From Nemophila menziesii (Eukaryota; Streptophyta; Magnoliopsida; Boraginales; Hydrophyllaceae), in contig JARWIR010000005.1 of assembly GCA_029959085.1 (NCBI GenBank), positions 34,713,350-34,777,349 of the forward strand: DNA of 64,000 bases, read 5' to 3'. The translations under genes were made by a program, and so were the position numbers. Positions 1 through 64,000 of the stretch are shown here, in pieces; position 1 is the stretch's first letter; each line of letters begins with the position of its first letter. Under the pieces are notes generated by a model that made no database searches, was not told the origin of the DNA, and saw nothing but the letters and a program-made list of their open reading frames with translations.

Positions 1-745
1 GGCCCTTCCACACCTCCATAGGAGTTTTGAGCTCTATTGACCTGTTTGGACTCCTATTGACTAAGTAAGTAGCTTTGCACAGAGCTTCTCCCCAAAATTC
101 TTTAGGTAGCCCAGAAGTGAAAAGCATGAATCTGACTTTTTCAAGAAGTGTTCTGTTCATTCTTTCTGCCACACCATTTTGTTGTGGTGTGTGTCTAACT
201 GTCCTATGCCTCAAAATTCCATTTGTCTTACAGTAAGAATCAAACTCTAAAATACAAAATTCTAACCCATTATCAGTTCTTAAAACCTTTAAAGCCAAAC
301 CAAATTGATTTTCATCTAAAGACTTCCATTCTTTGATTTTTTGAAAAGTTTCATCTTTTGTTTTAAGTAAGAAAGTCCAAACTCTCCTACTATAATCATC
401 AACCAAAGAGAGAAAGTATTTAAAGTTACCATGAGCATCATACCTCTCAGGACCCCATAGGTCTGCATGAACATATATAAAACAAGCCTTGGATTTATGA
501 GTTCCGGGCTTGAAACTTACCCTATGTTTCTTACTTATAACACATGTTTCACAAAAAGGAAGGTTACCTACTGTGTCTTTTCCAAGCATAACATGTTTGC
601 TAAGTACACCGAGTCCTTGTTGACTCATATGTCCTAGCCTCAAATGCCACTTTTCAGTGGTAGCATGAGATGAAGAATTAGTAACAGAATTCACAGACGC
701 AGAAATATGAGTACCATTAAGAACATACAAGCCAGCATGCTTAGT
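1..745 (-). pseudogene. E0 GAG-pre-integrase and integrase core, partial
   Basis: Conceptual minus-strand translation gives the plant copia integrase core, including the TPQQNG(V)AERMNR-type block coded around 150-190 and the preceding D-containing segments. It continues directly after the protease ORF at 752-1111 but in a broken frame. The product would join retrotransposon cDNA to host DNA. The 3' part of the gene lies outside the window. No single long ORF remains here. Confidence 0.75.
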
Positions 746-751
746 ACCAGT

Positions 752-1111
752 TTAAAGAAATTTAGAACCTTTAGACACATTGGAAACACAACCAAGATCA
801 TCTAAAGCACCCAAAGCCATCAAGTTTCTTTTTAAATCAGGAATATACCTCACATTAGTAAGAACAATGCACTTACCAGAATCCATTTTCCCTATACCTT
901 TTACCTCACAAGTATTGTTATTTCCCATATATACAGTCTCATTGTTCACATAAGTAACATCATTAAATAGTTCAAGTATGGGGAGCATGTGAAAGGTACA
1001 ACCAGAATCAAGTATCTGACTAGCATGATCAGACATATTAGTGGCATTCAGTACTTCAAATACATCATCAGTCTTAGGCACATTAGCAACATTATATTCA
1101 TTAGCATTCAA
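752..1111 (-). pseudogene. E0 aspartic protease fragment
   Basis: Open frame of 119 codons with the copia protease motif LDSGCTFHM near residues 34-42 and the downstream RYIPDLKRNLMALG block typical of the protease/pre-integrase junction. In an intact element this is the middle of one Gag-Pol polyprotein; here stops or frame breaks isolate it from gag (1125-1855) and integrase (1-745). Confidence 0.8.
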
Positions 1112-1124
1112 TTTGTTTTTTAAC

Positions 1125-1855
1125 TTAAAACAATTTTTTTAATTGTCCATCTTTCCCACAATGAAAACACTTCCTAGTTTCTTTATTTTTAGAACTAGTG
1201 GTTTTCTTTCCTTTCTTATTCTTAGCTAATTCAAGATTCAAGGAAGTATTTGTCATAGGGTTCACAAACATGTTGATTCCAGTTCTTTTAAGGGACTTAA
1301 GTTCATTTTCTCTAGGTTTTAGAGTTGTAACAACTTGATCATATTCAGGCATAGTACTAGCATGGAACACATCTTTAACAACTTGGAAAGATTCAGGTAT
1401 AGCATTTAAAAGGATCATACTTTCACTAGTATCATCTAAGGCAATAGTAGTACCTTTAAGCACAAGACACATTTTTGTAAATTCATCTAAATTCTCATCA
1501 ATAGATTTAGAAACATCCATTTTATAATTAAACAAAGAACATTTCAAGAAAGCAAGATTAGAACAGATTTAGAAGCATATAAAGTTTCGAGTTTACCCCA
1601 CAGCTCAAGAGCTGTATCAGCATCATCGACTTGTCGAATGATAGAGTCAGAAAGATTCAAGAAAAGAATGTTGTAGGCCTCTTCTTTAATTTTTTCTTCT
1701 ATATCAAGTTCACCTTCACGCCAATCTTTAATGTCAGCTAGTAATGCACTTCCAACTTTGTGATGAGAGAGTAAGACTCTCATCTTTTTCTGCCAAACCC
1801 CAAAATCCATTTTCCCATCGAATACAGACATATCAATTCGAGTAGAAGTAGTCAT
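1125..1855 (-). pseudogene. E0 gag (nucleocapsid), broken into two frames
   Basis: Two abutting frames, 1544-1855 (N-terminus, starting MTTSTRIDMSVFDGKMDF) and 1125-1547 (C-terminus), together form a Tnt1-like Gag. The N-terminal part has the FDGKMDFGVWQKKM block of UBN2-type gag. The C-terminal part ends in a zinc knuckle start, CFHCGKDG, that is disrupted before its last cysteine. The break around 1545-1555 is a frameshift. Gag would form the virus-like particle. Start chosen: ATG at 1855, about 150 bp inside the primer-binding site. Confidence 0.8.
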
Positions 1856-2005
1856 CGCAAAATACGATTCAAGAACAGAGAAGTTTCAATTTATAAACCC
1901 ACAAGATTAATTAGAAACCCTAAGAATTTCAAGAACCTAGAAAATAAGTGATAGAACCTTTTGATTTGAACACACAGTCTAAAGTACCCAAGATTGAAGA
2001 ATCGA

Positions 2006-2017
2006 GCTCTGATACCA
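2006..2017 (-). other. E0 primer-binding site (tRNA-iMet)
   Basis: On the minus strand this reads TGGTATCAGAGC, the complement of the 3' end of plant initiator-Met tRNA. It sits one base inside the LTR end at 2019. It marks the start of reverse transcription and fixes the orientation of the element. Confidence 0.9.
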
Positions 2018-2018
2018 C

Positions 2019-2605
2019 TGTTGTAATTTTTCCTTTAGATTTAAGTTCCAAATCAAAATACCCAGATAAGAACAATAAGAAAGATTGCGAGAAAATTAAA
2101 GAATACCAAGATTTTTACCGTGGTTCAGTCAGTTTGACCTACATGCACGTTGAGCTCCAATGAGAGTAGCCCAGTCACTATAATGCCACGAGTATTACAA
2201 CGTTTCAGTACACTTCTCAATACAAACTTAAAAGAATCGAATCAATCAAGCTTCAAACCTAAATATCTAACCCTAACTATGAGTATAAGGCTATCCAGTG
2301 ATTAATCAAGATGCTTATCACAAATTACAAGAGATATATCAATACCATAAGCTAAGCTATCGATTACAAGGAAAACCAGAGGTTAAACTCTGTAAAAACT
2401 AGGGTTTCGAATGAGAGAGGTGAGAGAGAGTTGTGAGCGTGAAGAGAATGGGTTATGACTCTGGTCAACCCTTCTATTTATATGAGACAGAAGAAAGGAT
2501 CAAATATGCGTCGTCGGATCTTTAATCAACCTCAAGGGATAAGATAGTGCCACGTCACCACGAGATTAATAAAGGGTCAAACAGCTTGATCTACACTTCA
2601 CCACA
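2019..2605 (-). repeat. E0 5' LTR
   Basis: The LTR starts at TG (2019) next to the primer-binding site. Its other end is placed at a CA near 2605; 2621 is equally possible. A TATA-like TATAAATAG on the minus strand lies at about 2473-2486. No second LTR is in the window, so the outer border is an estimate. Confidence 0.6.
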
Positions 2606-2618
2606 TATATAATGTACC

Positions 2619-2633
<15 letters not shown>

Positions 2634-2694
<61 letters not shown>
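2634..2694. repeat. (AT)n microsatellite
   Basis: About 60 bases of nearly pure TA dinucleotide with one CA interruption, directly outside the E0 LTR. Confidence 0.95.
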
Positions 2695-2697
<3 letters not shown>

Positions 2698-2977
2698 ATA
2701 ATTTTGAAAAATTGTAAAAGAGATGAGATAGATTAAGTTAAAAATAATTCAATTTTTTTTACCTTTTAATTTATATTCTTCGCTAAGCCGGGTTGATGAT
2801 GGTGGAGAATAGTCCACGAGTGGCGGCGGTTTTCTTGTGCAGGCGAACGGCTTATGGGAAGGTGAGAGAGTCGCTCAGCGGCTTGTTGAAAAAGTGATAG
2901 AGTAGGTGGTCAGAGGAGCTTTAAGAAGTTTGAAGTTTTGTTTTTTGGGGTTATTGTTGAAAACATCCTGCTTAAAC
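2695..2977. other. unassigned intergenic stretch
   Basis: AT-rich sequence with a GC-richer patch around 2785-2930. No ORF of note and no recognisable repeat; it could be a scrap of a host or captured gene. Confidence 0.4.
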
Positions 2978-3708
2978 TCTCTAATTGTTTTTTTATGCCT
3001 TCAATAATCTTATTTATAAAAAAATGCCTAATGAAATAATTATTTATAGAAAACATCCCCTTTATATTTTCTATACCTTTATTAATTCCATCACATGCGC
3101 GCGTCCGTGAAATTTTTTTAAAATCGTCATAACTAATTCAAAAAAAATCAGAAAATTAAAAAAAAAATATTTTTGAATAAATCTAATTAATATTTACGTC
3201 TATGAATTTTTTTGATTTTTTTTGAATTTTTTTAATTTTTTCGAATTTTTTTAATTTTTTTTTCGCAGACACGGAATTCCATGTTTTAAACATGGAATTC
3301 CATGTTTTAAACCGTGAAATAAACATGAAATTCCATGTTTTAAACATGAAATTCCATGTTTCAAACATGAAATTCCATGTTTTAAACATGGAATTTCGTG
3401 TCTGCGAAAAAAAAATATTAAAAAAATCAAAAAAAATCAAAAAAAATCAAAAAATTCAGAAAATTCCGAAAAAAATCATAGACATAAATATTAATTTGAT
3501 TTATCCAAATATAATTTTTTTTGATTTTTTCGATTTTTTTTGAATTAGTTATGACGATTTTAAAAAAAATTCACGGACGCGCGCGTGTTTATTAGTTTTT
3601 TTCTTATTTTTTAATTGTTAATTATAAGGGGGCTGTTTTCAATAAATATTTTTTTCTAGGCACTTTTTTCTAAATAAGTTTTTTAATAGGCATCAATCAA
3701 CAATTGGC
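2978..3708. mobile_element. foldback (palindromic) MITE-like element
   Basis: The two halves are inverted copies of each other. CACATGCGCGCGTCCGTGAA at about 3093 pairs with its reverse complement ending about 3588. The AAATGCCTA and AAAACATCCCC blocks (3020-3060) pair with 3620-3672, and CTAATTGTTTTTTTATGCC (2980) pairs imperfectly with 3685-3708. The centre (about 3275-3400) is an array of short palindromes of the type TTCCATGTTTTAAACATG. It has no coding capacity; the ORFs here are shadows of the palindrome. Non-autonomous DNA element, superfamily not determined. Confidence 0.75.
3275..3405. repeat. array of short palindromes (core of foldback element)
   Basis: Six or so imperfect tandem units of about 18-20 bp, each containing the palindrome CATGTTTTAAACATG flanked by GAATTCC or GAAATTCC. 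The array lies exactly at the symmetry centre of the larger inverted repeat. Confidence 0.8.
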
Positions 3709-3786
3709 TCTTGTTTTTTTATATATATTATTACCTGCTAGCTTACTTTTAAAAATAAGATAACATCTCTCCTCCCATATAACTAA

Positions 3787-3800
3787 AATGGCTCTTTTAA
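3787..3800. repeat. SINE target-site duplication, left copy
   Basis: AATGGCTCTTTTAA, identical to the copy at 4052-4065 after the poly(A) tail. Confidence 0.9.
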
Positions 3801-4051
3801 CCATTGGGACTAGCTCAATGGCCAGGATGCCTGTCTCTCATCTAGGAGATACAGGGTTCGAATCCCCTCAGCCTTGTTATTTCTTGAGCCCTCAAAGGGG
3901 GTAAGCAAGAGGTGCAAGGTTCGAGTCCCCTCCCTGAACATGGGTAACCTGTTCTGATTAAATGGGAGTATGCATGAGGAGGCGTGTATATTTCCTATGG
4001 GAATAGTCGTGGTGCGCGTAAGCTGGCCCGGACACCCATACATCTAAAAAA
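3801..4051 (+). mobile_element. tRNA-derived SINE with poly(A) tail
   Basis: The head has Pol III promoter boxes: A-box-like TAGCTCAATGGCC near 3811 and B box GGTTCGAATCC near 3853. The body ends with GGTGCGCGTAAGCTGGCCC, a 3' motif that from memory matches the domain shared by many angiosperm SINEs, followed by A8. A direct repeat of AATGGCTCTTTTAA flanks it (3787-3800 and 4052-4065). It does not code for protein and would have been mobilised by a LINE reverse transcriptase. Confidence 0.9.
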
Positions 4052-4065
4052 AATGGCTCTTTTAA
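4052..4065. repeat. SINE target-site duplication, right copy
   Basis: Exact repeat of 3787-3800. Perfect identity suggests a fairly recent insertion. Confidence 0.9.
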
Positions 4066-4493
4066 ATTCATTTTGTTTATATAATTGAAAACATTGTGAA
4101 TAATGAAACATGAAATCTCCAAATAATCCCTTCATCATCATCAACACCAATTTCTACACCATCAACCATAAAAAAGAGCAATGAGAAAATAATATAAAAC
4201 TAAAATGTTTGAAAATAATATATATAAAACCTCTGAATCATTTATTCGACATCAATAAAAAACTATTTGATATTAAATCAACTGGAATAGAACACTCGAA
4301 GAACATAATTTAAGATAAAAAATTCTTTTTAAATGAATTTAAGATTAAAAAATCAGTTTTTTTACCTTAAATTTTTTATTCGTAAGCCTATTCTTGTTAA
4401 TGATAGAAATTAGTGTTTTTATGATGATGAGATGAATTTAAGGTTTTATATTTCATTATTTTTCAATCTTTTTGGTTATATACTTTTTGTTTT

Positions 4494-4494
<1 letters not shown>
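4066..4494. other. AT-rich intergenic, nothing recognised
   Basis: Low-complexity AT-rich sequence without a supported gene or repeat. Confidence 0.5.
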
Positions 4495-4524
<30 letters not shown>

Positions 4525-4632
4525 AAGAAGAAGAAGAAGAAGAAGAAGAAGAAGAAGAAGAAGAAGAAGAAGAAGAAGAAGAAGAAGAAGAAGAAGAAGA
4601 AGAAGAAGAAGAAGAAGAAGAAGAAGAAGAAG
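4495..4632. repeat. (AAG)46 trinucleotide microsatellite
   Basis: 138 bases of pure AAG/GAA without interruption. The apparent poly-Lys and poly-Arg ORFs here are artefacts of it. GAA/TTC tracts are polypurine/polypyrimidine and can form triplexes. Confidence 0.98.
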
Positions 4633-5440
4633 GGTAGCTGGTTTTCGTAATTTTTTTATTTATATATTATTATTATTTGATTAATAAATTAATTTTTTTA
4701 TATATAATTGTGAAAATATTTAGGAATCATATAGTATAGTTTAGGGCAAGTTTATTTTGTTCAGGGGAAGTTTCACATTTAGAGAAAAAGTTCAGGGGAT
4801 GTATCAGTCATCCGCCCTTTACTATAGTTGAAGAATGTGGGAAACAACTCACATACGATATAGTACGCACACAATATCTAAATATCAAGGTGTACCAGTA
4901 TTATGCACACTAAACAAGTGTGTTGGCATATAGCTTCTAGATTGTTTTTATGTGACAAATTATCGTGTAATCAAGCGTTATACCTATCCTCTTGCTTTCT
5001 TTCATATCTTCCATCATCAAAACTATTGTGGACAACTTGATTTTATCCGTCATCTTTAATCTTATATTGCTTAAATTTTATTTCCTACTTCTAAAGGATA
5101 TATATTCTTATGTGTTGCACTTCAACTTTGAGCTTAACTTCAATCAAGGCTCCAAAATACTTTCTAAACACTTCTCTAGTTAAAAGCATTCCATTTTGGT
5201 AATCATAGCATGATTTTAATTGTACTTTCTTGAGACTATTTTTGTGCAAATGCTTTTAATCATATAGGTGTCTACATTAAGAATTATTCTTCAAGTTAGA
5301 CTACAAATTTTCTTAAAATACCACTACGTACAACTTTTGTGAATAATTTTTTTTTTCATTTGAGAATCACATCAAAGTTCATATTAAAATAACAAAAGCA
5401 ATTTTGTCATATGCCAAACTTATGAAAATGGGCACCCGCT
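4633..5440. other. intergenic, nothing recognised
   Basis: AT-rich. Short ORFs such as 4992-5183 have no similarity I recognise. Confidence 0.4.
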
Positions 5441-5499
5441 TTGAGAAAACGTCAACCCGAATTAGAAATTTATAAATCCGGTCTTGACAAGCATCATCC

Positions 5500-6880
5500 C
5501 GAGTTCAAGATTTATTTTATCATTACAAATCAGGATTCCGGTGTTGAAAGCAAACTGTCATTCCGGTTCACAAAGCGTCATATCACTCTCTTATCTTACG
5601 ACAATGTTTTTTGTGCCACCTCAGAATGTAAACATTTGTTCTAGCAGTGCCACGTGGAATATAGTCATTGGGGAGAAAACCGTCAACCTAGTTCGAGAAT
5701 CTGTCATTCCGCTCATTCCATTTTAAAAGCAAAAAGGACACATAACTGTTGGAAGTCTTTTGACTATAAGTATGAGCTATTGGGAATTTTTCTAACTCAC
5801 CTCTTGAAGAAAAAATTGATCAACACTTTATCCACCACTTCATGATAGTATTCACAATCTTTATTCTTCGTTATATATCAAAATCAAGCTTAGAGCCTTC
5901 ATCCATATCAACTTAAGTAGGATTTCAACTTCAATCTTATCTTTCACATCAACTCAAAGAGAAGATTAAAATCAGCTTAAACTAAATCAACTCTCAAGTA
6001 TTTCAACTTCAATCGTCAACCTATATCAACTCAAAAGGAGTCTACAATCCATATTTTATATTTGCTCATCAAGTAGCACAATTAATTGGTTGTAATAATC
6101 ATCTAACAACTTAGGGTATAAATCTTTATCTACGTTTAAAAATAAGGAGTTTTATAGTTTAAGACAGAACCTTGTCAAAATCTAACATGTTGTACTTTAA
6201 CCATTAAAAGTCTTATTAGGTTGTAACTTAACCGTCAAAAGTCTTAGAAGTTTTTAGTTTGTGGTTTAGCCAAGAAAAACCTCTTTGTACCGGTTTGTAT
6301 TTCAGCTGGAAGAAATATCAAGGAGTTTAGTGGAGTAGTTTAAAAATCCTATGTGGATTACCCTAGGTAGTGGATGTAAGGAAACCTAACCACTATAAAT
6401 GGTCGTGTATCTTTTTTCCCTTATCCTTCAATTATTGCTTGAATTCTAATATTTATACTTGCTTTCTAACCATATGCTTTTTTGACTCCTTTAGTATGTG
6501 TTAGATTAGCTTTAGAGAATCCCTCATACTTAGGACCTTTAATGGCTTGACCTTATGTTTCTACCGTAGTGGGAGAACTTAACTAGTATAAAGATAATAC
6601 TCTAGCTAACCTTATCTTAAGCTTAGCTCCACTACCCATTTTCTCATCTTAGTTGAGACCTTGGCTTCCTACCTTCCTTTATCCAGCATCTATCTTCTCG
6701 TAACACTTAACTTCCACATTCATAACTCTTAAAAACACCCTTAGTATCATATCATAAGATTTTGTCATATACCTTTGTTTAGAAGTCTTTTTATTTTTAT
6801 TAGACGAAAATTATATTAGTGTCCGTTCTATTAACCCCCTATGACTAACAAAGTGTTCATTCAAAAATACCTCATTTGAC
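5500..6880 (+). mobile_element. decayed Sirevirus-like LTR (approximate borders)
   Basis: The block at 6365-6410, with TAGTGGATGTAAGGAAACC followed by AACCACTATAAA, closely parallels the transcript-start region of the E3 LTR read on its minus strand (E3 52360-52420). Further upstream, around 5500-5720, are TCATTCCGG-type motifs, as in Sirevirus LTRs. Neither LTR end nor any coding region can be defined, so this is an old solo LTR or fragment. Confidence 0.45.
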
Positions 6881-6894
6881 CAAATCTGGGTTGG

Positions 6895-7565
6895 TGTTGA
6901 CCGTAGATCCTTCAAGATGGGATACATGATCAGCTGCTTGATTCACGGTTCCATTCCGATCTTGAATCTCCAAGTCAAATTCTTGAAAAAGTAAGACTCA
7001 TATAATAAGATGCGGCTTCACGTCCTTCTTCTCATTGAGGTACTTGATCACCGAGTGGTCCCGGAATCGAAAAACCTTCATTCCAGGATATAGGAACAAA
7101 ACTTGGTGTAAGCACACCATGACTAACGACTCCATCTCGGTGACGATATAGTTTAATTGAGCTCCGGGGAAGGTCTTCCTTACATAGTAAGGACTCCATC
7201 TTTGTACTTTCGTTGATCCAAGATAGCTCCCATAGCTAAATCACTTGCGTTGCACATAATCTCAAACGAAAGATTCCAATCAATGAGTGTGACAATAGGT
7301 GTGGAGTTGAGCCTTTCCTTTAACGCCAAGAACGTCGCTATGCAAGTCTCGACAAATTGGAAAGATATTTCCTTTACGAGTAGGTTCAAATGGGCTTGGC
7401 GATATTCGAGAAGTCTTTAATGAAACACGGTAGAATCACACGTGTCCGAGAAAGCTTCTCACACCTTTGACATATACCAGACATGGTAAAGTGTACACTT
7501 AATATGTGTACAATCAACCTCCATAGCTTTGCTAGAAACCTTGTGTCCTAACATAACCAATTCTC
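6895..7565 (-). pseudogene. Ty3/gypsy reverse transcriptase / RNase H fragment
   Basis: Minus-strand translation gives, in order but in broken frames: an RT C-terminal block (EKCHSMVRELVMLGHKVSSK, about 7500-7560), the RNase H start FEIMCNASDLAMGAILDQRK in the ORF at 7180-7389, and a later block FRDHSVIKYLNEK (about 7020-7060). These are Ty3/gypsy landmarks; the EKCH/LGH spelling is closest to Athila/Tat types, as judged by eye. No LTR is assignable. Old, internally deleted relic. Confidence 0.8.
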
Positions 7566-7663
7566 GAACCATGGAGTGACATTTCTCCTAACTAAGTCTT
7601 ATATATAGTTCTATAAGACCTAATATCTAGACTAGGAAGACTACTATATATTTAGGTAAAATA

Positions 7664-8149
7664 GGAGCTAATACTTAGGTTTTGGGGCAACCTTGGGCGG
7701 GGCTGTAGGGCAGGTCCACTCTTAGACATTTGGCAAAAATGGGATAGATATGGAGGTTGGGAGTAGCGATGGAAATGCAAAATCAGATGCATAAAGTGTA
7801 TCTCTGTTGTGGTTTTATGAACCTTGGGATTATTGTTTGCTGATTTAGTTCCAATTCTTCAATTTTTAGTAAAATTTATGGATACAAATATATATATGAA
7901 CAGTGACGGGTTGTTCAAATAGAGCATTCCCATGAAAATTTTAGTATGAAATTTTGGAGGTGCAGGAAGTGAATACTGAACAATACATACAACATATAAC
8001 TTTTTGGTAAAACGGCTTGAGCGGAAGTAGCATGACGTGTACAATGTGGTGCTAGAGGTTCCAAAAATTTACAAGAGTGTGGATAAAGTCGTTTTTATCA
8101 ACTCTCTACCATTATCGAAGTGGAAATTGGAAACGTTATATTAGATATG
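7664..8149. repeat. tandem host duplication unit A, segment 1
   Basis: Aligns colinearly, with few mismatches, to 29393-29887 in unit B. It is the sequence downstream (3') of the DC1 gene in both units. In unit A the alignment stops exactly at the E1 insertion point (8149) and resumes at 15615. No gene recognised inside. Confidence 0.9.
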
Positions 8150-8604
8150 TGTTACCTATGAATTAAAGAGTTAAGGTTTTAGACAAACCTCTTACGCAGC
8201 GGATTGATGATTTCTGAATTCTTACTTTCTTTAATTCTTGCTTTCTGATCGTGAACTTAATTACTAGAATTAAGCCCTTTGTTTTCACCACCTAAGAGTC
8301 TATGAATTTTGTCGTATAATGGAATAAGAGAAGGAATTTTTGCTGAAGAATTTTTGTGTGTTGTGAAGCTGTATTGAAGATGGAGTAGGAGACTCCTATT
8401 TATAGAGTTCATGAAGCGTTGGTTTATTAACTGATAATAAACCACCTTCCCATTATCTCCACCCCAAGCACTATCTTAGTGGGTAAGTTATTTCAGTTAA
8501 ACCCAGGTAACTTCCTTACTAACTTCCCAGAGTACGTGCATGTCAAACCCATCATGGGTGACATGGAAATAAAATTAATATATTAATTTATTTTATTTCT
8601 TTCA
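8150..8604 (-). repeat. E1 3' LTR
   Basis: Starts TGTTACCTATGAATT and ends TTTCTTTCA. Pairs with 15162-15609. On the minus strand the preceding bases TAGTGGGAGAA form the polypurine tract. Confidence 0.95.
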
Positions 8605-8615
8605 TTCTCCCACTA
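8605..8615 (-). other. E1 polypurine tract
   Basis: Minus strand TAGTGGGAGAA abuts the 3' LTR; it primes plus-strand DNA synthesis. The same tract occurs in E2. Confidence 0.75.
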
Positions 8616-9750
8616 GCACATGATGGGGTTACCATCATACTATTACGTGCATCACAATGTTCCATACATCAAAATTTCTCAAAATTCTCTCATATACACA
8701 CTACTACAATAATTCATCATACTTGACATATAGGTCGTGCGACCGACAAGCATACGAGCATATGTTACTATTAACCTGTTAGGGTACATAGTTGCTCAAA
8801 TGAAATCTCATTCCTTACGTATCTTGTAGTACCCCAGACTAACAATATGTTGTATCACATTACAGTAACTCTGACCCATTCAAATATATATCACAACTTC
8901 TGTGTGAAAAAAAGTTCACTATCATTTCGTTTATATGTCTCACTATCATGTTATAGTCCGTATTGATTTACATGATCGGTTAACCTGCAAGCACACATTT
9001 GATACACAATTCTAGTCTTCCCTTTACACTTATATCCTTTTATATTGATTAGGTTGCTTTCCCAAACATACCCCATTAGACCGAATCACTCATGATCATT
9101 GGTAATGTGTTCAAATTAGCATACACCTAATCAAAATATCAAGATATAGTCAAAAGTAATAAGGGCACAAATCAAAGGCATCACACAGTGAAGAAACATG
9201 GATCAATTCTTCACTTTCTTTTGGTCGAAAGCACACGTGGTATGACAAACGTGTTATGGTATTATTCATATATCTCAAACTGTATGTCACAATTTTACAA
9301 ATACCATACAAATATATAATTAGACAAGTCTCGTTGCCTAAGATGAATTCTTCGATCGATCAACCCTTCTATGAAATCAATCAAGCAACTCATATCTGGC
9401 TATTATAGACTAAGTAGATAGTGGGATTCTACTTCGATCATAATATAAGCTTAACATGGTTTATCCATGTTTATGATCTTATCTTAACACTTAGTTAAGG
9501 CGACTATCTTAACTCAAGTTATCTTAAGGGTTCTTCACTACTATGAGTTAGTCTCATCTTTGCGCACTTTTTATGCCAAAGGCGATTGCCCGTGTGACAG
9601 GGCCAATCTCAGTCTATAGGACATACATACTTACAAAATCACACGCAATATAATATATATCAAACATGATACTATTAAAATAAAAATTAAATAAACATAC
9701 TAATGGAAATATATACATAGAATGCACATAAACTAGCAATAATTCGTACA
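8616..9750 (-). other. E1 1.1-kb non-coding region between pol and 3' LTR
   Basis: No ORF survives here, yet the sequence is colinear and highly similar to the equivalent stretch of E2 (16439-17603), with almost the same length. Its similarity looks as high as that of the pol region. It may contain packaging or 3'-end signals, or a long-dead gene; no domain recognised. Confidence 0.7.
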
Positions 9751-10830
9751 TTATATCTTGCTTAATCCTATAGATCTAACATGATCCATGAATACATCCC
9801 TTGGGATAGCCTTTGTGAATGGATCAGCAAGCATATTGCGAGTGGGTATATATTGCAAAGTAACATCCTTTTGTGCAATTATATCTCTAACAAAGTTATA
9901 CTTTATATCAATGTGTTTGGTCTTGATGTGATATTTTGGATCTTTCACATAAGCCATTGCAGCTTGACTATCACAGTATATTGTTATTGGACTCCCACTA
10001 TCACCAGAGAATCCTAAATGTTCAAAGAACCTTTTTAACCAAACAGCCTCCTGAACCGCAGCTGAGCATGCTACAAATTCAGCTTCCATAGTTGACAAAG
10101 CTGCACAGGTTTGTTTCTTGCTACTCCACGAGATTGCGCAATTATTTAGCAAGAAAACATAACCTGAAGTGGATTTACGCCCATCTATATCACCAGCCCA
10201 ATCAGCGTCTGTATATCCCTCTAGGCGTAATTTATCTCCTCGAAAGCATAAGGCATGATCTTTGGTGCCTTTTAGGTATCTCAATATCCTTTTCACTGCT
10301 TTCAAATTCTCTTGTCCCGGGTTAGATTGAAAACGACTAACTAAACCTACTACATAACAAATGTCTGGTCTCGTACACATCATAACATACATAAGACTAC
10401 CAATGGCACTAGAATATGGTACTGTTGACATTTTCTGTTTCTCTTCTGTAGTACTAGGACACATGTCGAGAGTTAAGTTTATTCCCTTTGCTACAGGAGT
10501 GTCAATGGAATTGCACGTAGTCATACCAAAGCGCTCAAGTACATTCATGATGTAAGGTTCTTGAGATAAAGATAATAGTCTTCTAGACCTATCTCTATGA
10601 ATCTTAACACCAAGAATATAATTTGCTTCTCCCATATCTTTCATATCGAATTGAGAAGCTAGCCACTCCTTATTAGCTTGAATAAACTCATTATCGTTCC
10701 CAGCTAATAGAATGTCATCCACATATAGAGATAAAATCATGAAATTTTTCTTGGAACGTTTAATATAAACACAGTGGTCTTCACTTATCATCTCAAATCC
10801 ATTTGACGAGATGACTTCATGAAATCTCAA
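9751..10830 (-). pseudogene. E1 reverse transcriptase C-terminus and RNase H
   Basis: 359 codons. RT active site LYVDDILLAG near residues 36-45, the RYLKGT connection block, then RNase H with GYTDADWAGD, STMEAEF and YCDSQAA carrying the acidic residues. Ends with the copia terminus NMLADPFTKAIPRDVF. Intact apart from the upstream nonsense codon. Confidence 0.95.
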
Positions 10831-10833
10831 ATT

Positions 10834-11256
10834 TCACTGTCTCGAGGCTTGATTAAGACCATAGATTGATTTCAATAATCTACATACTTTGTTCTCTTGA
10901 TCTTTTGCAACGAAATCCGAGGGTTGTTCCATGAAAATTACCTCTTCTAAATCTCCATTTAGAAATGCAGTTTTAACATCCATTTGCTGCAACTCCAGAT
11001 CGAGATGCGCCACTATAGCTAAAATAAGACGTATTGAGGTAAATCTAACAACAGGAGAAAAGGTTTCCTCAAAATCTATTCCTTCCCGTTGAGTATAGCC
11101 TTTCGCTACCAAGCGAGCTTTATACCTGTCAATGGAATTGTCAGGTTTCCTCTTTATTTTGAGAACCCATTTGTTCCCAATTGCCTTACGTTCTTTCGGG
11201 AGATCAACCAGTTCCCATACCTGGTTTTTCTTCATCGACTCCATTTCTTCTTCCAT
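10834..11256 (-). pseudogene. E1 reverse transcriptase, N-terminal part
   Basis: 140 codons with the copia RT landmarks WELVDLPKERKAIGNKWVLK, KARLVAKGYTQREGIDFEETF and QMDVKTAFLNGDLEE, ending at RLLKSIYGLNQASRQ just before TGA, where E2 retains TGG. Part of RVT_2. Confidence 0.95.
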
Positions 11257-11402
11257 TGCTTTTCTCCATTCATTATTAGCAGGACATGAAAGTGCTTCAT
11301 TAACTGTTCGAGGTTCTTCTTCGTCTTGTGGATTATCATAAAGACTTCTCCTTCGATTTCAAATCGACGATGATGAACTAAACCTCTAGAACTTCTCTTA
11401 AG

Positions 11403-13799
11403 TTAAGAATCTTGAGAAATGGGATTACTAGATGATGCAATTGTTTCTTCCGTCTCAAGATGCAAAGGAGTGTCCGTCTCTATTTCTTGAGTATGTGTTA
11501 CCTCATCAGGTGTCACATTTGTTTGCATATCATCTTCCTGAATCTCATTTAATTCACATAAAATGGAATTTCTGTCAACCTCACCTCTGCTAGGAAATTC
11601 ATTCTCTAAGAATGTAACATCTCGTGACTCAATTTCTGTAAGACCCCCATCGTTATGTTCACCAATAAAAACATATCCTTTAGATTGATCTGGGTATCTA
11701 ATAAAGATACACTTCTTGCCTCTTGGACCTAACTTCCCATACTTATGAGATAGATCATGAACATAACCTGCCGATCCCCAAGGTCGCAAGTATGACAGAT
11801 TAGGTTTCCTACCTGTCCATAGTTCATAAGGAGTTGATGGAATAGTCTTTGTGGGTACTCGGTTAAGTATATAACAGGCGGTAAGCAAGGCATCTCCCCA
11901 ATAAGATATTGGAAGATTTGCTTGTGCCATCATAGACCTAACCATTTCTAGGAGTGTTCTATTCCTCCTTTCAGCAACACCATTCTGTTGTGGTGTTCTA
12001 GGAATTGTAAGTTGCCTTACTATCCCTTTTTCATCACACAATTCTTTAAACTGATCAGATAGATATTCACGTCCTCGATCGGTTCTTAGGGTTTTCACCT
12101 TCTTCTCTAACTGATTTTCCACTTCATTGATAAATGTCATAAAACATTTCAATGCTTCGGATTTGTGAGAAATCAGGTAGACATAACAAAACCTAGTGAA
12201 ATCATCTATGAAAGTGATGAAATAACGTTCCCCACGTCTAGTTTGAACACTCATTGGGCCACAGATGTCTGAATGAATTACTTGTAATGGGTACTCGACT
12301 CGTTTAGTCTTTCCAAATGGTTTCCGTTTTGCTTTACCTGCTAGACAATTTTCACAAGTTGGCAAGTTGACTTTAGTCAACGAACCCAAAAGGTTCGCCT
12401 TAGCCAACAAATTCATACGTTCTTGACCAATATGACCTAATCTAGCATGCCATACATTTTCTTCTACATTAGAATAACTAGAAGAAGAAGTATTAGTAGA
12501 AAAGCAACAACTTAAACAATAACTATTAAACGAGTTATCATCATCTAGTACAATTAAACCATGCGAAATAAAACCAGAACCATAATACGTAGCATCATAA
12601 TAGATATCTACTTGTTTGTTATGAAAATGCAAATTAAAACCTAATCCTAGAAGAACAGTGACCGAGACTAAGTTCCGTCGAATGTCAGGTGCGTAAAGTA
12701 CATCATGCAGGTACAAGGTTTGACCACCTCGCAAGTTCAACTTGCAAGTTCCAACTCCTTTGACTTCAACCTTATTGTTGTCTCCTACATATATCCACCT
12801 TGATCCCTCTGGAATCCGACGGTACTCTACATATGCCTCTCGGTCTTTGGCTACATGGTCTGTCGCTCCTGAGTCCACAGTCCACAAAGGATTAGAATCA
12901 ACAAGCAATACAGTACTGGTAACATAAGTAAAATTACAAGAAGTAAATGACATTGCTACCTTTCTGGGCTCGCTGCACTCGCGAGCGAAGTGACCCATTT
13001 TATCACAGTTAAAGCATTTCATCTTACTCTTGTCTTTCTTCTTACGGAAACGTTTTTCCTTATTGTTACCACCCTTCTTGTTCTTCTTGGAAACATGCTC
13101 ATTTCCGTTCTTCTTCCCATTGTTCTTGCGCTTATTTCCAGAAACTTTGTGGGAACTTGACTCAGCAACATAAGCCTGGCCTTGAGGCTTAATTGCATCT
13201 AGACGTTCATCTTCCAATGTCACATGACGAGCAGCATCATCAAAGGTTTTGATGTTGTCATTGTGAGTCAAGTTTATCTTCAAATGCTTCCAGTTATTTG
13301 GAAGAGATCGGATCACAGCTTGAACCTGTTGTTCATCAGTAAGGTTTTGACCAGCATTCTTAAGTTCCCTAATCATGTTAGACATCTCTCGGAGATGTTG
13401 TTGCATGATTTCATTAGGCTTCTTCTTGCAAGTGTCAAACTTAATGGTCAATTGATGCAACTTAGTCACATTCGTACCCCCATACTTCTCCTTAAGAGCA
13501 TTCCACATTTCGTGAGCAGTGAGGTATCGTTGACATTCATAGACAAGATCGTCATTCATGGAGCCTATCAAGATGCCTCTTGTAGTGGAATCTTTCTTTT
13601 TACACTTCTCATAAGCCTCCATGTCCCTTCTGTTTTGAGCTGTGTTGCCTTCCTCAGGCTGAGCCATGACATTGTTAACAGCCTCAAGAACATCTTGCTC
13701 TTCTAGAACATAGTGTATCTTGAGCTTCCAAAGGTTATAGTTCTCACCATTCATCTTTTCTCCTTTGTTGAGATCAGCAATGATGGTTTTCGATGCCAT
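11403..13799 (-). pseudogene. E1 gag, protease, integrase segment
   Basis: 798 codons from MASKTII to the premature stop. Gag has the UBN2/DUF4219-like N-terminus (GENYNLWKLKIHYVLEEQ), the EMWNALKEKYGG block, a basic Lys/Asn-rich stretch and one CCHC knuckle. Then come protease (DSGATDH), the GAG-pre-integrase zinc-binding HxxxH..CxxC block and the integrase core. The acidic linker before RT ends at the TAA. Confidence 0.9.
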
Positions 13800-14208
13800 T
13801 TTCTCTATAAAGTAAGAGATTTCCATTAATATCATACATTTATTTAACAACTCTATGCTATTAATGCAAACAGAATGAATAAAAAAGATAACAAAATAAG
13901 TGATAAAGAAAGTTCACTATGTTCCCAATCATGAACCACTATAGTTTGTTTGTCTTAATCATTCAATCAATTTCATTAACTGCAAAATTAAGTTCTTCAA
14001 GAACTCTCACTTACTCTAACATGAATAGAGCAAAATGTATGAAAACTAAATAACTAATAACATAAAAGCAAATAATCTAGTTGAATTCATACATAAATGA
14101 AAAAACATGTTTGGTAAACAAATAACCAAATAAAATCAAAGACTAACATTTGAAACGAACTACCAAAATAAACTACCTAGCAAAGAAGCTCTAACTTATA
14201 CATGACAA

Positions 14209-14766
14209 TCACTCGTATCCCGTTTTCAAAGGAATCAATTTTTCAAAACCCTCTTTTACATAGAGACTTATCGGATCATACTTAGTAGGCGAATTCATCT
14301 CACAAGGACATTTGAAAAAATTTGTATGCCTTTTAAAATGATTCCACATATGAGATTCAGTGAAGGCATATACGACCCAACCATATGTTTTTGATCTCCT
14401 ATCTACATAATTTTCGGGATTCACATTCCTCCATAGATCAAGGAGATCTTTACTCAAGTCTTTCGGCAAAGTCCTGAGAAGGGCATCAATCTTGTCATTC
14501 TCATTCATGCGATATGCATATTTTATGACACTTTGTATAATATCATTTACAATCTTCACGTGTTGTATTAAAGAATGTGATGATTTCATCTTATAATTTC
14601 GAAGTGTCATTATTTTATTTTTCAAATCTTCCCTTTGTCCATCTGACTCGGGCTCTTTGGCGGTGTAGACCAATGTCCAATTCTTTATGTTCTTGTGATC
14701 GGTCCTGTAGTTCATCAACAGGTCGCGTCTAAATGCACGTAATCCTCGGAATTGTGTAATCACCAT
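14209..14766 (-). CDS. E1 additional ORF upstream of gag (185 aa), unknown function
   Basis: Open frame in the element's sense orientation, between the primer-binding site and gag. The start is ATG at 14764-14766, because E2's homologue starts at the same place with MV(I/L)T..RG.RA. It is homologous to E2 21899-22474. Shared blocks are QHVxIVN..IQ.VI, a KxxxLxxxLPxxxxxD segment, PENYV..R, TYxWxVYAxTESHxWxH and CxCxM. No signal peptide, membrane segment or known enzyme motif; basic N-terminus. It is not gag, which follows separately with its own zinc knuckle. I do not recognise the family. An RNA-binding, silencing-suppressor or particle-accessory role would be speculation. Confidence 0.8.
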   Translation of the reverse strand: MVITQFRGLRAFRRDLLMNYRTDHKNIKNWTLVYTAKEPESDGQREDLKNKIMTLRNYKMKSSHSLIQHVKIVNDIIQSVIKYAYRMNENDKIDALLRTLPKDLSKDLLDLWRNVNPENYVDRRSKTYGWVVYAFTESHMWNHFKRHTNFFKCPCEMNSPTKYDPISLYVKEGFEKLIPLKTGYE

Positions 14767-14875
14767 TTTTCTCTATAGAAAAAATTAAGAATAAAAAAAA
14801 TTCACCACCTTTTGAAAATAATACATTTTTGAACTACGTTATAAGTTCATCATATATTCTTTTTAACTAAAAACA

Positions 14876-14947
14876 AATTGTATAGATCAAGTGGTTACGT
14901 TATTAGTCTTTAGTAATGTTGGTCAGGGTTTGAATCCCTTTACAAAC
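14876..14947 (+). other. tRNA-like sequence antisense in E1 leader
   Basis: A-box-like TAGATCAAGTGG (14883-14894), an anticodon-arm-like stem-loop (about 14900-14918) and B-box-like GGTTTGAATCC (14927-14937; one mismatch to the consensus). Spacing is that of a tRNA gene. It is on the plus strand, opposite to the element, and the same position in E2 holds a better-preserved copy. Degenerate tRNA-derived segment. Confidence 0.6.
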
Positions 14948-15147
14948 ATTTAGATTTTATTTGGTCCGAAAAATTAAAATAAATAAAAATTAATTAAATA
15001 AAGGAACTTACTTATACAATCAACAAAAAAAATCAAAAACAATTTTCTTTTCTTTTCTCGACAGAAAAAAAATCCAACTAATTTTTTTTTTAATGAATCG
15101 TATTGAAAACACAGAAGAGGAAGCAAAGAATTATTCAGGTAACAAAT

Positions 15148-15159
15148 GCTCTGATACCA
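15148..15159 (-). other. E1 primer-binding site (tRNA-iMet)
   Basis: Minus strand TGGTATCAGAGC, two bases inside the 5' LTR. Confidence 0.93.
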
Positions 15160-15161
15160 AT

Positions 15162-15609
15162 TGTTACCTATTAATTAAAGAGTTAGGGTTTTAGACAAAT
15201 CTCTTACGCAGCGGATTGATGATTTCTGAATTCTTACTTTCTTTAATTCTTGCTTTCTGATCGTGAACTTAATTACTAGAATTAATCCCTTTGTTTTCAC
15301 CGCCTAAGAGTCTATGAATTTTGTCGTATAATGGAAAAAGAGAAGAAATTTTCGCTGAAGAATTTTTGTATGCTGTGAAGCTGTATTGAATATGGAGTAG
15401 GAGACTTCTATTTATAGAGTTCAGGAAGCGTTGGTTTATTAAATGATAATAAACCACCTTCCCATGATCTCCACCCCAAGCACTATCTTAGTGGGTAAGT
15501 TCTTTCAGTTAAACCCGGGTAACTTCCTGACTAACTTTACGTTCATGTCAAACCCATCATGGGTGACATGGAAATAAAATTAATATATTAATTTATTTTA
15601 TTTCTTTCA
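15162..15609 (-). repeat. E1 5' LTR with TATA box
   Basis: 448 bp, TG...CA, matching 8150-8604. On the minus strand CTATAAATAG at 15408-15417 is a good TATA box for the genomic transcript. Transcription would run toward lower coordinates through the extra ORF first. Confidence 0.93.
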
Positions 15610-15614
15610 ATATG

Positions 15615-15981
15615 TGAGAAGGTGCTCACCATGATATTGTAAAAGTTTGCAATTTTAGAAGTTTGCTCTCAGCACGATGATTGAGTCATGAGTGTTGAAT
15701 TGTTTAATAATCAGCCTCAGAATTCCTTTAGATTTGACTAATTAATATCTCTATTACTGCAGGTAAATTTACAGCATTCTTATCAATATTAAATTTATTC
15801 AAGACCTTAATTACAATACAAGGTAGAAAGTAGAATCTCAAACCTGAAATATTAGAGATACAAGAAAAAAGCAAACTTTTGACAAAAAAATAAAAATAAA
15901 TAAATGGCTCAAAAAGAAAAACACATACATCATTATTATCATCCTCATCAGCTCACTATCATCATCATTGGGTATTATTAC
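15615..15981. repeat. unit A segment 2: 3' flank of DC1-A displaced by E2
   Basis: Continues the unit B alignment (29888-30236). It contains what was the last codons and 3' untranslated region of DC1-A before E2 inserted: its right end, GGGTATTATTAC (positions 15970-15981), corresponds to the terminal codons of the gene. It lies between E1 and E2, about 7.6 kb from the gene it belonged to. Confidence 0.88.
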
Positions 15982-16438
15982 TGTTACACTTAAATAATAA
16001 TACAAGAAGGTTTATCAGACAAACCTTATACGCAGCGGATTGGAATGAAGAGTCCTGAATTTAGCCTTCTTATAGTTGATTGAATTGGAATGAAGGAATT
16101 GCTTCTCTGGTCGTAAGTTTAATTACTAGAACTAAACTTTTTGTTTTCACAACCTAAATGTCTCAGAATTATTTGTGTTGATTTGGAGAGAAAAGAAAGG
16201 TACGCTTATTAATAAGCTTTGATTGTGTTGCTGTTGTGTTGTTGTTTTTGTGAGAAAGAGAGGCTCTATTTATAGAGCTGGAGAGTTGGTTTATTAGCTG
16301 TTAATAAACCACTCTCCCACTTTCTCCACTTCCTCCACCATCAAAGTGGGAAGTTATCAAAGATAACTTCCCTGTACGCTCATGTCTTTCCCATCATGGG
16401 TGGCATGGGAATAAAAACCTTTTTTTTTATTTCTTTCA
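15982..16438 (-). repeat. E2 3' LTR
   Basis: 457 bp, starts TGTTACACTTAAATAAT and ends TTTCTTTCA; near-identical partner at 23182-23637. The minus-strand polypurine tract GAGTGGGAGAA lies immediately next to it (16439-16449). Confidence 0.95.
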
Positions 16439-16449
16439 TTCTCCCACTC

Positions 16450-17603
16450 GCACATGATGGAGTTACAATCATTCCCTTTAGGAACATGCATTTCAATGCA
16501 CCATACATCAATATTTCTCAAATCTCCTCATATACACATTTCTAGAATAATTCATCATACTTGACAAAATAGGTCGTGCGACCGACAAGCATACGAGCAT
16601 ACGTTACTAATAACCTGTTAGGGTACATAGTTGCTCAAATGAAACTTCATTCCTTACGTATCTTGTAGTACCCCAGACTAATAATTTATTGTATCATATT
16701 CAGTAACTCTGACCCCTTTAAATTTATATCACATCGTTTATGTGATTAAAAGAGTTCACTGACATAACTTCATGTGTCTCACTATCATGTTATGGTCCAA
16801 ATTGACTTACATGATCGGTACCTGCAAGCACACACTTTGATACAGAATTTTAGTCTTCCCTTTACACTTATATCCTTTTACGTTGATTAGGTTGCTTTCC
16901 CAAACATACCCCATTAGACCGAATCATTCATGATCATTAGTAGTATGTTCAAAGTAGCATACACCTAATCAAAATATCAAGACATAGTCAAAAGTAATAA
17001 GGGCACAATTTTGAAGGCATCACACAATGAAGAGACAGGGATCGACTCTTCACTTCCTTCTGGTCGAAAGCACACGTGGTATGACACACGTGTTATGGTA
17101 TTATTCATATATAGCTCCAATTGTATGTCACAATTTTATAAATACCATACAGATATATAATTAGACAAGCTTCGTTGCCTAAGATGAATTCTTCGATTGA
17201 TCAACCCTTCTATGAAATCAATCAAGCAACTCATATCTGGCTCTTATAGACTAAGTAGATAGTGGGATTCTACTTCGATCATAATATAAGCTTAACATGG
17301 TTTATCCATGTTTATGATCTCATCTTAACACTTTAGTTAAGGCGACTATCTTAACTCAAGTTATCTTAAGGGTTCTTCACTACTATGAGTTAGTCTCATC
17401 TTTGCGCACTTCTTATGCCAAAGGCGATTGCCCGTGTGATAGGGCCAATCTCAGTCTATAGGACATACATACTTCAAAAAATTACACGCATTATAATATA
17501 TATCTAACATGATATTATTAAAATAAACAGTTAAATAAACATACTAATGAAAATATATATATGAATGCACATAAACTCGCAATATTCATACATTATATCT
17601 TGC
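16450..17603 (-). other. E2 non-coding region between pol and 3' LTR
   Basis: Counterpart of E1 8616-9750, colinear and similar throughout, without coding capacity. Confidence 0.7.
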
Positions 17604-20600
17604 TTAATCATATAGATTTAACATATCCATAAATATATCCCTTGGGATATCCTTTGTGAATGGATCAGCAAGCATATTGCGTGTGTGTATGTATTGCAAA
17701 TCAACATCCTTTTGTGCAATAATATCTCTAACAACGTTATACTTTATATCAATGTGTTTGGTCATACTGTGATACTTAGGAGCTTTCACACAAGCCTTTT
17801 CAGCTTGACTATCACAATGTATAATAACGGGACTCCCACTATCGCCTGAGAATCCTAAATGTTCATAATAACCTTTTTAACCAAACAGCCTCTGGAACCA
17901 CAGCTAAGCATGCTACAAACTCAGCTTCCATTGTGGACAAAAATTATACAGGTTTGTTTCTTGCTACTTCAAGAAATTGCGCAATTATTCAACATGAATA
18001 CATCACCTGAGGTAGATTTACCCCCATATATATCACTATCCCAAATAGCGTAATATATCCTTCTAGGTGTAATCTATTTCCTCGAAAGCAAAGGCATAAT
18101 CCATAGTGCCTTTTAGATATCTCAATATCTTTTTCACAACTTTCGGATTTTCTTGTCCTGGGTTCAATTAAAATGACTAACTAAATCTACCACATAACAT
18201 ATGTCTGGCCTAATTCACATCATAACATATATAAGACTATCCATGAACTAAAATATGACACTGTATACATTTTCTATTTTCTCTTCTGGAGTACTAGGAC
18301 ACTTGTCGAGATTTAAGTTTATTCCATTTTCTACAGGAGTGTCAATGGTATTGCACTTAGTCATGCTAAACCGCTCAATTATATTCATGATTTAAGGTTC
18401 TTGAGACAAAGATAATAGTCCTCTAGACCTATCTCTACTAATCTTAACACCAAGAATATAATTTGCTTCTCCCATATATTTCATATAACATTGAGAAGCT
18501 AGCTACTCCTTATTAGCTTGAATAAACTCTTTATCATCCCCTGCTAATCGGATGTCATCTACATATAGAGATAAGATCACAAAATTTCTTGGAACATTAA
18601 ACATTAACACAGTGATTTTCACTTATCATCTCAAATCCATTTGATGAAATGACTTCATGAAATCTCAAATTCCACTGTCTCGAGGCTTGATTAAGATCAT
18701 ATATTGATTTTAACAATCTACATACTTTATTCTCTTGATCTTTTGTAACGAAACCCGAGGGTTGTTCCATGAAAATAACATTTTCTAAATCTCCATTTAG
18801 AAATGTAGTTTTAACATCCATTTGGTGCAACTCCAGATCGAGATGCGCCACAATAGCTAAAAATAAGACGTATTGAGGTAAATCTAACAACAGGAGAAAA
18901 AATTTCCTCAAAAACTATTCCTTCCCATTGAGTAGAGCCTTTCGCTACCAAGCGAGCTTTATACTTTTCAATGGAATTGTCAGGTTTCCTCTTTATTTTA
19001 AGAACCCATTTATTCCCTTACGTCTTTTCGGGAGATTAACCAGTTCCCATACCTGGTTTTTCTTTATCGACTCCATATCTTCTTCCATTGCCTTCTTCCA
19101 TTAATTCTTAGCAGGACATGAGAATGCTTCATTAACTGATCGAGGTTCTTCTTCGTCTTGTGGAGTTATCATAAGGACTTTTCCTTTGATTTCAAATCGA
19201 CGACGAGGAACTAAACCTCTAGCACTTCTCTTAAGTTGAGAATCCTGAGAAATAGGATTACTAGATGATGCAATGGTTTCTTCCATCTCAAGATTTAGAG
19301 GAGTGTCTGTCTCTATTTCTTGAGTATGTGTTACCTCATTAGGTGTTACATTTGTTTGCATTAATTCACATAAAATAGAATTTCTGTCAACTTCACCTCT
19401 GCTGGGAAAATCATTCTCTAAGAATGTAACATATCGTAACTCAATTTCAGTGAGACCCCCATCGTTATGTTCACCAATAAACACATATCCTTTAGAGTGA
19501 GCTGGGTATCTTATAAAGATACACTTCTTACCTCTTGGACCTAACTTCCCATATTTATGAGATAGATCATGAACATAGTCTGCCGACCCTAGGGTCACAA
19601 GTAGTTCATAAGGAGTTTGATGGAACAGTCATTGTGGGTATTTGGTTAAGTATATAACTAACAGTAGGCAAGACATCTCCACAGATTAGCTTGTGCCATC
19701 ATAGACTTAACCATTTCTAGGAGAGTTCTCACTTTTCATCACACAGTTCTTTCAACTGATCCAATAGATATTCACGTGATTAAGGTTTTCATTTTCCTCT
19801 CTAACTGATTCTCTACTTCATTGAAATATATCATAAGAAAATTTCAATGCTACAGATGTATAAAAAATCAGGTAGACATAACCAAAACTAGTGAAATTAT
19901 CTATAAAAATGATAAAATAAAGTCCCCCCTGTATATTTTGAACATTCATTGGGTCACAGATGTCTACATGAATTACTTGCAATGGGTACTCGACTCGTTT
20001 AGCCTTTTCAAAAATGGTTTCCCTTTGCTTTATCTGCTAGACAATTTTCATAAGTTGGCAAGTTGACTCTAGTCAATGAACCCAAAAAAAATTTGCCTTA
20101 CCCAACAAATTCATACGGTCTTGTCCAATATGAATTAGTCTAGCATTCCATACTTTTCTTCTACGTTAAAATTATTAGAAGAAGTATTAGTAGAAAAGCA
20201 ACTACTTACATAATAACTATTAAATGAGTTATCATCATCTAGTACTACTAAAAAATGAGAAATAAAACCAAAAACTTAACACTTAGCGTTATAATAGATG
20301 TCTACTTGATTGTTATGAAAATGCATATTAAAACTTAATCCTAGAAGAACAATGACCAAGACCAAATTTCTTCGAATTTCAAGTGTGTAGAGTGCATTAT
20401 GCAGTTATAAGGTTTGATCACCTCGCAAGTTCAACTTGCAAGTGTCAAATCTGTTGACTTCAACCTTGTTGTTGTCTCCTACCTCATATCCATCACGTTT
20501 CCTTTGGAATTAGATGGTACTCTATATATGCCTCTTGGTCTTAGGCTACATGGTCTGTCACTTCTGAATCCACAATCCACAAAGGATTAGAATCAACTAG

Positions 20601-21470
20601 CAAACAGTACTGGTAACATATGTAAAGTTATATGAAGTAAATGATATTTCTATCTTCATCCTCACTCGCGAGCGAAGTGACCTATCTTGTCACAATTATA
20701 GCATTTTACTTTACTCTCGTCTTTCTTAAAAAAAACGTTGTTACCACCATTCTTGTTCTTCTTGGAAGCATGCTCATTTTCGTTTCTCTTCCCACTGTTC
20801 TTGTACTTAATGCCAGAACCTTTGTGGGAACTTGACTCGGCAATATATAAGTCTGTTCCTAAGACTTAACTGCATCAAGACGTTCATCTTCCAACGTCAT
20901 ATGATGAGCAACATCATCAAAAAGTTATGATATGGTCATTTTGAGTCAAGTTTATCTTCAAATGCTCCCACTTATTTGAAAAAGATTGGATCATAGCTTG
21001 AATCTGATGTTCATCAACAAGGTTATGACCTGCCGTCCAAGTTCCCTAATCATATTAGACATCTCCCAAAGATGCTTGGTTTGATTAGGCTTCCTCTTGT
21101 AAGTGTCAAACTTAATGATCAATTGACTCATCTTAGTCATAGTTGTACCCTTATACTTTTCATTAAGAGCGTCCCACATCTCATGAGCGGTGGTGTATTA
21201 TTGACACTCATGGATAAGATCGTCATATATGGAGCTTATCAAGAGGCCTCTTGTAGTGGAATATCTCTTTTTCCACTTCTCATAAGCCTCCATGCCCCTT
21301 TCGTTTTGAGCTGTGATGCCTTCCTTAAGCTGAGCCATGACATTGTTAATAATATCAAGAATTCTTGTTCCTCTAGAACATAATGTATTTTGAGTTTACC
21401 AGGGTATAGTTCTCACCATTCATTATGTCTCCTTTGGGATCATCAATGACAGTTGTCATTTTCTTATAAA
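17604..21470 (-). pseudogene. E2 gag-pol remnant
   Basis: Same domain order as E1 but no frame longer than about 165 codons. Recognisable pieces: RNase H terminus 17604-17789 (NMLADPFTKDIPRDIF), RT 18597-18911 (LHQMDVKTTFLNGDLE, RLLKSIYDLNQASRQ), integrase tail and linker 19101-19598, gag 20991-21179 (MSQLIIKFDTYKRKPNQ). Integrase is further damaged by deletions around 19590-19760. Cannot make protease, integrase or RT. Where E1 carries stop codons, E2 retains the sense codons, so the two decayed independently. Confidence 0.93.
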
Positions 21471-21898
21471 GTAAGAGATTTTTCATTAGTATACATACAA
21501 TTATTTAACTACCCAATGCTATTAATGCAAATAGAATGAATAAGAAAGATAACAAAATAAGTGATAAAGAAAGTTCACTATGTTCCCAATCATGAACCAC
21601 CATATTTTGTTTGTTTTAATGATTCAATCAATTTCATTAACTGCAAAAATAAGTTCTCCAAGAACTCCCACTTACTCTAACATAACTAGAGTGAAAATGT
21701 ATGAATATAAACAACTAATAACATAAAAAAACAAAGAAACTAGTTGAATTCATACATAAATGAAATACATGTTCAATAAAGCAATAACTTAATCAAAGCA
21801 ACTAATGCAATTCCTAACAAACAGGGATTAAAAAAAAATTGGAAAAAACAAACCACTAAGCAAACTACCTATTGCAAGTCCTAACTAGCATACGCCTT

Positions 21899-22474
21899 TC
21901 ATATCCAAAACCTTAATTTAGGAATTGACTGCTCAAAGTTCACTTCCTCATAGAGTCTAATTGGAAAATAATTATCAATACTAGTAGTTCGATAATGCAT
22001 TCCACAGTTGCACTGATCCGACCTAGTGGAACTATTATAGTGCCTCCACAAGTGAGATTCAGTCAAAGCATAGACTAGCCACTCATATGTAGCTTGTCTC
22101 CCATGAACATAGTTCTCCGGAAAATCATACTCCCATAAGATTTCGATATCCCTCTTCATCTCTCTTGGTAGAGATTTGTAAAGAACTTCAACCTTATGTC
22201 CTTCACATATGATATCACCCCAATTTATGACATCCTGAATCAACCTATTGACAATTGCCACATGTTGCACTAGGGTGTGATGAGGTTTCTTCTTATAACG
22301 GAGTGCTTTGATACTATTTCTCAAAGACTGTTTTTCTTTCGGTGTCCTTGCAACTTTTGGTCTATGGATCTCTGATGATCCATTAGGATTTCTTACGTTC
22401 CTGTTGAGCCATCTGTACACTGTCAGTTGCTCAAGCCTTGCTGCTCGTGATCCCCTGGATCGTGTCAACACCAT
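21899..22474 (-). CDS. E2 additional ORF upstream of gag (191 aa), intact
   Basis: Uninterrupted frame from ATG 22472-22474 (MVLTRSRGSRAARLEQL) in the position equivalent to E1 14209-14766. Shared blocks with the E1 protein: QHVAIVN.LIQDVI, LP...KRDIEILW, PENYVHGR, TYEWLVYALTESHLWRH, CNCGM and PIRLYEEVNFEQSIP. The last few residues are in a different frame from E1 (here FWI, there GYE), so one of them has a terminal frameshift. It is the only intact frame in E2. Strongly basic N-terminal region with many Arg. Family unknown to me; function not assignable. Confidence 0.8.
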   Translation of the reverse strand: MVLTRSRGSRAARLEQLTVYRWLNRNVRNPNGSSEIHRPKVARTPKEKQSLRNSIKALRYKKKPHHTLVQHVAIVNRLIQDVINWGDIICEGHKVEVLYKSLPREMKRDIEILWEYDFPENYVHGRQATYEWLVYALTESHLWRHYNSSTRSDQCNCGMHYRTTSIDNYFPIRLYEEVNFEQSIPKLRFWI

Positions 22475-22589
22475 TTTTCTACATATAGAAAAAAAAATTA
22501 AGAACGGTAAAAAAATAATACACCAAAATTGATATAGGAAACAAGGAAAAATAATAATAGTATCTTTCCAAAAACTCTATTCATTAACA

Positions 22590-22662
22590 ATAACCTAAGG
22601 TAGTAAAATTGGTAAGGCTGCTAGTCACCTAACTAGGTGGTTTGGGTTCGAATCCCCTCACA
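22590..22662 (+). other. tRNA-like sequence antisense in E2 leader
   Basis: A box TAGTAAAATTGG (22601-22612) fits the consensus TRGYNNANNNGG. B box GGTTCGAATCC (22645-22655) is a perfect match. Between them is a stem-loop CTAG...CTAG in the anticodon-arm position. It lies about 115 bp from the extra ORF start, as in E1, and on the strand opposite to the element. Could drive Pol III transcription toward the 5' LTR; no terminator was verified. Confidence 0.65.
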
Positions 22663-23167
22663 TTCATCTTGATTTTCTTAAATAAAATTAGGCCCGAAAA
22701 ATATTTTTAAAAAAATCCGGCGGTTCAAAAAAAAAACCGGTCCAGTCAAGCCTAAAAAAATAATACGGTGGCCCAAAATTATATAGAAAATTGGCCCATG
22801 AATATACTTGATAAAAAATTCGGCCCAAAATTAATCCAGAAAAAATTGGTCCAAAAAATATTTAATTCAAGGCCCAACCTAGCAATATTATTAGTCTAGG
22901 GAAAAGATATGGGCTACCTAATATGGCTGTGGCCCAACATTATAACCTAACATATATCGACAAAAAAAAAATTCTAACAAATCAAAGCTATAAGCTATTT
23001 CTTTTCTTCTTCTACTTCTATTGTTCGACAGAATAAAAAAAACTTTTCTTAAACTTTTTTCTTTTCTCTCGACAGAAGCAAAAAAAAATTCTCAATAATT
23101 TTTTTTCGACAAAAAAAATGCTCAATTTTTTTTTTCATACATTCAATTGGGTAACATTGGGTAACAT

Positions 23168-23179
23168 GCTCTGATACCA
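23168..23179 (-). other. E2 primer-binding site (tRNA-iMet)
   Basis: Minus strand TGGTATCAGAGC two bases from the LTR. Confidence 0.93.
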
Positions 23180-23181
23180 AT

Positions 23182-23637
23182 TGTTACACTTAAATAATAA
23201 TACAAGAAGGTTTATCAGACAAACCTTATACGCAGCAGATTGGAATGAAGAGTCATGAATTTAGCCTTCTTATAGTTGATTGAATTGGAATGAAGGAATT
23301 GCTTCTCTGGTCGTAAGTTTAATTACTAGAACTAAACTTTTTGTTTTCACAACCTAAATGTCTCAGAATTATTTGTGTTGATTTGGAGAGAAAAGAAAGG
23401 TACGCTTATTAATAAGCTTTGATTGTGTTGCTGTTGTGTTGTTGTTTTTGTGAGAAAGAGAGGCTCTATTTATAGAGCTGGAGAGTTGGTTTATTAGCTG
23501 TTAATAAACCACTCTCCCACTTTCTCCACTTCCTCCACCATCAAAGTGGGAAGTTATCAAAGATAACTTCCCTGTACGCTCATGTCTTTCCCATCATGGG
23601 TGGCATGGGAATAAAAACCTTTTTTTTATTTCTTTCA
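23182..23637 (-). repeat. E2 5' LTR
   Basis: 456 bp, near-identical to 15982-16438. TATA box CTATAAATAG on the minus strand (23466-23475). Its first three minus-strand bases, TGA, serve as stop codon of the interrupted DC1-A gene. Confidence 0.95.
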
Positions 23638-25468
23638 ATTACCATCAGTAGGACTAACAATCTTACGAGCACATAGATAACATAGGCTGAAATAGCAAGT
23701 TTCACATGCGAAGGCTGTCTTTCCTTTCAAATCAACATCACATTTGTCACAACAGAAGTTATGTTTAACCTTCCTCGTGAATTTAAGAGGATGTGAGTGG
23801 GAATCAATTTGAATTTCAACCCCAAATTTCATATTGCGTGAGATGCCAATCCTAGGAATGCAATTCGCATGAAATGAATGGTTGCATTCACGACAATGAT
23901 ATATACGGTACTTTGGATTACATACTTTTTCACACATTTCGCAAGTAATTTCATCTGGATGATAATCAAATGGTGGAAAGCTGAGGATAAGAGGGTGTTT
24001 ATCACAACTATGTCCCACATTTTTAGGTAACGTTGCGCATCTCACTCCCAGTTTGTATTTTAACTTCTCAGGACAAGTCTTGCAATGGAAGAAGATACCT
24101 TTTTCAGTATTTCTACAGGCATCACAAACCTCTTCAGAAGCAGATTCACCTCGAATAAGTAGGTGTTGATGATCTTCATATTTTATGGTACTAGGAAGAA
24201 GAGCACATCGTATGTCTAACGCAAATTGACACTCCACACATGCATACATGAATCCATTGCAAGGAAGATTACAACTATTGCATGCGAAAGGGCTGAAAAT
24301 TTTATCTTGGCGAAAATAGAAGGAGAGTCTATGTTGGGGATGAAAAGAAGATGATAACTCTTTGGGTAACCGAGCACAATCTTCATGGATGAAGTAGTTG
24401 CATTGAGCACAAGTGTAACATGAACCCGAAATAGGTTCCACACAACCACTGCACATGGTTTCCTGATCATCTTCCATAGATTCGTAAGACTCATCTTGGA
24501 CACTGGAGAGAATCAAAGGGTGCTTATGGCTAAAATGTTCCATTTCAGGTGATAGTTCAACTAGTGGGAGCTTATTTTGCTCCAAAAAATGTCTGATCAG
24601 CACTGAGGGTAAGTTCTGCACGGGCACTCTAATCACTGCTGGACTGATTTCCTCAGTAATTCTAATAATCAGTGTGATGTGATTATTAGATAGATGCAAC
24701 CTTATTAAATACATAGACAAATAAACCTATATTAAAGCTGAAAATAAAGAGAAAGAAATCTTACAAATTAGGCTCATAAGAGGCCATGCAGTTGAGATGA
24801 ACGAAGTATCGACAGAGGGCACAGTAATAGACCCAATAACTATTATGCAGGTGGTCATGACATATATCACAGTTTAGTCCGTAACGTTTGTATTCTTGTG
24901 GAAAAGAATAAGCTAGGGTGAGAGGGTGAGGGTGAACCTTTAAGGACAAGTAATTGTTTGACATTGATCCACAGGTTTTGTGAATCCAAAATGGGCACAC
25001 AGTGCAATCATACGGCTCATCTTTTCCCTCTACGCCACAAGCATCACATGGAAACAGGACACTTTTTGGTTGGATTTTTAAAGGGTGGTGGTGACCCGGG
25101 TGTTCCAACGTCCTCTCTAATTGAGAACACAAAATATCTACATCAAACTCACATGTTTTGCATTGATATGTGAAACCATTCCACAATCTTTTACAGACAT
25201 TGCATATACATCTTCCTCCTATATGAGACGGTTTAACAAAGAGTTGAAGTGGGTGTTGCGGATGCATTATATTTGTAATCTCCATTGGTAGTTCAGCACA
25301 TGATTTGTGGAGGAAGACTTTACATTTGCTGCAACTGTACATTGTTGACCCAGAGGAGACTGCTTCTTTACAACCGTAACACTCAACTTTCTCCCCTTCC
25401 ACATCCACTACTTGCATTTCATTGATGAGTACAAGCGGATGCTCGTGGCTAAAATGCTTGATCTTCAT
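23635..25468 (-). CDS. DC1-A: cysteine/histidine-rich C1 domain protein, two exons
   Basis: Two-exon gene on the minus strand. Exon 1 is 25468-24765, exon 2 24661-23635. The intron of about 103 bp begins GTAAGA and ends TTATTAG, and joining gives the continuous frame ..EPN-L-ITEEIS. The start is MKIKHFSHEHPLVL as in the other two copies; the upstream ATG at 25507 depends on a 1-bp difference. The protein of about 575 residues has nine DC1-like units (H..HPL, CxxC, CxxC, HxxC), four in exon 1 and five in exon 2. DC1 modules bind zinc and are plant-specific; some members act in stress or defence signalling. E2 inserted after codon GGTAAT: the LTR supplies TGA and removes only the last three residues (compare ..NSTQ in unit B). 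The native 3' UTR is now beyond E2, so the message must end in the LTR or in E2. Confidence 0.88.
24662..24764 (-). other. DC1-A intron
   Basis: Donor GTAAGA and acceptor TTATTAG on the minus strand; phase-compatible with both exons, and the same sites are present in DC1-C (47285-47197). Inferred, not shown by transcripts. Confidence 0.7.
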
Positions 25469-26386
25469 CCCACAAACCAATTTAAATGATTTTTTTTGTT
25501 TGGACAATAAAACAATTTAAATGATTTGAAGATTTGCAATCTGTTGAGGGCCTAGAATCTAAATATATAAAACAAAAAGACAAACTGTTGAACAAGCTAG
25601 GGTGAGTATCAGAAAAATTCTTTGTCCACCAAGTGATACTCCCACTTGTACATAACTATTCTAATCTTGCTTTCAAAGTGTTTTTTTTAATAGAAGACAT
25701 ATATTAAAGTGTTGATTATGTCATTACAAGTAGAGCATTGGCCCGTCCCTTAAGCATTGATATGGTTAAGTAAGAATAGATCTTGTATATACCACACATC
25801 GAATCTCATGAGGATGCAACATATTGTACACTTAAATCACGATAGGATGTCTATTTAATTTAGAATTTGTAGATCTTTTTTTGGATTTATCAAATTGTTT
25901 TTTTACTTGTACACAACTCCACAAATGTTCTCTAGATCTAGGACAATAATACCCTCATGTACACTAATAAAATATAATTGATTTTATATTCAACGCAATC
26001 CACTCTCAAAGAAACAAAAAACTCAATTAAAGATTATTGATAATAATGAAGACAAAGGTAAAACCTCCGACGGAAAACCCTTTCCGGCGAAATCCATCGT
26101 TAAAAGTGATAACCCACCCAAACAATCATCCCGACACACTCAACAACACAATATGATGAGTCGATAGAACTAGAACGCTAGAGACTAGTGAAAGAAGGTA
26201 AACCCCCGATGACAAAATACGTTTCCGACGAAACCTAGTGTTAAGGGATATAGCCCACCTAAGTGTACATGTCAGTACAATAAAAAAACCACAGATGGCG
26301 GTTCAACGGAACGAGAACGCGAGATCCCACTAGAGAAAATTATTTGCAACCCTGTTAATGAAATTGACGATTTTATTACTTGGTGG
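25469..26386. other. DC1-A upstream region (unit A)
   Basis: Promoter side of DC1-A. Highly similar to 31474-32397 in unit B, and to 47990-48340 in unit C over the first 350 bp. No ORF. The conservation reflects duplication, so it does not by itself identify control sites. Confidence 0.7.
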
Positions 26387-27099
26387 TAGGGGTGAGCAAA
26401 ACAAATCCGAAAAACCGAACCGAAAAAACTGAAAACCGACAAAACTTTCGGTTCGGTATAAGCTTTTTAAAAAACCGAAAAGTTCGGTTCGGTACGGTTT
26501 TTCTATGCTTAACCGAACCGAAAAACCGAACCAAAAAAATATATAAAAACTAAAACATTCTTGAATTTAATTTATATTCTTTAAAAGATTATGACAATGG
26601 GATAGAAAATGGAGTAGTTATTGAAAACAAAAATATTCATATATGACATGAATCGCCCCTAAAAATGTTATAATATGCCACATCTTTTTACATAAGTCAT
26701 GAGTCGATATAATTTAAAAAATCCTTCGTTTATTAATATTTGTTGAAGGTAAAGTATAAACATCAAATTTTATAAATATTCCTTTGATATTATTATTCGT
26801 TTACGACTAATATAATATTTGAGTTCTAAAAATATAATTTCTTACATGAAACATGAAAATCAAACACTTCATATATGGATTTTCTAGAAAATAAAATGTC
26901 TCAAATAAAATATATCCAACTATCGAATAAAACATATACCAAACCGAAAAAAAACCGAACCGAACATATAACGAACCGAAAACCGATGAAACCGAACCGA
27001 TGAAAACCGTTCGGTTCGATACCGACCCCTTTAAAAACCGAATGATTCGGTTTCGGTTACGGCCAAAAACCGAGCCGAACCGAACCATGCTCACCCCTA
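26387..27099. mobile_element. hAT-type MITE
   Basis: Perfect 12-bp terminal inverted repeats TAGGGGTGAGCA / TGCTCACCCCTA, flanked by an 8-bp TSD CTTGGTGG (26379-26386, 27100-27107). Eight-base duplications are typical of hAT elements. The ends are rich in GAACCGAA repeats, internal sequence is AT-rich and non-coding. Unit B has the uninterrupted site at about 32391-32398, which proves insertion after the duplication. Confidence 0.93.
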
Positions 27100-27502
27100 C
27101 TTGGTGGGATGTGCGTAATTATTTTGTGGGTTGTGTGTTATTAGTAGGTCGGTTGTATACTAGACTTGGTGGGCCGAATATCCAAGGTGGATTCTGTGTT
27201 GTCATCAGGTGGATTATATACCCCATTTGGTGGGTCCCTGATGTCTCCATATTTTTGAGAATAATCTAGTCACGTGATATTTATTTTAGAATCGTTATGT
27301 GCTAAGTTGAGGAATTTTCCCCATTGTTTGATATTTTCTCGTTTCTTGTCTAGTTTTGGAGATTTGTTACTTTTAGAGCTATTTTGGTGTAATTTGTGTG
27401 TCAAGTGTGAAACTCTTAGTTAAATGATTATATTAGATTCTAAAGCATGGATTAGAAGTCGAGTAAAGTAGATCAAACAAGGAAGCAAGAGTTAAGGATA
27501 AA
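27100..27502. repeat. unit A segment between MITE and solo LTR
   Basis: Colinear with 32391-32775 of unit B. No gene. Its last five bases, ATAAA, are the left TSD of the solo LTR. Confidence 0.85.
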
Positions 27503-29031
27503 TGATGTCTCCTCATTTGTGATAGATTAATGTTAGGATGAGACATCATTTTTAGTGATTTAGAAGTCATAATAGTCGATTTTCTTGAGAAATAGTGCAC
27601 TTTTCTGTTTTGAGTCTTGATTTAGTAAAATAATATTTTTAGAGCATATTGGGTTTAATTGTTTATTTAGTGTGTAGCTTTAAAGATAATTATGGAGCTT
27701 AATTAGAGTCCAAGTCAAAGACTACAACTTATGGAAAGAGATTTGCATGGTAATTGGAGATAAGGAAACAAAAGCTAAAAAGATGGAAAAAGAAAAGCTG
27801 CCTAATCTGGGATTCTGCAGTACACGCCTAAAGATGTGCTATTTTACCCAAGAAATAGGCCGATTTTGGTAATTTCCTTTCATAGGGACAAAGATAATGC
27901 TGTTACGATTCTTTTGGTATCTTATGGAGCTCAAACCGACCAATAATGAAGAAGATATGCTCAAAACGGTCCAACAGTGTTTATCTTTATTTCCATACGA
28001 ATTTGAGTTGGGCTAGGAGTCCAATACTTTATCTCTTCCTCAAGAAAACGAATTAGGTCTTCTAAACACCTATAAATACACCCTTATATCATTTGTAAAA
28101 TCATCCTTGCTTAGAAAAACCTTATAATTATTTCTTAGTCATTGTAGAGAGCAAGATGATGTCTTTTGTAATTTCTTTTAGTTTATTTCCTTCAGGTATG
28201 AACTAAACTCCCCATAGCTTGGGTTTTGCATAATGTATAATCTATGAATTCTAATTCTTCTATCTAAGTTTCTTTGGGAATTACGTGTTTTAATTTGATA
28301 TTAGCTTCTTACTTAATATTTGTTTATGTGTTTTGATTTATTGTCTTTCCTAGAACTGATCACTTTAGGATTGTTTTAATAGTAGTTAGATGGTCTCCTT
28401 GACAGGGTGTTTAACTATTGGACCACCACATAATGTCTAGTGTCGATATTAGTTCTGACAAAACATGATTCTAACTAGATAGTCATTAGGGTTTGTTTTA
28501 ATCACCATATCACCAATGATTGCAGTGTTTGCTTAGGGCCTTAGTAGCGTTTGATAACCCTATTTGAAACCACGTCTTGGTTGTGTCGTAGCCCCCTTAG
28601 TCGCTCTCAAGGTCTAAGGTTTGGGAATTTAGAGTCCTGACTAAGTATACCAAGAGCTAATATTCTCCCTTATTAACTAGATCTATAGATAGAATTAGAA
28701 GGATTAGTGCATACTAGCAAAACCTAAGCTATATCTCTCATCTCATATTCTTAATCTTTTATTTTATTGTCTTTATTTTACTAGTTTTAATTAGTTTAAT
28801 TCTTAATTTCGAAAATCTATTTGATTTTATTTTCTGTCTTTAATTATTTACTTTTACTCGTTATTTCTACTCACGCGATTAACACACTTAAGTCCTTGAG
28901 AACGAACTCAACTTATCATTAAAACTTGCATACGTCCTGTAATACTTGCAGTATCGTGCCTGTCTAGGGTGAGAGTGCGTAGTTTCTTGACTTAATTTTA
29001 TCTTATTTTTATCACACCCTAGGTACCACCA
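27503..29031 (+). mobile_element. solo LTR, family S copy 1
   Basis: 1529 bp beginning TGATGTCTCC and ending GGTACCACCA (TG...CA), flanked by 5-bp repeats ATAAA (27498-27502) and ACAAA (29032-29036), with one mismatch. Unit B has the empty site with a single ACAAA. TATA box CTATAAATAC at 28070-28079 followed by a plausible transcript start. No coding region. The terminal hairpin TGATGTCTCC...GAGACATCATT occurs within the first 50 bp. Homologous to 35435-37179. The parent is probably a long-LTR Ty3/gypsy, an inference only. Confidence 0.85.
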
Positions 29032-29275
29032 ACAAACGAAGTCGTTATTAGAAAGTGCAAAAACTATCTTACATATTTAGAAATTGAATTGCTCGTGATG
29101 CCACGTGAGATTGGCAAGAATTTGTGGGAGCCCTTTCATATCTAGTTTGAAATCCGAGTTAGGAATGCGTGGTCGCTGACAGTTTATGATTTGGAGTTAA
29201 AACGAATAAGTTGTTAATTTCGTATGTGGCGTGACTTGAAACAGTCCACTCTTGGAAAGTAACACTTTTTGGTTA
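29032..29275. repeat. unit A, last segment
   Basis: Matches 32776-33012 of unit B up to TCCACTCTTGGAA.GTAACACTTTTTG, where both units end. Confidence 0.85.
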
Positions 29276-29392
29276 GACTAGGTCATTTAAATAAAGTCCA
29301 TGACCCATATTCTCAATAAATAAAAGATGTCAGCTTAGTTATAAGAAGATTTGGTCCGTAGCAGATTAGACCCCAGAACAACAATTTCTAAA
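29276..29392. other. spacer at the A/B junction
   Basis: Short AT-rich spacer between the end of unit A and the start of unit B; no feature seen. Confidence 0.4.
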
Positions 29393-32300
29393 AGAGGAGC
29401 TAATACTTAGGTTTTGGGGCAACCTTGGGCGGGGCTGTAGGCCAGATCCATTCCTAGACATTTGACAAAAATGGGATAGATATGGACGTTGGGAGTAGTG
29501 ATGGCAACGCAAAATCAGATGCATAAAAAGTATCTGAAGTTGCTGTTGTGGTTTCATGAACCTTAGGGATTATTGTTTGCTGATTTAGTTCCAAATCTTC
29601 AACTTTTAGTAAAATTTATCGATACAAATATACATATGAACAGTGATGGGTTGTTTAAATAGAGCATTCCCATGAAAATTCTAGTATGAAATTTTGGAGG
29701 TGCAGGAAGTGAATAATGAATAATACATACAACATATAACTTTTTTGTAAAACGGCTTGAGCGGAAGTAGCATGACGTGTATAATGGGGTGCTCGAGGTC
29801 TATTTACAAGAGTGTGGATAAAGTCATTTTTATCAACTCTCTACCATTATGAGAAGTGAAAATTCTAAATGTTATATTAGATATGTGGGACGTAGAAGGT
29901 ACTCACCATGATATTGTAAAAATTTGCAATTTTAAAAGTTTGCTCTCAGCACGATGATTGAGTCATGAGTGCTGAATAGTTTATTAATCAGCCTCAGAAT
30001 TCCTTTAGATTTGACTAATTAATATCTCTACCTGTAGGTAAATTTGGAGCATTCTTATCAATAGTAAATTTAATCAAGACCTTAATTACAATACAAGGTG
30101 GAAATTAGAATCTCAAACCTGAAATATTAGAGAGACAAGAAAAAAGCAAACTTTTGACAAAAAAAAGAAAAACACATATATCATCATTATCGTTCTCATC
30201 AGCTCACTATCACCATCATTGGGTACTATTACCATCAGTAGAACTAACAATCTTATGAGCACATGGAAAACATAGGCTGAAATAGCAAGTTTCACATGCG
30301 AAGGCTACCTCTCCTTTCAAATCAACATCACATTTGTCACAACAGAAGTTATGTTTAACCTTCCTTGTGAATTTGAGAGGATGTGAGTGATAGTCGATTT
30401 GAATCTTACCCCTCGCATTCATGCCAAACCTCTTCGGAAGCAGATTCACCTCGAACAAGTAGGTGTTGATGATCTTCAACTACTGGGAGCTTATTTTGCT
30501 CCAAGAAATGTGTGATCAGCACTGAAGATAAGTTCTGCGCAGGCACTCTGATCACTGTTGGACTGATCTCCTCAGTAATTCTTATAATCAAAGAGTGTAA
30601 TGTGATTATTAGATAGATGCAAATTAAAAGAGGATAACGACTCAACCCAATTATATGAGTAATGATATATTATATATACCACCCAAGCATAAATATATCT
30701 GCAACCTTATTAAATACATATACAAATAAACCTATATTAAAGCAGAAAAGAAAGAGAAAGAAATCTTACAAATTAGGCTCATAAGAGGCCATGCAGTTGA
30801 GATGAACGAAGTATCGACATAGGGCACAGTAATAGACCCAATAACAATGATGCAGCTTGTCATGACAAATATCACATTTTAGTTTGTAACGTTTGTATTC
30901 TTTTGGAAAAGAATAAGCTAAGGTGAGTGGGTGAGGGTGAACATTTAACGACAAGTAATTGTTTGTCATTGATCCACATGTTTTGTGAATCCAAAATGGG
31001 CACACAGTGCAATAGTACGACTCATCTTTCTTCTCTACGCCACAAGCATCACATGGAAACAGGACACTTTTTGGTTGAATTTTGAAAGGGTGGTGGTGAC
31101 CCGGGTGTTCTAACGTGCTGGCTAACTGTGAACACGAAATATCCACATCAAACTGACACGTTTTGCAGTGATATGTGAAACCATTCCTCAACCTTTTACA
31201 GACATTGCATATACAGCTTCCTCCATAATAAAACGGTTTGGCCAAGAGTTGGAGTGGGTGTTGCGGATGCATTATATATGTAATCTCCATCGGTAGTTCA
31301 GCACATGATTTGTGGAGGAAGACTTTACATTTGCTGCAACTGTACATTGTTGACCCAGAGGAGACTGCTTCTTTACAACCGTAACACTCAACTTTCTCCG
31401 CTTCCACATCCACTACTTGCATTTCATTGATGAGTACAAGCGGATGCTCGTGGCTAAAATGCTTGATCTTCATCCCACAAACAATTTAAATGATTTTTTT
31501 TGTTTGGACAATAAAACAATATAAATGATTTGAAGATTTGCAATCTGTTGAGGGCCTAGAATCTAAATATATATAAAACAAAAAGACAAAGTGTTGAACA
31601 AGCTAGGGTGAGTATCAGAAAAATTCTTTGTCCACCAAGTGATACTACCACTTGTACATAACTATTCTAATTTTGCTTTCAAAGTGTTTTTTTAAATAGA
31701 AGACATATATCAAAGTGTTGATTATGTCCTTACAAGTAAAGCATTGGCCCGTCCCTTAAGCATTGATATGGTTAAGTAAGAATAGATCTTGTATATACCA
31801 CACATCGAATCTCAGGATGCAACATATTGTACACTTAAATCACGATTTTTAGGATGTCTATTTAATTAACAATTTGTAGATTTTTTTTTTGGATTTATCA
31901 AATTGTTTTTTTTTTACTTTGTACACAACTCCCCCAATGTTCTCTAAATCTAGGACAATTATACCCTCATGTACACTAATAAAATATAATTAATTTTATA
32001 TTCAACGCAATCCACTCTCAAAGAAACAAAAAACTCAATAAAAAATTATTGATAATAATGAATATAAAGGTAAAACCTCCGACGGAAAACCCCTTTCCGG
32101 CGAAATCCATCGGTAAAAGTGATAACCCACCCAAACAATCATCCCGACACACTCAACAACACAATATGATGAGTCGATGGAACTAGAACGCTAGAGCCTA
32201 GTGAAAGAAGGTAAACCCCCGATGAAAAATACGTTTCCGAACGAAACCCCGTGTTAAGGGATATAGCCCACCTAAGCGTACATGTCAGTACAATAAAAAA

Positions 32301-33012
32301 ACCACAGATGGCGGTTCGACGGAACGAGAACGCGATATCCCACTAGAGAAAATTATATGCAACCCTGTTAATGAAATTGACGATTTTATTACTTGGTGGG
32401 ATGTGCGTAATTATTTTGTGGGTTGTGTGTTATTAGTAGGTGGGTTGTATACTAGACTTGGTGGTGGATTCTGTGTTGTCATCAGGTGGATTATATACCC
32501 CATTTGGTGGGTCCCTGATGTCTCCATATTTTTGATAATAATCTAGTCACGTGATATATATTTTAGATTCGTTATGTGCTAAGTTGAGGGATTTTTCCCA
32601 TTGCTTGATATTTTCTCGTTTCTTGTCTATTTTTGGAGATTTGTTACTTTTAGAGTTATTTTGGTGTAATTTGTGTGTCAAGTGTGAAACTCTTAGGTAA
32701 ATGATTATATTAGATTCTAAAGCATGGATTAGAAGTCGAGTAAAGTAGATCAAACAAGGAAGCAAGAGTTAAAGGACAAACGAAGTCGTTATTAGAAAGT
32801 GCAAAAGCTATCGTACATATTTAGAAATTGAATTGGTCGTGATGCCACGTGAGATTGGCAAGAATTTGTGGGAGCCCTTTCATATCTAGTTTGAAATCTG
32901 AGTTAGGAACTCGTGGTAGCTAACAGTTCATGATTTAGAGCTGAAACAAATAAATTATTAATTTCATATATAGCGTGACTTGAACTAGTCCACTCTTGGA
33001 AGGTAACACTTT
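29393..33012. repeat. tandem host duplication unit B (uninterrupted)
   Basis: About 3.6 kb, colinear with unit A once E1, E2, the MITE and the solo LTR are removed. It carries DC1-B at 30216-31473 and 5' flank to 33012. It is the reference for the empty insertion sites. The 5' part (29393-30215) holds only downstream sequence without genes. Confidence 0.9.
30216..31473 (-). pseudogene. DC1-B: DC1 gene with deleted exon 2
   Basis: Exon 1 (31473-30766, 235 codons, four DC1 units) is open and close to DC1-A and DC1-C, with the GTAAGA donor kept. Exon 2 has lost two blocks. One removes the three units between ..FLEQNKLPVVE and DHQHLLVRGES in frame. The other joins SASEEV to the SRNMKF/GKIQID region out of frame, so the ORF 30406-30645 ends in WHECEG. 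The last unit (30216-30479) survives in another frame. A protein of four to five units could still be made from exon 1. The native C-terminus TDGNSTQ and stop are preserved and show what DC1-A lost. Confidence 0.88.
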
Positions 33013-33654
33013 TTGTCAAACACTTTTTGTCAAACATCTTAATAAGTTATATTATAACGTGGACAAGAACTAATCAAACACTTTTTGTCATTATCACAAG
33101 TACTAATTCAATGGTTAAAGATGGAATCATTTGCCAACATTTGTCAAAATTAAGAATATGTGCATATTTTGGCCAAAAAACAATAAAAATTGCATTATAA
33201 GTCTTACAAGCAAGAAAATTCTAATCAACATTCTATGGCTTCTTATTTTGAATTGTTGGTTTAATATTGGGTTACCTCGAAAATTAATTTTTCTGATTGA
33301 TATTCTTTTTAAATAAAGCAAATTAAAGTAAATTAATATGGCTGATATATATGTTAAGTAGCCTAATTCCAATCTATTTAGAAAAACACGGTCATGAACG
33401 ATTAGATAGTATAATAATTATAAAATAACTTATTAAATATTTTTATCTCAAGTTGTTGGTTTGCTTGAAATTTATAAAATCTCTACTTCTGCAGAATAAT
33501 TTGTAAAATATTTTTTATTTATATTCAAACCTCAAACTCCTACAAAGTCCAATGATTTTTTAATACCCTAACATTTTAATAGATTTTAAAAAGTCTTGTT
33601 TAAATACATCTAAAATTTAAATTTTTTTTTAGAAAAATCTCAATTAGTTGAAGG
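33013..33654. other. AT-rich intergenic
   Basis: Contains three short repeats of ACACTTTTTGTCAAACA type near 33010-33090 and nothing else recognised. Confidence 0.4.
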
Positions 33655-35010
33655 GATAATTCCCAACTAATTACAATTCCTCATTTTTCCTTCCTAAAAA
33701 AAAGGAAGGAGAAAATTACTTCATACTTACTCACAAATTTTCAACTTAATTCCCAATTAAACACATTGTCATATTTACCTTCCAATGTTGCCCTTATGTG
33801 ATTTTTTAATTTTATTTTTTAAAATTATTTTTAATATTTTTTTAATTTTTTTTTTCAGATTATTTTAAAAAAAAATTCGAGATTTTTTTTCCCAATTTTT
33901 TTTTTTCAATTTTCTTTTTAAATCGAAATTTCGGATTATGTGTTGCTGCAACACATAAATATAGATTTATGTGTTCATGTAACACATAAAGTCATAAAAT
34001 CGATCTAAATGATTCTTTTCTTTAACAAAATTGTTTTTTTCTATTTATTACTGGCATATACCCTATTTTTATTCGTCTTTAACTATCTTGATATATTATC
34101 TTTTTGACCAACACTTTATTTTTATTTTTGTGTGTTTATGTTTTAGGGTTTTGTGTGTTCCAGGTCACTGAAAACTTGATTTTGTTTATTCCAATTCTGT
34201 GTATTCGTGGAACACACAAATCTCAGAATTGTGTATTCTTAGAACGCACAAATATAAGATTTGTGTATTCACGGAACACACAAATCTCTAATTTGTGTAT
34301 TCATAGAACACATAAAAATCGAATTTATGTATTCCTAGAATACACAAAACTTGATTTTCTTTGTTCCAATTCTGTGTATTTCTGAAACACACAAATCTCA
34401 GGTTTGTGCATTCCTGGAACACACAAATCTCAGATTTGTGCATTCATGGAACACACAAATCTTGTGTATTCATGGAACACATAAATAATCAAATTTGTGT
34501 ATTCATGTAATACACAAAACTTGATTTTGTTTGTTTCAATTATGTGTATTCCTAAACACACAAATCGTAAAATTGTGTATTCCTGGAACACACAAATCAT
34601 AGATTTGTGTATTCATGGAACACATAAAACTCAAATTTGTGTAGTCTTGGAATACAAAAAACTTGATTTTGGTTGTTCCAATTTTGTGTGGTCCTGCAAC
34701 ACACAAATCTTAGAATTGTGTATTCAGGGAACACATTTAAAAAAATCCGGGAAAAAAATTTCGGGGAAAACAATTTCGGGGAAAACAATTTCGAAAAAAA
34801 AATAATTCAAAAAAAAATTTGAAATTAGAAAGTCGGAAAAAAATTTAAAAAAAAAAGATAAATATAAATTAAAAATAAATAAATATTATTATAATTAAAG
34901 TAATTGATTAATTGTCTATGAGTATTTTTGTAATCTTCCATTTTATTGTAATTAAATAGGAATTAAGTTGAAGTTGTAATTAGTTGAGAATTTTTACACT
35001 CTCCGTATTA
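33655..35010. mobile_element. second foldback element with hairpin minisatellite core
   Basis: The outer parts are imperfect inverted repeats: CAACTAATTACAATTCCTC and CAACTTAATTCCCAATTAAA (about 33670-33765) against TAGGAATTAAGTTGAAG and TGTAATTAGTTGAGAA (about 34955-34995). AT-rich arms lead to a central array at 34190-34735. It is non-coding; the ORFs are by-products of the array. It has the same architecture as 2978-3708 but unrelated sequence. Confidence 0.6.
34190..34735. repeat. palindromic minisatellite, units of about 40 bp
   Basis: About a dozen variable units of the form TTTGTGTATTC(A/C)TGGAACACACAAATCTCAGA. Within each unit TTTGTGT pairs with ACACAAA, so each can form a hairpin; larger spans can also fold. 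Unit length varies and some units are decayed. Confidence 0.85.
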
Positions 35011-35284
35011 TTAATTGGACATTGCCCCTTAAATGAATACCCAAATTTTAATGGGTCAATTACCCATGGGGTCTTAGAGATTATTATAGTGACACATAGG
35101 AGCTAGTCAATTCCTCTCTCCTTCTAAGAGGCCAATAAGATGTCCAATGTCATAACTACCCTTCTAGTGCATATAAGACAAAAAAATAGATTTTTCTCTC
35201 TCCTCCTTTATCATGTTATCTCTCTCCTCCTTCATTAATTATCAAATAATTTTCAGCTCCGACCCCAACCACCGACCACCGCCT

Positions 35285-35434
35285 GTTACCGCCGGAAAAA
35301 GTTATGAGCGTGGAAAAAAATTCTGAGCGTGGAAAATAGTTCTGAGCGTAGAAAATAGTTCTGAGCCTGGGGTACTGAGCATGGAAAAAGTGCTGAGTAT
35401 GAACTACTGAGCATGAAAAAAGTTGCTGAGTATC
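35285..35434. repeat. short tandem repeat (about 20-bp units), left part
   Basis: Repeats of the type GTTCTGAGCGTGGAAAATA. The array continues on the other side of the inserted solo LTR at 37180-37235, showing that the LTR landed inside it. Confidence 0.8.
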
Positions 35435-37179
35435 TGGTGGGTCCTTGTGTGTTATAAAATAAATAAATAAAAGCAAAGGATTAAAGAATCCACAGACCGC
35501 AAGTGTACGGGTCGTACCAAGTAATAGATAAGTAAAATCGGGATTATCGTCTCCACAGGGATTTAAGAAGTTATTCTAAAGTTGTGTTCAATATCAAAAT
35601 AGATAGTTTTGATTGCTTTAAAAAGATAAATAATAAAAATGTTTGTTTTCTAATTAACTAAATAATAAAATAGAAAATAAAATAAACAATTAATAATTAT
35701 GCAAGAAAGATAAGGATATGCAAGTATGAATCTATCCTATTGAATCTATGATTACTAAGAATAAGGGTGAATGGTAAATTTCACAATAGACTATCTCCTA
35801 GCCCCCGTCAGGGTGGACCTAAGAGCTATCCTACGGTATTACAAACCCCGTCAAGGCGATTATAAGCTACTTTCAGATGAATACTATTTTACCCAATTGG
35901 CTACGTGGTTAGTCAAGCCCGTCAGGGTCAAATAACGGATACCACGCGTCTATATTCTATGTTTGTAATTAAACCCCCCGTCAAGGTGATCCATACGCCA
36001 CTATATGGAATAGCCTAATTACTAAAACCTACCCTTGATTCGCGACGTCAATGATAGTGAATAAGCACAAGAATATAGTCAATGGAAATTAAGAACAAAT
36101 TCAATTAAATACTAAAATCCCAGATCCAAATTAAAACAGAAAAACAATAATCAATGGTTCATATAATTACAATCCTAAAGAGAAATTATGCATAATAAAT
36201 CTTCTTGAATAAATAGCTTAGAAATACCTCATAGACAAAATAGATCTAATACTAAATTACCCAAAGAATAGAGATGGAGAAGTGTTGAATTGATGAAATT
36301 AGGCTTTAGCTCTTGCTTCTTCCTCCTCTAGATCCTCTTGATTGCTTCTATGATGAATTATTTGTGTATATTAAGCTTATGCAGCCAAGGGATGATTTTC
36401 TAAGGTTTAGAGTTGGTATTTATAGGTGTTAGATCGAATTACTTGGAGTGGAAGACAAGTCAAGGACTCTTTAATTCGTAACCCTAAAATCTAGGAAAGG
36501 TAAGATTATGCTGCTGATTTGATTTGGTCATATCTTTTTCAATACTTATCCGTTTGAGGAGTTCCAATATATGAAACCGCTTGCCTCGGAAAGAGCTTTC
36601 TATTGGTGCAGACCACTCGTTCAGATTCCTAGACAATCTTTAGTTATGAATTAATCTTTGAAACGTGGCTGGAATTTCAGATTCATAAGGCAGCTTTTCC
36701 TTTTCCTAATTGAACTCTACTTCCTTCTATCTCCAGATTTCTTCAAGATCTTCTTTCCTTATCTCCTTAGAATTGATTTAGCATCTAATTTATTTCCATA
36801 TCATCTCTAAAGCTTCACATTAAATAAATAATTAAACCGCATATGCTTTAAAAATAATAAGTCATTAAATCAAGACTAGAAATAAGAAAGTGTAATTTAA
36901 ATTCAGGAAACTCGACTAAGCACACTAGAAATATTCTAAGACTTTAATTCTCACTTCTCCTCCTTGGATTGGTTTTTCATGAAATTCATAAACCTACTAA
37001 CTTTGCATTAAAAATAAGTAAATTAACGCACAAAAGCTCTATAAATGCAAATAGTCTAATTCCAAGGGGAGAAAGTGTAATATTGCAATTTAAGCACTAA
37101 AGTCTATATAAAAAGACCATTTTCATCCTAAAATGATGTCTCCTAAGGGCTTATATTTAGAAAAATTAGGGAGACATCA
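35435..37179 (-). mobile_element. solo LTR, family S copy 2
   Basis: 1745 bp with TG...CA ends and an exact 5-bp TSD GTATC (35430-35434, 37180-37184). Reverse-complemented, it begins TGATGTCTCC and aligns along its length with 27503-29031, including the GAAAAGCTGCC block and a TATA box CTATAAATACC (36415-36426 on this strand). The end near 35500 holds a CAAGTGTACGGGTCGTACC motif seen again near 61140. No coding region. Confidence 0.88.
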
Positions 37180-37269
37180 GTATCAGAAAAAAGTTTTGAG
37201 TGTCGAAAAAAGTTGCTGAGTATTCGAAACTTCAGCTTCAGATTCAAGTTAGAACTCTATCTCCTTTTT

Positions 37270-37940
37270 TTTTGTTTTCCTCTGCTGCAAAACTCACTCG
37301 TTAGCAATTCTTCAAAATCCCATTACCAATTCATCATGAAGTATTGATTTCCAACCATTCTAACCATCATCGTTCTTGTATAGAGACTTTCTTAGAAACC
37401 CATTTTTATACTTTTCCAAAAAAAATCACTTTTCAATTTCGAAGAATGCAGCTGTAAGTTTAGTACAATCGATTAGTAGCCCATTCATTTTTATTGATTT
37501 AGTGTTACATTTATTTATTCACTTATAATATTATTTATGCAGAATCATAAACTCTCTTAGCTGAAAAAAAATACCCTTCACTTTATTTCTTAGGGTTCCG
37601 CCGTGAAAACAACAACACTGCTTTAGGCATCACGAATCAAGCGGTGACTCACGAACAGGGTAACGCCGTGAAATCTAGAAGCTCGTTGTCGCCTTTGGAG
37701 AGCGCCACTGCAAAGCTCACGATGAAGCCCAGTCCGCTGCAGATATCCTTCCTTGAATCACGAACAACACAAATCTTCACATCTGCAACTCGATCTCCGA
37801 TGTGGCACGAACGCTGGAAATGTGTGGATTATGCTATGGTAAAGGAGCTCCGACGAGACAGTGTAGCGAGAGAGGAGAGAGGGAGCGCCATTAACAACCT
37901 GCTGATGAAAGAGGAGAGAGGGAGCAATTTTAGGTTTTAA
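37270..37940 (+). other. possible captured gene fragment (5' exon, intron, second exon)
   Basis: GC-richer stretch inside the terminal-inverted-repeat element. GCAGCTGTAAGTTT at about 37448 resembles a splice donor and TTTATGCAG at about 37533-37541 an acceptor. After it an open frame of 98 codons begins at 37644. The protein has no domain I recognise, and it includes the inverted-repeat sequence at its end, so coding is doubtful. Confidence 0.3.
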
Positions 37941-38065
37941 TTTTCTTTTGGTAATAAAATGTATATATAGAGAAATAATAAACAAAAAAGGGGTAGAAAG
38001 GTAATTGTGGCTTATAGTGCTAAATTTTGTTTGTGGCCTTTAGTAAGAAGAGCTATAAAGCCGTT

Positions 38066-38510
38066 CTTGTTAGGGCCCGGTGTTGTGTCTTCAAAACCTC
38101 AAGGATAATAATCTCAAGTTTAATAAACTTTTAATAATCATGAATGAATACTTTTAAACTTTTGAAGTACAAAAAATCCAACAGAATCCAAGTTTAATAC
38201 ACCCCCAAAGATTCAAAATACATTCAATCCCTAGGTTAAGATCACCGAACCTTTTCTTTAAGGATTATCCATTAATCACATAACTTATAAAGGCTTTTTT
38301 ACCCGAATCATCATATAATAACTCTATAAACTGAAGAATTTACCTTTGCCAACCAAGAAATATAATTATAAAGGCTTTCTTCGAAATCACCTTCTCTACT
38401 TTCTACAATTCTTAAGAGCTTTTAAGTGTAATGAATTTGAAAGATCTGCTATCTGTTAGCTATTTCTTCCATTTCTTCTATTTCTCTGTTTGCTATTGAT
38501 TCTTCTGATA
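38066..38510. other. intergenic, nothing recognised
   Basis: AT-rich. No ORF or repeat supported. Confidence 0.4.
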
Positions 38511-38605
38511 TTTTTTTTATTCTGGTATTTCTTTTTCTTTTATGTCCTTCTCCCTTGTTCACACAATCGTTACAATCTGTCAGAGTTATAACAAAATATC
38601 CCATA

Positions 38606-39292
38606 TCAACCTATCCCTAATCGCGTAAACGAGTAATGTAACCCACTGTCCTCATTCGGGATGCTCGCCACTTGCCTAGAACTTCGAGCTGCTCTGTCCG
38701 CCAACCGGTTCAGTCTTCGCGGAAGATGTCTGAAAACCAAGAACTGATGGTTATCTGCCATCTGTTTGATCCGCTTGACATACAGTCGTACTTTCCAGAA
38801 CACGTCTGGCAACGACATGATGCCTTGAATTAAATCAAGGTTATCTGAACAGATTACCGTCTTACTCCCAGGGTGGGCCATGCTGAGTTGAGTAGCTTCA
38901 AAGACCGCCATGGCTTCTCCTTTTGCGGCTGAATCCGTCCAGATTGGTTTAGAGAATGTCACTCTGTGCCCTGTTTGATTATCCCGTTTCACTATACCAA
39001 TTCCGCCAGGCTCATCTGTGGATTTAAATGAAGCATCACATGTGTAAATAAACCTAGTATCCCGAAGTTCTTCGGTGTTCCAAGGCTCAGTGTCATCCGG
39101 CCTTGTGTTTGGTGGTCTAGATTGAGGTGGTTGTATCCATTCTGGTTCGAAAAGATCTTTCATGCCTGTAAGAATATTAAAAATAAATTCTTTTGGTTGT
39201 ACATAATTGTTTTCGTGTACACTTTTCATTTTACTTTCCAAATATTCCACAGCGTTAGTTGAATGTAAGCTATAAATGTGTTTTGTTCCCAA
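38606..39292 (-). pseudogene. LINE RNase H domain
   Basis: 228 codons of the RVT_3 type found at the C-terminus of plant LINE ORF2. The acidic residues are visible in YTCDASFKS, KGEAMAVFEA, VICSDNLDLI and the terminal LNRLADRAAR. It would remove RNA from RNA:DNA hybrids during target-primed reverse transcription. Its frame differs from the zf-RVT part. Confidence 0.9.
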
Positions 39293-39561
39293 ATTTTGTT
39301 ATCCAGCGTATCACATAAGTTAGTTATCCAGTCGCCAATAGACTCGGGGTCCACTTCAGGAACCCTGATCTGAAAGGTTGTTCCAGCCCACACCTGTTTA
39401 GAAAAATTGCAGGATAATAGCATGTGAACTACCGTATCCGTCTTTGTTTCACACCAGTTGCAGCACTTCGAATCACAGCAATGCCGGAGGAAAAGATTTT
39501 TCTTTGTAGGTAAGATATTACGACAAGCTTTCCATGTGAATGATCGCACTTTATTAGCCAC
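39226..39561 (-). pseudogene. LINE zf-RVT zinc-binding domain
   Basis: 111 codons containing KVRSFTWKACRNILPTKKNL and CNWCETKTDTVVHMLLSCNF, the CxxC..H..C signature of zf-RVT between RT and RNase H. Confidence 0.88.
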
Positions 39562-39821
39562 ATTTGATTTTCAAACCCGATTCCACAGTCTAGGGTTGCC
39601 CACAACCGCTTGTTGAGAGGTTTGAGCCGTGTCATTCCATTTGTGCTGCATTAAGATTTTGTATCCCGACTTGGTTGTATATGTACTTGTCTTAGTATGG
39701 GGCCATATGAATGTGTCCTGGTCCTCCGTATTAAGTAGTGCAAGTTTCCTAATCTCCCCATGAACTGGCCCTGGGGTTACGTTATCGATTACTTCCCAAT
39801 CCCATCCGTCCTTCTGCTGAT

Positions 39822-41069
39822 TCATGAGTTGGTCCATAGTTTCCAGGATAGTATTGATTGGTTTGTCCTTAAAACTCCTGATGGTAACCATTGATGTTTC
39901 CAAATATTCGTAGATTCCCCATTTCCAATTTGAATTATGCCCCGTGTTCTTAGTACATCCCGCCCCTCGAGCAGGCTTGCCCAAGACCATGTTCTATTCT
40001 GTCGCAGTTTCACATCTAAAAAGGAACATTGAGGAAAGTAAATACCTTTCAAAACTCTGGCCGCCAGTGATTCTGGATTAGTCATAATTCTCCAAGCTTG
40101 GGATGCCAGCAAAGCCGTATTTGCTTTCTTGAGGTCCCGGAAACCCATTCCTCCAATCACTTTTGCAATCGTCATTTTTCCCCACTCCATCCAATGAATT
40201 TTCCTTTTCCCGAGTGAGTTCCACCAAAATATGGAAATTATCGATGCCAATTTCCTACAAAAACCAAAAGGGAAAGAAAAAATAGACATAGCATAGGTTG
40301 GAATAGCCTGTAGTACATCTTTAATAAGAATTTTCTTTCCACCTTCCGATAGTAATTTCGCTACCCACCCTTGAGCTTTGTTGAAAACTTTATCCACTAT
40401 CCAAGTAAGTGTGTCCATCCTAGACCGTTTGTGGCATAGGGAAATTCCCATGTACTTGCCTAGATCCCGTGTTTCTCGAACCTGTAATCTTTCCGTGAAC
40501 AGTTGGCGAATATCCCCTGGTGTTTGTTTGCTGAAACACACCGATGACTTCGTAAAGTTAACTTTTTGACCTGAGCATCTACAATACGTGTCAATACATT
40601 CTTGAAATTCTTCCAGATCATTCCCTCCCAATGATAGAAAGAACAGTGAATCGTCTGCAAATAGCAAGTGAGAAATATTCGGACAGTTACGAGTGATTTG
40701 AATACCTGAAATTCGTTTATGTTGAAATTTAGTTTCTAGTAACGATATCAAAGATTCCGTCACCAGAGCAAACAACAGGGGGGACAGAGAATCCCCCTGA
40801 CTATGTCCTTGACCAGAATAAAAAGGGGGTTGACGTTCTCCATTGATATTAAGTTGGAAGGTAACCGTTGATATACAGTTCCAAATCCATGCAACCCATT
40901 GCTGGGCGAAACCCAGTTTTACAAGTAGCTCTCTTAAGAATTTCCATCGAACCTGATCATATGCTTTTGCCTTATCCAGTTTAACTGCCGGGAAATTCTC
41001 TTTGTTTTTCAAGTTTCTTTTCATAAAAAAGGAAACTTCCTGTGCGATTAAGATGTTATCCTGTATCAC
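39822..41069 (-). pseudogene. LINE reverse transcriptase, main part
   Basis: 415 codons of non-LTR RT: DKAKAYDQVRWKFLRELL, GHSQGDSLSPLLFALVTESL (where RQGDPLSP is usual) and the catalytic LLFADDSLFF, then the plant LINE block MGISLCHKRSRMDTL. The frame continues in ORF 39571-39990. The RT start lies in ORFs 41272-41631 (SSKAPGPDGLNEKFFQDYW) and 41091-41288 (ETLITLIPKGDIQTGVGDFRPISC), each in another frame. Confidence 0.93.
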
Positions 41070-41090
41070 CCGTCCCTTGATGAAAGCTGA

Positions 41091-41631
41091 CTATGTAGGA
41101 GAAGTAATCCTGGTAATAATCTGTTGGAGTCGATTTGCCAAATGTTTTGCAATTATTTTATATATAAAGTTCACACAGGAAATCGGGCGAAAGTCCCCAA
41201 CTCCTGTCTGAATGTCTCCCTTGGGGATTAGTGTTATCAGAGTCTCATTCAAGAGTAGAAGTGACGTATTATTAGTGAAAAAAATCAATCACAAGGATTA
41301 CCAAATCGTTGCCAATGATATCCCAGTAATCCTGAAAAAACTTTTCATTCAAACCATCTGGACCAGGGGCTTTTGATGAGCTTAAGTAAAAAACAGCTCT
41401 CTTAACTTCTTCAGTATCCGGTATTTGGGTAAGGAAATCGTTCATGTCCTGTGTAACTTTAGGGCCAATGTCCCTAAGCGCTTTTGATAGTTCTGTGGGA
41501 GCCTGTTGACTTAAAAGCTTAGTATAAAAAGTATTAAATTGATGCTTAATATCATTCTTATTTTGCACCCAAACACCGTTATCGTCCTGTATCCCCGCTA
41601 TCCTGTTACAATTCCTTCTTTGGGAAGTCAA
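41091..41631 (-). pseudogene. LINE reverse transcriptase, N-terminal fingers
   Basis: Two overlapping frames joined by a frameshift near 41280. The first carries KAPGPDG, the second LIPKG and FRPISCVNFIYKIIAKHLANR. Both are hallmark blocks before the RT palm. Confidence 0.9.
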
Positions 41632-41739
41632 CGCAAAGAAGTATTTAGTATTTTTATCACCGTATTTGATCCACTGGTCTCTAGCCCGATCAGACCAGTA
41701 TATCTCCTCTCGTTTCTAATACATTTCCAGTTGTGATTT

Positions 41740-42668
41740 GATAATAATTTCCTATGTTCGTTGATGCTCAGAGTTTGCTTCATTACCAATCCGAACTAGT
41801 TGGTTTTCCAGTTCCTTGATTTTTGTCTTATTGTTAGGGAATGTTAATTTGCCCCACGTACTTAAGGCCTTCGTAGTATTCGTTTGTTTCTGGATAACAA
41901 CTTGAAGTGGTCCATCGTCGATGTGGTCATTCCACGATTGTTATATAACGGCTCTACATTCCTCGTGCTCATACCAGTTAGTTTACACCTGAAATGTCTA
42001 ACATTTTCCTTCCTTTGCCATGGGGTAAGAGTATGATCGGTGAGTGATCAGATCCCACAGCTGGGGGAATGTACACAAGTGCATTTGGAAATTCATTTGT
42101 CCATTCAGTTGAGGCGAACACTTTATCAATTCTTGATTTCACCACACTGTCGCCACTACGTCTGTTAGCATATTATTAGATAGAAATAAATTAAAATTAA
42201 GGATGTATTGTTGGTTCGGGGGGGGGGGTGGAGCTTTGTCTTTGAGTTGTATTAGAAATGTCATTAAAATCTCCCAGTATCACAAGATCTTCATCATGGT
42301 TGTGTCTCCAGTCAGTAAGTTGATTATATACTAGTTGTCTTTCTTGATAGCTATTAGGAGCATGAACAAACACATAATAATACAACCTATCCTTATCATT
42401 AATTAAAACAGAAACATAATACGGGCAAGAGTTCAAGATGGAAACCGTCACAGACGAATTCCAAACCAACAAAAAGCCCCTAGAGTGTTCCATAGAACCC
42501 TGGGGGTTAACCACAAAAAAGTTTTCAAAGTTTAAGTTTCTAACAAAAATTGGTGCATCCACATTAGACATCATCGTTTAAAAAAACACGCCACAGTGGG
42601 TTTATGATCCTCCACCATGGACCTAATAACCTGGATTGTCAATGGGGCCCGTATCCCCTGACAGTTCC
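41740..42668 (-). pseudogene. LINE apurinic-type endonuclease
   Basis: Begins WNCQGIRAPLTIQVIRSMV at about 42668, the usual opening of plant LINE endonucleases. It continues in the ORF 42197-42574 with GFLLVWNSSV, FVHAPNS and LVILGDFNDI. A run of G residues on the plus strand near 42219-42228 breaks the frame. The end is scrambled toward RT. It nicks target DNA in intact elements. Confidence 0.85.
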
Positions 42669-42680
42669 AGAAAAGAGTGA

Positions 42681-44753
42681 TCATTCTCCCTCCGCAGCCA
42701 TCTCCGGGTGGCTGCTACCTCGTCTTCCCCTGTCTCCCCTTCTTGCTCTTCCACGGATTCTAGTTGTCCCTTTCCCACGAATTCGATTATACTCCTGTTC
42801 GAAAGTTGTATCCTGTCGCTCCCCAGCTTCTTCTACAACGGTCCCACCATGTTCTTCAATTACTTGCTCAGCAATCTTACCACGTAACTCAGTCATACAC
42901 CCATCATTAACAACCTCCTTACCCGAGTCCTTGTTCATAGTAAACCCAGTCACCATCAAAGCAGTATTGTTACCCTCTGTATTATCATCTTCCAACGCCA
43001 CCCTTTCTTCCAAACTTAGCTCCCTAAGCTTATCACCTTCAACACTATACACACTTGTCTGCGTCTTCTGTCTTTTATTTTCCACTGTATGAAACCTCAT
43101 ATATTCAATTCTGCGCTTCTTAGCCGTCTTATTCGACATACCTTTGAAACGAGCAGTACTATTGTTATCAGAGTCTGTAGTATTATTGTTGGTATTTGAT
43201 TGTTTAGGCGTAGACTGATTTGTATCCTCATTACCCATAGCCTCCACTTCCTTAGGTCCATCCTCATGCTCATCATCATTAATGAACACTGTTTTCACCG
43301 CCTGTTGAACAACTATCTCTCGCCTAACTGCTTCCTGAATAACCTCCTCCAAATCTTGCTCTTGTCCAGATTTATTAACACCTCCCATGTCCACATCACC
43401 ACGAGTAGCAGAAGTGTCCTCATTTTGATCCCTACAAAACCGAGACCCCCTATCAAACCTACTTTTAGAACGGATTTCCCTATCTCGACCATCCTGAGTA
43501 GGTGGAGACCTGTCATTCCTATCCCACACGGAATAGCTTGCGCGAGATAGAAACGAATCACCTACCGTCTTACGAACTCCATACAACGGTTGCTCGAGCG
43601 TGTCCTTAATAACGTTCTCCATGCCCCAAGTAACCATCCTAAGCTTAGCATCAGAAAGCCCCTCCTTATCCACAGGGTCCCCACAGTTCTCTTGTTTGTG
43701 GCCTAACTTGCAACAAGCAAAACAAAATAACCCTAGACTCTCATACTTGAACGTCACCCAACCGACACCATCTTGTTGCCTAAGATACTTACCCGGTGGT
43801 ACAGGATCCAACACCCTGAAGCCAGCGCGGAACCGAATGGTTGGAACAATCGCATTATCATCCTCCGGGAAGTCAATATCCTCCAGATTCGTAAACGTGC
43901 GAGCAATGTTTTTAATAGTAGGAATTGTATTCTGTATGTGTGCGAGCCCACCGACTTAAATCCACGCCGATGAGTAGTTGGGAGTTGTAAACGTGCCATT
44001 GAACGTACCACTGCCTTTGGTAAACCCCGCATGGAAGACAATAACGTTTCCAGGCCTAAGGTCCCAAAGTTGATCCATTTCCCTCTGATCATCGATCTCA
44101 AGCTTGAAATAGTTTTGAGAAATTTCTGAAACCATTACATTACCTTTAACCTGCCATCTGTCTGTGACCCAGCGTCGGAAACCGTTGAGGTTCACCTTGT
44201 CGTCACCCACCACTCGTACCATGAGCACCCGTCCACGATCCAAATGTTCAACCCTTCTGACTTTGATGTCAAGCTCTATAACCCAAAGATATTCCTCCTC
44301 CGCATGATCAAGGAAGGTCACCGGTAAAGCATGGCGTGAGTGTGTAGCCATATTTCTTCTAAAGATTGTCGAAGTGAAGAAAGCGTTTTCTTTTCTGAAA
44401 GGTGTAGAGGATGAGTAATAGTTGATCCAGTAAATTGAAAAGCCATTATAAAGTGTAGTCTTGTTTTTGTATGAACCGAAGCGGTGCAATGCCTTGAAAG
44501 TGCTATCCAGGTGTTGTATTCCAGTAATTTTAAAATAAAAACTCTTATTCTCCATTGGCACGTGTACCGCACTCGGGGAGAGGAAGTGTCGGGAGTTTTT
44601 AGAATCTCCCCCTTTGTTCTGCTTTGTAACCCTAAGTGGTTGAAGAGGTATGCATGCGTGCCACCTCATCCAAACCCACTCTCTTGAAACTACCAACAAA
44701 TTAAACCAACACCCTTCCACACCCCGAGAACAAAACCGGCTAACCATATCCAC
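42681..44753 (-). pseudogene. LINE ORF1 (DUF4283, zinc knuckle), one nonsense codon
   Basis: A single frame runs from 44753 to 42681, interrupted only by one TAA at 43956-43958; ORFs 43956-44753 and 42681-43814 are in the same phase. The N-terminal part is unassigned, then a DUF4283-like block (VRVVGDDKVNLNGFRRWV to VIVFHAGF), after the stop PPGKYL, and the CCHC knuckle FCFACCKLGHKQENCG. The C-terminus is Arg/Gly-rich. It binds element RNA in the family. The true start may be an internal Met. ORF1 and ORF2 nearly abut. Confidence 0.85.
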
Positions 44754-45450
44754 CTAATGAACCATTCTAAACCTTTCCTTCTTCCAGCGTACCAACTGAG
44801 TATGGAGCCCGAACTTACCCAGCTTATCTTCATAATCAGTTATCCCTCTATAGTTAACCCTGTTCTCTCCCATATCCAATAAACAAGCTCAAAAACCTGA
44901 ACCCTAACCCACCCATACTTCTTTATTCGATTTCCAGTAACATCATTAATCTTCCTTTTAATCTTACCGTTATGAATCCTGTTTCCCCATCTTCCATTCA
45001 TCGAGGCGAAGTAGGAAAATACACGATTCAAACCTAGCGTCAGCACCCAATGAGATGGAAGAGAAATCATCTGAAATAAAGTGGTCTCCGACCAGTTGGA
45101 GATAACCCTACTCCGTTCATGGACGATGTACCCCTCACCGCCGGTCCAACCCAAAATTTCCGGGAAACAGCCCCACTGCAAAGAGTCACAGCGAGATGGA
45201 GGTGAGCAGAAAAACGCAAAGAGATATCCCCGCTTTTCCCCCCCAAGTTCGCCGTCTCCCTCCACCATGAACATCTCCACATGTGTACCTACCCCGGGTC
45301 CTCTTTATCTCCGTTGAGATTCGAATATGTGGAAGCACCGTTCCACGGAGCTTCGCCTTCCCATCTGAGGTTAAACCCATGTCCTGAGTCCAAGCGGTAG
45401 TCGTCGTTGTTAATAGGGCCACCAAAACCTCACCACCCCACACCGTTCAG
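44754..45450 (-). other. LINE 5' region / 5' UTR
   Basis: Relatively GC-rich stretch upstream of ORF1. ORFs here (for example 44840-45280) have no recognised domain. Probable 5' UTR with internal promoter, inferred from position. Confidence 0.45.
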
Positions 45451-46157
45451 TCCTTGTGCACCTTAGATGATAGTCGAATCAAGATAACCCACGCACCAGA
45501 AGCGAAATTTTATCAGAAATTTGAAAGCCCTAGCCCTAACCCTAGGCGCCTTTTAAGGATAAAATATATTTTATATAACTCTATAAGGTTCGGGTTTGTG
45601 CAATTTACAATTTTTTTTTTTCAAATGCAATTTAAAAATTTACCAGATCAAAATTCCACATCCTTTTTTTTTTGGTCGGCCCAAAATTCCACATCCATCA
45701 ATTAAATAATATTATTTGACCAACCTAATTAATATTGAAATAACTTCACTTTGATCCAAATAAAATTTGAAATATTACCTAGCTAGAGTTTTCAGAAATT
45801 TAAAGATAGTGGACAACGTCGTTTTTGCCACCTCTCTACCATTATAAGAAGTAGAAATTTAAAGATATATGGGACTTAGAAGGTGCTCAGCATGACTTGG
45901 ATCCGAATGTGAGTGCTGAATAGTTTATCAATCAGTCCCAGAATTCCATAAGATTTGACTAATAATATCTCTATTGTTGTAGGTAAATTTAGAGCATTCT
46001 TATCAATATTAAATTTATTCAAGATCTTAATTACAATACAGTGTAGAAAGTAGAATCTCAAGCTTGAAATATTAGGGTAGAGACACAAGAAAAAAGCAAA
46101 CTTTTGACCTAAAAAAAAAAAAAAGCAAACACAGATTTCATCAGCTCACTATCATCC

Positions 46158-47989
46158 TCATTGGGTAGTATCATCACCATCACTGGAACTAACAATCTTA
46201 GAAGCACATTGACAACATATGGTGAAAGAGCAAGTTTCACATACAAAGGCAGTCTTTCCTTTCATATCAACATCACATTTGTCACAACAGAAGTTATGTT
46301 TAACCTTCCTCGTGAATTTAAGAGGATGTGAGTGAGAATCAATTTGAATTTCAGCCCCAAATTTCGTATTACGTGAGATTCCAATCCTAGGAATGCAATT
46401 CGCATGAAATGAATGGTTGCATTCACGACAATGATATATACGGTACTTTGGATGACATTCTTTTTCACACATGTCACAAGTAATTTTATTTGGATGATAA
46501 TCAAATGGTGGAAAACTGAGGATAAGTGGGTGTGTATCAGATCTATGTCCCACATTCTTAGGTAACATTGCACATCTCATTCCCAGTTTGAATTTTAAAT
46601 TCTTAGGACAAGTCTTGCAATGGTAGAAGATACCTTTTTCAATGATTGTACAAGCATCACAAACCTCCTCAGAAGCCGATTCACCTCGAACAAGTATGTG
46701 TTGATGATCTTCATATTTTATGGTACTAGGAAGAAGAGCACATCTTAAGTCTAACGCAAATTCACAATCAAAACATGCATACATGAATCCATTACAACCA
46801 ATATCACAACTGCTGCATCGGAAAGGGCTTAAAAATTTATCTAGGTTGAAATAGAAGGAGAGTCTATGTTGGGGATGAAAATAAGATGATAAATCTTTGG
46901 GTAATCGAGCACAATCTTCATGGATAAAGTAGTTGCATTGAGCACAAGTGTAACATGAACCCGAAATGGGTTCCACACAACCATTGCACACTGTTTCATG
47001 ATCATCTTCCATTAATTCGTAAGACTCATCTTGGACATTGGAGAGAATCAAAGGGTGCTTATGGCTAAAATGTTCCAATTCTGGTGATAGTTCAACTAGT
47101 GGGAGGTTATTTTGCTCCAAAAAATGTCTGATCAGTACTGAAGATAAGTTCTGCGCAGGCACTCTGATCACATCTGGACTGATCTCCTCATTAATTCTAA
47201 TAATCAAAGAGTGTATGGGATTATTAGATAGATGCAAATTAAAAGAAAAAAAACCTTTCAAAATAAATAAATTAATAAATCTTACAAGTTAGGTTTATAA
47301 GAGGTCATGCAGTTGAGATGGATGAAGTATCGACATAGGGCACAGTAATAGACCCAAGTGCTTGGATGGAGCTTGTAATGACAGATATCACATTTTAGTC
47401 CGTAACGTTTGTATTCTTGTGGAAAAGAATAAGCTAGGGTAAGTGGGTGAGGGTGAACATTTAACGACAAGTAATTGTTTGTCATTGATCCACATGTTTT
47501 GTGAATCCAGAATTGGCACACAGTACAATCATACGACTCATCTTTCTTCTCTACGCCACAAGCATCACATTTAAACAGGACACTTCTTGGTTGGATTTTT
47601 AAGAGGTGTGGATGACTTGGGTGTTCTAACGTGCTCGCTAACTGAGAACACATAATATCCACATCAAACTCACACGTTTTGCAATGATATGTGAAACCAT
47701 TCCAATCTCTTTGACAAATATTGCATATACATTCTCCTCCTTTATAAGACGGTTTGGCTAAGAGTTGAAGTGGGTGTTGAGAATGCATTGGATGAGTAAT
47801 CTCGATCGGTAGTTCAGCACATGATTTGTGGAGAAAGACTTTACATTTGCTGCAACTGTACATTGTTGACCCTGAGGAGACTGCTTCTTTACAACCGTGA
47901 CACTCAAATTTCTCCCCTTCCACATCCACTTGCATTTCATCGATGAGTACAAGCGGATGCTCCTCATGGCTAAAATGCTTGATCTTCAT
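46158..47989 (-). CDS. DC1-C: cysteine/histidine-rich C1 domain protein, two exons, intact
   Basis: Exon 1 is 47989-47286 and exon 2 47196-46158, intron about 89 bp (donor GTAAGA, acceptor TTATTAG), joining ..KPN-L-INEEIS in frame. Start MKIKHFSHEEHPLVL, about 580 residues, native end SSSDGDDTTQ. It has nine DC1-like zinc-binding units, four in exon 1 and five in exon 2, the last being HSHPLKFTRKVKHNFCCDKC. No signal peptide or membrane segment. It is the only copy with its own 3' end undisturbed. DC1 proteins are plant-specific, with roles in stress and development reported for some members; the specific job of this one is unknown. A 44-codon ORF-only alternative splice cannot be excluded. 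Confidence 0.9.
47197..47285 (-). other. DC1-C intron
   Basis: GTAAGA...TTATTAG on the minus strand, phase-compatible, same position as in DC1-A. Internal sequence differs from DC1-A in length and content. Confidence 0.7.
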
Positions 47990-48834
47990 CCCACAAACAA
48001 TTTAAATGGTTTGAAGATTTGCAATCTGTTGAGTGCAGGCTAGCCATGAACTTATATATATAGTTATATACATAAAACAAAATGACAAAGTGTTGAACAA
48101 GCGAGGGAGAGAATCAGAAAAATTCTTTGTCCACCAAGTGCTTGTACATAACTATTCTATTCTTGCATTTGAAGTGCTTTTTTTAATAGAAGACATATAT
48201 TAAAGCGTTGATTATGTCATTACAAGTAAAACATTGTCCCCATCCTTGGTAAAGTAAGAGATCTTGTATATACCACACATCGAATCTCAGGATGCAAACA
48301 TATTGTAGACTTAAATCAAGATATTTAGGATGTCTATTTAATTGAAAATTTGTACAACTTTTTTGAAATTGTAAAATACATAAGTATTCAATCAAGATTT
48401 CAAAAAGTATACTACTACAAATTTCTGGATATATGATATAGAAACTCTAGATTTATTACGCACACAAATAAAAAGTCGACCACTTAAGCTCTAGAGTAAT
48501 TTTTTTTCTTTTTCCTTCTTTTGTTTCTTTCATAATGTTTTGTTTTTTGTTTTTTATTCTTTTGATTAGAAATGGACCGTAGGTTATTATACAGTTTGAT
48601 AAATAATAAATTTTCGGTTTGTATTATTTGGTTTCTCTCTTTTGATGTGATGTTTAGAATTGTTCTCATGATGGTTTGTTTAATTTTGAATGATATTATA
48701 ATGGTTAGAATTATTCTTGATTTGGTATTACTGACAGTATTAGCATTTAGTGGGGGTGTGGGTGTGATTAGCCTTCATTATTATTGATCGACTAATTTTT
48801 AACGCACAAAGGACATTGTCTTCTTTATTATTGA

Positions 48835-48906
48835 ATAAATATCTGATTATGAATGCATCAACAATGCCACATAAATATCTGATTATGAATGCATCAACAA
48901 TGCCAC
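48835..48906. repeat. 36-bp exact tandem duplication
   Basis: Unit starting ATAAATATCTGATTATGAAT occurs twice back to back (48835-48870, 48871-48906) without mismatch; recent slippage or repair event. Confidence 0.95.
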
Positions 48907-49127
48907 ATGGCCATTTATCTTCTAAGTTTAGTAAATTAAGAATAGGTTAATCTTGTTTGATTTCTTTGGTGTCTCGACACCTTCCATTGTAAAAAAAAAA
49001 AAAATAGATATACTTCCGGTCTATTTTTATTTATCCATTTTCTTTTTCACAAAAGACTATAAAGGGTATTTAATATTTTCACTTCTTACACAAATACTTT
49101 TATTTTTTTTTTATATAGGAGAGCCAT

Positions 49128-49212
49128 TTTTGGACTTGAAGACATTAACTCGAACCTGCACCACTAGATTAGATGACCAAGACCTTAACCAATGAACTAA
49201 TCCCAACTGGTT
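49128..49212 (-). other. tRNA-like / SINE-head sequence
   Basis: Read on the minus strand: A-box-like TTAGTTCATTGG and B-box-like GGTTCGAGTTA with about tRNA spacing. Probably a fragment of a tRNA-derived SINE; no tail or TSD found. Confidence 0.4.
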
Positions 49213-49570
49213 TAATACTCCTAATTAATATAAATGAGATAATTTATTTTAATACATTTTCAACTATTTAATTAGGGATAATATAGGAAAAAGTAGGAAA
49301 AAAGTGTCCTGGTATTAAAAAAAGACAAACAATACTGGTCACCCTCTTTTAGAATATTGTACAAATAAATATGGACGGAGAAAGTATTGGCTTTTGTACA
49401 AAAGTAAAAATTAGCTTTAGTATTGTATCCCTCTTGAAAACAAAATTCGAACATTTTCCGTACTACATCTATACGTTACAATGATATTATTAGCGGTGAT
49501 ATTATTGTCATCAGATAATATGTGATCCTTTGCAGAGGCATATAAATGTCGTCTATTTAGTGGGTAACTA

Positions 49571-49968
49571 ATAAAGGAAAAAAGACTCTAAAAGTACCCA
49601 TTATTTCAAAATTAGACAAATAGGTACCCAACCTTTTTACTAGAAAACAAGCAGGTACTCAACATTTTTTATTTGGTCCAACTGTTAGTACCGATTGTCA
49701 ATACAAACCGTTAAATGTTGACGTTGTCAAGGATATGTGTACCTAATTGTCTTTTCTAAAATTACCTGGGTACTTACTTGTCATTTTTAAAATTTCTTGA
49801 GTACCTCGGTGTATTTTTCACTTTTATTTTAAAATCAGAAAGTATTTGTCATGTAGGTACCTAACGTAAAATAGATGGCGGGTAGTAACAGTTAGACTAA
49901 AATTGAAATATTAGGTACTTTTTTGTCCTGCTCACCATCCACTAAGTACCCATGGGGCCTTTTTCCCT
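49571..49968. mobile_element. MITE with about 25-bp terminal inverted repeats
   Basis: The left end GGAAAAAAGACTCTAAAAGT and the reverse complement of the right end GGGAAAAAGGCCCCATGGGT are similar, both followed by GTACCCA/GTACTTA. The interior has several internal copies of GGTACC-type motifs and no ORF. TSD not clear. It abuts the putative CACTA end. Confidence 0.65.
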
Positions 49969-49989
49969 TACAAAAATTAAAAAAACCCA

Positions 49990-50215
49990 TAGAATAGAGA
50001 CGACAATTGTCGTCGCTAATGTATAAATACTATAACGATAAAAGATTATTCTCGATATTAAATTTTATTAGCGACGAACTACTTAACAAATTAAAAATAT
50101 ACTTCAAATATCATCGCTAATGATATTAATCATTAGCGACGAAAACATGTTGTCGCTAGTGTATAAAGTAGCGACAAAAATTGGGCCATTAGCAACGTTA
50201 TTTTGTTGTAACTAA
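49990..50215. repeat. CACTA subterminal repeats
   Basis: At least six copies of GTCGCTA / TTAGCGACG in both orientations, for example 50005, 50076, 50124, 50141, 50156 and 50170. In En/Spm elements such motifs bind the transposase-associated protein. Confidence 0.75.
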
Positions 50216-50635
50216 TCATGCGCATGAAACGTATGCAGTGAATTAGATAGAAACTTCACTCAAAACCCACCCAAACATTTTTCCTCCCTATTTCTCAAAC
50301 CCCCAGACCCTACCTAAGCCACAAGACCACTCTAATCTGCAACTTGTTCTCTGCCACGTCATTAACCAAGAGGCCCATCACTTACTTACACACGTGGGGC
50401 CCACTTCAACATCAAAATTACCCTTAATTTGGCCAAAATAGATATTTTCTAAATTTTACTCTTTTCGTAATTCGTTCTATTCACTTACGTGTTTAACTAT
50501 GTTTTGGTTATAGAAATACAATGTTTATTAATGTCGTACATTTAAGGGTTATAAAATTTGTTTTTGATATAATTGATCTTTTTAGATATAGTTTGTAATT
50601 TTGGTTATAAGTACATGATTTACTTAATCTAGACG

Positions 50636-52133
50636 ATGGATCCGATTATTGAGAAGAGTTTGATTAAATAAAAGAATTATGTTACTATGTAATATTTGTT
50701 GGGTGCGATGAGATTTATTAAATTTGCGGAAAAGTATATGGATAGTACGACTCACATTTTTTGTTCGTGTAACCGTTGTTTGAATAATCAAATATTTTGT
50801 ATAGACATTGTTAGATCAAATATTTCAAGGAATGGGATTTTGTCAACCTATGAGGTGTGGAAAAACACGGTGAAAAAGAAAAAAATATCGTGAATAACCA
50901 TACCCCAATCATGGAAGATGAAATGATGAATGGGTGTGAAGATGTGAGACCCACTTTTTATGTTGCGGGTCAATCCGATGACACCGAGATAGGTGACGAG
51001 AATCTTAAAAGAAGAAGTTGTGATTGTTTTGACACTTTCTTTGAGGAAATGAAAAGTGAGTTGTATCCCACTTCCATATCAATGGGCTCGTTGAATTTCA
51101 ATTCTAAGTTAATGCACATCAAAGTGAAGAACAATTGGACAAACACCACATTCACTAAACTACTTCAACTATTGTGTTGTATTTTGCCTGAAGGTCATAC
51201 TTTGCTTTCATCGTACAAGAAGTGCAACAAATAGGTAAAAAATTTGGGTATGTGATACATAACAATCGATGCTTGTTTAAATGATTGTGCTTTCTATTAA
51301 AGATAGAATGAAAAACTTGAGAAATGGTCATTACGTGGTGAATCTAGGTGGAATTCAAAGAAAGGAAAGAAAGCGCCACATAAAACAATACGATATTTCC
51401 CCATTGCACCAAGATTTCATCGAATGTAAGCTTTGTGGCACATAAACAAAGACATGATTTGACACCATGCGGTAAAAAGTACATAAAAAGATGTGTTACG
51501 TCATCCAGTTGATGGTACTAGTTGGATAACGTTTGACGAGTGGAATCTAGAGTTTGCCAGTGATCCGCAAAATGCACGCTAGGGTTTTGGAATTGATGGG
51601 ATTTGCCCTTTATCCATGAAAAACAACTCATATATCTCGTGGCTAGTTATATTAACAGTGTAGAACTTTCCATCGTGGTTATGCATGAAAGAATCCACTT
51701 TTATGCTTACTTTGTTGATTTTGGGTCCGCGTTCATCTGGTGAAGATATATGTGTTGGAAATATTGTGGGATAAAAGGATCCTTGTATATAATGCTCATA
51801 CTAAGGAAGAATTTATAATGAAGGTTTGTGTGTTTTTTACGATTAATGATTACCCGACTAGGTCATATAATCAGAATGGCAGGGACAAGGTTACATAGCT
51901 TGCTCTGAATGCATAGATTCTACGTCGTCCTTGAAGGTGAGTAAAGTTTTATATATTTTGATCACGCATGTTGGCTACCTATTCGATATTTTTTTAGAAA
52001 AGACGTATAGTCGTTCGCTAATTGCGAGCATATGGCCTCGCCTAGAAAATATCGCCATGTAAATATTCAGACACAGCGTAATAGGTTACCTTTTGTGTTT
52101 CTCCGTAAATAAAAGGACTTTAGTGGAAAAGTT
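50636..52133 (+). pseudogene. CACTA transposase TNP2, 5' part
   Basis: Starts ATGGATCC at 50636. A transposase-associated domain block (KFAEKYMDSTTHIFCSCNRC) is in ORF 50696-50893. The next frame, 50857-51234, has a TNP2 block ending LLCCILPEGHTLLSSYKKCNK. Then in broken frames come GTSWITFDEWNLEFASDPQN, ARLGFGIDGICPLS, SWLCMKESTFMLTLLILGP and the start of the NDYP block (about 51520-51960). These are in TNP2 order. Ends at the E3 insertion. Confidence 0.88.
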
Positions 52134-53294
52134 TGATATACTATATGCGTCCTAGAAGGGGGGTTGAATAGGACAATAGAAATTAATCGGCTAATTTTAT
52201 TTCAAGTAAATAAAATTAAAAGCTAATTTGAATCCTATTGTATTAGCAAACTAAATAGTATAAAACTAGATAATCCTAAAAGACAATAATATCAAACTAT
52301 TCAAGTAGGCATTTTATCAAGCATATAGAGTGCGGAAATATAAAGAGTGTAGAGATAGAATACGATACACAACGATGTATAGTGGTTCGGTTTCCCTACA
52401 TCCACTACCTAAGGAAGCCTCCTTAGGATTTGCAAGATTCTCAACTAATCTTCGTAACTCTTAACCGGGTGAGATACAAACCCTTACAACCACTTCAAAA
52501 ACTCTTTGAAGGAAATACACTTGTGTTATCACCAACACAAGGAACCAATCATAAACCTATGCTCACACTACTCTCTTAATCTATTACAAGAACTAAGAGG
52601 AAAGGGAAAAGTGATTAGGGGTGCTTATAAAAGCTTTGTAACTAAACTCCTAAATGAGTAGATAAGAACTAATTAGCTTCACAATAAATATGACTTGAAT
52701 GCTCCTTTGAAACCTCCTTGAATGATAGAATTAATTGCTCTTAAGATTGGTAGATGGAAGGCTTAAGTTGTGTCTTGAATGAACTCCATTTTATAGCTGC
52801 AAATGTGGTCCAACGGTCAAAAGGCTCTTCTCTAACGGATCTATTTTAACTCCAACGGATATAAGCTTTGTCCTCTTGTAAAGTGCAGAAAACCCTCTTG
52901 TGCGGTGTACCGCGGATATGGTCTGGTGCACCGCATAACTGTTCGACTAAACTTTGAGCTTACTGGTCGGACCATACAATGTACCGCAACCCTGGTCCGT
53001 GCCTTGGTCCGGTGTACCGCGCCTAGGTCCGGTGTACCGTGCATTTCATGAGCATACTGGTCGGACTATTCATTGTACCGCAACACTGGTCCGTGACTCT
53101 GCGGTGTACCGCGTAATTCATCCGGTGTACCGCGGAGCTGCTTATTTGAATAACAAGCTAAATGCAAGGAAGTGAACACAACTAATCTAAAGAGGGGTTT
53201 TGGAAAACATCTTAAGTGATACCAAAATGAATTTTAGTTGAAATGTTGATTTGTCGAATATTAAAACGGGAATAAAAACAAGGTGAGGCTAACA
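52134..53294 (-). repeat. E3 3' LTR
   Basis: TGATATACTATATGC ... GAGGCTAACA. Equal in length to 58595-59755. Contains the GC-rich repeat cluster at 52895-53138. Confidence 0.96.
52895..53138. repeat. GC-rich GGTGTACCGC repeat cluster in E3 LTR
   Basis: About ten variants of GGT(G/C)TACCGC and GGTCCG, in an otherwise AT-rich LTR, duplicated at 59356-59599. CpG-rich palindromic clusters are known in Sirevirus LTRs and lie upstream of the TATA box CTATAAAATG (52787-52796 on this strand). Confidence 0.8.
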
Positions 53295-53295
53295 A

Positions 53296-53309
53296 TCTCC
53301 CCCTTTTTG
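53296..53309 (-). other. E3 polypurine tract
   Basis: Minus strand AAAAAGGGGGAGAT beside the 3' LTR; highly characteristic of Sireviruses. Confidence 0.9.
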
Positions 53310-53650
53310 ATGTTTGACAAATCATAAACTTTTGAAGATGCCTAAGATTAAGTTTTGATCAAAAACTCCCCCTCAACCTAATCACTAGAGTTTTTATAAA
53401 AACTCCCCCTCACAAAATGCATTTGAAAAAGTTTAACTAAAATTTCTCCCCCTTTGTCAACAACAAAAAGAGCAAATGATACGATTTTGAAAATAGTAAG
53501 GGGTCAAAACACATTTTGAGTAAAAAACAAGGACCAAAGGAATAAATGGATAACAATTAGAAGCTTCAAAGAACCTATAAAATCAAGAAAATATTAGCAA
53601 CAAGAGAATATACACAAAGAGCACTAAACAACAATGGCAAGATACTAAGG

Positions 53651-56344
53651 TTAGAGAATTTGCATGCCAATTTCACAACGAATTTTCTCAAAGAGATCTT
53701 GGGGTAGAGGTTTAGTAAAGATATCGGCTAGTTGATTTTCGGAGGTGACAAATTCAAGTACAATATCCCCTTTTTGAGTGTGATCTCGGATAAAATGATG
53801 ACGGATTTCTATGTGTTTCGTTCTAGAGTGTTGAATAGGATTTTTGGTAAGATTGATAGCACTAGTGTTATCACAACGAATGGGAACACGATCATATTCT
53901 AGGCCAAAATCTAGTAAGGTTTGTTTCATCCAAAGAATTTGAGTCACACAATTTCCGGCCGCAACATATTCGGCTTCGGCCGTGGATAAAGCAACACTAT
54001 TTTGTTTTCTACTAGACCATGAAACAAGGGATTGACCTAAGAATTGGCAACTACCACTAGTACTCTTCCTATCAAGTCTACAACCGGCATAATCGGCATC
54101 CGAATAACCTATTAGCTCAAAAGAGGTAAATCTTGGGTACCAAAGTCCTAGACTAAGGGTTCCTTTCAAATACCTAAAAATACGCTTAACGGCACTAAGA
54201 TGGGTTTCTTTAGGAGAAGATTGAAATCTAGCACAAAGACACACGGGGAACATAATATCGGGTCTAGAAGCGGTTAAATAAAGTAAGCTACCAATCATAC
54301 CTCGATATAGTTTCTCATCAACATCCTTACCATCTTCATCTTTGTCTAATTTTGTGGATGTGCTCATTGGAGTTCCAATTTCCTTTGCATCTTCAAGTCC
54401 AAATTTTTTGATCAATTCTTTTGTGTATTTGGCTTGATTGACAAAGATACCATCTTTCATTTGCTTGATTTGAAGTCCAAGAAAGTAATTTAATTCTCCC
54501 ATCATGCTCATCTCAAATTCCTTATGCATGCTTTTAGAAAAATTCTCACAAAGATTTTCATTAGTAGCACCAAATATAATATCATCCACATAAATTTGAA
54601 CAAGAAGGATATCTTTTGAAGACCTTTTTATAAATAAAGTGGAGTCAATTTTTCCTCTTTTAAAACCATCATCTAATAAAAATTTGCTTAATCGTTCATA
54701 CCAAGCACGAGGAGCTTGTTTTAAACCATATAAAGCCTTTGAAAGTTTAAAAACATGATTTGGAAGTTTTGGATCCTCAAAACCCGGAGGTTGTTTAACA
54801 AAAACTTCCTCGTCTATAAAACCATTTAAAAAAGCACTTTTGACATCCATTTGGTAAAGTTTAAAATTCATATAGCAAGCAAAAGCAAGTAGCATACGAA
54901 TAGATTCAAGTCTAGCTACGGGAGCAAAAGTTTCATCGAAATCAATACCTTCCTCTTGATTGTATCCTTGAGCAACTAACCTTGCTTTATTTCTAGTGAT
55001 TATACCGGTGTCATCTAGCTTGTTGCGAAATATCCACTTAGTGCCAATGATAGTAGGGCCAATTGGTTTCTCCATTAATGTCCAAACTTTACTACGCTCA
55101 AATTGATTTAATTCTTCATGCATAGCGTTAATCCAATGATCATCTAACAATGCTTCTTTAATATTCTTGGGCTCAATTTGAGATAAGAATGCTTGATGAG
55201 CACATAGAGCAATAATACGAGAGCGAGTGGTAACACCTTCTTTTGGATCACCTAGAATTAATTCACTTGGGTGATCTTTGATATGTTTCCAACACTTTGG
55301 TAAATCCGTACTAGCTTCATTTAGCATTTGATCATTTTCCTTAGGAGATTCATCATGAGACTTTATTTCTTGAGTAGGAGATTCTAAGGATTTATCTTGT
55401 GGAGCATCTTCATGTAATTCAACATCTACTACTTTCTTGATATTAAAAGGATTAGTCTCATCAAAGTCAACATGCATAGATTCCTCAATAGTACGAGTAC
55501 GTTTGTTGAAAATGCGATAGGCTTTTCCCTTAGTGGAATAACCAAGAAAAATACCTTCATCCGATTTAGCATCAAATTTTCCCAAATAGTCCCTAGTGTT
55601 TAAGATAAAACATTTGCACCCAAAAACACGAAAATAAGCAATGGTTGGTGGTCTACCATTCCAAAGCTCATAAGGGGTTTTCTTAATAAGGGGTCTAATT
55701 AGAACTCTATTTAACACATAACAAGCCGTATGAACGGCTTCACCCCAAAAGTATGTAGGCAAGCTATGTTCTTTTAGCATTGTTCTAGCCATTTCTTGTA
55801 GAGTTCGGTTTTTCCTTTCCACTACCCCATTTTGTTGGGGAGTTCTAGGGGCCGAAAAATTATGCTCAATCCCAAATTCATCACAAAAATGCACAAAAGG
55901 AGAATTCACATATTCACTACCATTATCACTACGAATGCATGTAATAGAGTAGCCTTTCTCATTTTGCACCTTTCTACAAAGTTTTGCAAATTCATTGAAG
56001 GCATCACTTTTCAAAGCAAGGAACATCACCCATGTGAATCTAGTGTAATCATCAACAACAACAAAGACATATCTAGACCCTCCTAGACTAGTGACATCAA
56101 CGGGACCAAAAAGGTCCATATGCAATAATTGAAGTGGCCTAACGGTGATGACCTTATTAATGGATTTAAAAGATGAACGATGTTGTTTACCAAGTTGACA
56201 TGCATCACATAATTTATCTTTATCAAATTTGTAAATAGGCAAACCAACAACAAGATTTTTTCTAGATAATTTTGAAATTAAATCCATGCTAGCATGTCCT
56301 AAACGTCTATGCCAAAGCCAACTATCATTACCACGGATAAGCAT
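53651..56344 (-). pseudogene. E3 Pol: pre-integrase, integrase, RT, RNase H
   Basis: 897 codons open to the natural stop. [15 protein letters not shown] (GAG-pre-integrase), [14 protein letters not shown], integrase core with [17 protein letters not shown] with [17 protein letters not shown] and YVDDIIFG, RNase H with [17 protein letters not shown] and RCDNTSA, ending [10 protein letters not shown]. It lacks only its connection to protease: a frameshift near 56340 separates it from 56299-56727. Encodes integration and reverse transcription. Confidence 0.95.
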
Positions 56345-56727
56345 TTAATATGTTTACACATAAGACTCTCAAGATCAACAACAAAAACATTATCCGATCT
56401 TTTTGCAATAAACATAGTATCTAACTCATCATTTTTGAAAACAACACATCTAGATGCTTCAAATTTAACACTAAAACCAACATCACAAAGTTGACTTATA
56501 CTAAGCAAGTTAAAAGAGAGACCCTCAACAAGTAACACATTAGAGATAAGTAAAGAGTTCATATTACCAATGTTACCTTTACCCAAAACGCGTTTCTTAG
56601 TGTTGTCGGCAAAAGTAACTCTATCACCTTTTGTTTTATATAAATTTGTAAATAATGATGGATTTCCGGTCATGTGTCTTGAGCATCCACTATCAAGTAG
56701 CCATATATTTTGCTTCTTGATGCTCAA
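56299..56727 (-). pseudogene. E3 protease segment
   Basis: 142 codons with WLLDSGCSRHMTGNPSLF, the Sirevirus/copia protease active site, and NLLSISQLCDVGF. Overlaps the next ORF by a few dozen bases because a 1-bp shift follows FEASR...LMCKHIK. Upstream, a TAA and a TAG separate it from gag, which may be natural for this lineage, as stop or frame changes between gag and pol are known in Sireviruses. Confidence 0.9.
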
Positions 56728-56748
56728 TCCCTACATACAAAAAATAAT

Positions 56749-58539
56749 TTAAGCTTTAGGTACCCAATTTGGATTGGGTCCATGAGGGTTAGTGGATTTC
56801 CTTTTTAAGACCCATTTAGGCCTTTTCCAAATTGGCACAAGAGATCCCAAATCCAATAATTTACGATAGTAACAATGAGATGCATCATGACCAAGTTTTT
56901 CACAATAGGTGCAAGTGATAGAAGATTTTGAAGAAGATGGGATTTCATTTGAAATTTTGGATTTTACAAAGATATTTTTCAAAGGTTTTTGGTGAGTGAA
57001 TGGATCATATCCAACACCACTTTTTTCACAAGCCATTCTTTGAGAACCTAAAATTAAATCCAAGTTTTCTTGCCCACTAGTAAATTTTAAAATAATGGCA
57101 TTTTGATCAACAATCTTTTTCTCTAACAAAGCTTTTTCTTCCAAAAGATTTTTCTCAATAAGATGAAGTTTCTCATTATCATCTATACATTCATCACAAA
57201 GATTTTGACAATCTTCCAAAGCTTTCAAAACCTCTTTAGTTCTATTTTTCTCAAATTCTAAATCTTTTGTTAAAACTTTGTTTGTTTCAATAGAATTTAA
57301 AAAATCATTATAAAGAGAATCAAATGCCTCATGAATATCTTGTTCACTAGCATCATCATTAGTTAAAGAGAGTTTAGATTTTGGAGTTACCTCATCATGA
57401 TTTGCCATAAAGGCAAAGTGAGTAGTACCGGTATCATCATCCGAAGAAGCATCTTCATCATTTTCAAGTTTTCCCATAAAAGCAACAAGATTGACATTTT
57501 CATTGTCACTTTCTTCTTCCTCCGAATTTTGAGTATCCCAAGTGATATTAGCATGCATTGCTCTCTTAGGTTTCTCCTTTTGAAGAAGAGGACAATAAGT
57601 CTTGATATGACCAACTTTCTTGCAATGATAGCAAGTGGGTTCGTCTTGTTTGATAGCTCTATCATTCTTCTTGTAAGGTGAGGAAGAACTTCCTTTCTTG
57701 GCAAAGCGTTTGTATCTCATGAATTTTTTCATATCTCTTGCCAACATAGCTACTCCTTCATCTTCACTAGTTTCTTCTTCATGTGAATTTTCTTCTTCAC
57801 TTTCCTTTCTTTCTTTTCGTTCTTTCAACTTGGTACTCATAGCATGGAAAGCAATAGATTTCTTAATCTTTTTCTCCTCATCATCTCTTATCTTTTCTTC
57901 TTCAAGCACAAGCTCCTCCGTCATGAGGTTGCAAATGAGTTCATGAACCATCATTTTTGAAAGATCTTTAGTATCCCTTATAGAGTTGATCTTTGTCTTG
58001 TATTTCCTTGGAAGAGCAAATAAGATTTTTCGGCATTGTTCCTTGTTGGTGTATTCTTGACCAAGAGTCTTCAAGGTGTTAACAATGTTAGAAAATCTTT
58101 GATGCATAGCATTCAAGGCTTCATCGGGCTCCATACGAAAAAGCTCATACTTAGTGATAAAGAGACCAATCTTAGTTTCTTTAATATCTTCCGTTCCTTG
58201 ATATGATAGCTCCAAGAGTTGCCACATTTCATGAGCGGAGTTGCATTCACTAACTCTAGCGTATTCCGTGACACTTAATCCATTAATGAGAATGTTCATA
58301 GCTTTGTTGTTTTTGGTGAGTTTAGCTATGTCTTGATCATTGTAATCATCTTCATTTTTCACCTCCGTAGTACTACCCGTAACATAAGGAACATAAGGAC
58401 CTTTCTTGATAGCAAGCCATAAGAAGTAATCAATTCCTTTCACATGAATCTCCATTTTCTTCTTCCATCCAAAGTAGTCTTTTCCTACAAAAAGCGGAGG
58501 TCTAGTAGAACATGAACCTTCCGGTTGATTAGAATCCAT
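56749..58539 (-). CDS. E3 Gag (nucleocapsid) protein
   Basis: 596 codons, ATG at 58537-58539 just after the primer-binding site. N-terminal DUF4219/UBN2 region (GKDYFGWKKKMEIHVKG, EMWQLLELSYQGTEDIKETK), a charged Glu/Lys-rich stretch, CCHC knuckle CYHCKKVGHIKTYCP near residue 305, a long coiled-coil-like region, and a second zinc knuckle CTYCEKLGHDASHC near residue 550. Ends NPNWVPKA. Structural protein of the virus-like particle. Uninterrupted, fitting the young LTRs. Confidence 0.93.
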   Translation of the reverse strand: MDSNQPEGSCSTRPPLFVGKDYFGWKKKMEIHVKGIDYFLWLAIKKGPYVPYVTGSTTEVKNEDDYNDQDIAKLTKNNKAMNILINGLSVTEYARVSECNSAHEMWQLLELSYQGTEDIKETKIGLFITKYELFRMEPDEALNAMHQRFSNIVNTLKTLGQEYTNKEQCRKILFALPRKYKTKINSIRDTKDLSKMMVHELICNLMTEELVLEEEKIRDDEEKKIKKSIAFHAMSTKLKERKERKESEEENSHEEETSEDEGVAMLARDMKKFMRYKRFAKKGSSSSPYKKNDRAIKQDEPTCYHCKKVGHIKTYCPLLQKEKPKRAMHANITWDTQNSEEEESDNENVNLVAFMGKLENDEDASSDDDTGTTHFAFMANHDEVTPKSKLSLTNDDASEQDIHEAFDSLYNDFLNSIETNKVLTKDLEFEKNRTKEVLKALEDCQNLCDECIDDNEKLHLIEKNLLEEKALLEKKIVDQNAIILKFTSGQENLDLILGSQRMACEKSGVGYDPFTHQKPLKNIFVKSKISNEIPSSSKSSITCTYCEKLGHDASHCYYRKLLDLGSLVPIWKRPKWVLKRKSTNPHGPNPNWVPKA

Positions 58540-58580
58540 ATCGTATTAACTCTAGAAACGATTAAGTACAATAGAGCTAG

Positions 58581-58592
58581 GCTCTGATACCA
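58581..58592 (-). other. E3 primer-binding site (tRNA-iMet)
   Basis: Minus strand TGGTATCAGAGC, two bases inside the 5' LTR. Confidence 0.95.
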
Positions 58593-58594
58593 AT

Positions 58595-59755
58595 TGATAT
58601 ACTATATGCGTCCTAGAAGGGGGGTTGAATAGGACAATAGAAATTAATCGGCTAATTTTATTTCAAGTAAATAAAATTAAAAGCTAATTTGAATCCTATT
58701 GTATTAGCAAACTAAATAGTATAAAACTAGATAATCCTAAAAGACAATAATATCAAACTATTCAAGTAGGCATTTTATCAAGCATATAGAGTGCGGAAAT
58801 ATAAAGAGTGTAGAGATAGAATGCGATACACAACGATGTATAGTGGTTCGGTTTCCCTACATCCACTACCTAAGGAAGCCTCCTTAGGATTTGCAAGATT
58901 CTCAACTAATCTTCGTAACTCTTAACCGGGTGAGATACAAACCCTTACAACCACTTCAAAAACTCTTTGAAGGAAATACACTTGTGTTATCACCAACACA
59001 AGGAACCAAGCATAAACCTATGCTCACACTACTCTCTTAATCTATTACAAGAACTAAGAGGAAAGGGAAAAGTGTTTAAGGGTGCTTATAAAAGCTTTGT
59101 AACTAAACTCCTAAATGAGTAGATAAGAACTAATTAGCTTCACAATAAATATGACTTGAATGCTCCTTTGAAACCTCCTTGAATGATAGAATTAATTGCT
59201 CTTAAGATTGGTAGATGGAAGGCTTAAGTTGTGTCTTGAATGAACTCCATTTTATAGCTGCAAATGTGGTCCAACGGTCAAAAGGCTCTTCTCTAACGGA
59301 TCTATTTTAACTCCAACGGATATAAGCTTTGTCCTCTTGTAAAGTGCAGAAAACCCTCTTGTGCGGTGTACCGCGGATATGGTCCGGTGCACCGCATAAC
59401 TGTTCGACTAAACTTTGAGCTTACTGGTCGGACCATACAATGTACCGCAACCCTGGTCCGTGCCTTGGTCCGGTGTACCGCGCCTAGGTCCGGTGTACCG
59501 TGCATTTCATGAGCATACTGGTCGGACTATTCATTGTACCGCAACACTGGTCCGTGACTCTGCGGTGTACCGCGTAATTCATCCGGTGTACCGCGGAGCT
59601 GCTTATTTGAATAACAAGCTAAATGCAAGGAAGTGAACACAACTAATCTAAAGAGGGGTTTTGGAAAACATCTTAAGTGATACCAAAATGAATTTTAGTT
59701 GAAATGTTGATTTGTCGAATATTAAAACGGGAATAAAAACAAGGTGAGGCTAACA
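58595..59755 (-). repeat. E3 5' LTR
   Basis: 1161 bp, TG...CA. TATA box TATAAAATG on the minus strand near 59247-59257, with the GC-rich repeat cluster (59356-59599) upstream of it in transcription sense. Confidence 0.96.
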
Positions 59756-59760
59756 AAGTT

Positions 59761-60780
59761 AGAAAGCAAAAAATTCCTCAAGATTTTAAATGGTTGAAAA
59801 AAAATTGTCTTCTACAATTTACCTTATTGGCGGGATAGCTAATTGAAACATAATATTGATGTTATGTATTTTGAGAAAAAATATGTGTGATATTTACGTG
59901 GTAATGTAGTTTCCTATATTGGAAATTTAGAAAAGATGATGCGAACGTGAGGAAGGATCTGACAGATTTGGGTATACGGAAAGAGTCTTGGTTGTTCGAG
60001 GACCGAGGTAGAGTGATGTTGTCGCGCACAAAGTATGTGATTCCCCCGGACAAGCAACATCTTTTTCTAGATTGGTTGAAGGCGCAAAAGTTTCCCGATG
60101 AATTTGCATCTAGTTTGAGGAATAACGTTTTGAGTGATGCGAGAAAGGTCATTGGTATGAAATCCCATATGGCTGTCACATAATGATGCAATGTCTTTTT
60201 GTAGCAAGTATCCCAGGATTGTTCGATGATACAACTACGATCGATATGATAATAGGGTTGGACAACCCGTTTAGGAATGTTTGTACAAAAAACCTAAGTA
60301 TGAAAGAACTAGAAGACAAAAAAGATGAAGTGGCCATTCTTATGTGCAAGCTTGAAATAAAGTTTCCTCCCGCATTTTTGACATAATGGTCCACCTAATC
60401 ATACACTTGTACGATGAATCCAAGTTAAGTGGACCGGTTCAAATGTGTTAGAGGTACCCGTTCGAAAGGTATTTGAAGAAGCTAAAATAATATATTTGGA
60501 ATCCGGCTAGACCTGAGGGTTCAATCATCAAGAGATACATTTTCAAATAGACATTAACATTTATATCACATCAACAAGAAGAAAGAACACAATTTAACAA
60601 TCCAGGTTAATATGGTGAGACGCTCCCAAAACCCAAAAACTTTCCGTGTTTAAGAGTCTTTGTCAAGTAATGTGTAAAAAGGAATTTTGTACGTTACCAC
60701 ACAAAAAAGGAGAGAATTGATTGGTGCGTCCTCCAGAATTGCGACAAGAATAACCCATATATGATGTAGGTATTAAAAAA
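59761..60780 (+). pseudogene. CACTA transposase TNP2, 3' part
   Basis: Continues 50636-52133 beyond E3. In changing frames: an NIILMLCI.RKNMCD block, then RKDLTDLGIRKESW in ORF 59947-60183, ending RKVIGMKSHMAVT. ORF 60183-60386 has DEVAILMCKLEIKFPPAFLT and is followed by the HL.IHL-type block. Near 60715-60760, VLQNCDKNNPYM matches the C-terminal part of TNP2. Stops throughout. Confidence 0.88.
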
Positions 60781-60930
60781 GTTTAATCTATCTACATTAA
60801 AAATGTTAACACTCATGTTTATGTATAGTGAACACAAGTCTTCCTTACGGGTCCCTGATGTAGAAAGAATTGACCTAGAGAAGTTTCGTCGATGGTTTCT
60901 GAAAAAGGTATATAAGTTTTCAATTTTTAG

Positions 60931-61089
60931 CACAAATATTACAGTATGACAATTAATAGTTATTCGTGGTTATGCATTTAATGCCGATAAAATTATTTCA
61001 TTAGCCAATTTGTCCAATGGTCTCACATATAGATTTGATTCAGGTGTTAGAAACATGATAAAATAGGTTTCTAGTGAAAAGGGTGGTCG
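60931..61089. other. unassigned, possible distal CACTA sequence
   Basis: No domain seen; the expected CACTA 3' end (reverse of CACTA) was not found. Confidence 0.3.
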
Positions 61090-61119
61090 CTCCTAGAGTG
61101 TGACAATAAATCAACACAA

Positions 61120-61360
61120 AAGAAGAGAAGCAACTAACTGCTAGTGTAAGGATCGTTCCAAGTAATATATAAGTAAAACCAGGATATTCGTCTCCACATG
61201 GATTACGAGGTTATGATTAAGTGTCTAAACAGAAAGTATAATTGATTGCTAAAATAAGGAGAGGAAATTTTTGTTTGGTTTTTTTATTTCAAAGCTAGAC
61301 GCAAGAAAGTAAATCCAAAGATAGACTAAATGAAAGTAATAAATAATTAAAATATAATAC
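61120..61360 (-). repeat. fragment of solo-LTR family S (3' end region)
   Basis: TTCCAAGTAATATATAAGTA and ATTCGTCTCCACATGGATTA align with 35500-35580, the end region of the family S LTR, and similarity extends to about 61330. No TSD; truncated copy. Confidence 0.65.
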
Positions 61361-61413
61361 TTAAATGGGAGATATACTTGAGTCTCGCTAGGAAATCATC
61401 AAAGTTCATTAAT

Positions 61414-61626
61414 TCACAGTTTATTACTTAAATGGGAGATATACTTTAGACCTTCCCTAATTTTACCATCAAAGAAGTTAGACCAAGTCTTTTTAAGTGA
61501 CTCGTTTTCTGTAGTTTCCAAGATTGTGGTCTCTACTTGCAGTGATGATGGCAATCTCGGCAGATCTAATCTAAAATTGGGTACAAAATCCGAAGTGATG
61601 ACTTCACTTTTCTTATTTATACTCAA
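61414..61626 (-). pseudogene. possible LINE ORF1 N-terminal fragment
   Basis: 70 codons containing LKKTWSNFFDGKIREGLKYI, which resembles the W..LF segment in front of DUF4283 in plant LINE ORF1 proteins. Only weak similarity by eye; could be chance. Confidence 0.25.
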
Positions 61627-62199
61627 CTCTTTTTGTAATGAAGGAAAAGCTTCTATATTTGTACTTCACCAGTGTTCTGACTTGGTTTATATGGGGTAGT
61701 TTCAAATCTGATAACACTTTAAGTTAACTTTTGATTACTTGTAGTAGATCTATTATTATTTTATTGAACAGGTGTCATAGTAGATTTATATTTGTCACCT
61801 ACAGATTTTTAATCGTTTCTTGAGTTCTGAACCTGATTTTTACGCAGTGAATCTATGTATTCCTCTATGTTTATCTGTTTTTTCCTATTTTCTTATTTTT
61901 GGTGCCATTTAACTAGATTCGTGAGGTAAACTGGTTTGTAGGTAAAGTGTTTGGGTAAAGTCTAGGAGAGAAAAGATGGAAGCGATGAGAAAAGAATAAC
62001 AACAGACGAGGAAGAGAAAGTAGGTTGCGTTCACCACTAAACCCAACGAGGATACACGATGGAGGAGGTTGAACGGTGGAGAAGGAGCGATAAAAAATAG
62101 GTGCAGAAGGATACCGGAAAAGAAAATTTAGAAAACCTAGAGAGAGAAACTAAGTGTAAAACCTAGAGAGAAGGAAGAGCATAGTTGACTCTCATTTGA

Positions 62200-62229
62200 G
62201 TTTTTTATGTATATATATATATATATATT
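62200..62229. repeat. short (AT)n tract
   Basis: Pure TA dinucleotides, about 26 bases. Confidence 0.9.
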
Positions 62230-62330
62230 TCACTCTTTTTTTGTTACTTAGTAGTATGAATAATATGTACATTTTTACCCATATGGAAATTCGATTACAA
62301 GTTTATTATACATACAATTTACATCGATCT

Positions 62331-62417
62331 TATGTTATGGATGAAATACTTCACGTTCTTCTGAAAATACCTCTTTCAAAACGTGTAGCGAGAACATATC
62401 ATCTTTCTGATGAATAG
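62331..62417 (+). pseudogene. possible F-box fragment
   Basis: The end of ORF 62196-62417, MDEILHVLLKIPLSKRVART, recalls the F-box start (LPDEIL..IL..LPLK..VRTS). The upstream part is low-complexity and no downstream F-box partner domain follows. Very weak. Confidence 0.25.
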
Positions 62418-64000
62418 AAAAGGCAGGTTCAATTAACTTCTGCTTTATTGATCCAATTAGTTCAATATAGTGTAGATTTATCCGATCTTTTAAGGCAAAC
62501 TTCTAAAAATTCTTCACTAGAAGTTTCAGTTGAAGCGGTTAACCCTACTATATGCCATGAATATGTTACTTAGTCTTGTTGCTTGTTATGGAGTAGAGTT
62601 CTTCAAAGATTTACCAGTATAAATCTCAAATTGTGTCTGAACTTAAATCAATGATGGAAAATCTTGTTTGAATTTACTTACTACTTTGAATTTACTATAA
62701 TACCCTGCTTCTACCCCTCTTGTGGAGCTTTTTTGTGTCTTACTTCTGCAAAATGATGGGTTAAAATCTAAAGATGTGGTTAGTTGATCAATGACTATAG
62801 ACTTTCTTGATACTATATATGCAAGGTTGAAACATGATGTTGTAACCTGTAAACAAGAACAATTTTAATAAGTGAATGAGTTACTAAATGAGGAATCTAT
62901 GGATCATAGTCAGATAAGTGACACATTTTTTTTGTTTGCTTATTCTTCCTATGGGTCCTGAAAGTTATTAAAAAATTAAACCTTAAAATTTGGTTTTTGA
63001 AAAATACGCAACTTATTTTAAAAAATTATTAAGCTATATTAACCAAAAAAAATATATAACATAGGGAAACAAGTCTATTTAACTCCATTTGTCCATAAGT
63101 AGTTTTAAAAAGGTAGGTTTGGCCGAACCAAAATATTAGGTTTGAATCCAAAATTTTAATATTTTGTATTTCTGGAAACATGAAATAGGTATATTTTAAT
63201 GTATACACATAAACATTTCTATGTAAATGAAATCCTTTAAATCATAAGATACAATTCAACTATATACCTAATATGTCATTCTATAAACAATATTAATGCA
63301 ATTTGTAATATATAGAGCTATTTGAACCATATGGCATAGCCAAAACGGCAAGGGAGCAAGCCCAGTTTTCTAGATATAGCTTTTTGTGCGTGCTTGGGGT
63401 AAACCGACTGATGGTGGTCTAGATGTCTCAGCGGAAAATTATTTTGTAAAATAGGTTAAACCTTATGGAGAGGACAAGTTTTAACACCAACGGTTGCTTT
63501 GGAAGTGAGTTGAATCGGGAGGGAATATGAAGGCTATTAAACGATACATGTGGGGAATTTTTGGCGGCTTCAAAGGAACATGTGAGACGGTGTAACCACT
63601 TGTGTCAAAATTAAATGCACTACACTCCAGGCTAAAAATGATAGAGGAACAAGAGAAATAAAATTGGACATTAAGACCAACTTGATGGAATTTCTTGCAC
63701 TATTGAAGGATGGTGTGAACACTGGAGATCAATCAAATTGAATTCTAGATAAAAATGTGTGAGTATTATGAACATAAATGACGACTTTGATTTAGACCAT
63801 GTTAATAGAGAGCCAAATGTTTGCATGGATTGGTTAATTAGTGTAGGATGAGAGATAATGGTGTGGAGACTGTAAAATATACAGACTTACCAGATAGATT
63901 GTGATTTTTTTTTTTAAATTTAACCCATTCAGCTGTAATTATTATTAAGGTTTCATAAAATTGTTCCTCACTATTTTGTACATTGTACAATATTCTTAGT
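62418..64000. other. AT-rich intergenic, nothing recognised
   Basis: No ORF above 60 codons with similarity, no repeat with a partner in the window. Confidence 0.45.

What the first reader, a model, noticed from the sequence alone, without database searches (positions are those of the whole stretch)
14209..14766. Extra ORF upstream of gag in a copia element, conserved as a homologous protein in E2
E1 (185 codons) and E2 (191 codons, 21899-22474) carry a sense-oriented frame at the same place between primer-binding site and gag. The proteins share ordered motifs (QHVxIVN, PENYV, TYxWxVYAxTESHxWxH, CxCxM) despite low overall identity. Extra 5' ORFs are known in Ogre-type Ty3/gypsy; I do not know of a described one in this copia type, but cannot exclude it. 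Two diverged versions both staying open argue for selection on the protein.
Basis: partly seen in the sequence, partly recalled or inferred. Interest (0 to 1): 0.88.

Follow-up and report, generated by a model that had tools for sequence, protein, structure and literature searches.

The report
Spare capsid gene in plant retrotransposons
Two related families of plant jumping genes carry, in front of their normal capsid gene, a small separate gene that looks like the back half of that capsid protein, and one family has kept this small gene although its own capsid gene is dead.

Summary
The ORF is real: minus strand, 14766-14209 (185 codons) in copia element E1; its 40%-identical partner, 22474-21899 (191 codons), sits at the same place in E2. 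It is neither a host gene nor a displaced piece of gag. It is a diverged, stand-alone relative of the C-terminal capsid domain (CA-CTD) of copia Gag. A gag profile built without E1 scores the two ORFs 26.4 and 21.7 bits; the best of 4000 shuffles scores 10.1 and the best non-gag window segment 4.8. E1's own gag frame is open downstream.

The 1.5-Gb genome holds at least 150 full-length or nearly full-length copies of each ORF type. E2 inserted recently (2 differences in 456 LTR sites), yet its gag-pol is dead, and the 10 other E2-type copies examined share its main gag lesions. So E2-type is a non-autonomous family that keeps the extra ORF beside a dead gag. The ORF shows purifying selection (dN/dS about 0.3 between types; 0.6 in copies not chosen by the ORF).

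Most likely it is an accessory capsid protein that contacts Gag through its CTD, helping its own RNA into particles or, like yeast Ty1 p22, limiting assembly. That step is inference. I call it a new variant of known kinds.

The parts
14209..14766 (-). extra ORF of E1 (xORF1), 185 codons plus stop
   Evidence: genome copies
14332..14649 (-). xORF1 residues 40-145, the helical part that aligns with capsid C-terminal domains
   Evidence: low-confidence model; residues 13-105 match gag profile positions 82-171
21899..22474 (-). extra ORF of E2 (xORF2), 191 codons plus stop
   Evidence: genome copies
22028..22366 (-). xORF2 residues 37-149, the part that aligns with capsid folds
   Evidence: low-confidence model
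11403..13799 (-). E1 gag-protease-integrase frame, open; gag start at 13799 (E1's RT part lies in other frames further down, so E1's pol is broken)
13287..13556 (-). E1 gag residues 82-171, the part of gag to which the extra ORFs are homologous (xORF2 matches positions 119-170)
17600..21460 (-). E2 gag-pol remnant: 29 frameshifts and 16 stops over 1182 aligned codons; in ten other E2-type copies the gag part was examined and shares its main lesions
15162..15609 (-). E1 5' LTR
8150..8604 (-). E1 3' LTR (19 substitutions in 448 sites against the 5' LTR)
23182..23637 (-). E2 5' LTR
15982..16438 (-). E2 3' LTR (2 substitutions in 456 sites against the 5' LTR)
15148..15159 (-). E1 primer-binding site TGGTATCAGAGC
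14771..14792 (-). pyrimidine-rich tract and AG directly before the xORF1 start: 3'-splice-site-like, ranks 1st of 78 AGs by upstream T content
22478..22500 (-). the same in E2, ranks 2nd of 111 AGs; the AG is kept in 11 of 12 E2-type copies
13800..14208 (-). spacer between xORF1 and gag, about 82% identical in E2, rising from about 60% in the first block to 94% nearer gag; the point where the E1/E2 mosaic changes

Best explanation
The ORF is an accessory capsid gene: a stand-alone, diverged paralogue of the C-terminal capsid domain (CA-CTD) of copia Gag, with a basic N-terminal extension, without most of the capsid N-terminal domain and without a zinc knuckle. SHOWN: it is an open, gag-homologous frame at high copy number; it is conserved under purifying selection; and it is retained by a family whose gag is dead by inheritance. 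INFERRED: it is translated from a leader-spliced transcript whose 3' splice site lies directly before its start codon. INFERRED: the protein joins Gag at the CTD-CTD interface during particle assembly and helps RNAs carrying its own LTR-leader module into particles. That would explain why it travels with the LTR and leader rather than with gag-pol, and why E2-type elements, which must borrow Gag, kept it.
For: Gag homology: HMM of 53 relatives without E1 scores 26.4 and 21.7 bits; best of 4000 shuffles 10.1; of 215 six-frame window segments only gag-derived frames and the two ORFs score above 5 bits. Same register in tblastn against E1 gag and in Pfam Retrotran_gag_2 for xORF1 (E=4.6e-4, below the curated cut-off). 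Top two of five PDB sequence matches are the Copia capsid, E=0.004 and 0.013. Shuffle z 6.0 and 8.5 against E1 gag. Basic N-terminus, pI 10.95 and 11.88 over residues 1-36. Non-autonomous retention: E2 LTRs differ at 2 of 456 sites, with about 1.3 disabling changes expected since insertion (assumed rates) and 45 seen; 11 of 11 E2-type copies share three gag lesions and nearly all of the others that they cover, while 4 of 8 E1-type copies have none in that stretch; the ORF is present without frameshift in 12 of 12 copies picked by pseudogag DNA, 9 of 12 without a stop. Mosaic: LTR 69%, leader 56%, xORF 58%, gag-pol 85-90%, tail 92% identical. Splice-like AG.
Against: No expression, splicing or interaction data. 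AlphaFold models are weak (mean pLDDT 53 and 52), and no Foldseek match is significant (best E 0.59 and 1.4). The two-sequence profile comparison with gag gave a hhalign probability of only 8.5%. Pairwise shuffles against the two other gags of the window gave no signal (z -1.3 to 2.0), and an RT control gave z 3.4 and 4.9. In the sample not chosen by the ORF the nonsynonymous/synonymous ratio is 0.60 (57/454 against 25/119, P=0.027; shared variants alone P=0.18), and shared nonsynonymous variants are not rarer than pseudogag variants (0.051 against 0.046 per site, P=0.70). The strong contrast (P=1.4e-5) came from copies ranked by ORF similarity and is inflated. Three of those 12 control copies carry a stop. 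xORF2 gets no Pfam gag match. That any E1-type copy is fully autonomous was not tested beyond gag. A helper role does not follow from the sequence.
Confidence: 0.5

Rival explanations
1. Self-encoded restriction factor like yeast Ty1 p22/p18: a capsid C-terminal domain without the N-terminal domain enters the growing Gag lattice and stops it, so transposition falls as copy number rises.
Against: E2-type elements depend on borrowed Gag, so an inhibitor they carry would slow their own spread; yet they kept it. Only 30% identity to the element's gag over 50 residues for xORF2, whereas p22 is identical to Gag. High copy number argues against strong restriction. p22 chains are not among the rows listed for the E2 model.
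Confidence: 0.25
2. A gag-derived protein that has left the capsid and now does something else, such as countering silencing or acting in the nucleus.
For: Low identity to gag, loss of zinc knuckle and most of the NTD, basic N-terminus, a C-terminal tail with a CxCxM motif shared by both ORFs.
Against: The best-conserved part is the CTD-like helical part (41 of 90 residues identical at 58-147, against 13 of 36 in the N-terminus and 14 of 38 in the C-terminal tail).
Confidence: 0.12
3. A passive relic: a gag fragment duplicated into the leader and kept open by chance or by recent copying.
For: Very similar E1-type copies are near neutral (pairs with dS below 0.03: pooled ratio 0.85); 27 of 150 and 19 of 150 top copies carry stops (hand count); the shared-variant test in the control sample is not significant.
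Against: Both types open after deep divergence (0 of 2000 neutral runs); ratio 0.26-0.31 between types (dS near saturation); 0 frameshifts in 12 control copies where about 6.6 were expected by a rough count; gag in the same family decayed.
Confidence: 0.08
4. Capture of a host gene.
For: The origin of most extra ORFs of plant elements is unknown (PMC7264820, parts 1 and 2 of 3).
Against: Gag homology; no relative found in a 5.8-billion-protein search that does hold many plant proteins, though that search is limited to shared 5-residue words.
Confidence: 0.03

Closest known systems
Ty1 p22/p18 copy-number-control factor (Saccharomyces)
   Same: A capsid C-terminal domain without N-terminal domain, encoded by a Ty1/copia-type element besides full Gag (PMC8458377, passages; PMC4599808, start of abstract in the search listing).
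   Different: p22 is made from within the same gag gene and is identical to its C-terminal half; here it is a separate, strongly diverged gene upstream of gag. Restriction was not tested.
Extra ORFs (eORF/aORF) of plant LTR retrotransposons
   Same: A forward ORF between LTR and gag; 5' aORFs are known in Tekay (gypsy) elements (PMC11728184, passages) and forward 5' eORFs are a class in the REXdb survey (PMC6317226, passages).
   Different: That survey counted only ORFs of 250 codons or more, removed elements with several copies of one domain, and in copia names the 3' eORF of SIRE as the characteristic one. An ORF of 185-191 codons derived from gag would have escaped it.
Non-autonomous copia elements that lack Gag: BARE2, Tos17; and TR-GAG elements
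   Same: E2-type elements move without their own Gag, as BARE2 (abstract of PMC3735527) and Tos17 (abstract of PMC3977881) are reported to.
   Different: E2-type elements keep a second, gag-derived ORF. TR-GAG elements keep only a GAG domain (one passage of PMC11728184; listing).
Copia Gag (Retrotran_gag_2 / UBN2; Copia capsid 8s41, 8vvw)
   Same: xORF1 is homologous over gag profile positions 82-171 and xORF2 over 119-170; the two-ORF profile matches Copia capsid residues 99-151.
   Different: Lacks most of the N-terminal domain and the zinc knuckle; has its own N- and C-terminal tails.

Membership tests
Ty1/copia LTR retrotransposon (E1, E2) | two LTRs starting TG and ending CA, 5-bp target duplication, PBS, PPT | tested here: met
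Ty1/copia LTR retrotransposon (E1, E2) | order gag, integrase, RT-RH | tested here: met
   E1: gag and integrase domains in one frame; RT-RH frames downstream are homologous to the pol of the third copia element. The lineage within copia was not assigned.
Copia gag, capsid C-terminal domain (UBN2/Retrotran_gag_2) | sequence homology to gag above controls | tested here: met
   pairwise tests agree for E1 gag only
Copia gag, capsid C-terminal domain (UBN2/Retrotran_gag_2) | Pfam gathering score | tested here: not met
   xORF1 20.1 bits against 27; xORF2 no match. Hence called a diverged paralogue, not a Pfam-level member.
Copia gag, capsid C-terminal domain (UBN2/Retrotran_gag_2) | CA-CTD fold | tested here: inconclusive
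Copia gag, complete | zinc knuckle and N-terminal domain | tested here: not met
   no zf-CCHC match in either ORF; match covers only gag positions 82-171
Ty1 p22/p18-type restriction factor | CTD without NTD | tested here: met
   by sequence only
Ty1 p22/p18-type restriction factor | same sequence as Gag, made from within gag | tested here: not met
   separate ORF, 30% identity over 50 residues for xORF2
Ty1 p22/p18-type restriction factor | inhibits transposition | not testable with these tools
   needs an experiment
eORF of the REXdb survey | at least 250 codons | tested here: not met
   185 and 191 codons
Non-autonomous (gag-dead) copia family, for E2-type | gag lesions shared by separate insertions, recent transposition | tested here: met
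   11 of 11 copies; LTR age for E2 alone. Pol was examined in E2 only.

The most novel reading that the evidence does not exclude
Plant copia elements have evolved a dedicated second capsid gene, and a non-autonomous family has lost working gag while keeping this gene: a retrotransposon parasite that carries its own capsid adaptor to board, or to bias, the particles of its autonomous partner.
Probability: 0.3. Interest if true: 0.9.

Novelty: new variant of a known kind. Interest (0 to 1): 0.74.

Why it matters
How non-autonomous plant retrotransposons are chosen for packaging, and whether plant elements limit themselves as yeast Ty1 does, are open questions (my own judgement, not from a call). 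A separate, conserved capsid-domain gene, retained by a family whose gag is dead, gives a concrete protein with which to test both. It also shows that extra-ORF surveys with long length cut-offs and a filter against repeated domains can miss such genes.

Tried and rejected
Host-gene capture: rejected on gag homology. Displaced part of gag: rejected because E1 keeps its gag frame. Protein database searches with xORF1 and with the two-ORF alignment found nothing. The same database holds many plant gag-pol proteins, but the word filter limits sensitivity, so this is not proof of absence. Viral contigs and genome contigs gave no relative. Rfam gave three weak matches in 13700-23700, all far below their gathering scores and none in the extra ORFs or spacers; ARAGORN found no tRNA gene in the window.

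Errors and dead ends: one search read part of gag in the wrong frame; its stop counts are void and one search replaces them. One search failed for the same reason. LTR limits were a few bases off; one search has the right ones. In one search an RT segment used as a negative control scored z 3.4 and 4.9, below E1 gag (6.0, 8.5) but not nothing, and the other two window gags gave no pairwise signal; the profile test is cleaner. One search's strong selection signal came from copies ranked by ORF similarity; the control is weaker and is the one to trust. A blind sample of 210 kb of the genome held no copy of the ORF. The splice sites are consensus-like only; no splice-site model was on hand.

Paper searches for an upstream extra ORF or second gag in plant copia: (38 for the survey, 50 for Ty1 p22). 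I saw titles and starts of abstracts in the listings, and opened seven papers (parts, passages or abstracts only). None of what I saw describes this; most listed papers were not opened and subscription papers are mostly missing from the library.

Full report
Observation. On the minus strand of the window lie two complete copia insertions. E1 has LTRs 15162-15609 and 8150-8604 and target duplication ATATG; E2 has LTRs 23182-23637 and 15982-16438 and target duplication ATTAC. Both have the primer site TGGTATCAGAGC and the purine tract AGTGGGAGAA. The extra ORF of E1 is 14766-14209 (185 codons) and that of E2 is 22474-21899 (191 codons). They align over almost their whole length at 40% identity. 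At the same distance a substitution-only neutral simulation never kept both open (0 of 2000), and the third codon position is the most diverged (0.37/0.375/0.53). NG86 gives dN 0.50 and dS 1.59, the latter near saturation.

Mosaic. Between E1 and E2 the LTRs are 69% identical, the leader 56% and the extra ORF 58%, whereas gag-pol is 85-90% and a non-coding 1.1-kb tail 92%. The change comes inside the spacer just after the ORF, where identity climbs from about 60% to 94% towards gag. So the ORF appears to travel with LTR and leader as one module, and gag-pol as another.

E2 is non-autonomous. Read against E1's open frames, E2's gag-pol has 29 frameshifts and 16 stops over 1182 codons. Its LTRs differ at 2 of 456 sites, an age of about 0.17-0.31 My with recalled rates; about 1.3 disabling changes would be expected since insertion. 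The genome search scored 150 E2-type copies of 1836 candidates. I fetched the ORF-to-gag stretch of 10. All 10 and E2 itself share three gag lesions, and nearly all share the others that they cover. Of 8 E1-type copies 4 have no lesion in that stretch, 2 have one stop, and 2 have several lesions. The gag therefore died in a common ancestor, and the family went on multiplying. Pol was examined in E2 alone, and LTR age too. E1's own pol is also broken, between integrase and RT and within RT, so E1 itself is not an intact element; whether any E1-type copy is autonomous was not tested beyond gag.

Selection. For xORF1, 150 of 1587 candidates were scored; 123 have no internal stop (hand count). Twenty copies gave ratios of 0.26-0.79 against E1; pooled over pairs the ratio is 0.37 at dS above 0.1, 0.51 at 0.03-0.1 and 0.85 below 0.03: selection in the source lineages, drift after insertion. 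These copies were picked from a list ranked by protein similarity, so they favour conservation. In the first E2-type set, picked the same way, shared nonsynonymous variants were seven times rarer per site than pseudogag variants (P=1.4e-5). The ORF was present in 12 of 12 with no frameshift (one has a single 6-nt deletion), and 9 of 12 had no stop. Over the 11 gap-free copies and E2 the nonsynonymous/synonymous ratio was 0.60 (57/454 against 25/119, P=0.027), but shared variants alone were not significant (P=0.18) and not rarer than pseudogag variants (P=0.70). About 6.6 frameshifts would have been expected at the pseudogag rate, by a rough hand count. Purifying selection is well supported between types and moderately within E2-type.

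Expression. Many short upstream ATGs precede the ORF (9 in E1 and 17 in E2, from the start of the 5' LTR). A pyrimidine-rich tract with AG lies directly before the start codon: it ranks 1st of 78 AGs in E1 and 2nd of 111 in E2 by T content upstream, and the AG is kept in 11 of 12 E2-type copies. A similar TATAG|AGAAAATGG precedes E1 gag. I infer alternative splicing of the leader; BARE makes a spliced Gag RNA (abstract of PMC3735527). This is not shown here.

How it may work. A CTD without an NTD that enters the Gag lattice is the proposed way in which yeast p22/p18 stops Ty1 (PMC8458377, passages). The same contact could instead carry an RNA into the particle. I favour the helper reading because a family that must borrow Gag has kept the ORF, and because the ORF goes with the leader. 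Restriction is the main rival.

Known or new. Extra ORFs are common in plant elements. The survey read here counted only ORFs of 250 codons or more and removed elements with several copies of one domain (PMC6317226, passages), so this one would be missed. 5' extra ORFs are described for Tekay gypsy elements (PMC11728184, passages). Nothing that I saw in the listings of my searches or in the passages opened describes a gag-derived ORF upstream of gag in plant copia; the library is open-access only and most listed papers were not opened.

It added, the pairwise results and the state of E1's pol.

Noticed in passing
8605-9750 and 16439-17590: A non-coding tail of about 1.1 kb between pol and the 3' LTR is 92% identical between E1 and E2, more than gag-pol; the longest stop-free stretch in any frame is 81 codons.
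   Followed up: partly
14871-14980 and 22586-22700: Both leaders hold a tRNA-like stretch (E2 GGTTCGAATCCC, E1 a variant) in antisense to the element, SINE-like by eye; ARAGORN finds no tRNA.
   Followed up: partly
14014 and 21675: A GTAAGT donor-like site in the spacer between the extra ORF and gag, in both elements.
   Followed up: no
52133-58893: A third copia element with 300 of 300 identical bases between its ends and long open frames, so probably a very recent insertion; its gag is of another type.
   Followed up: no
23635-25468, 30228-31473, 46158-47989: Three diverged copies of a Cys/His-rich gene region, DC1-like by eye (recalled, no family search made); E2 lies next to the first.
   Followed up: no
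34173-34742: A short tandem array with a 32-base step, interrupted by longer spacings.
   Followed up: no
L065 and L066: Two E2-type copies whose extra ORF starts MMET and is 93-95% identical in DNA to E2, perhaps a sub-group.
   Followed up: partly
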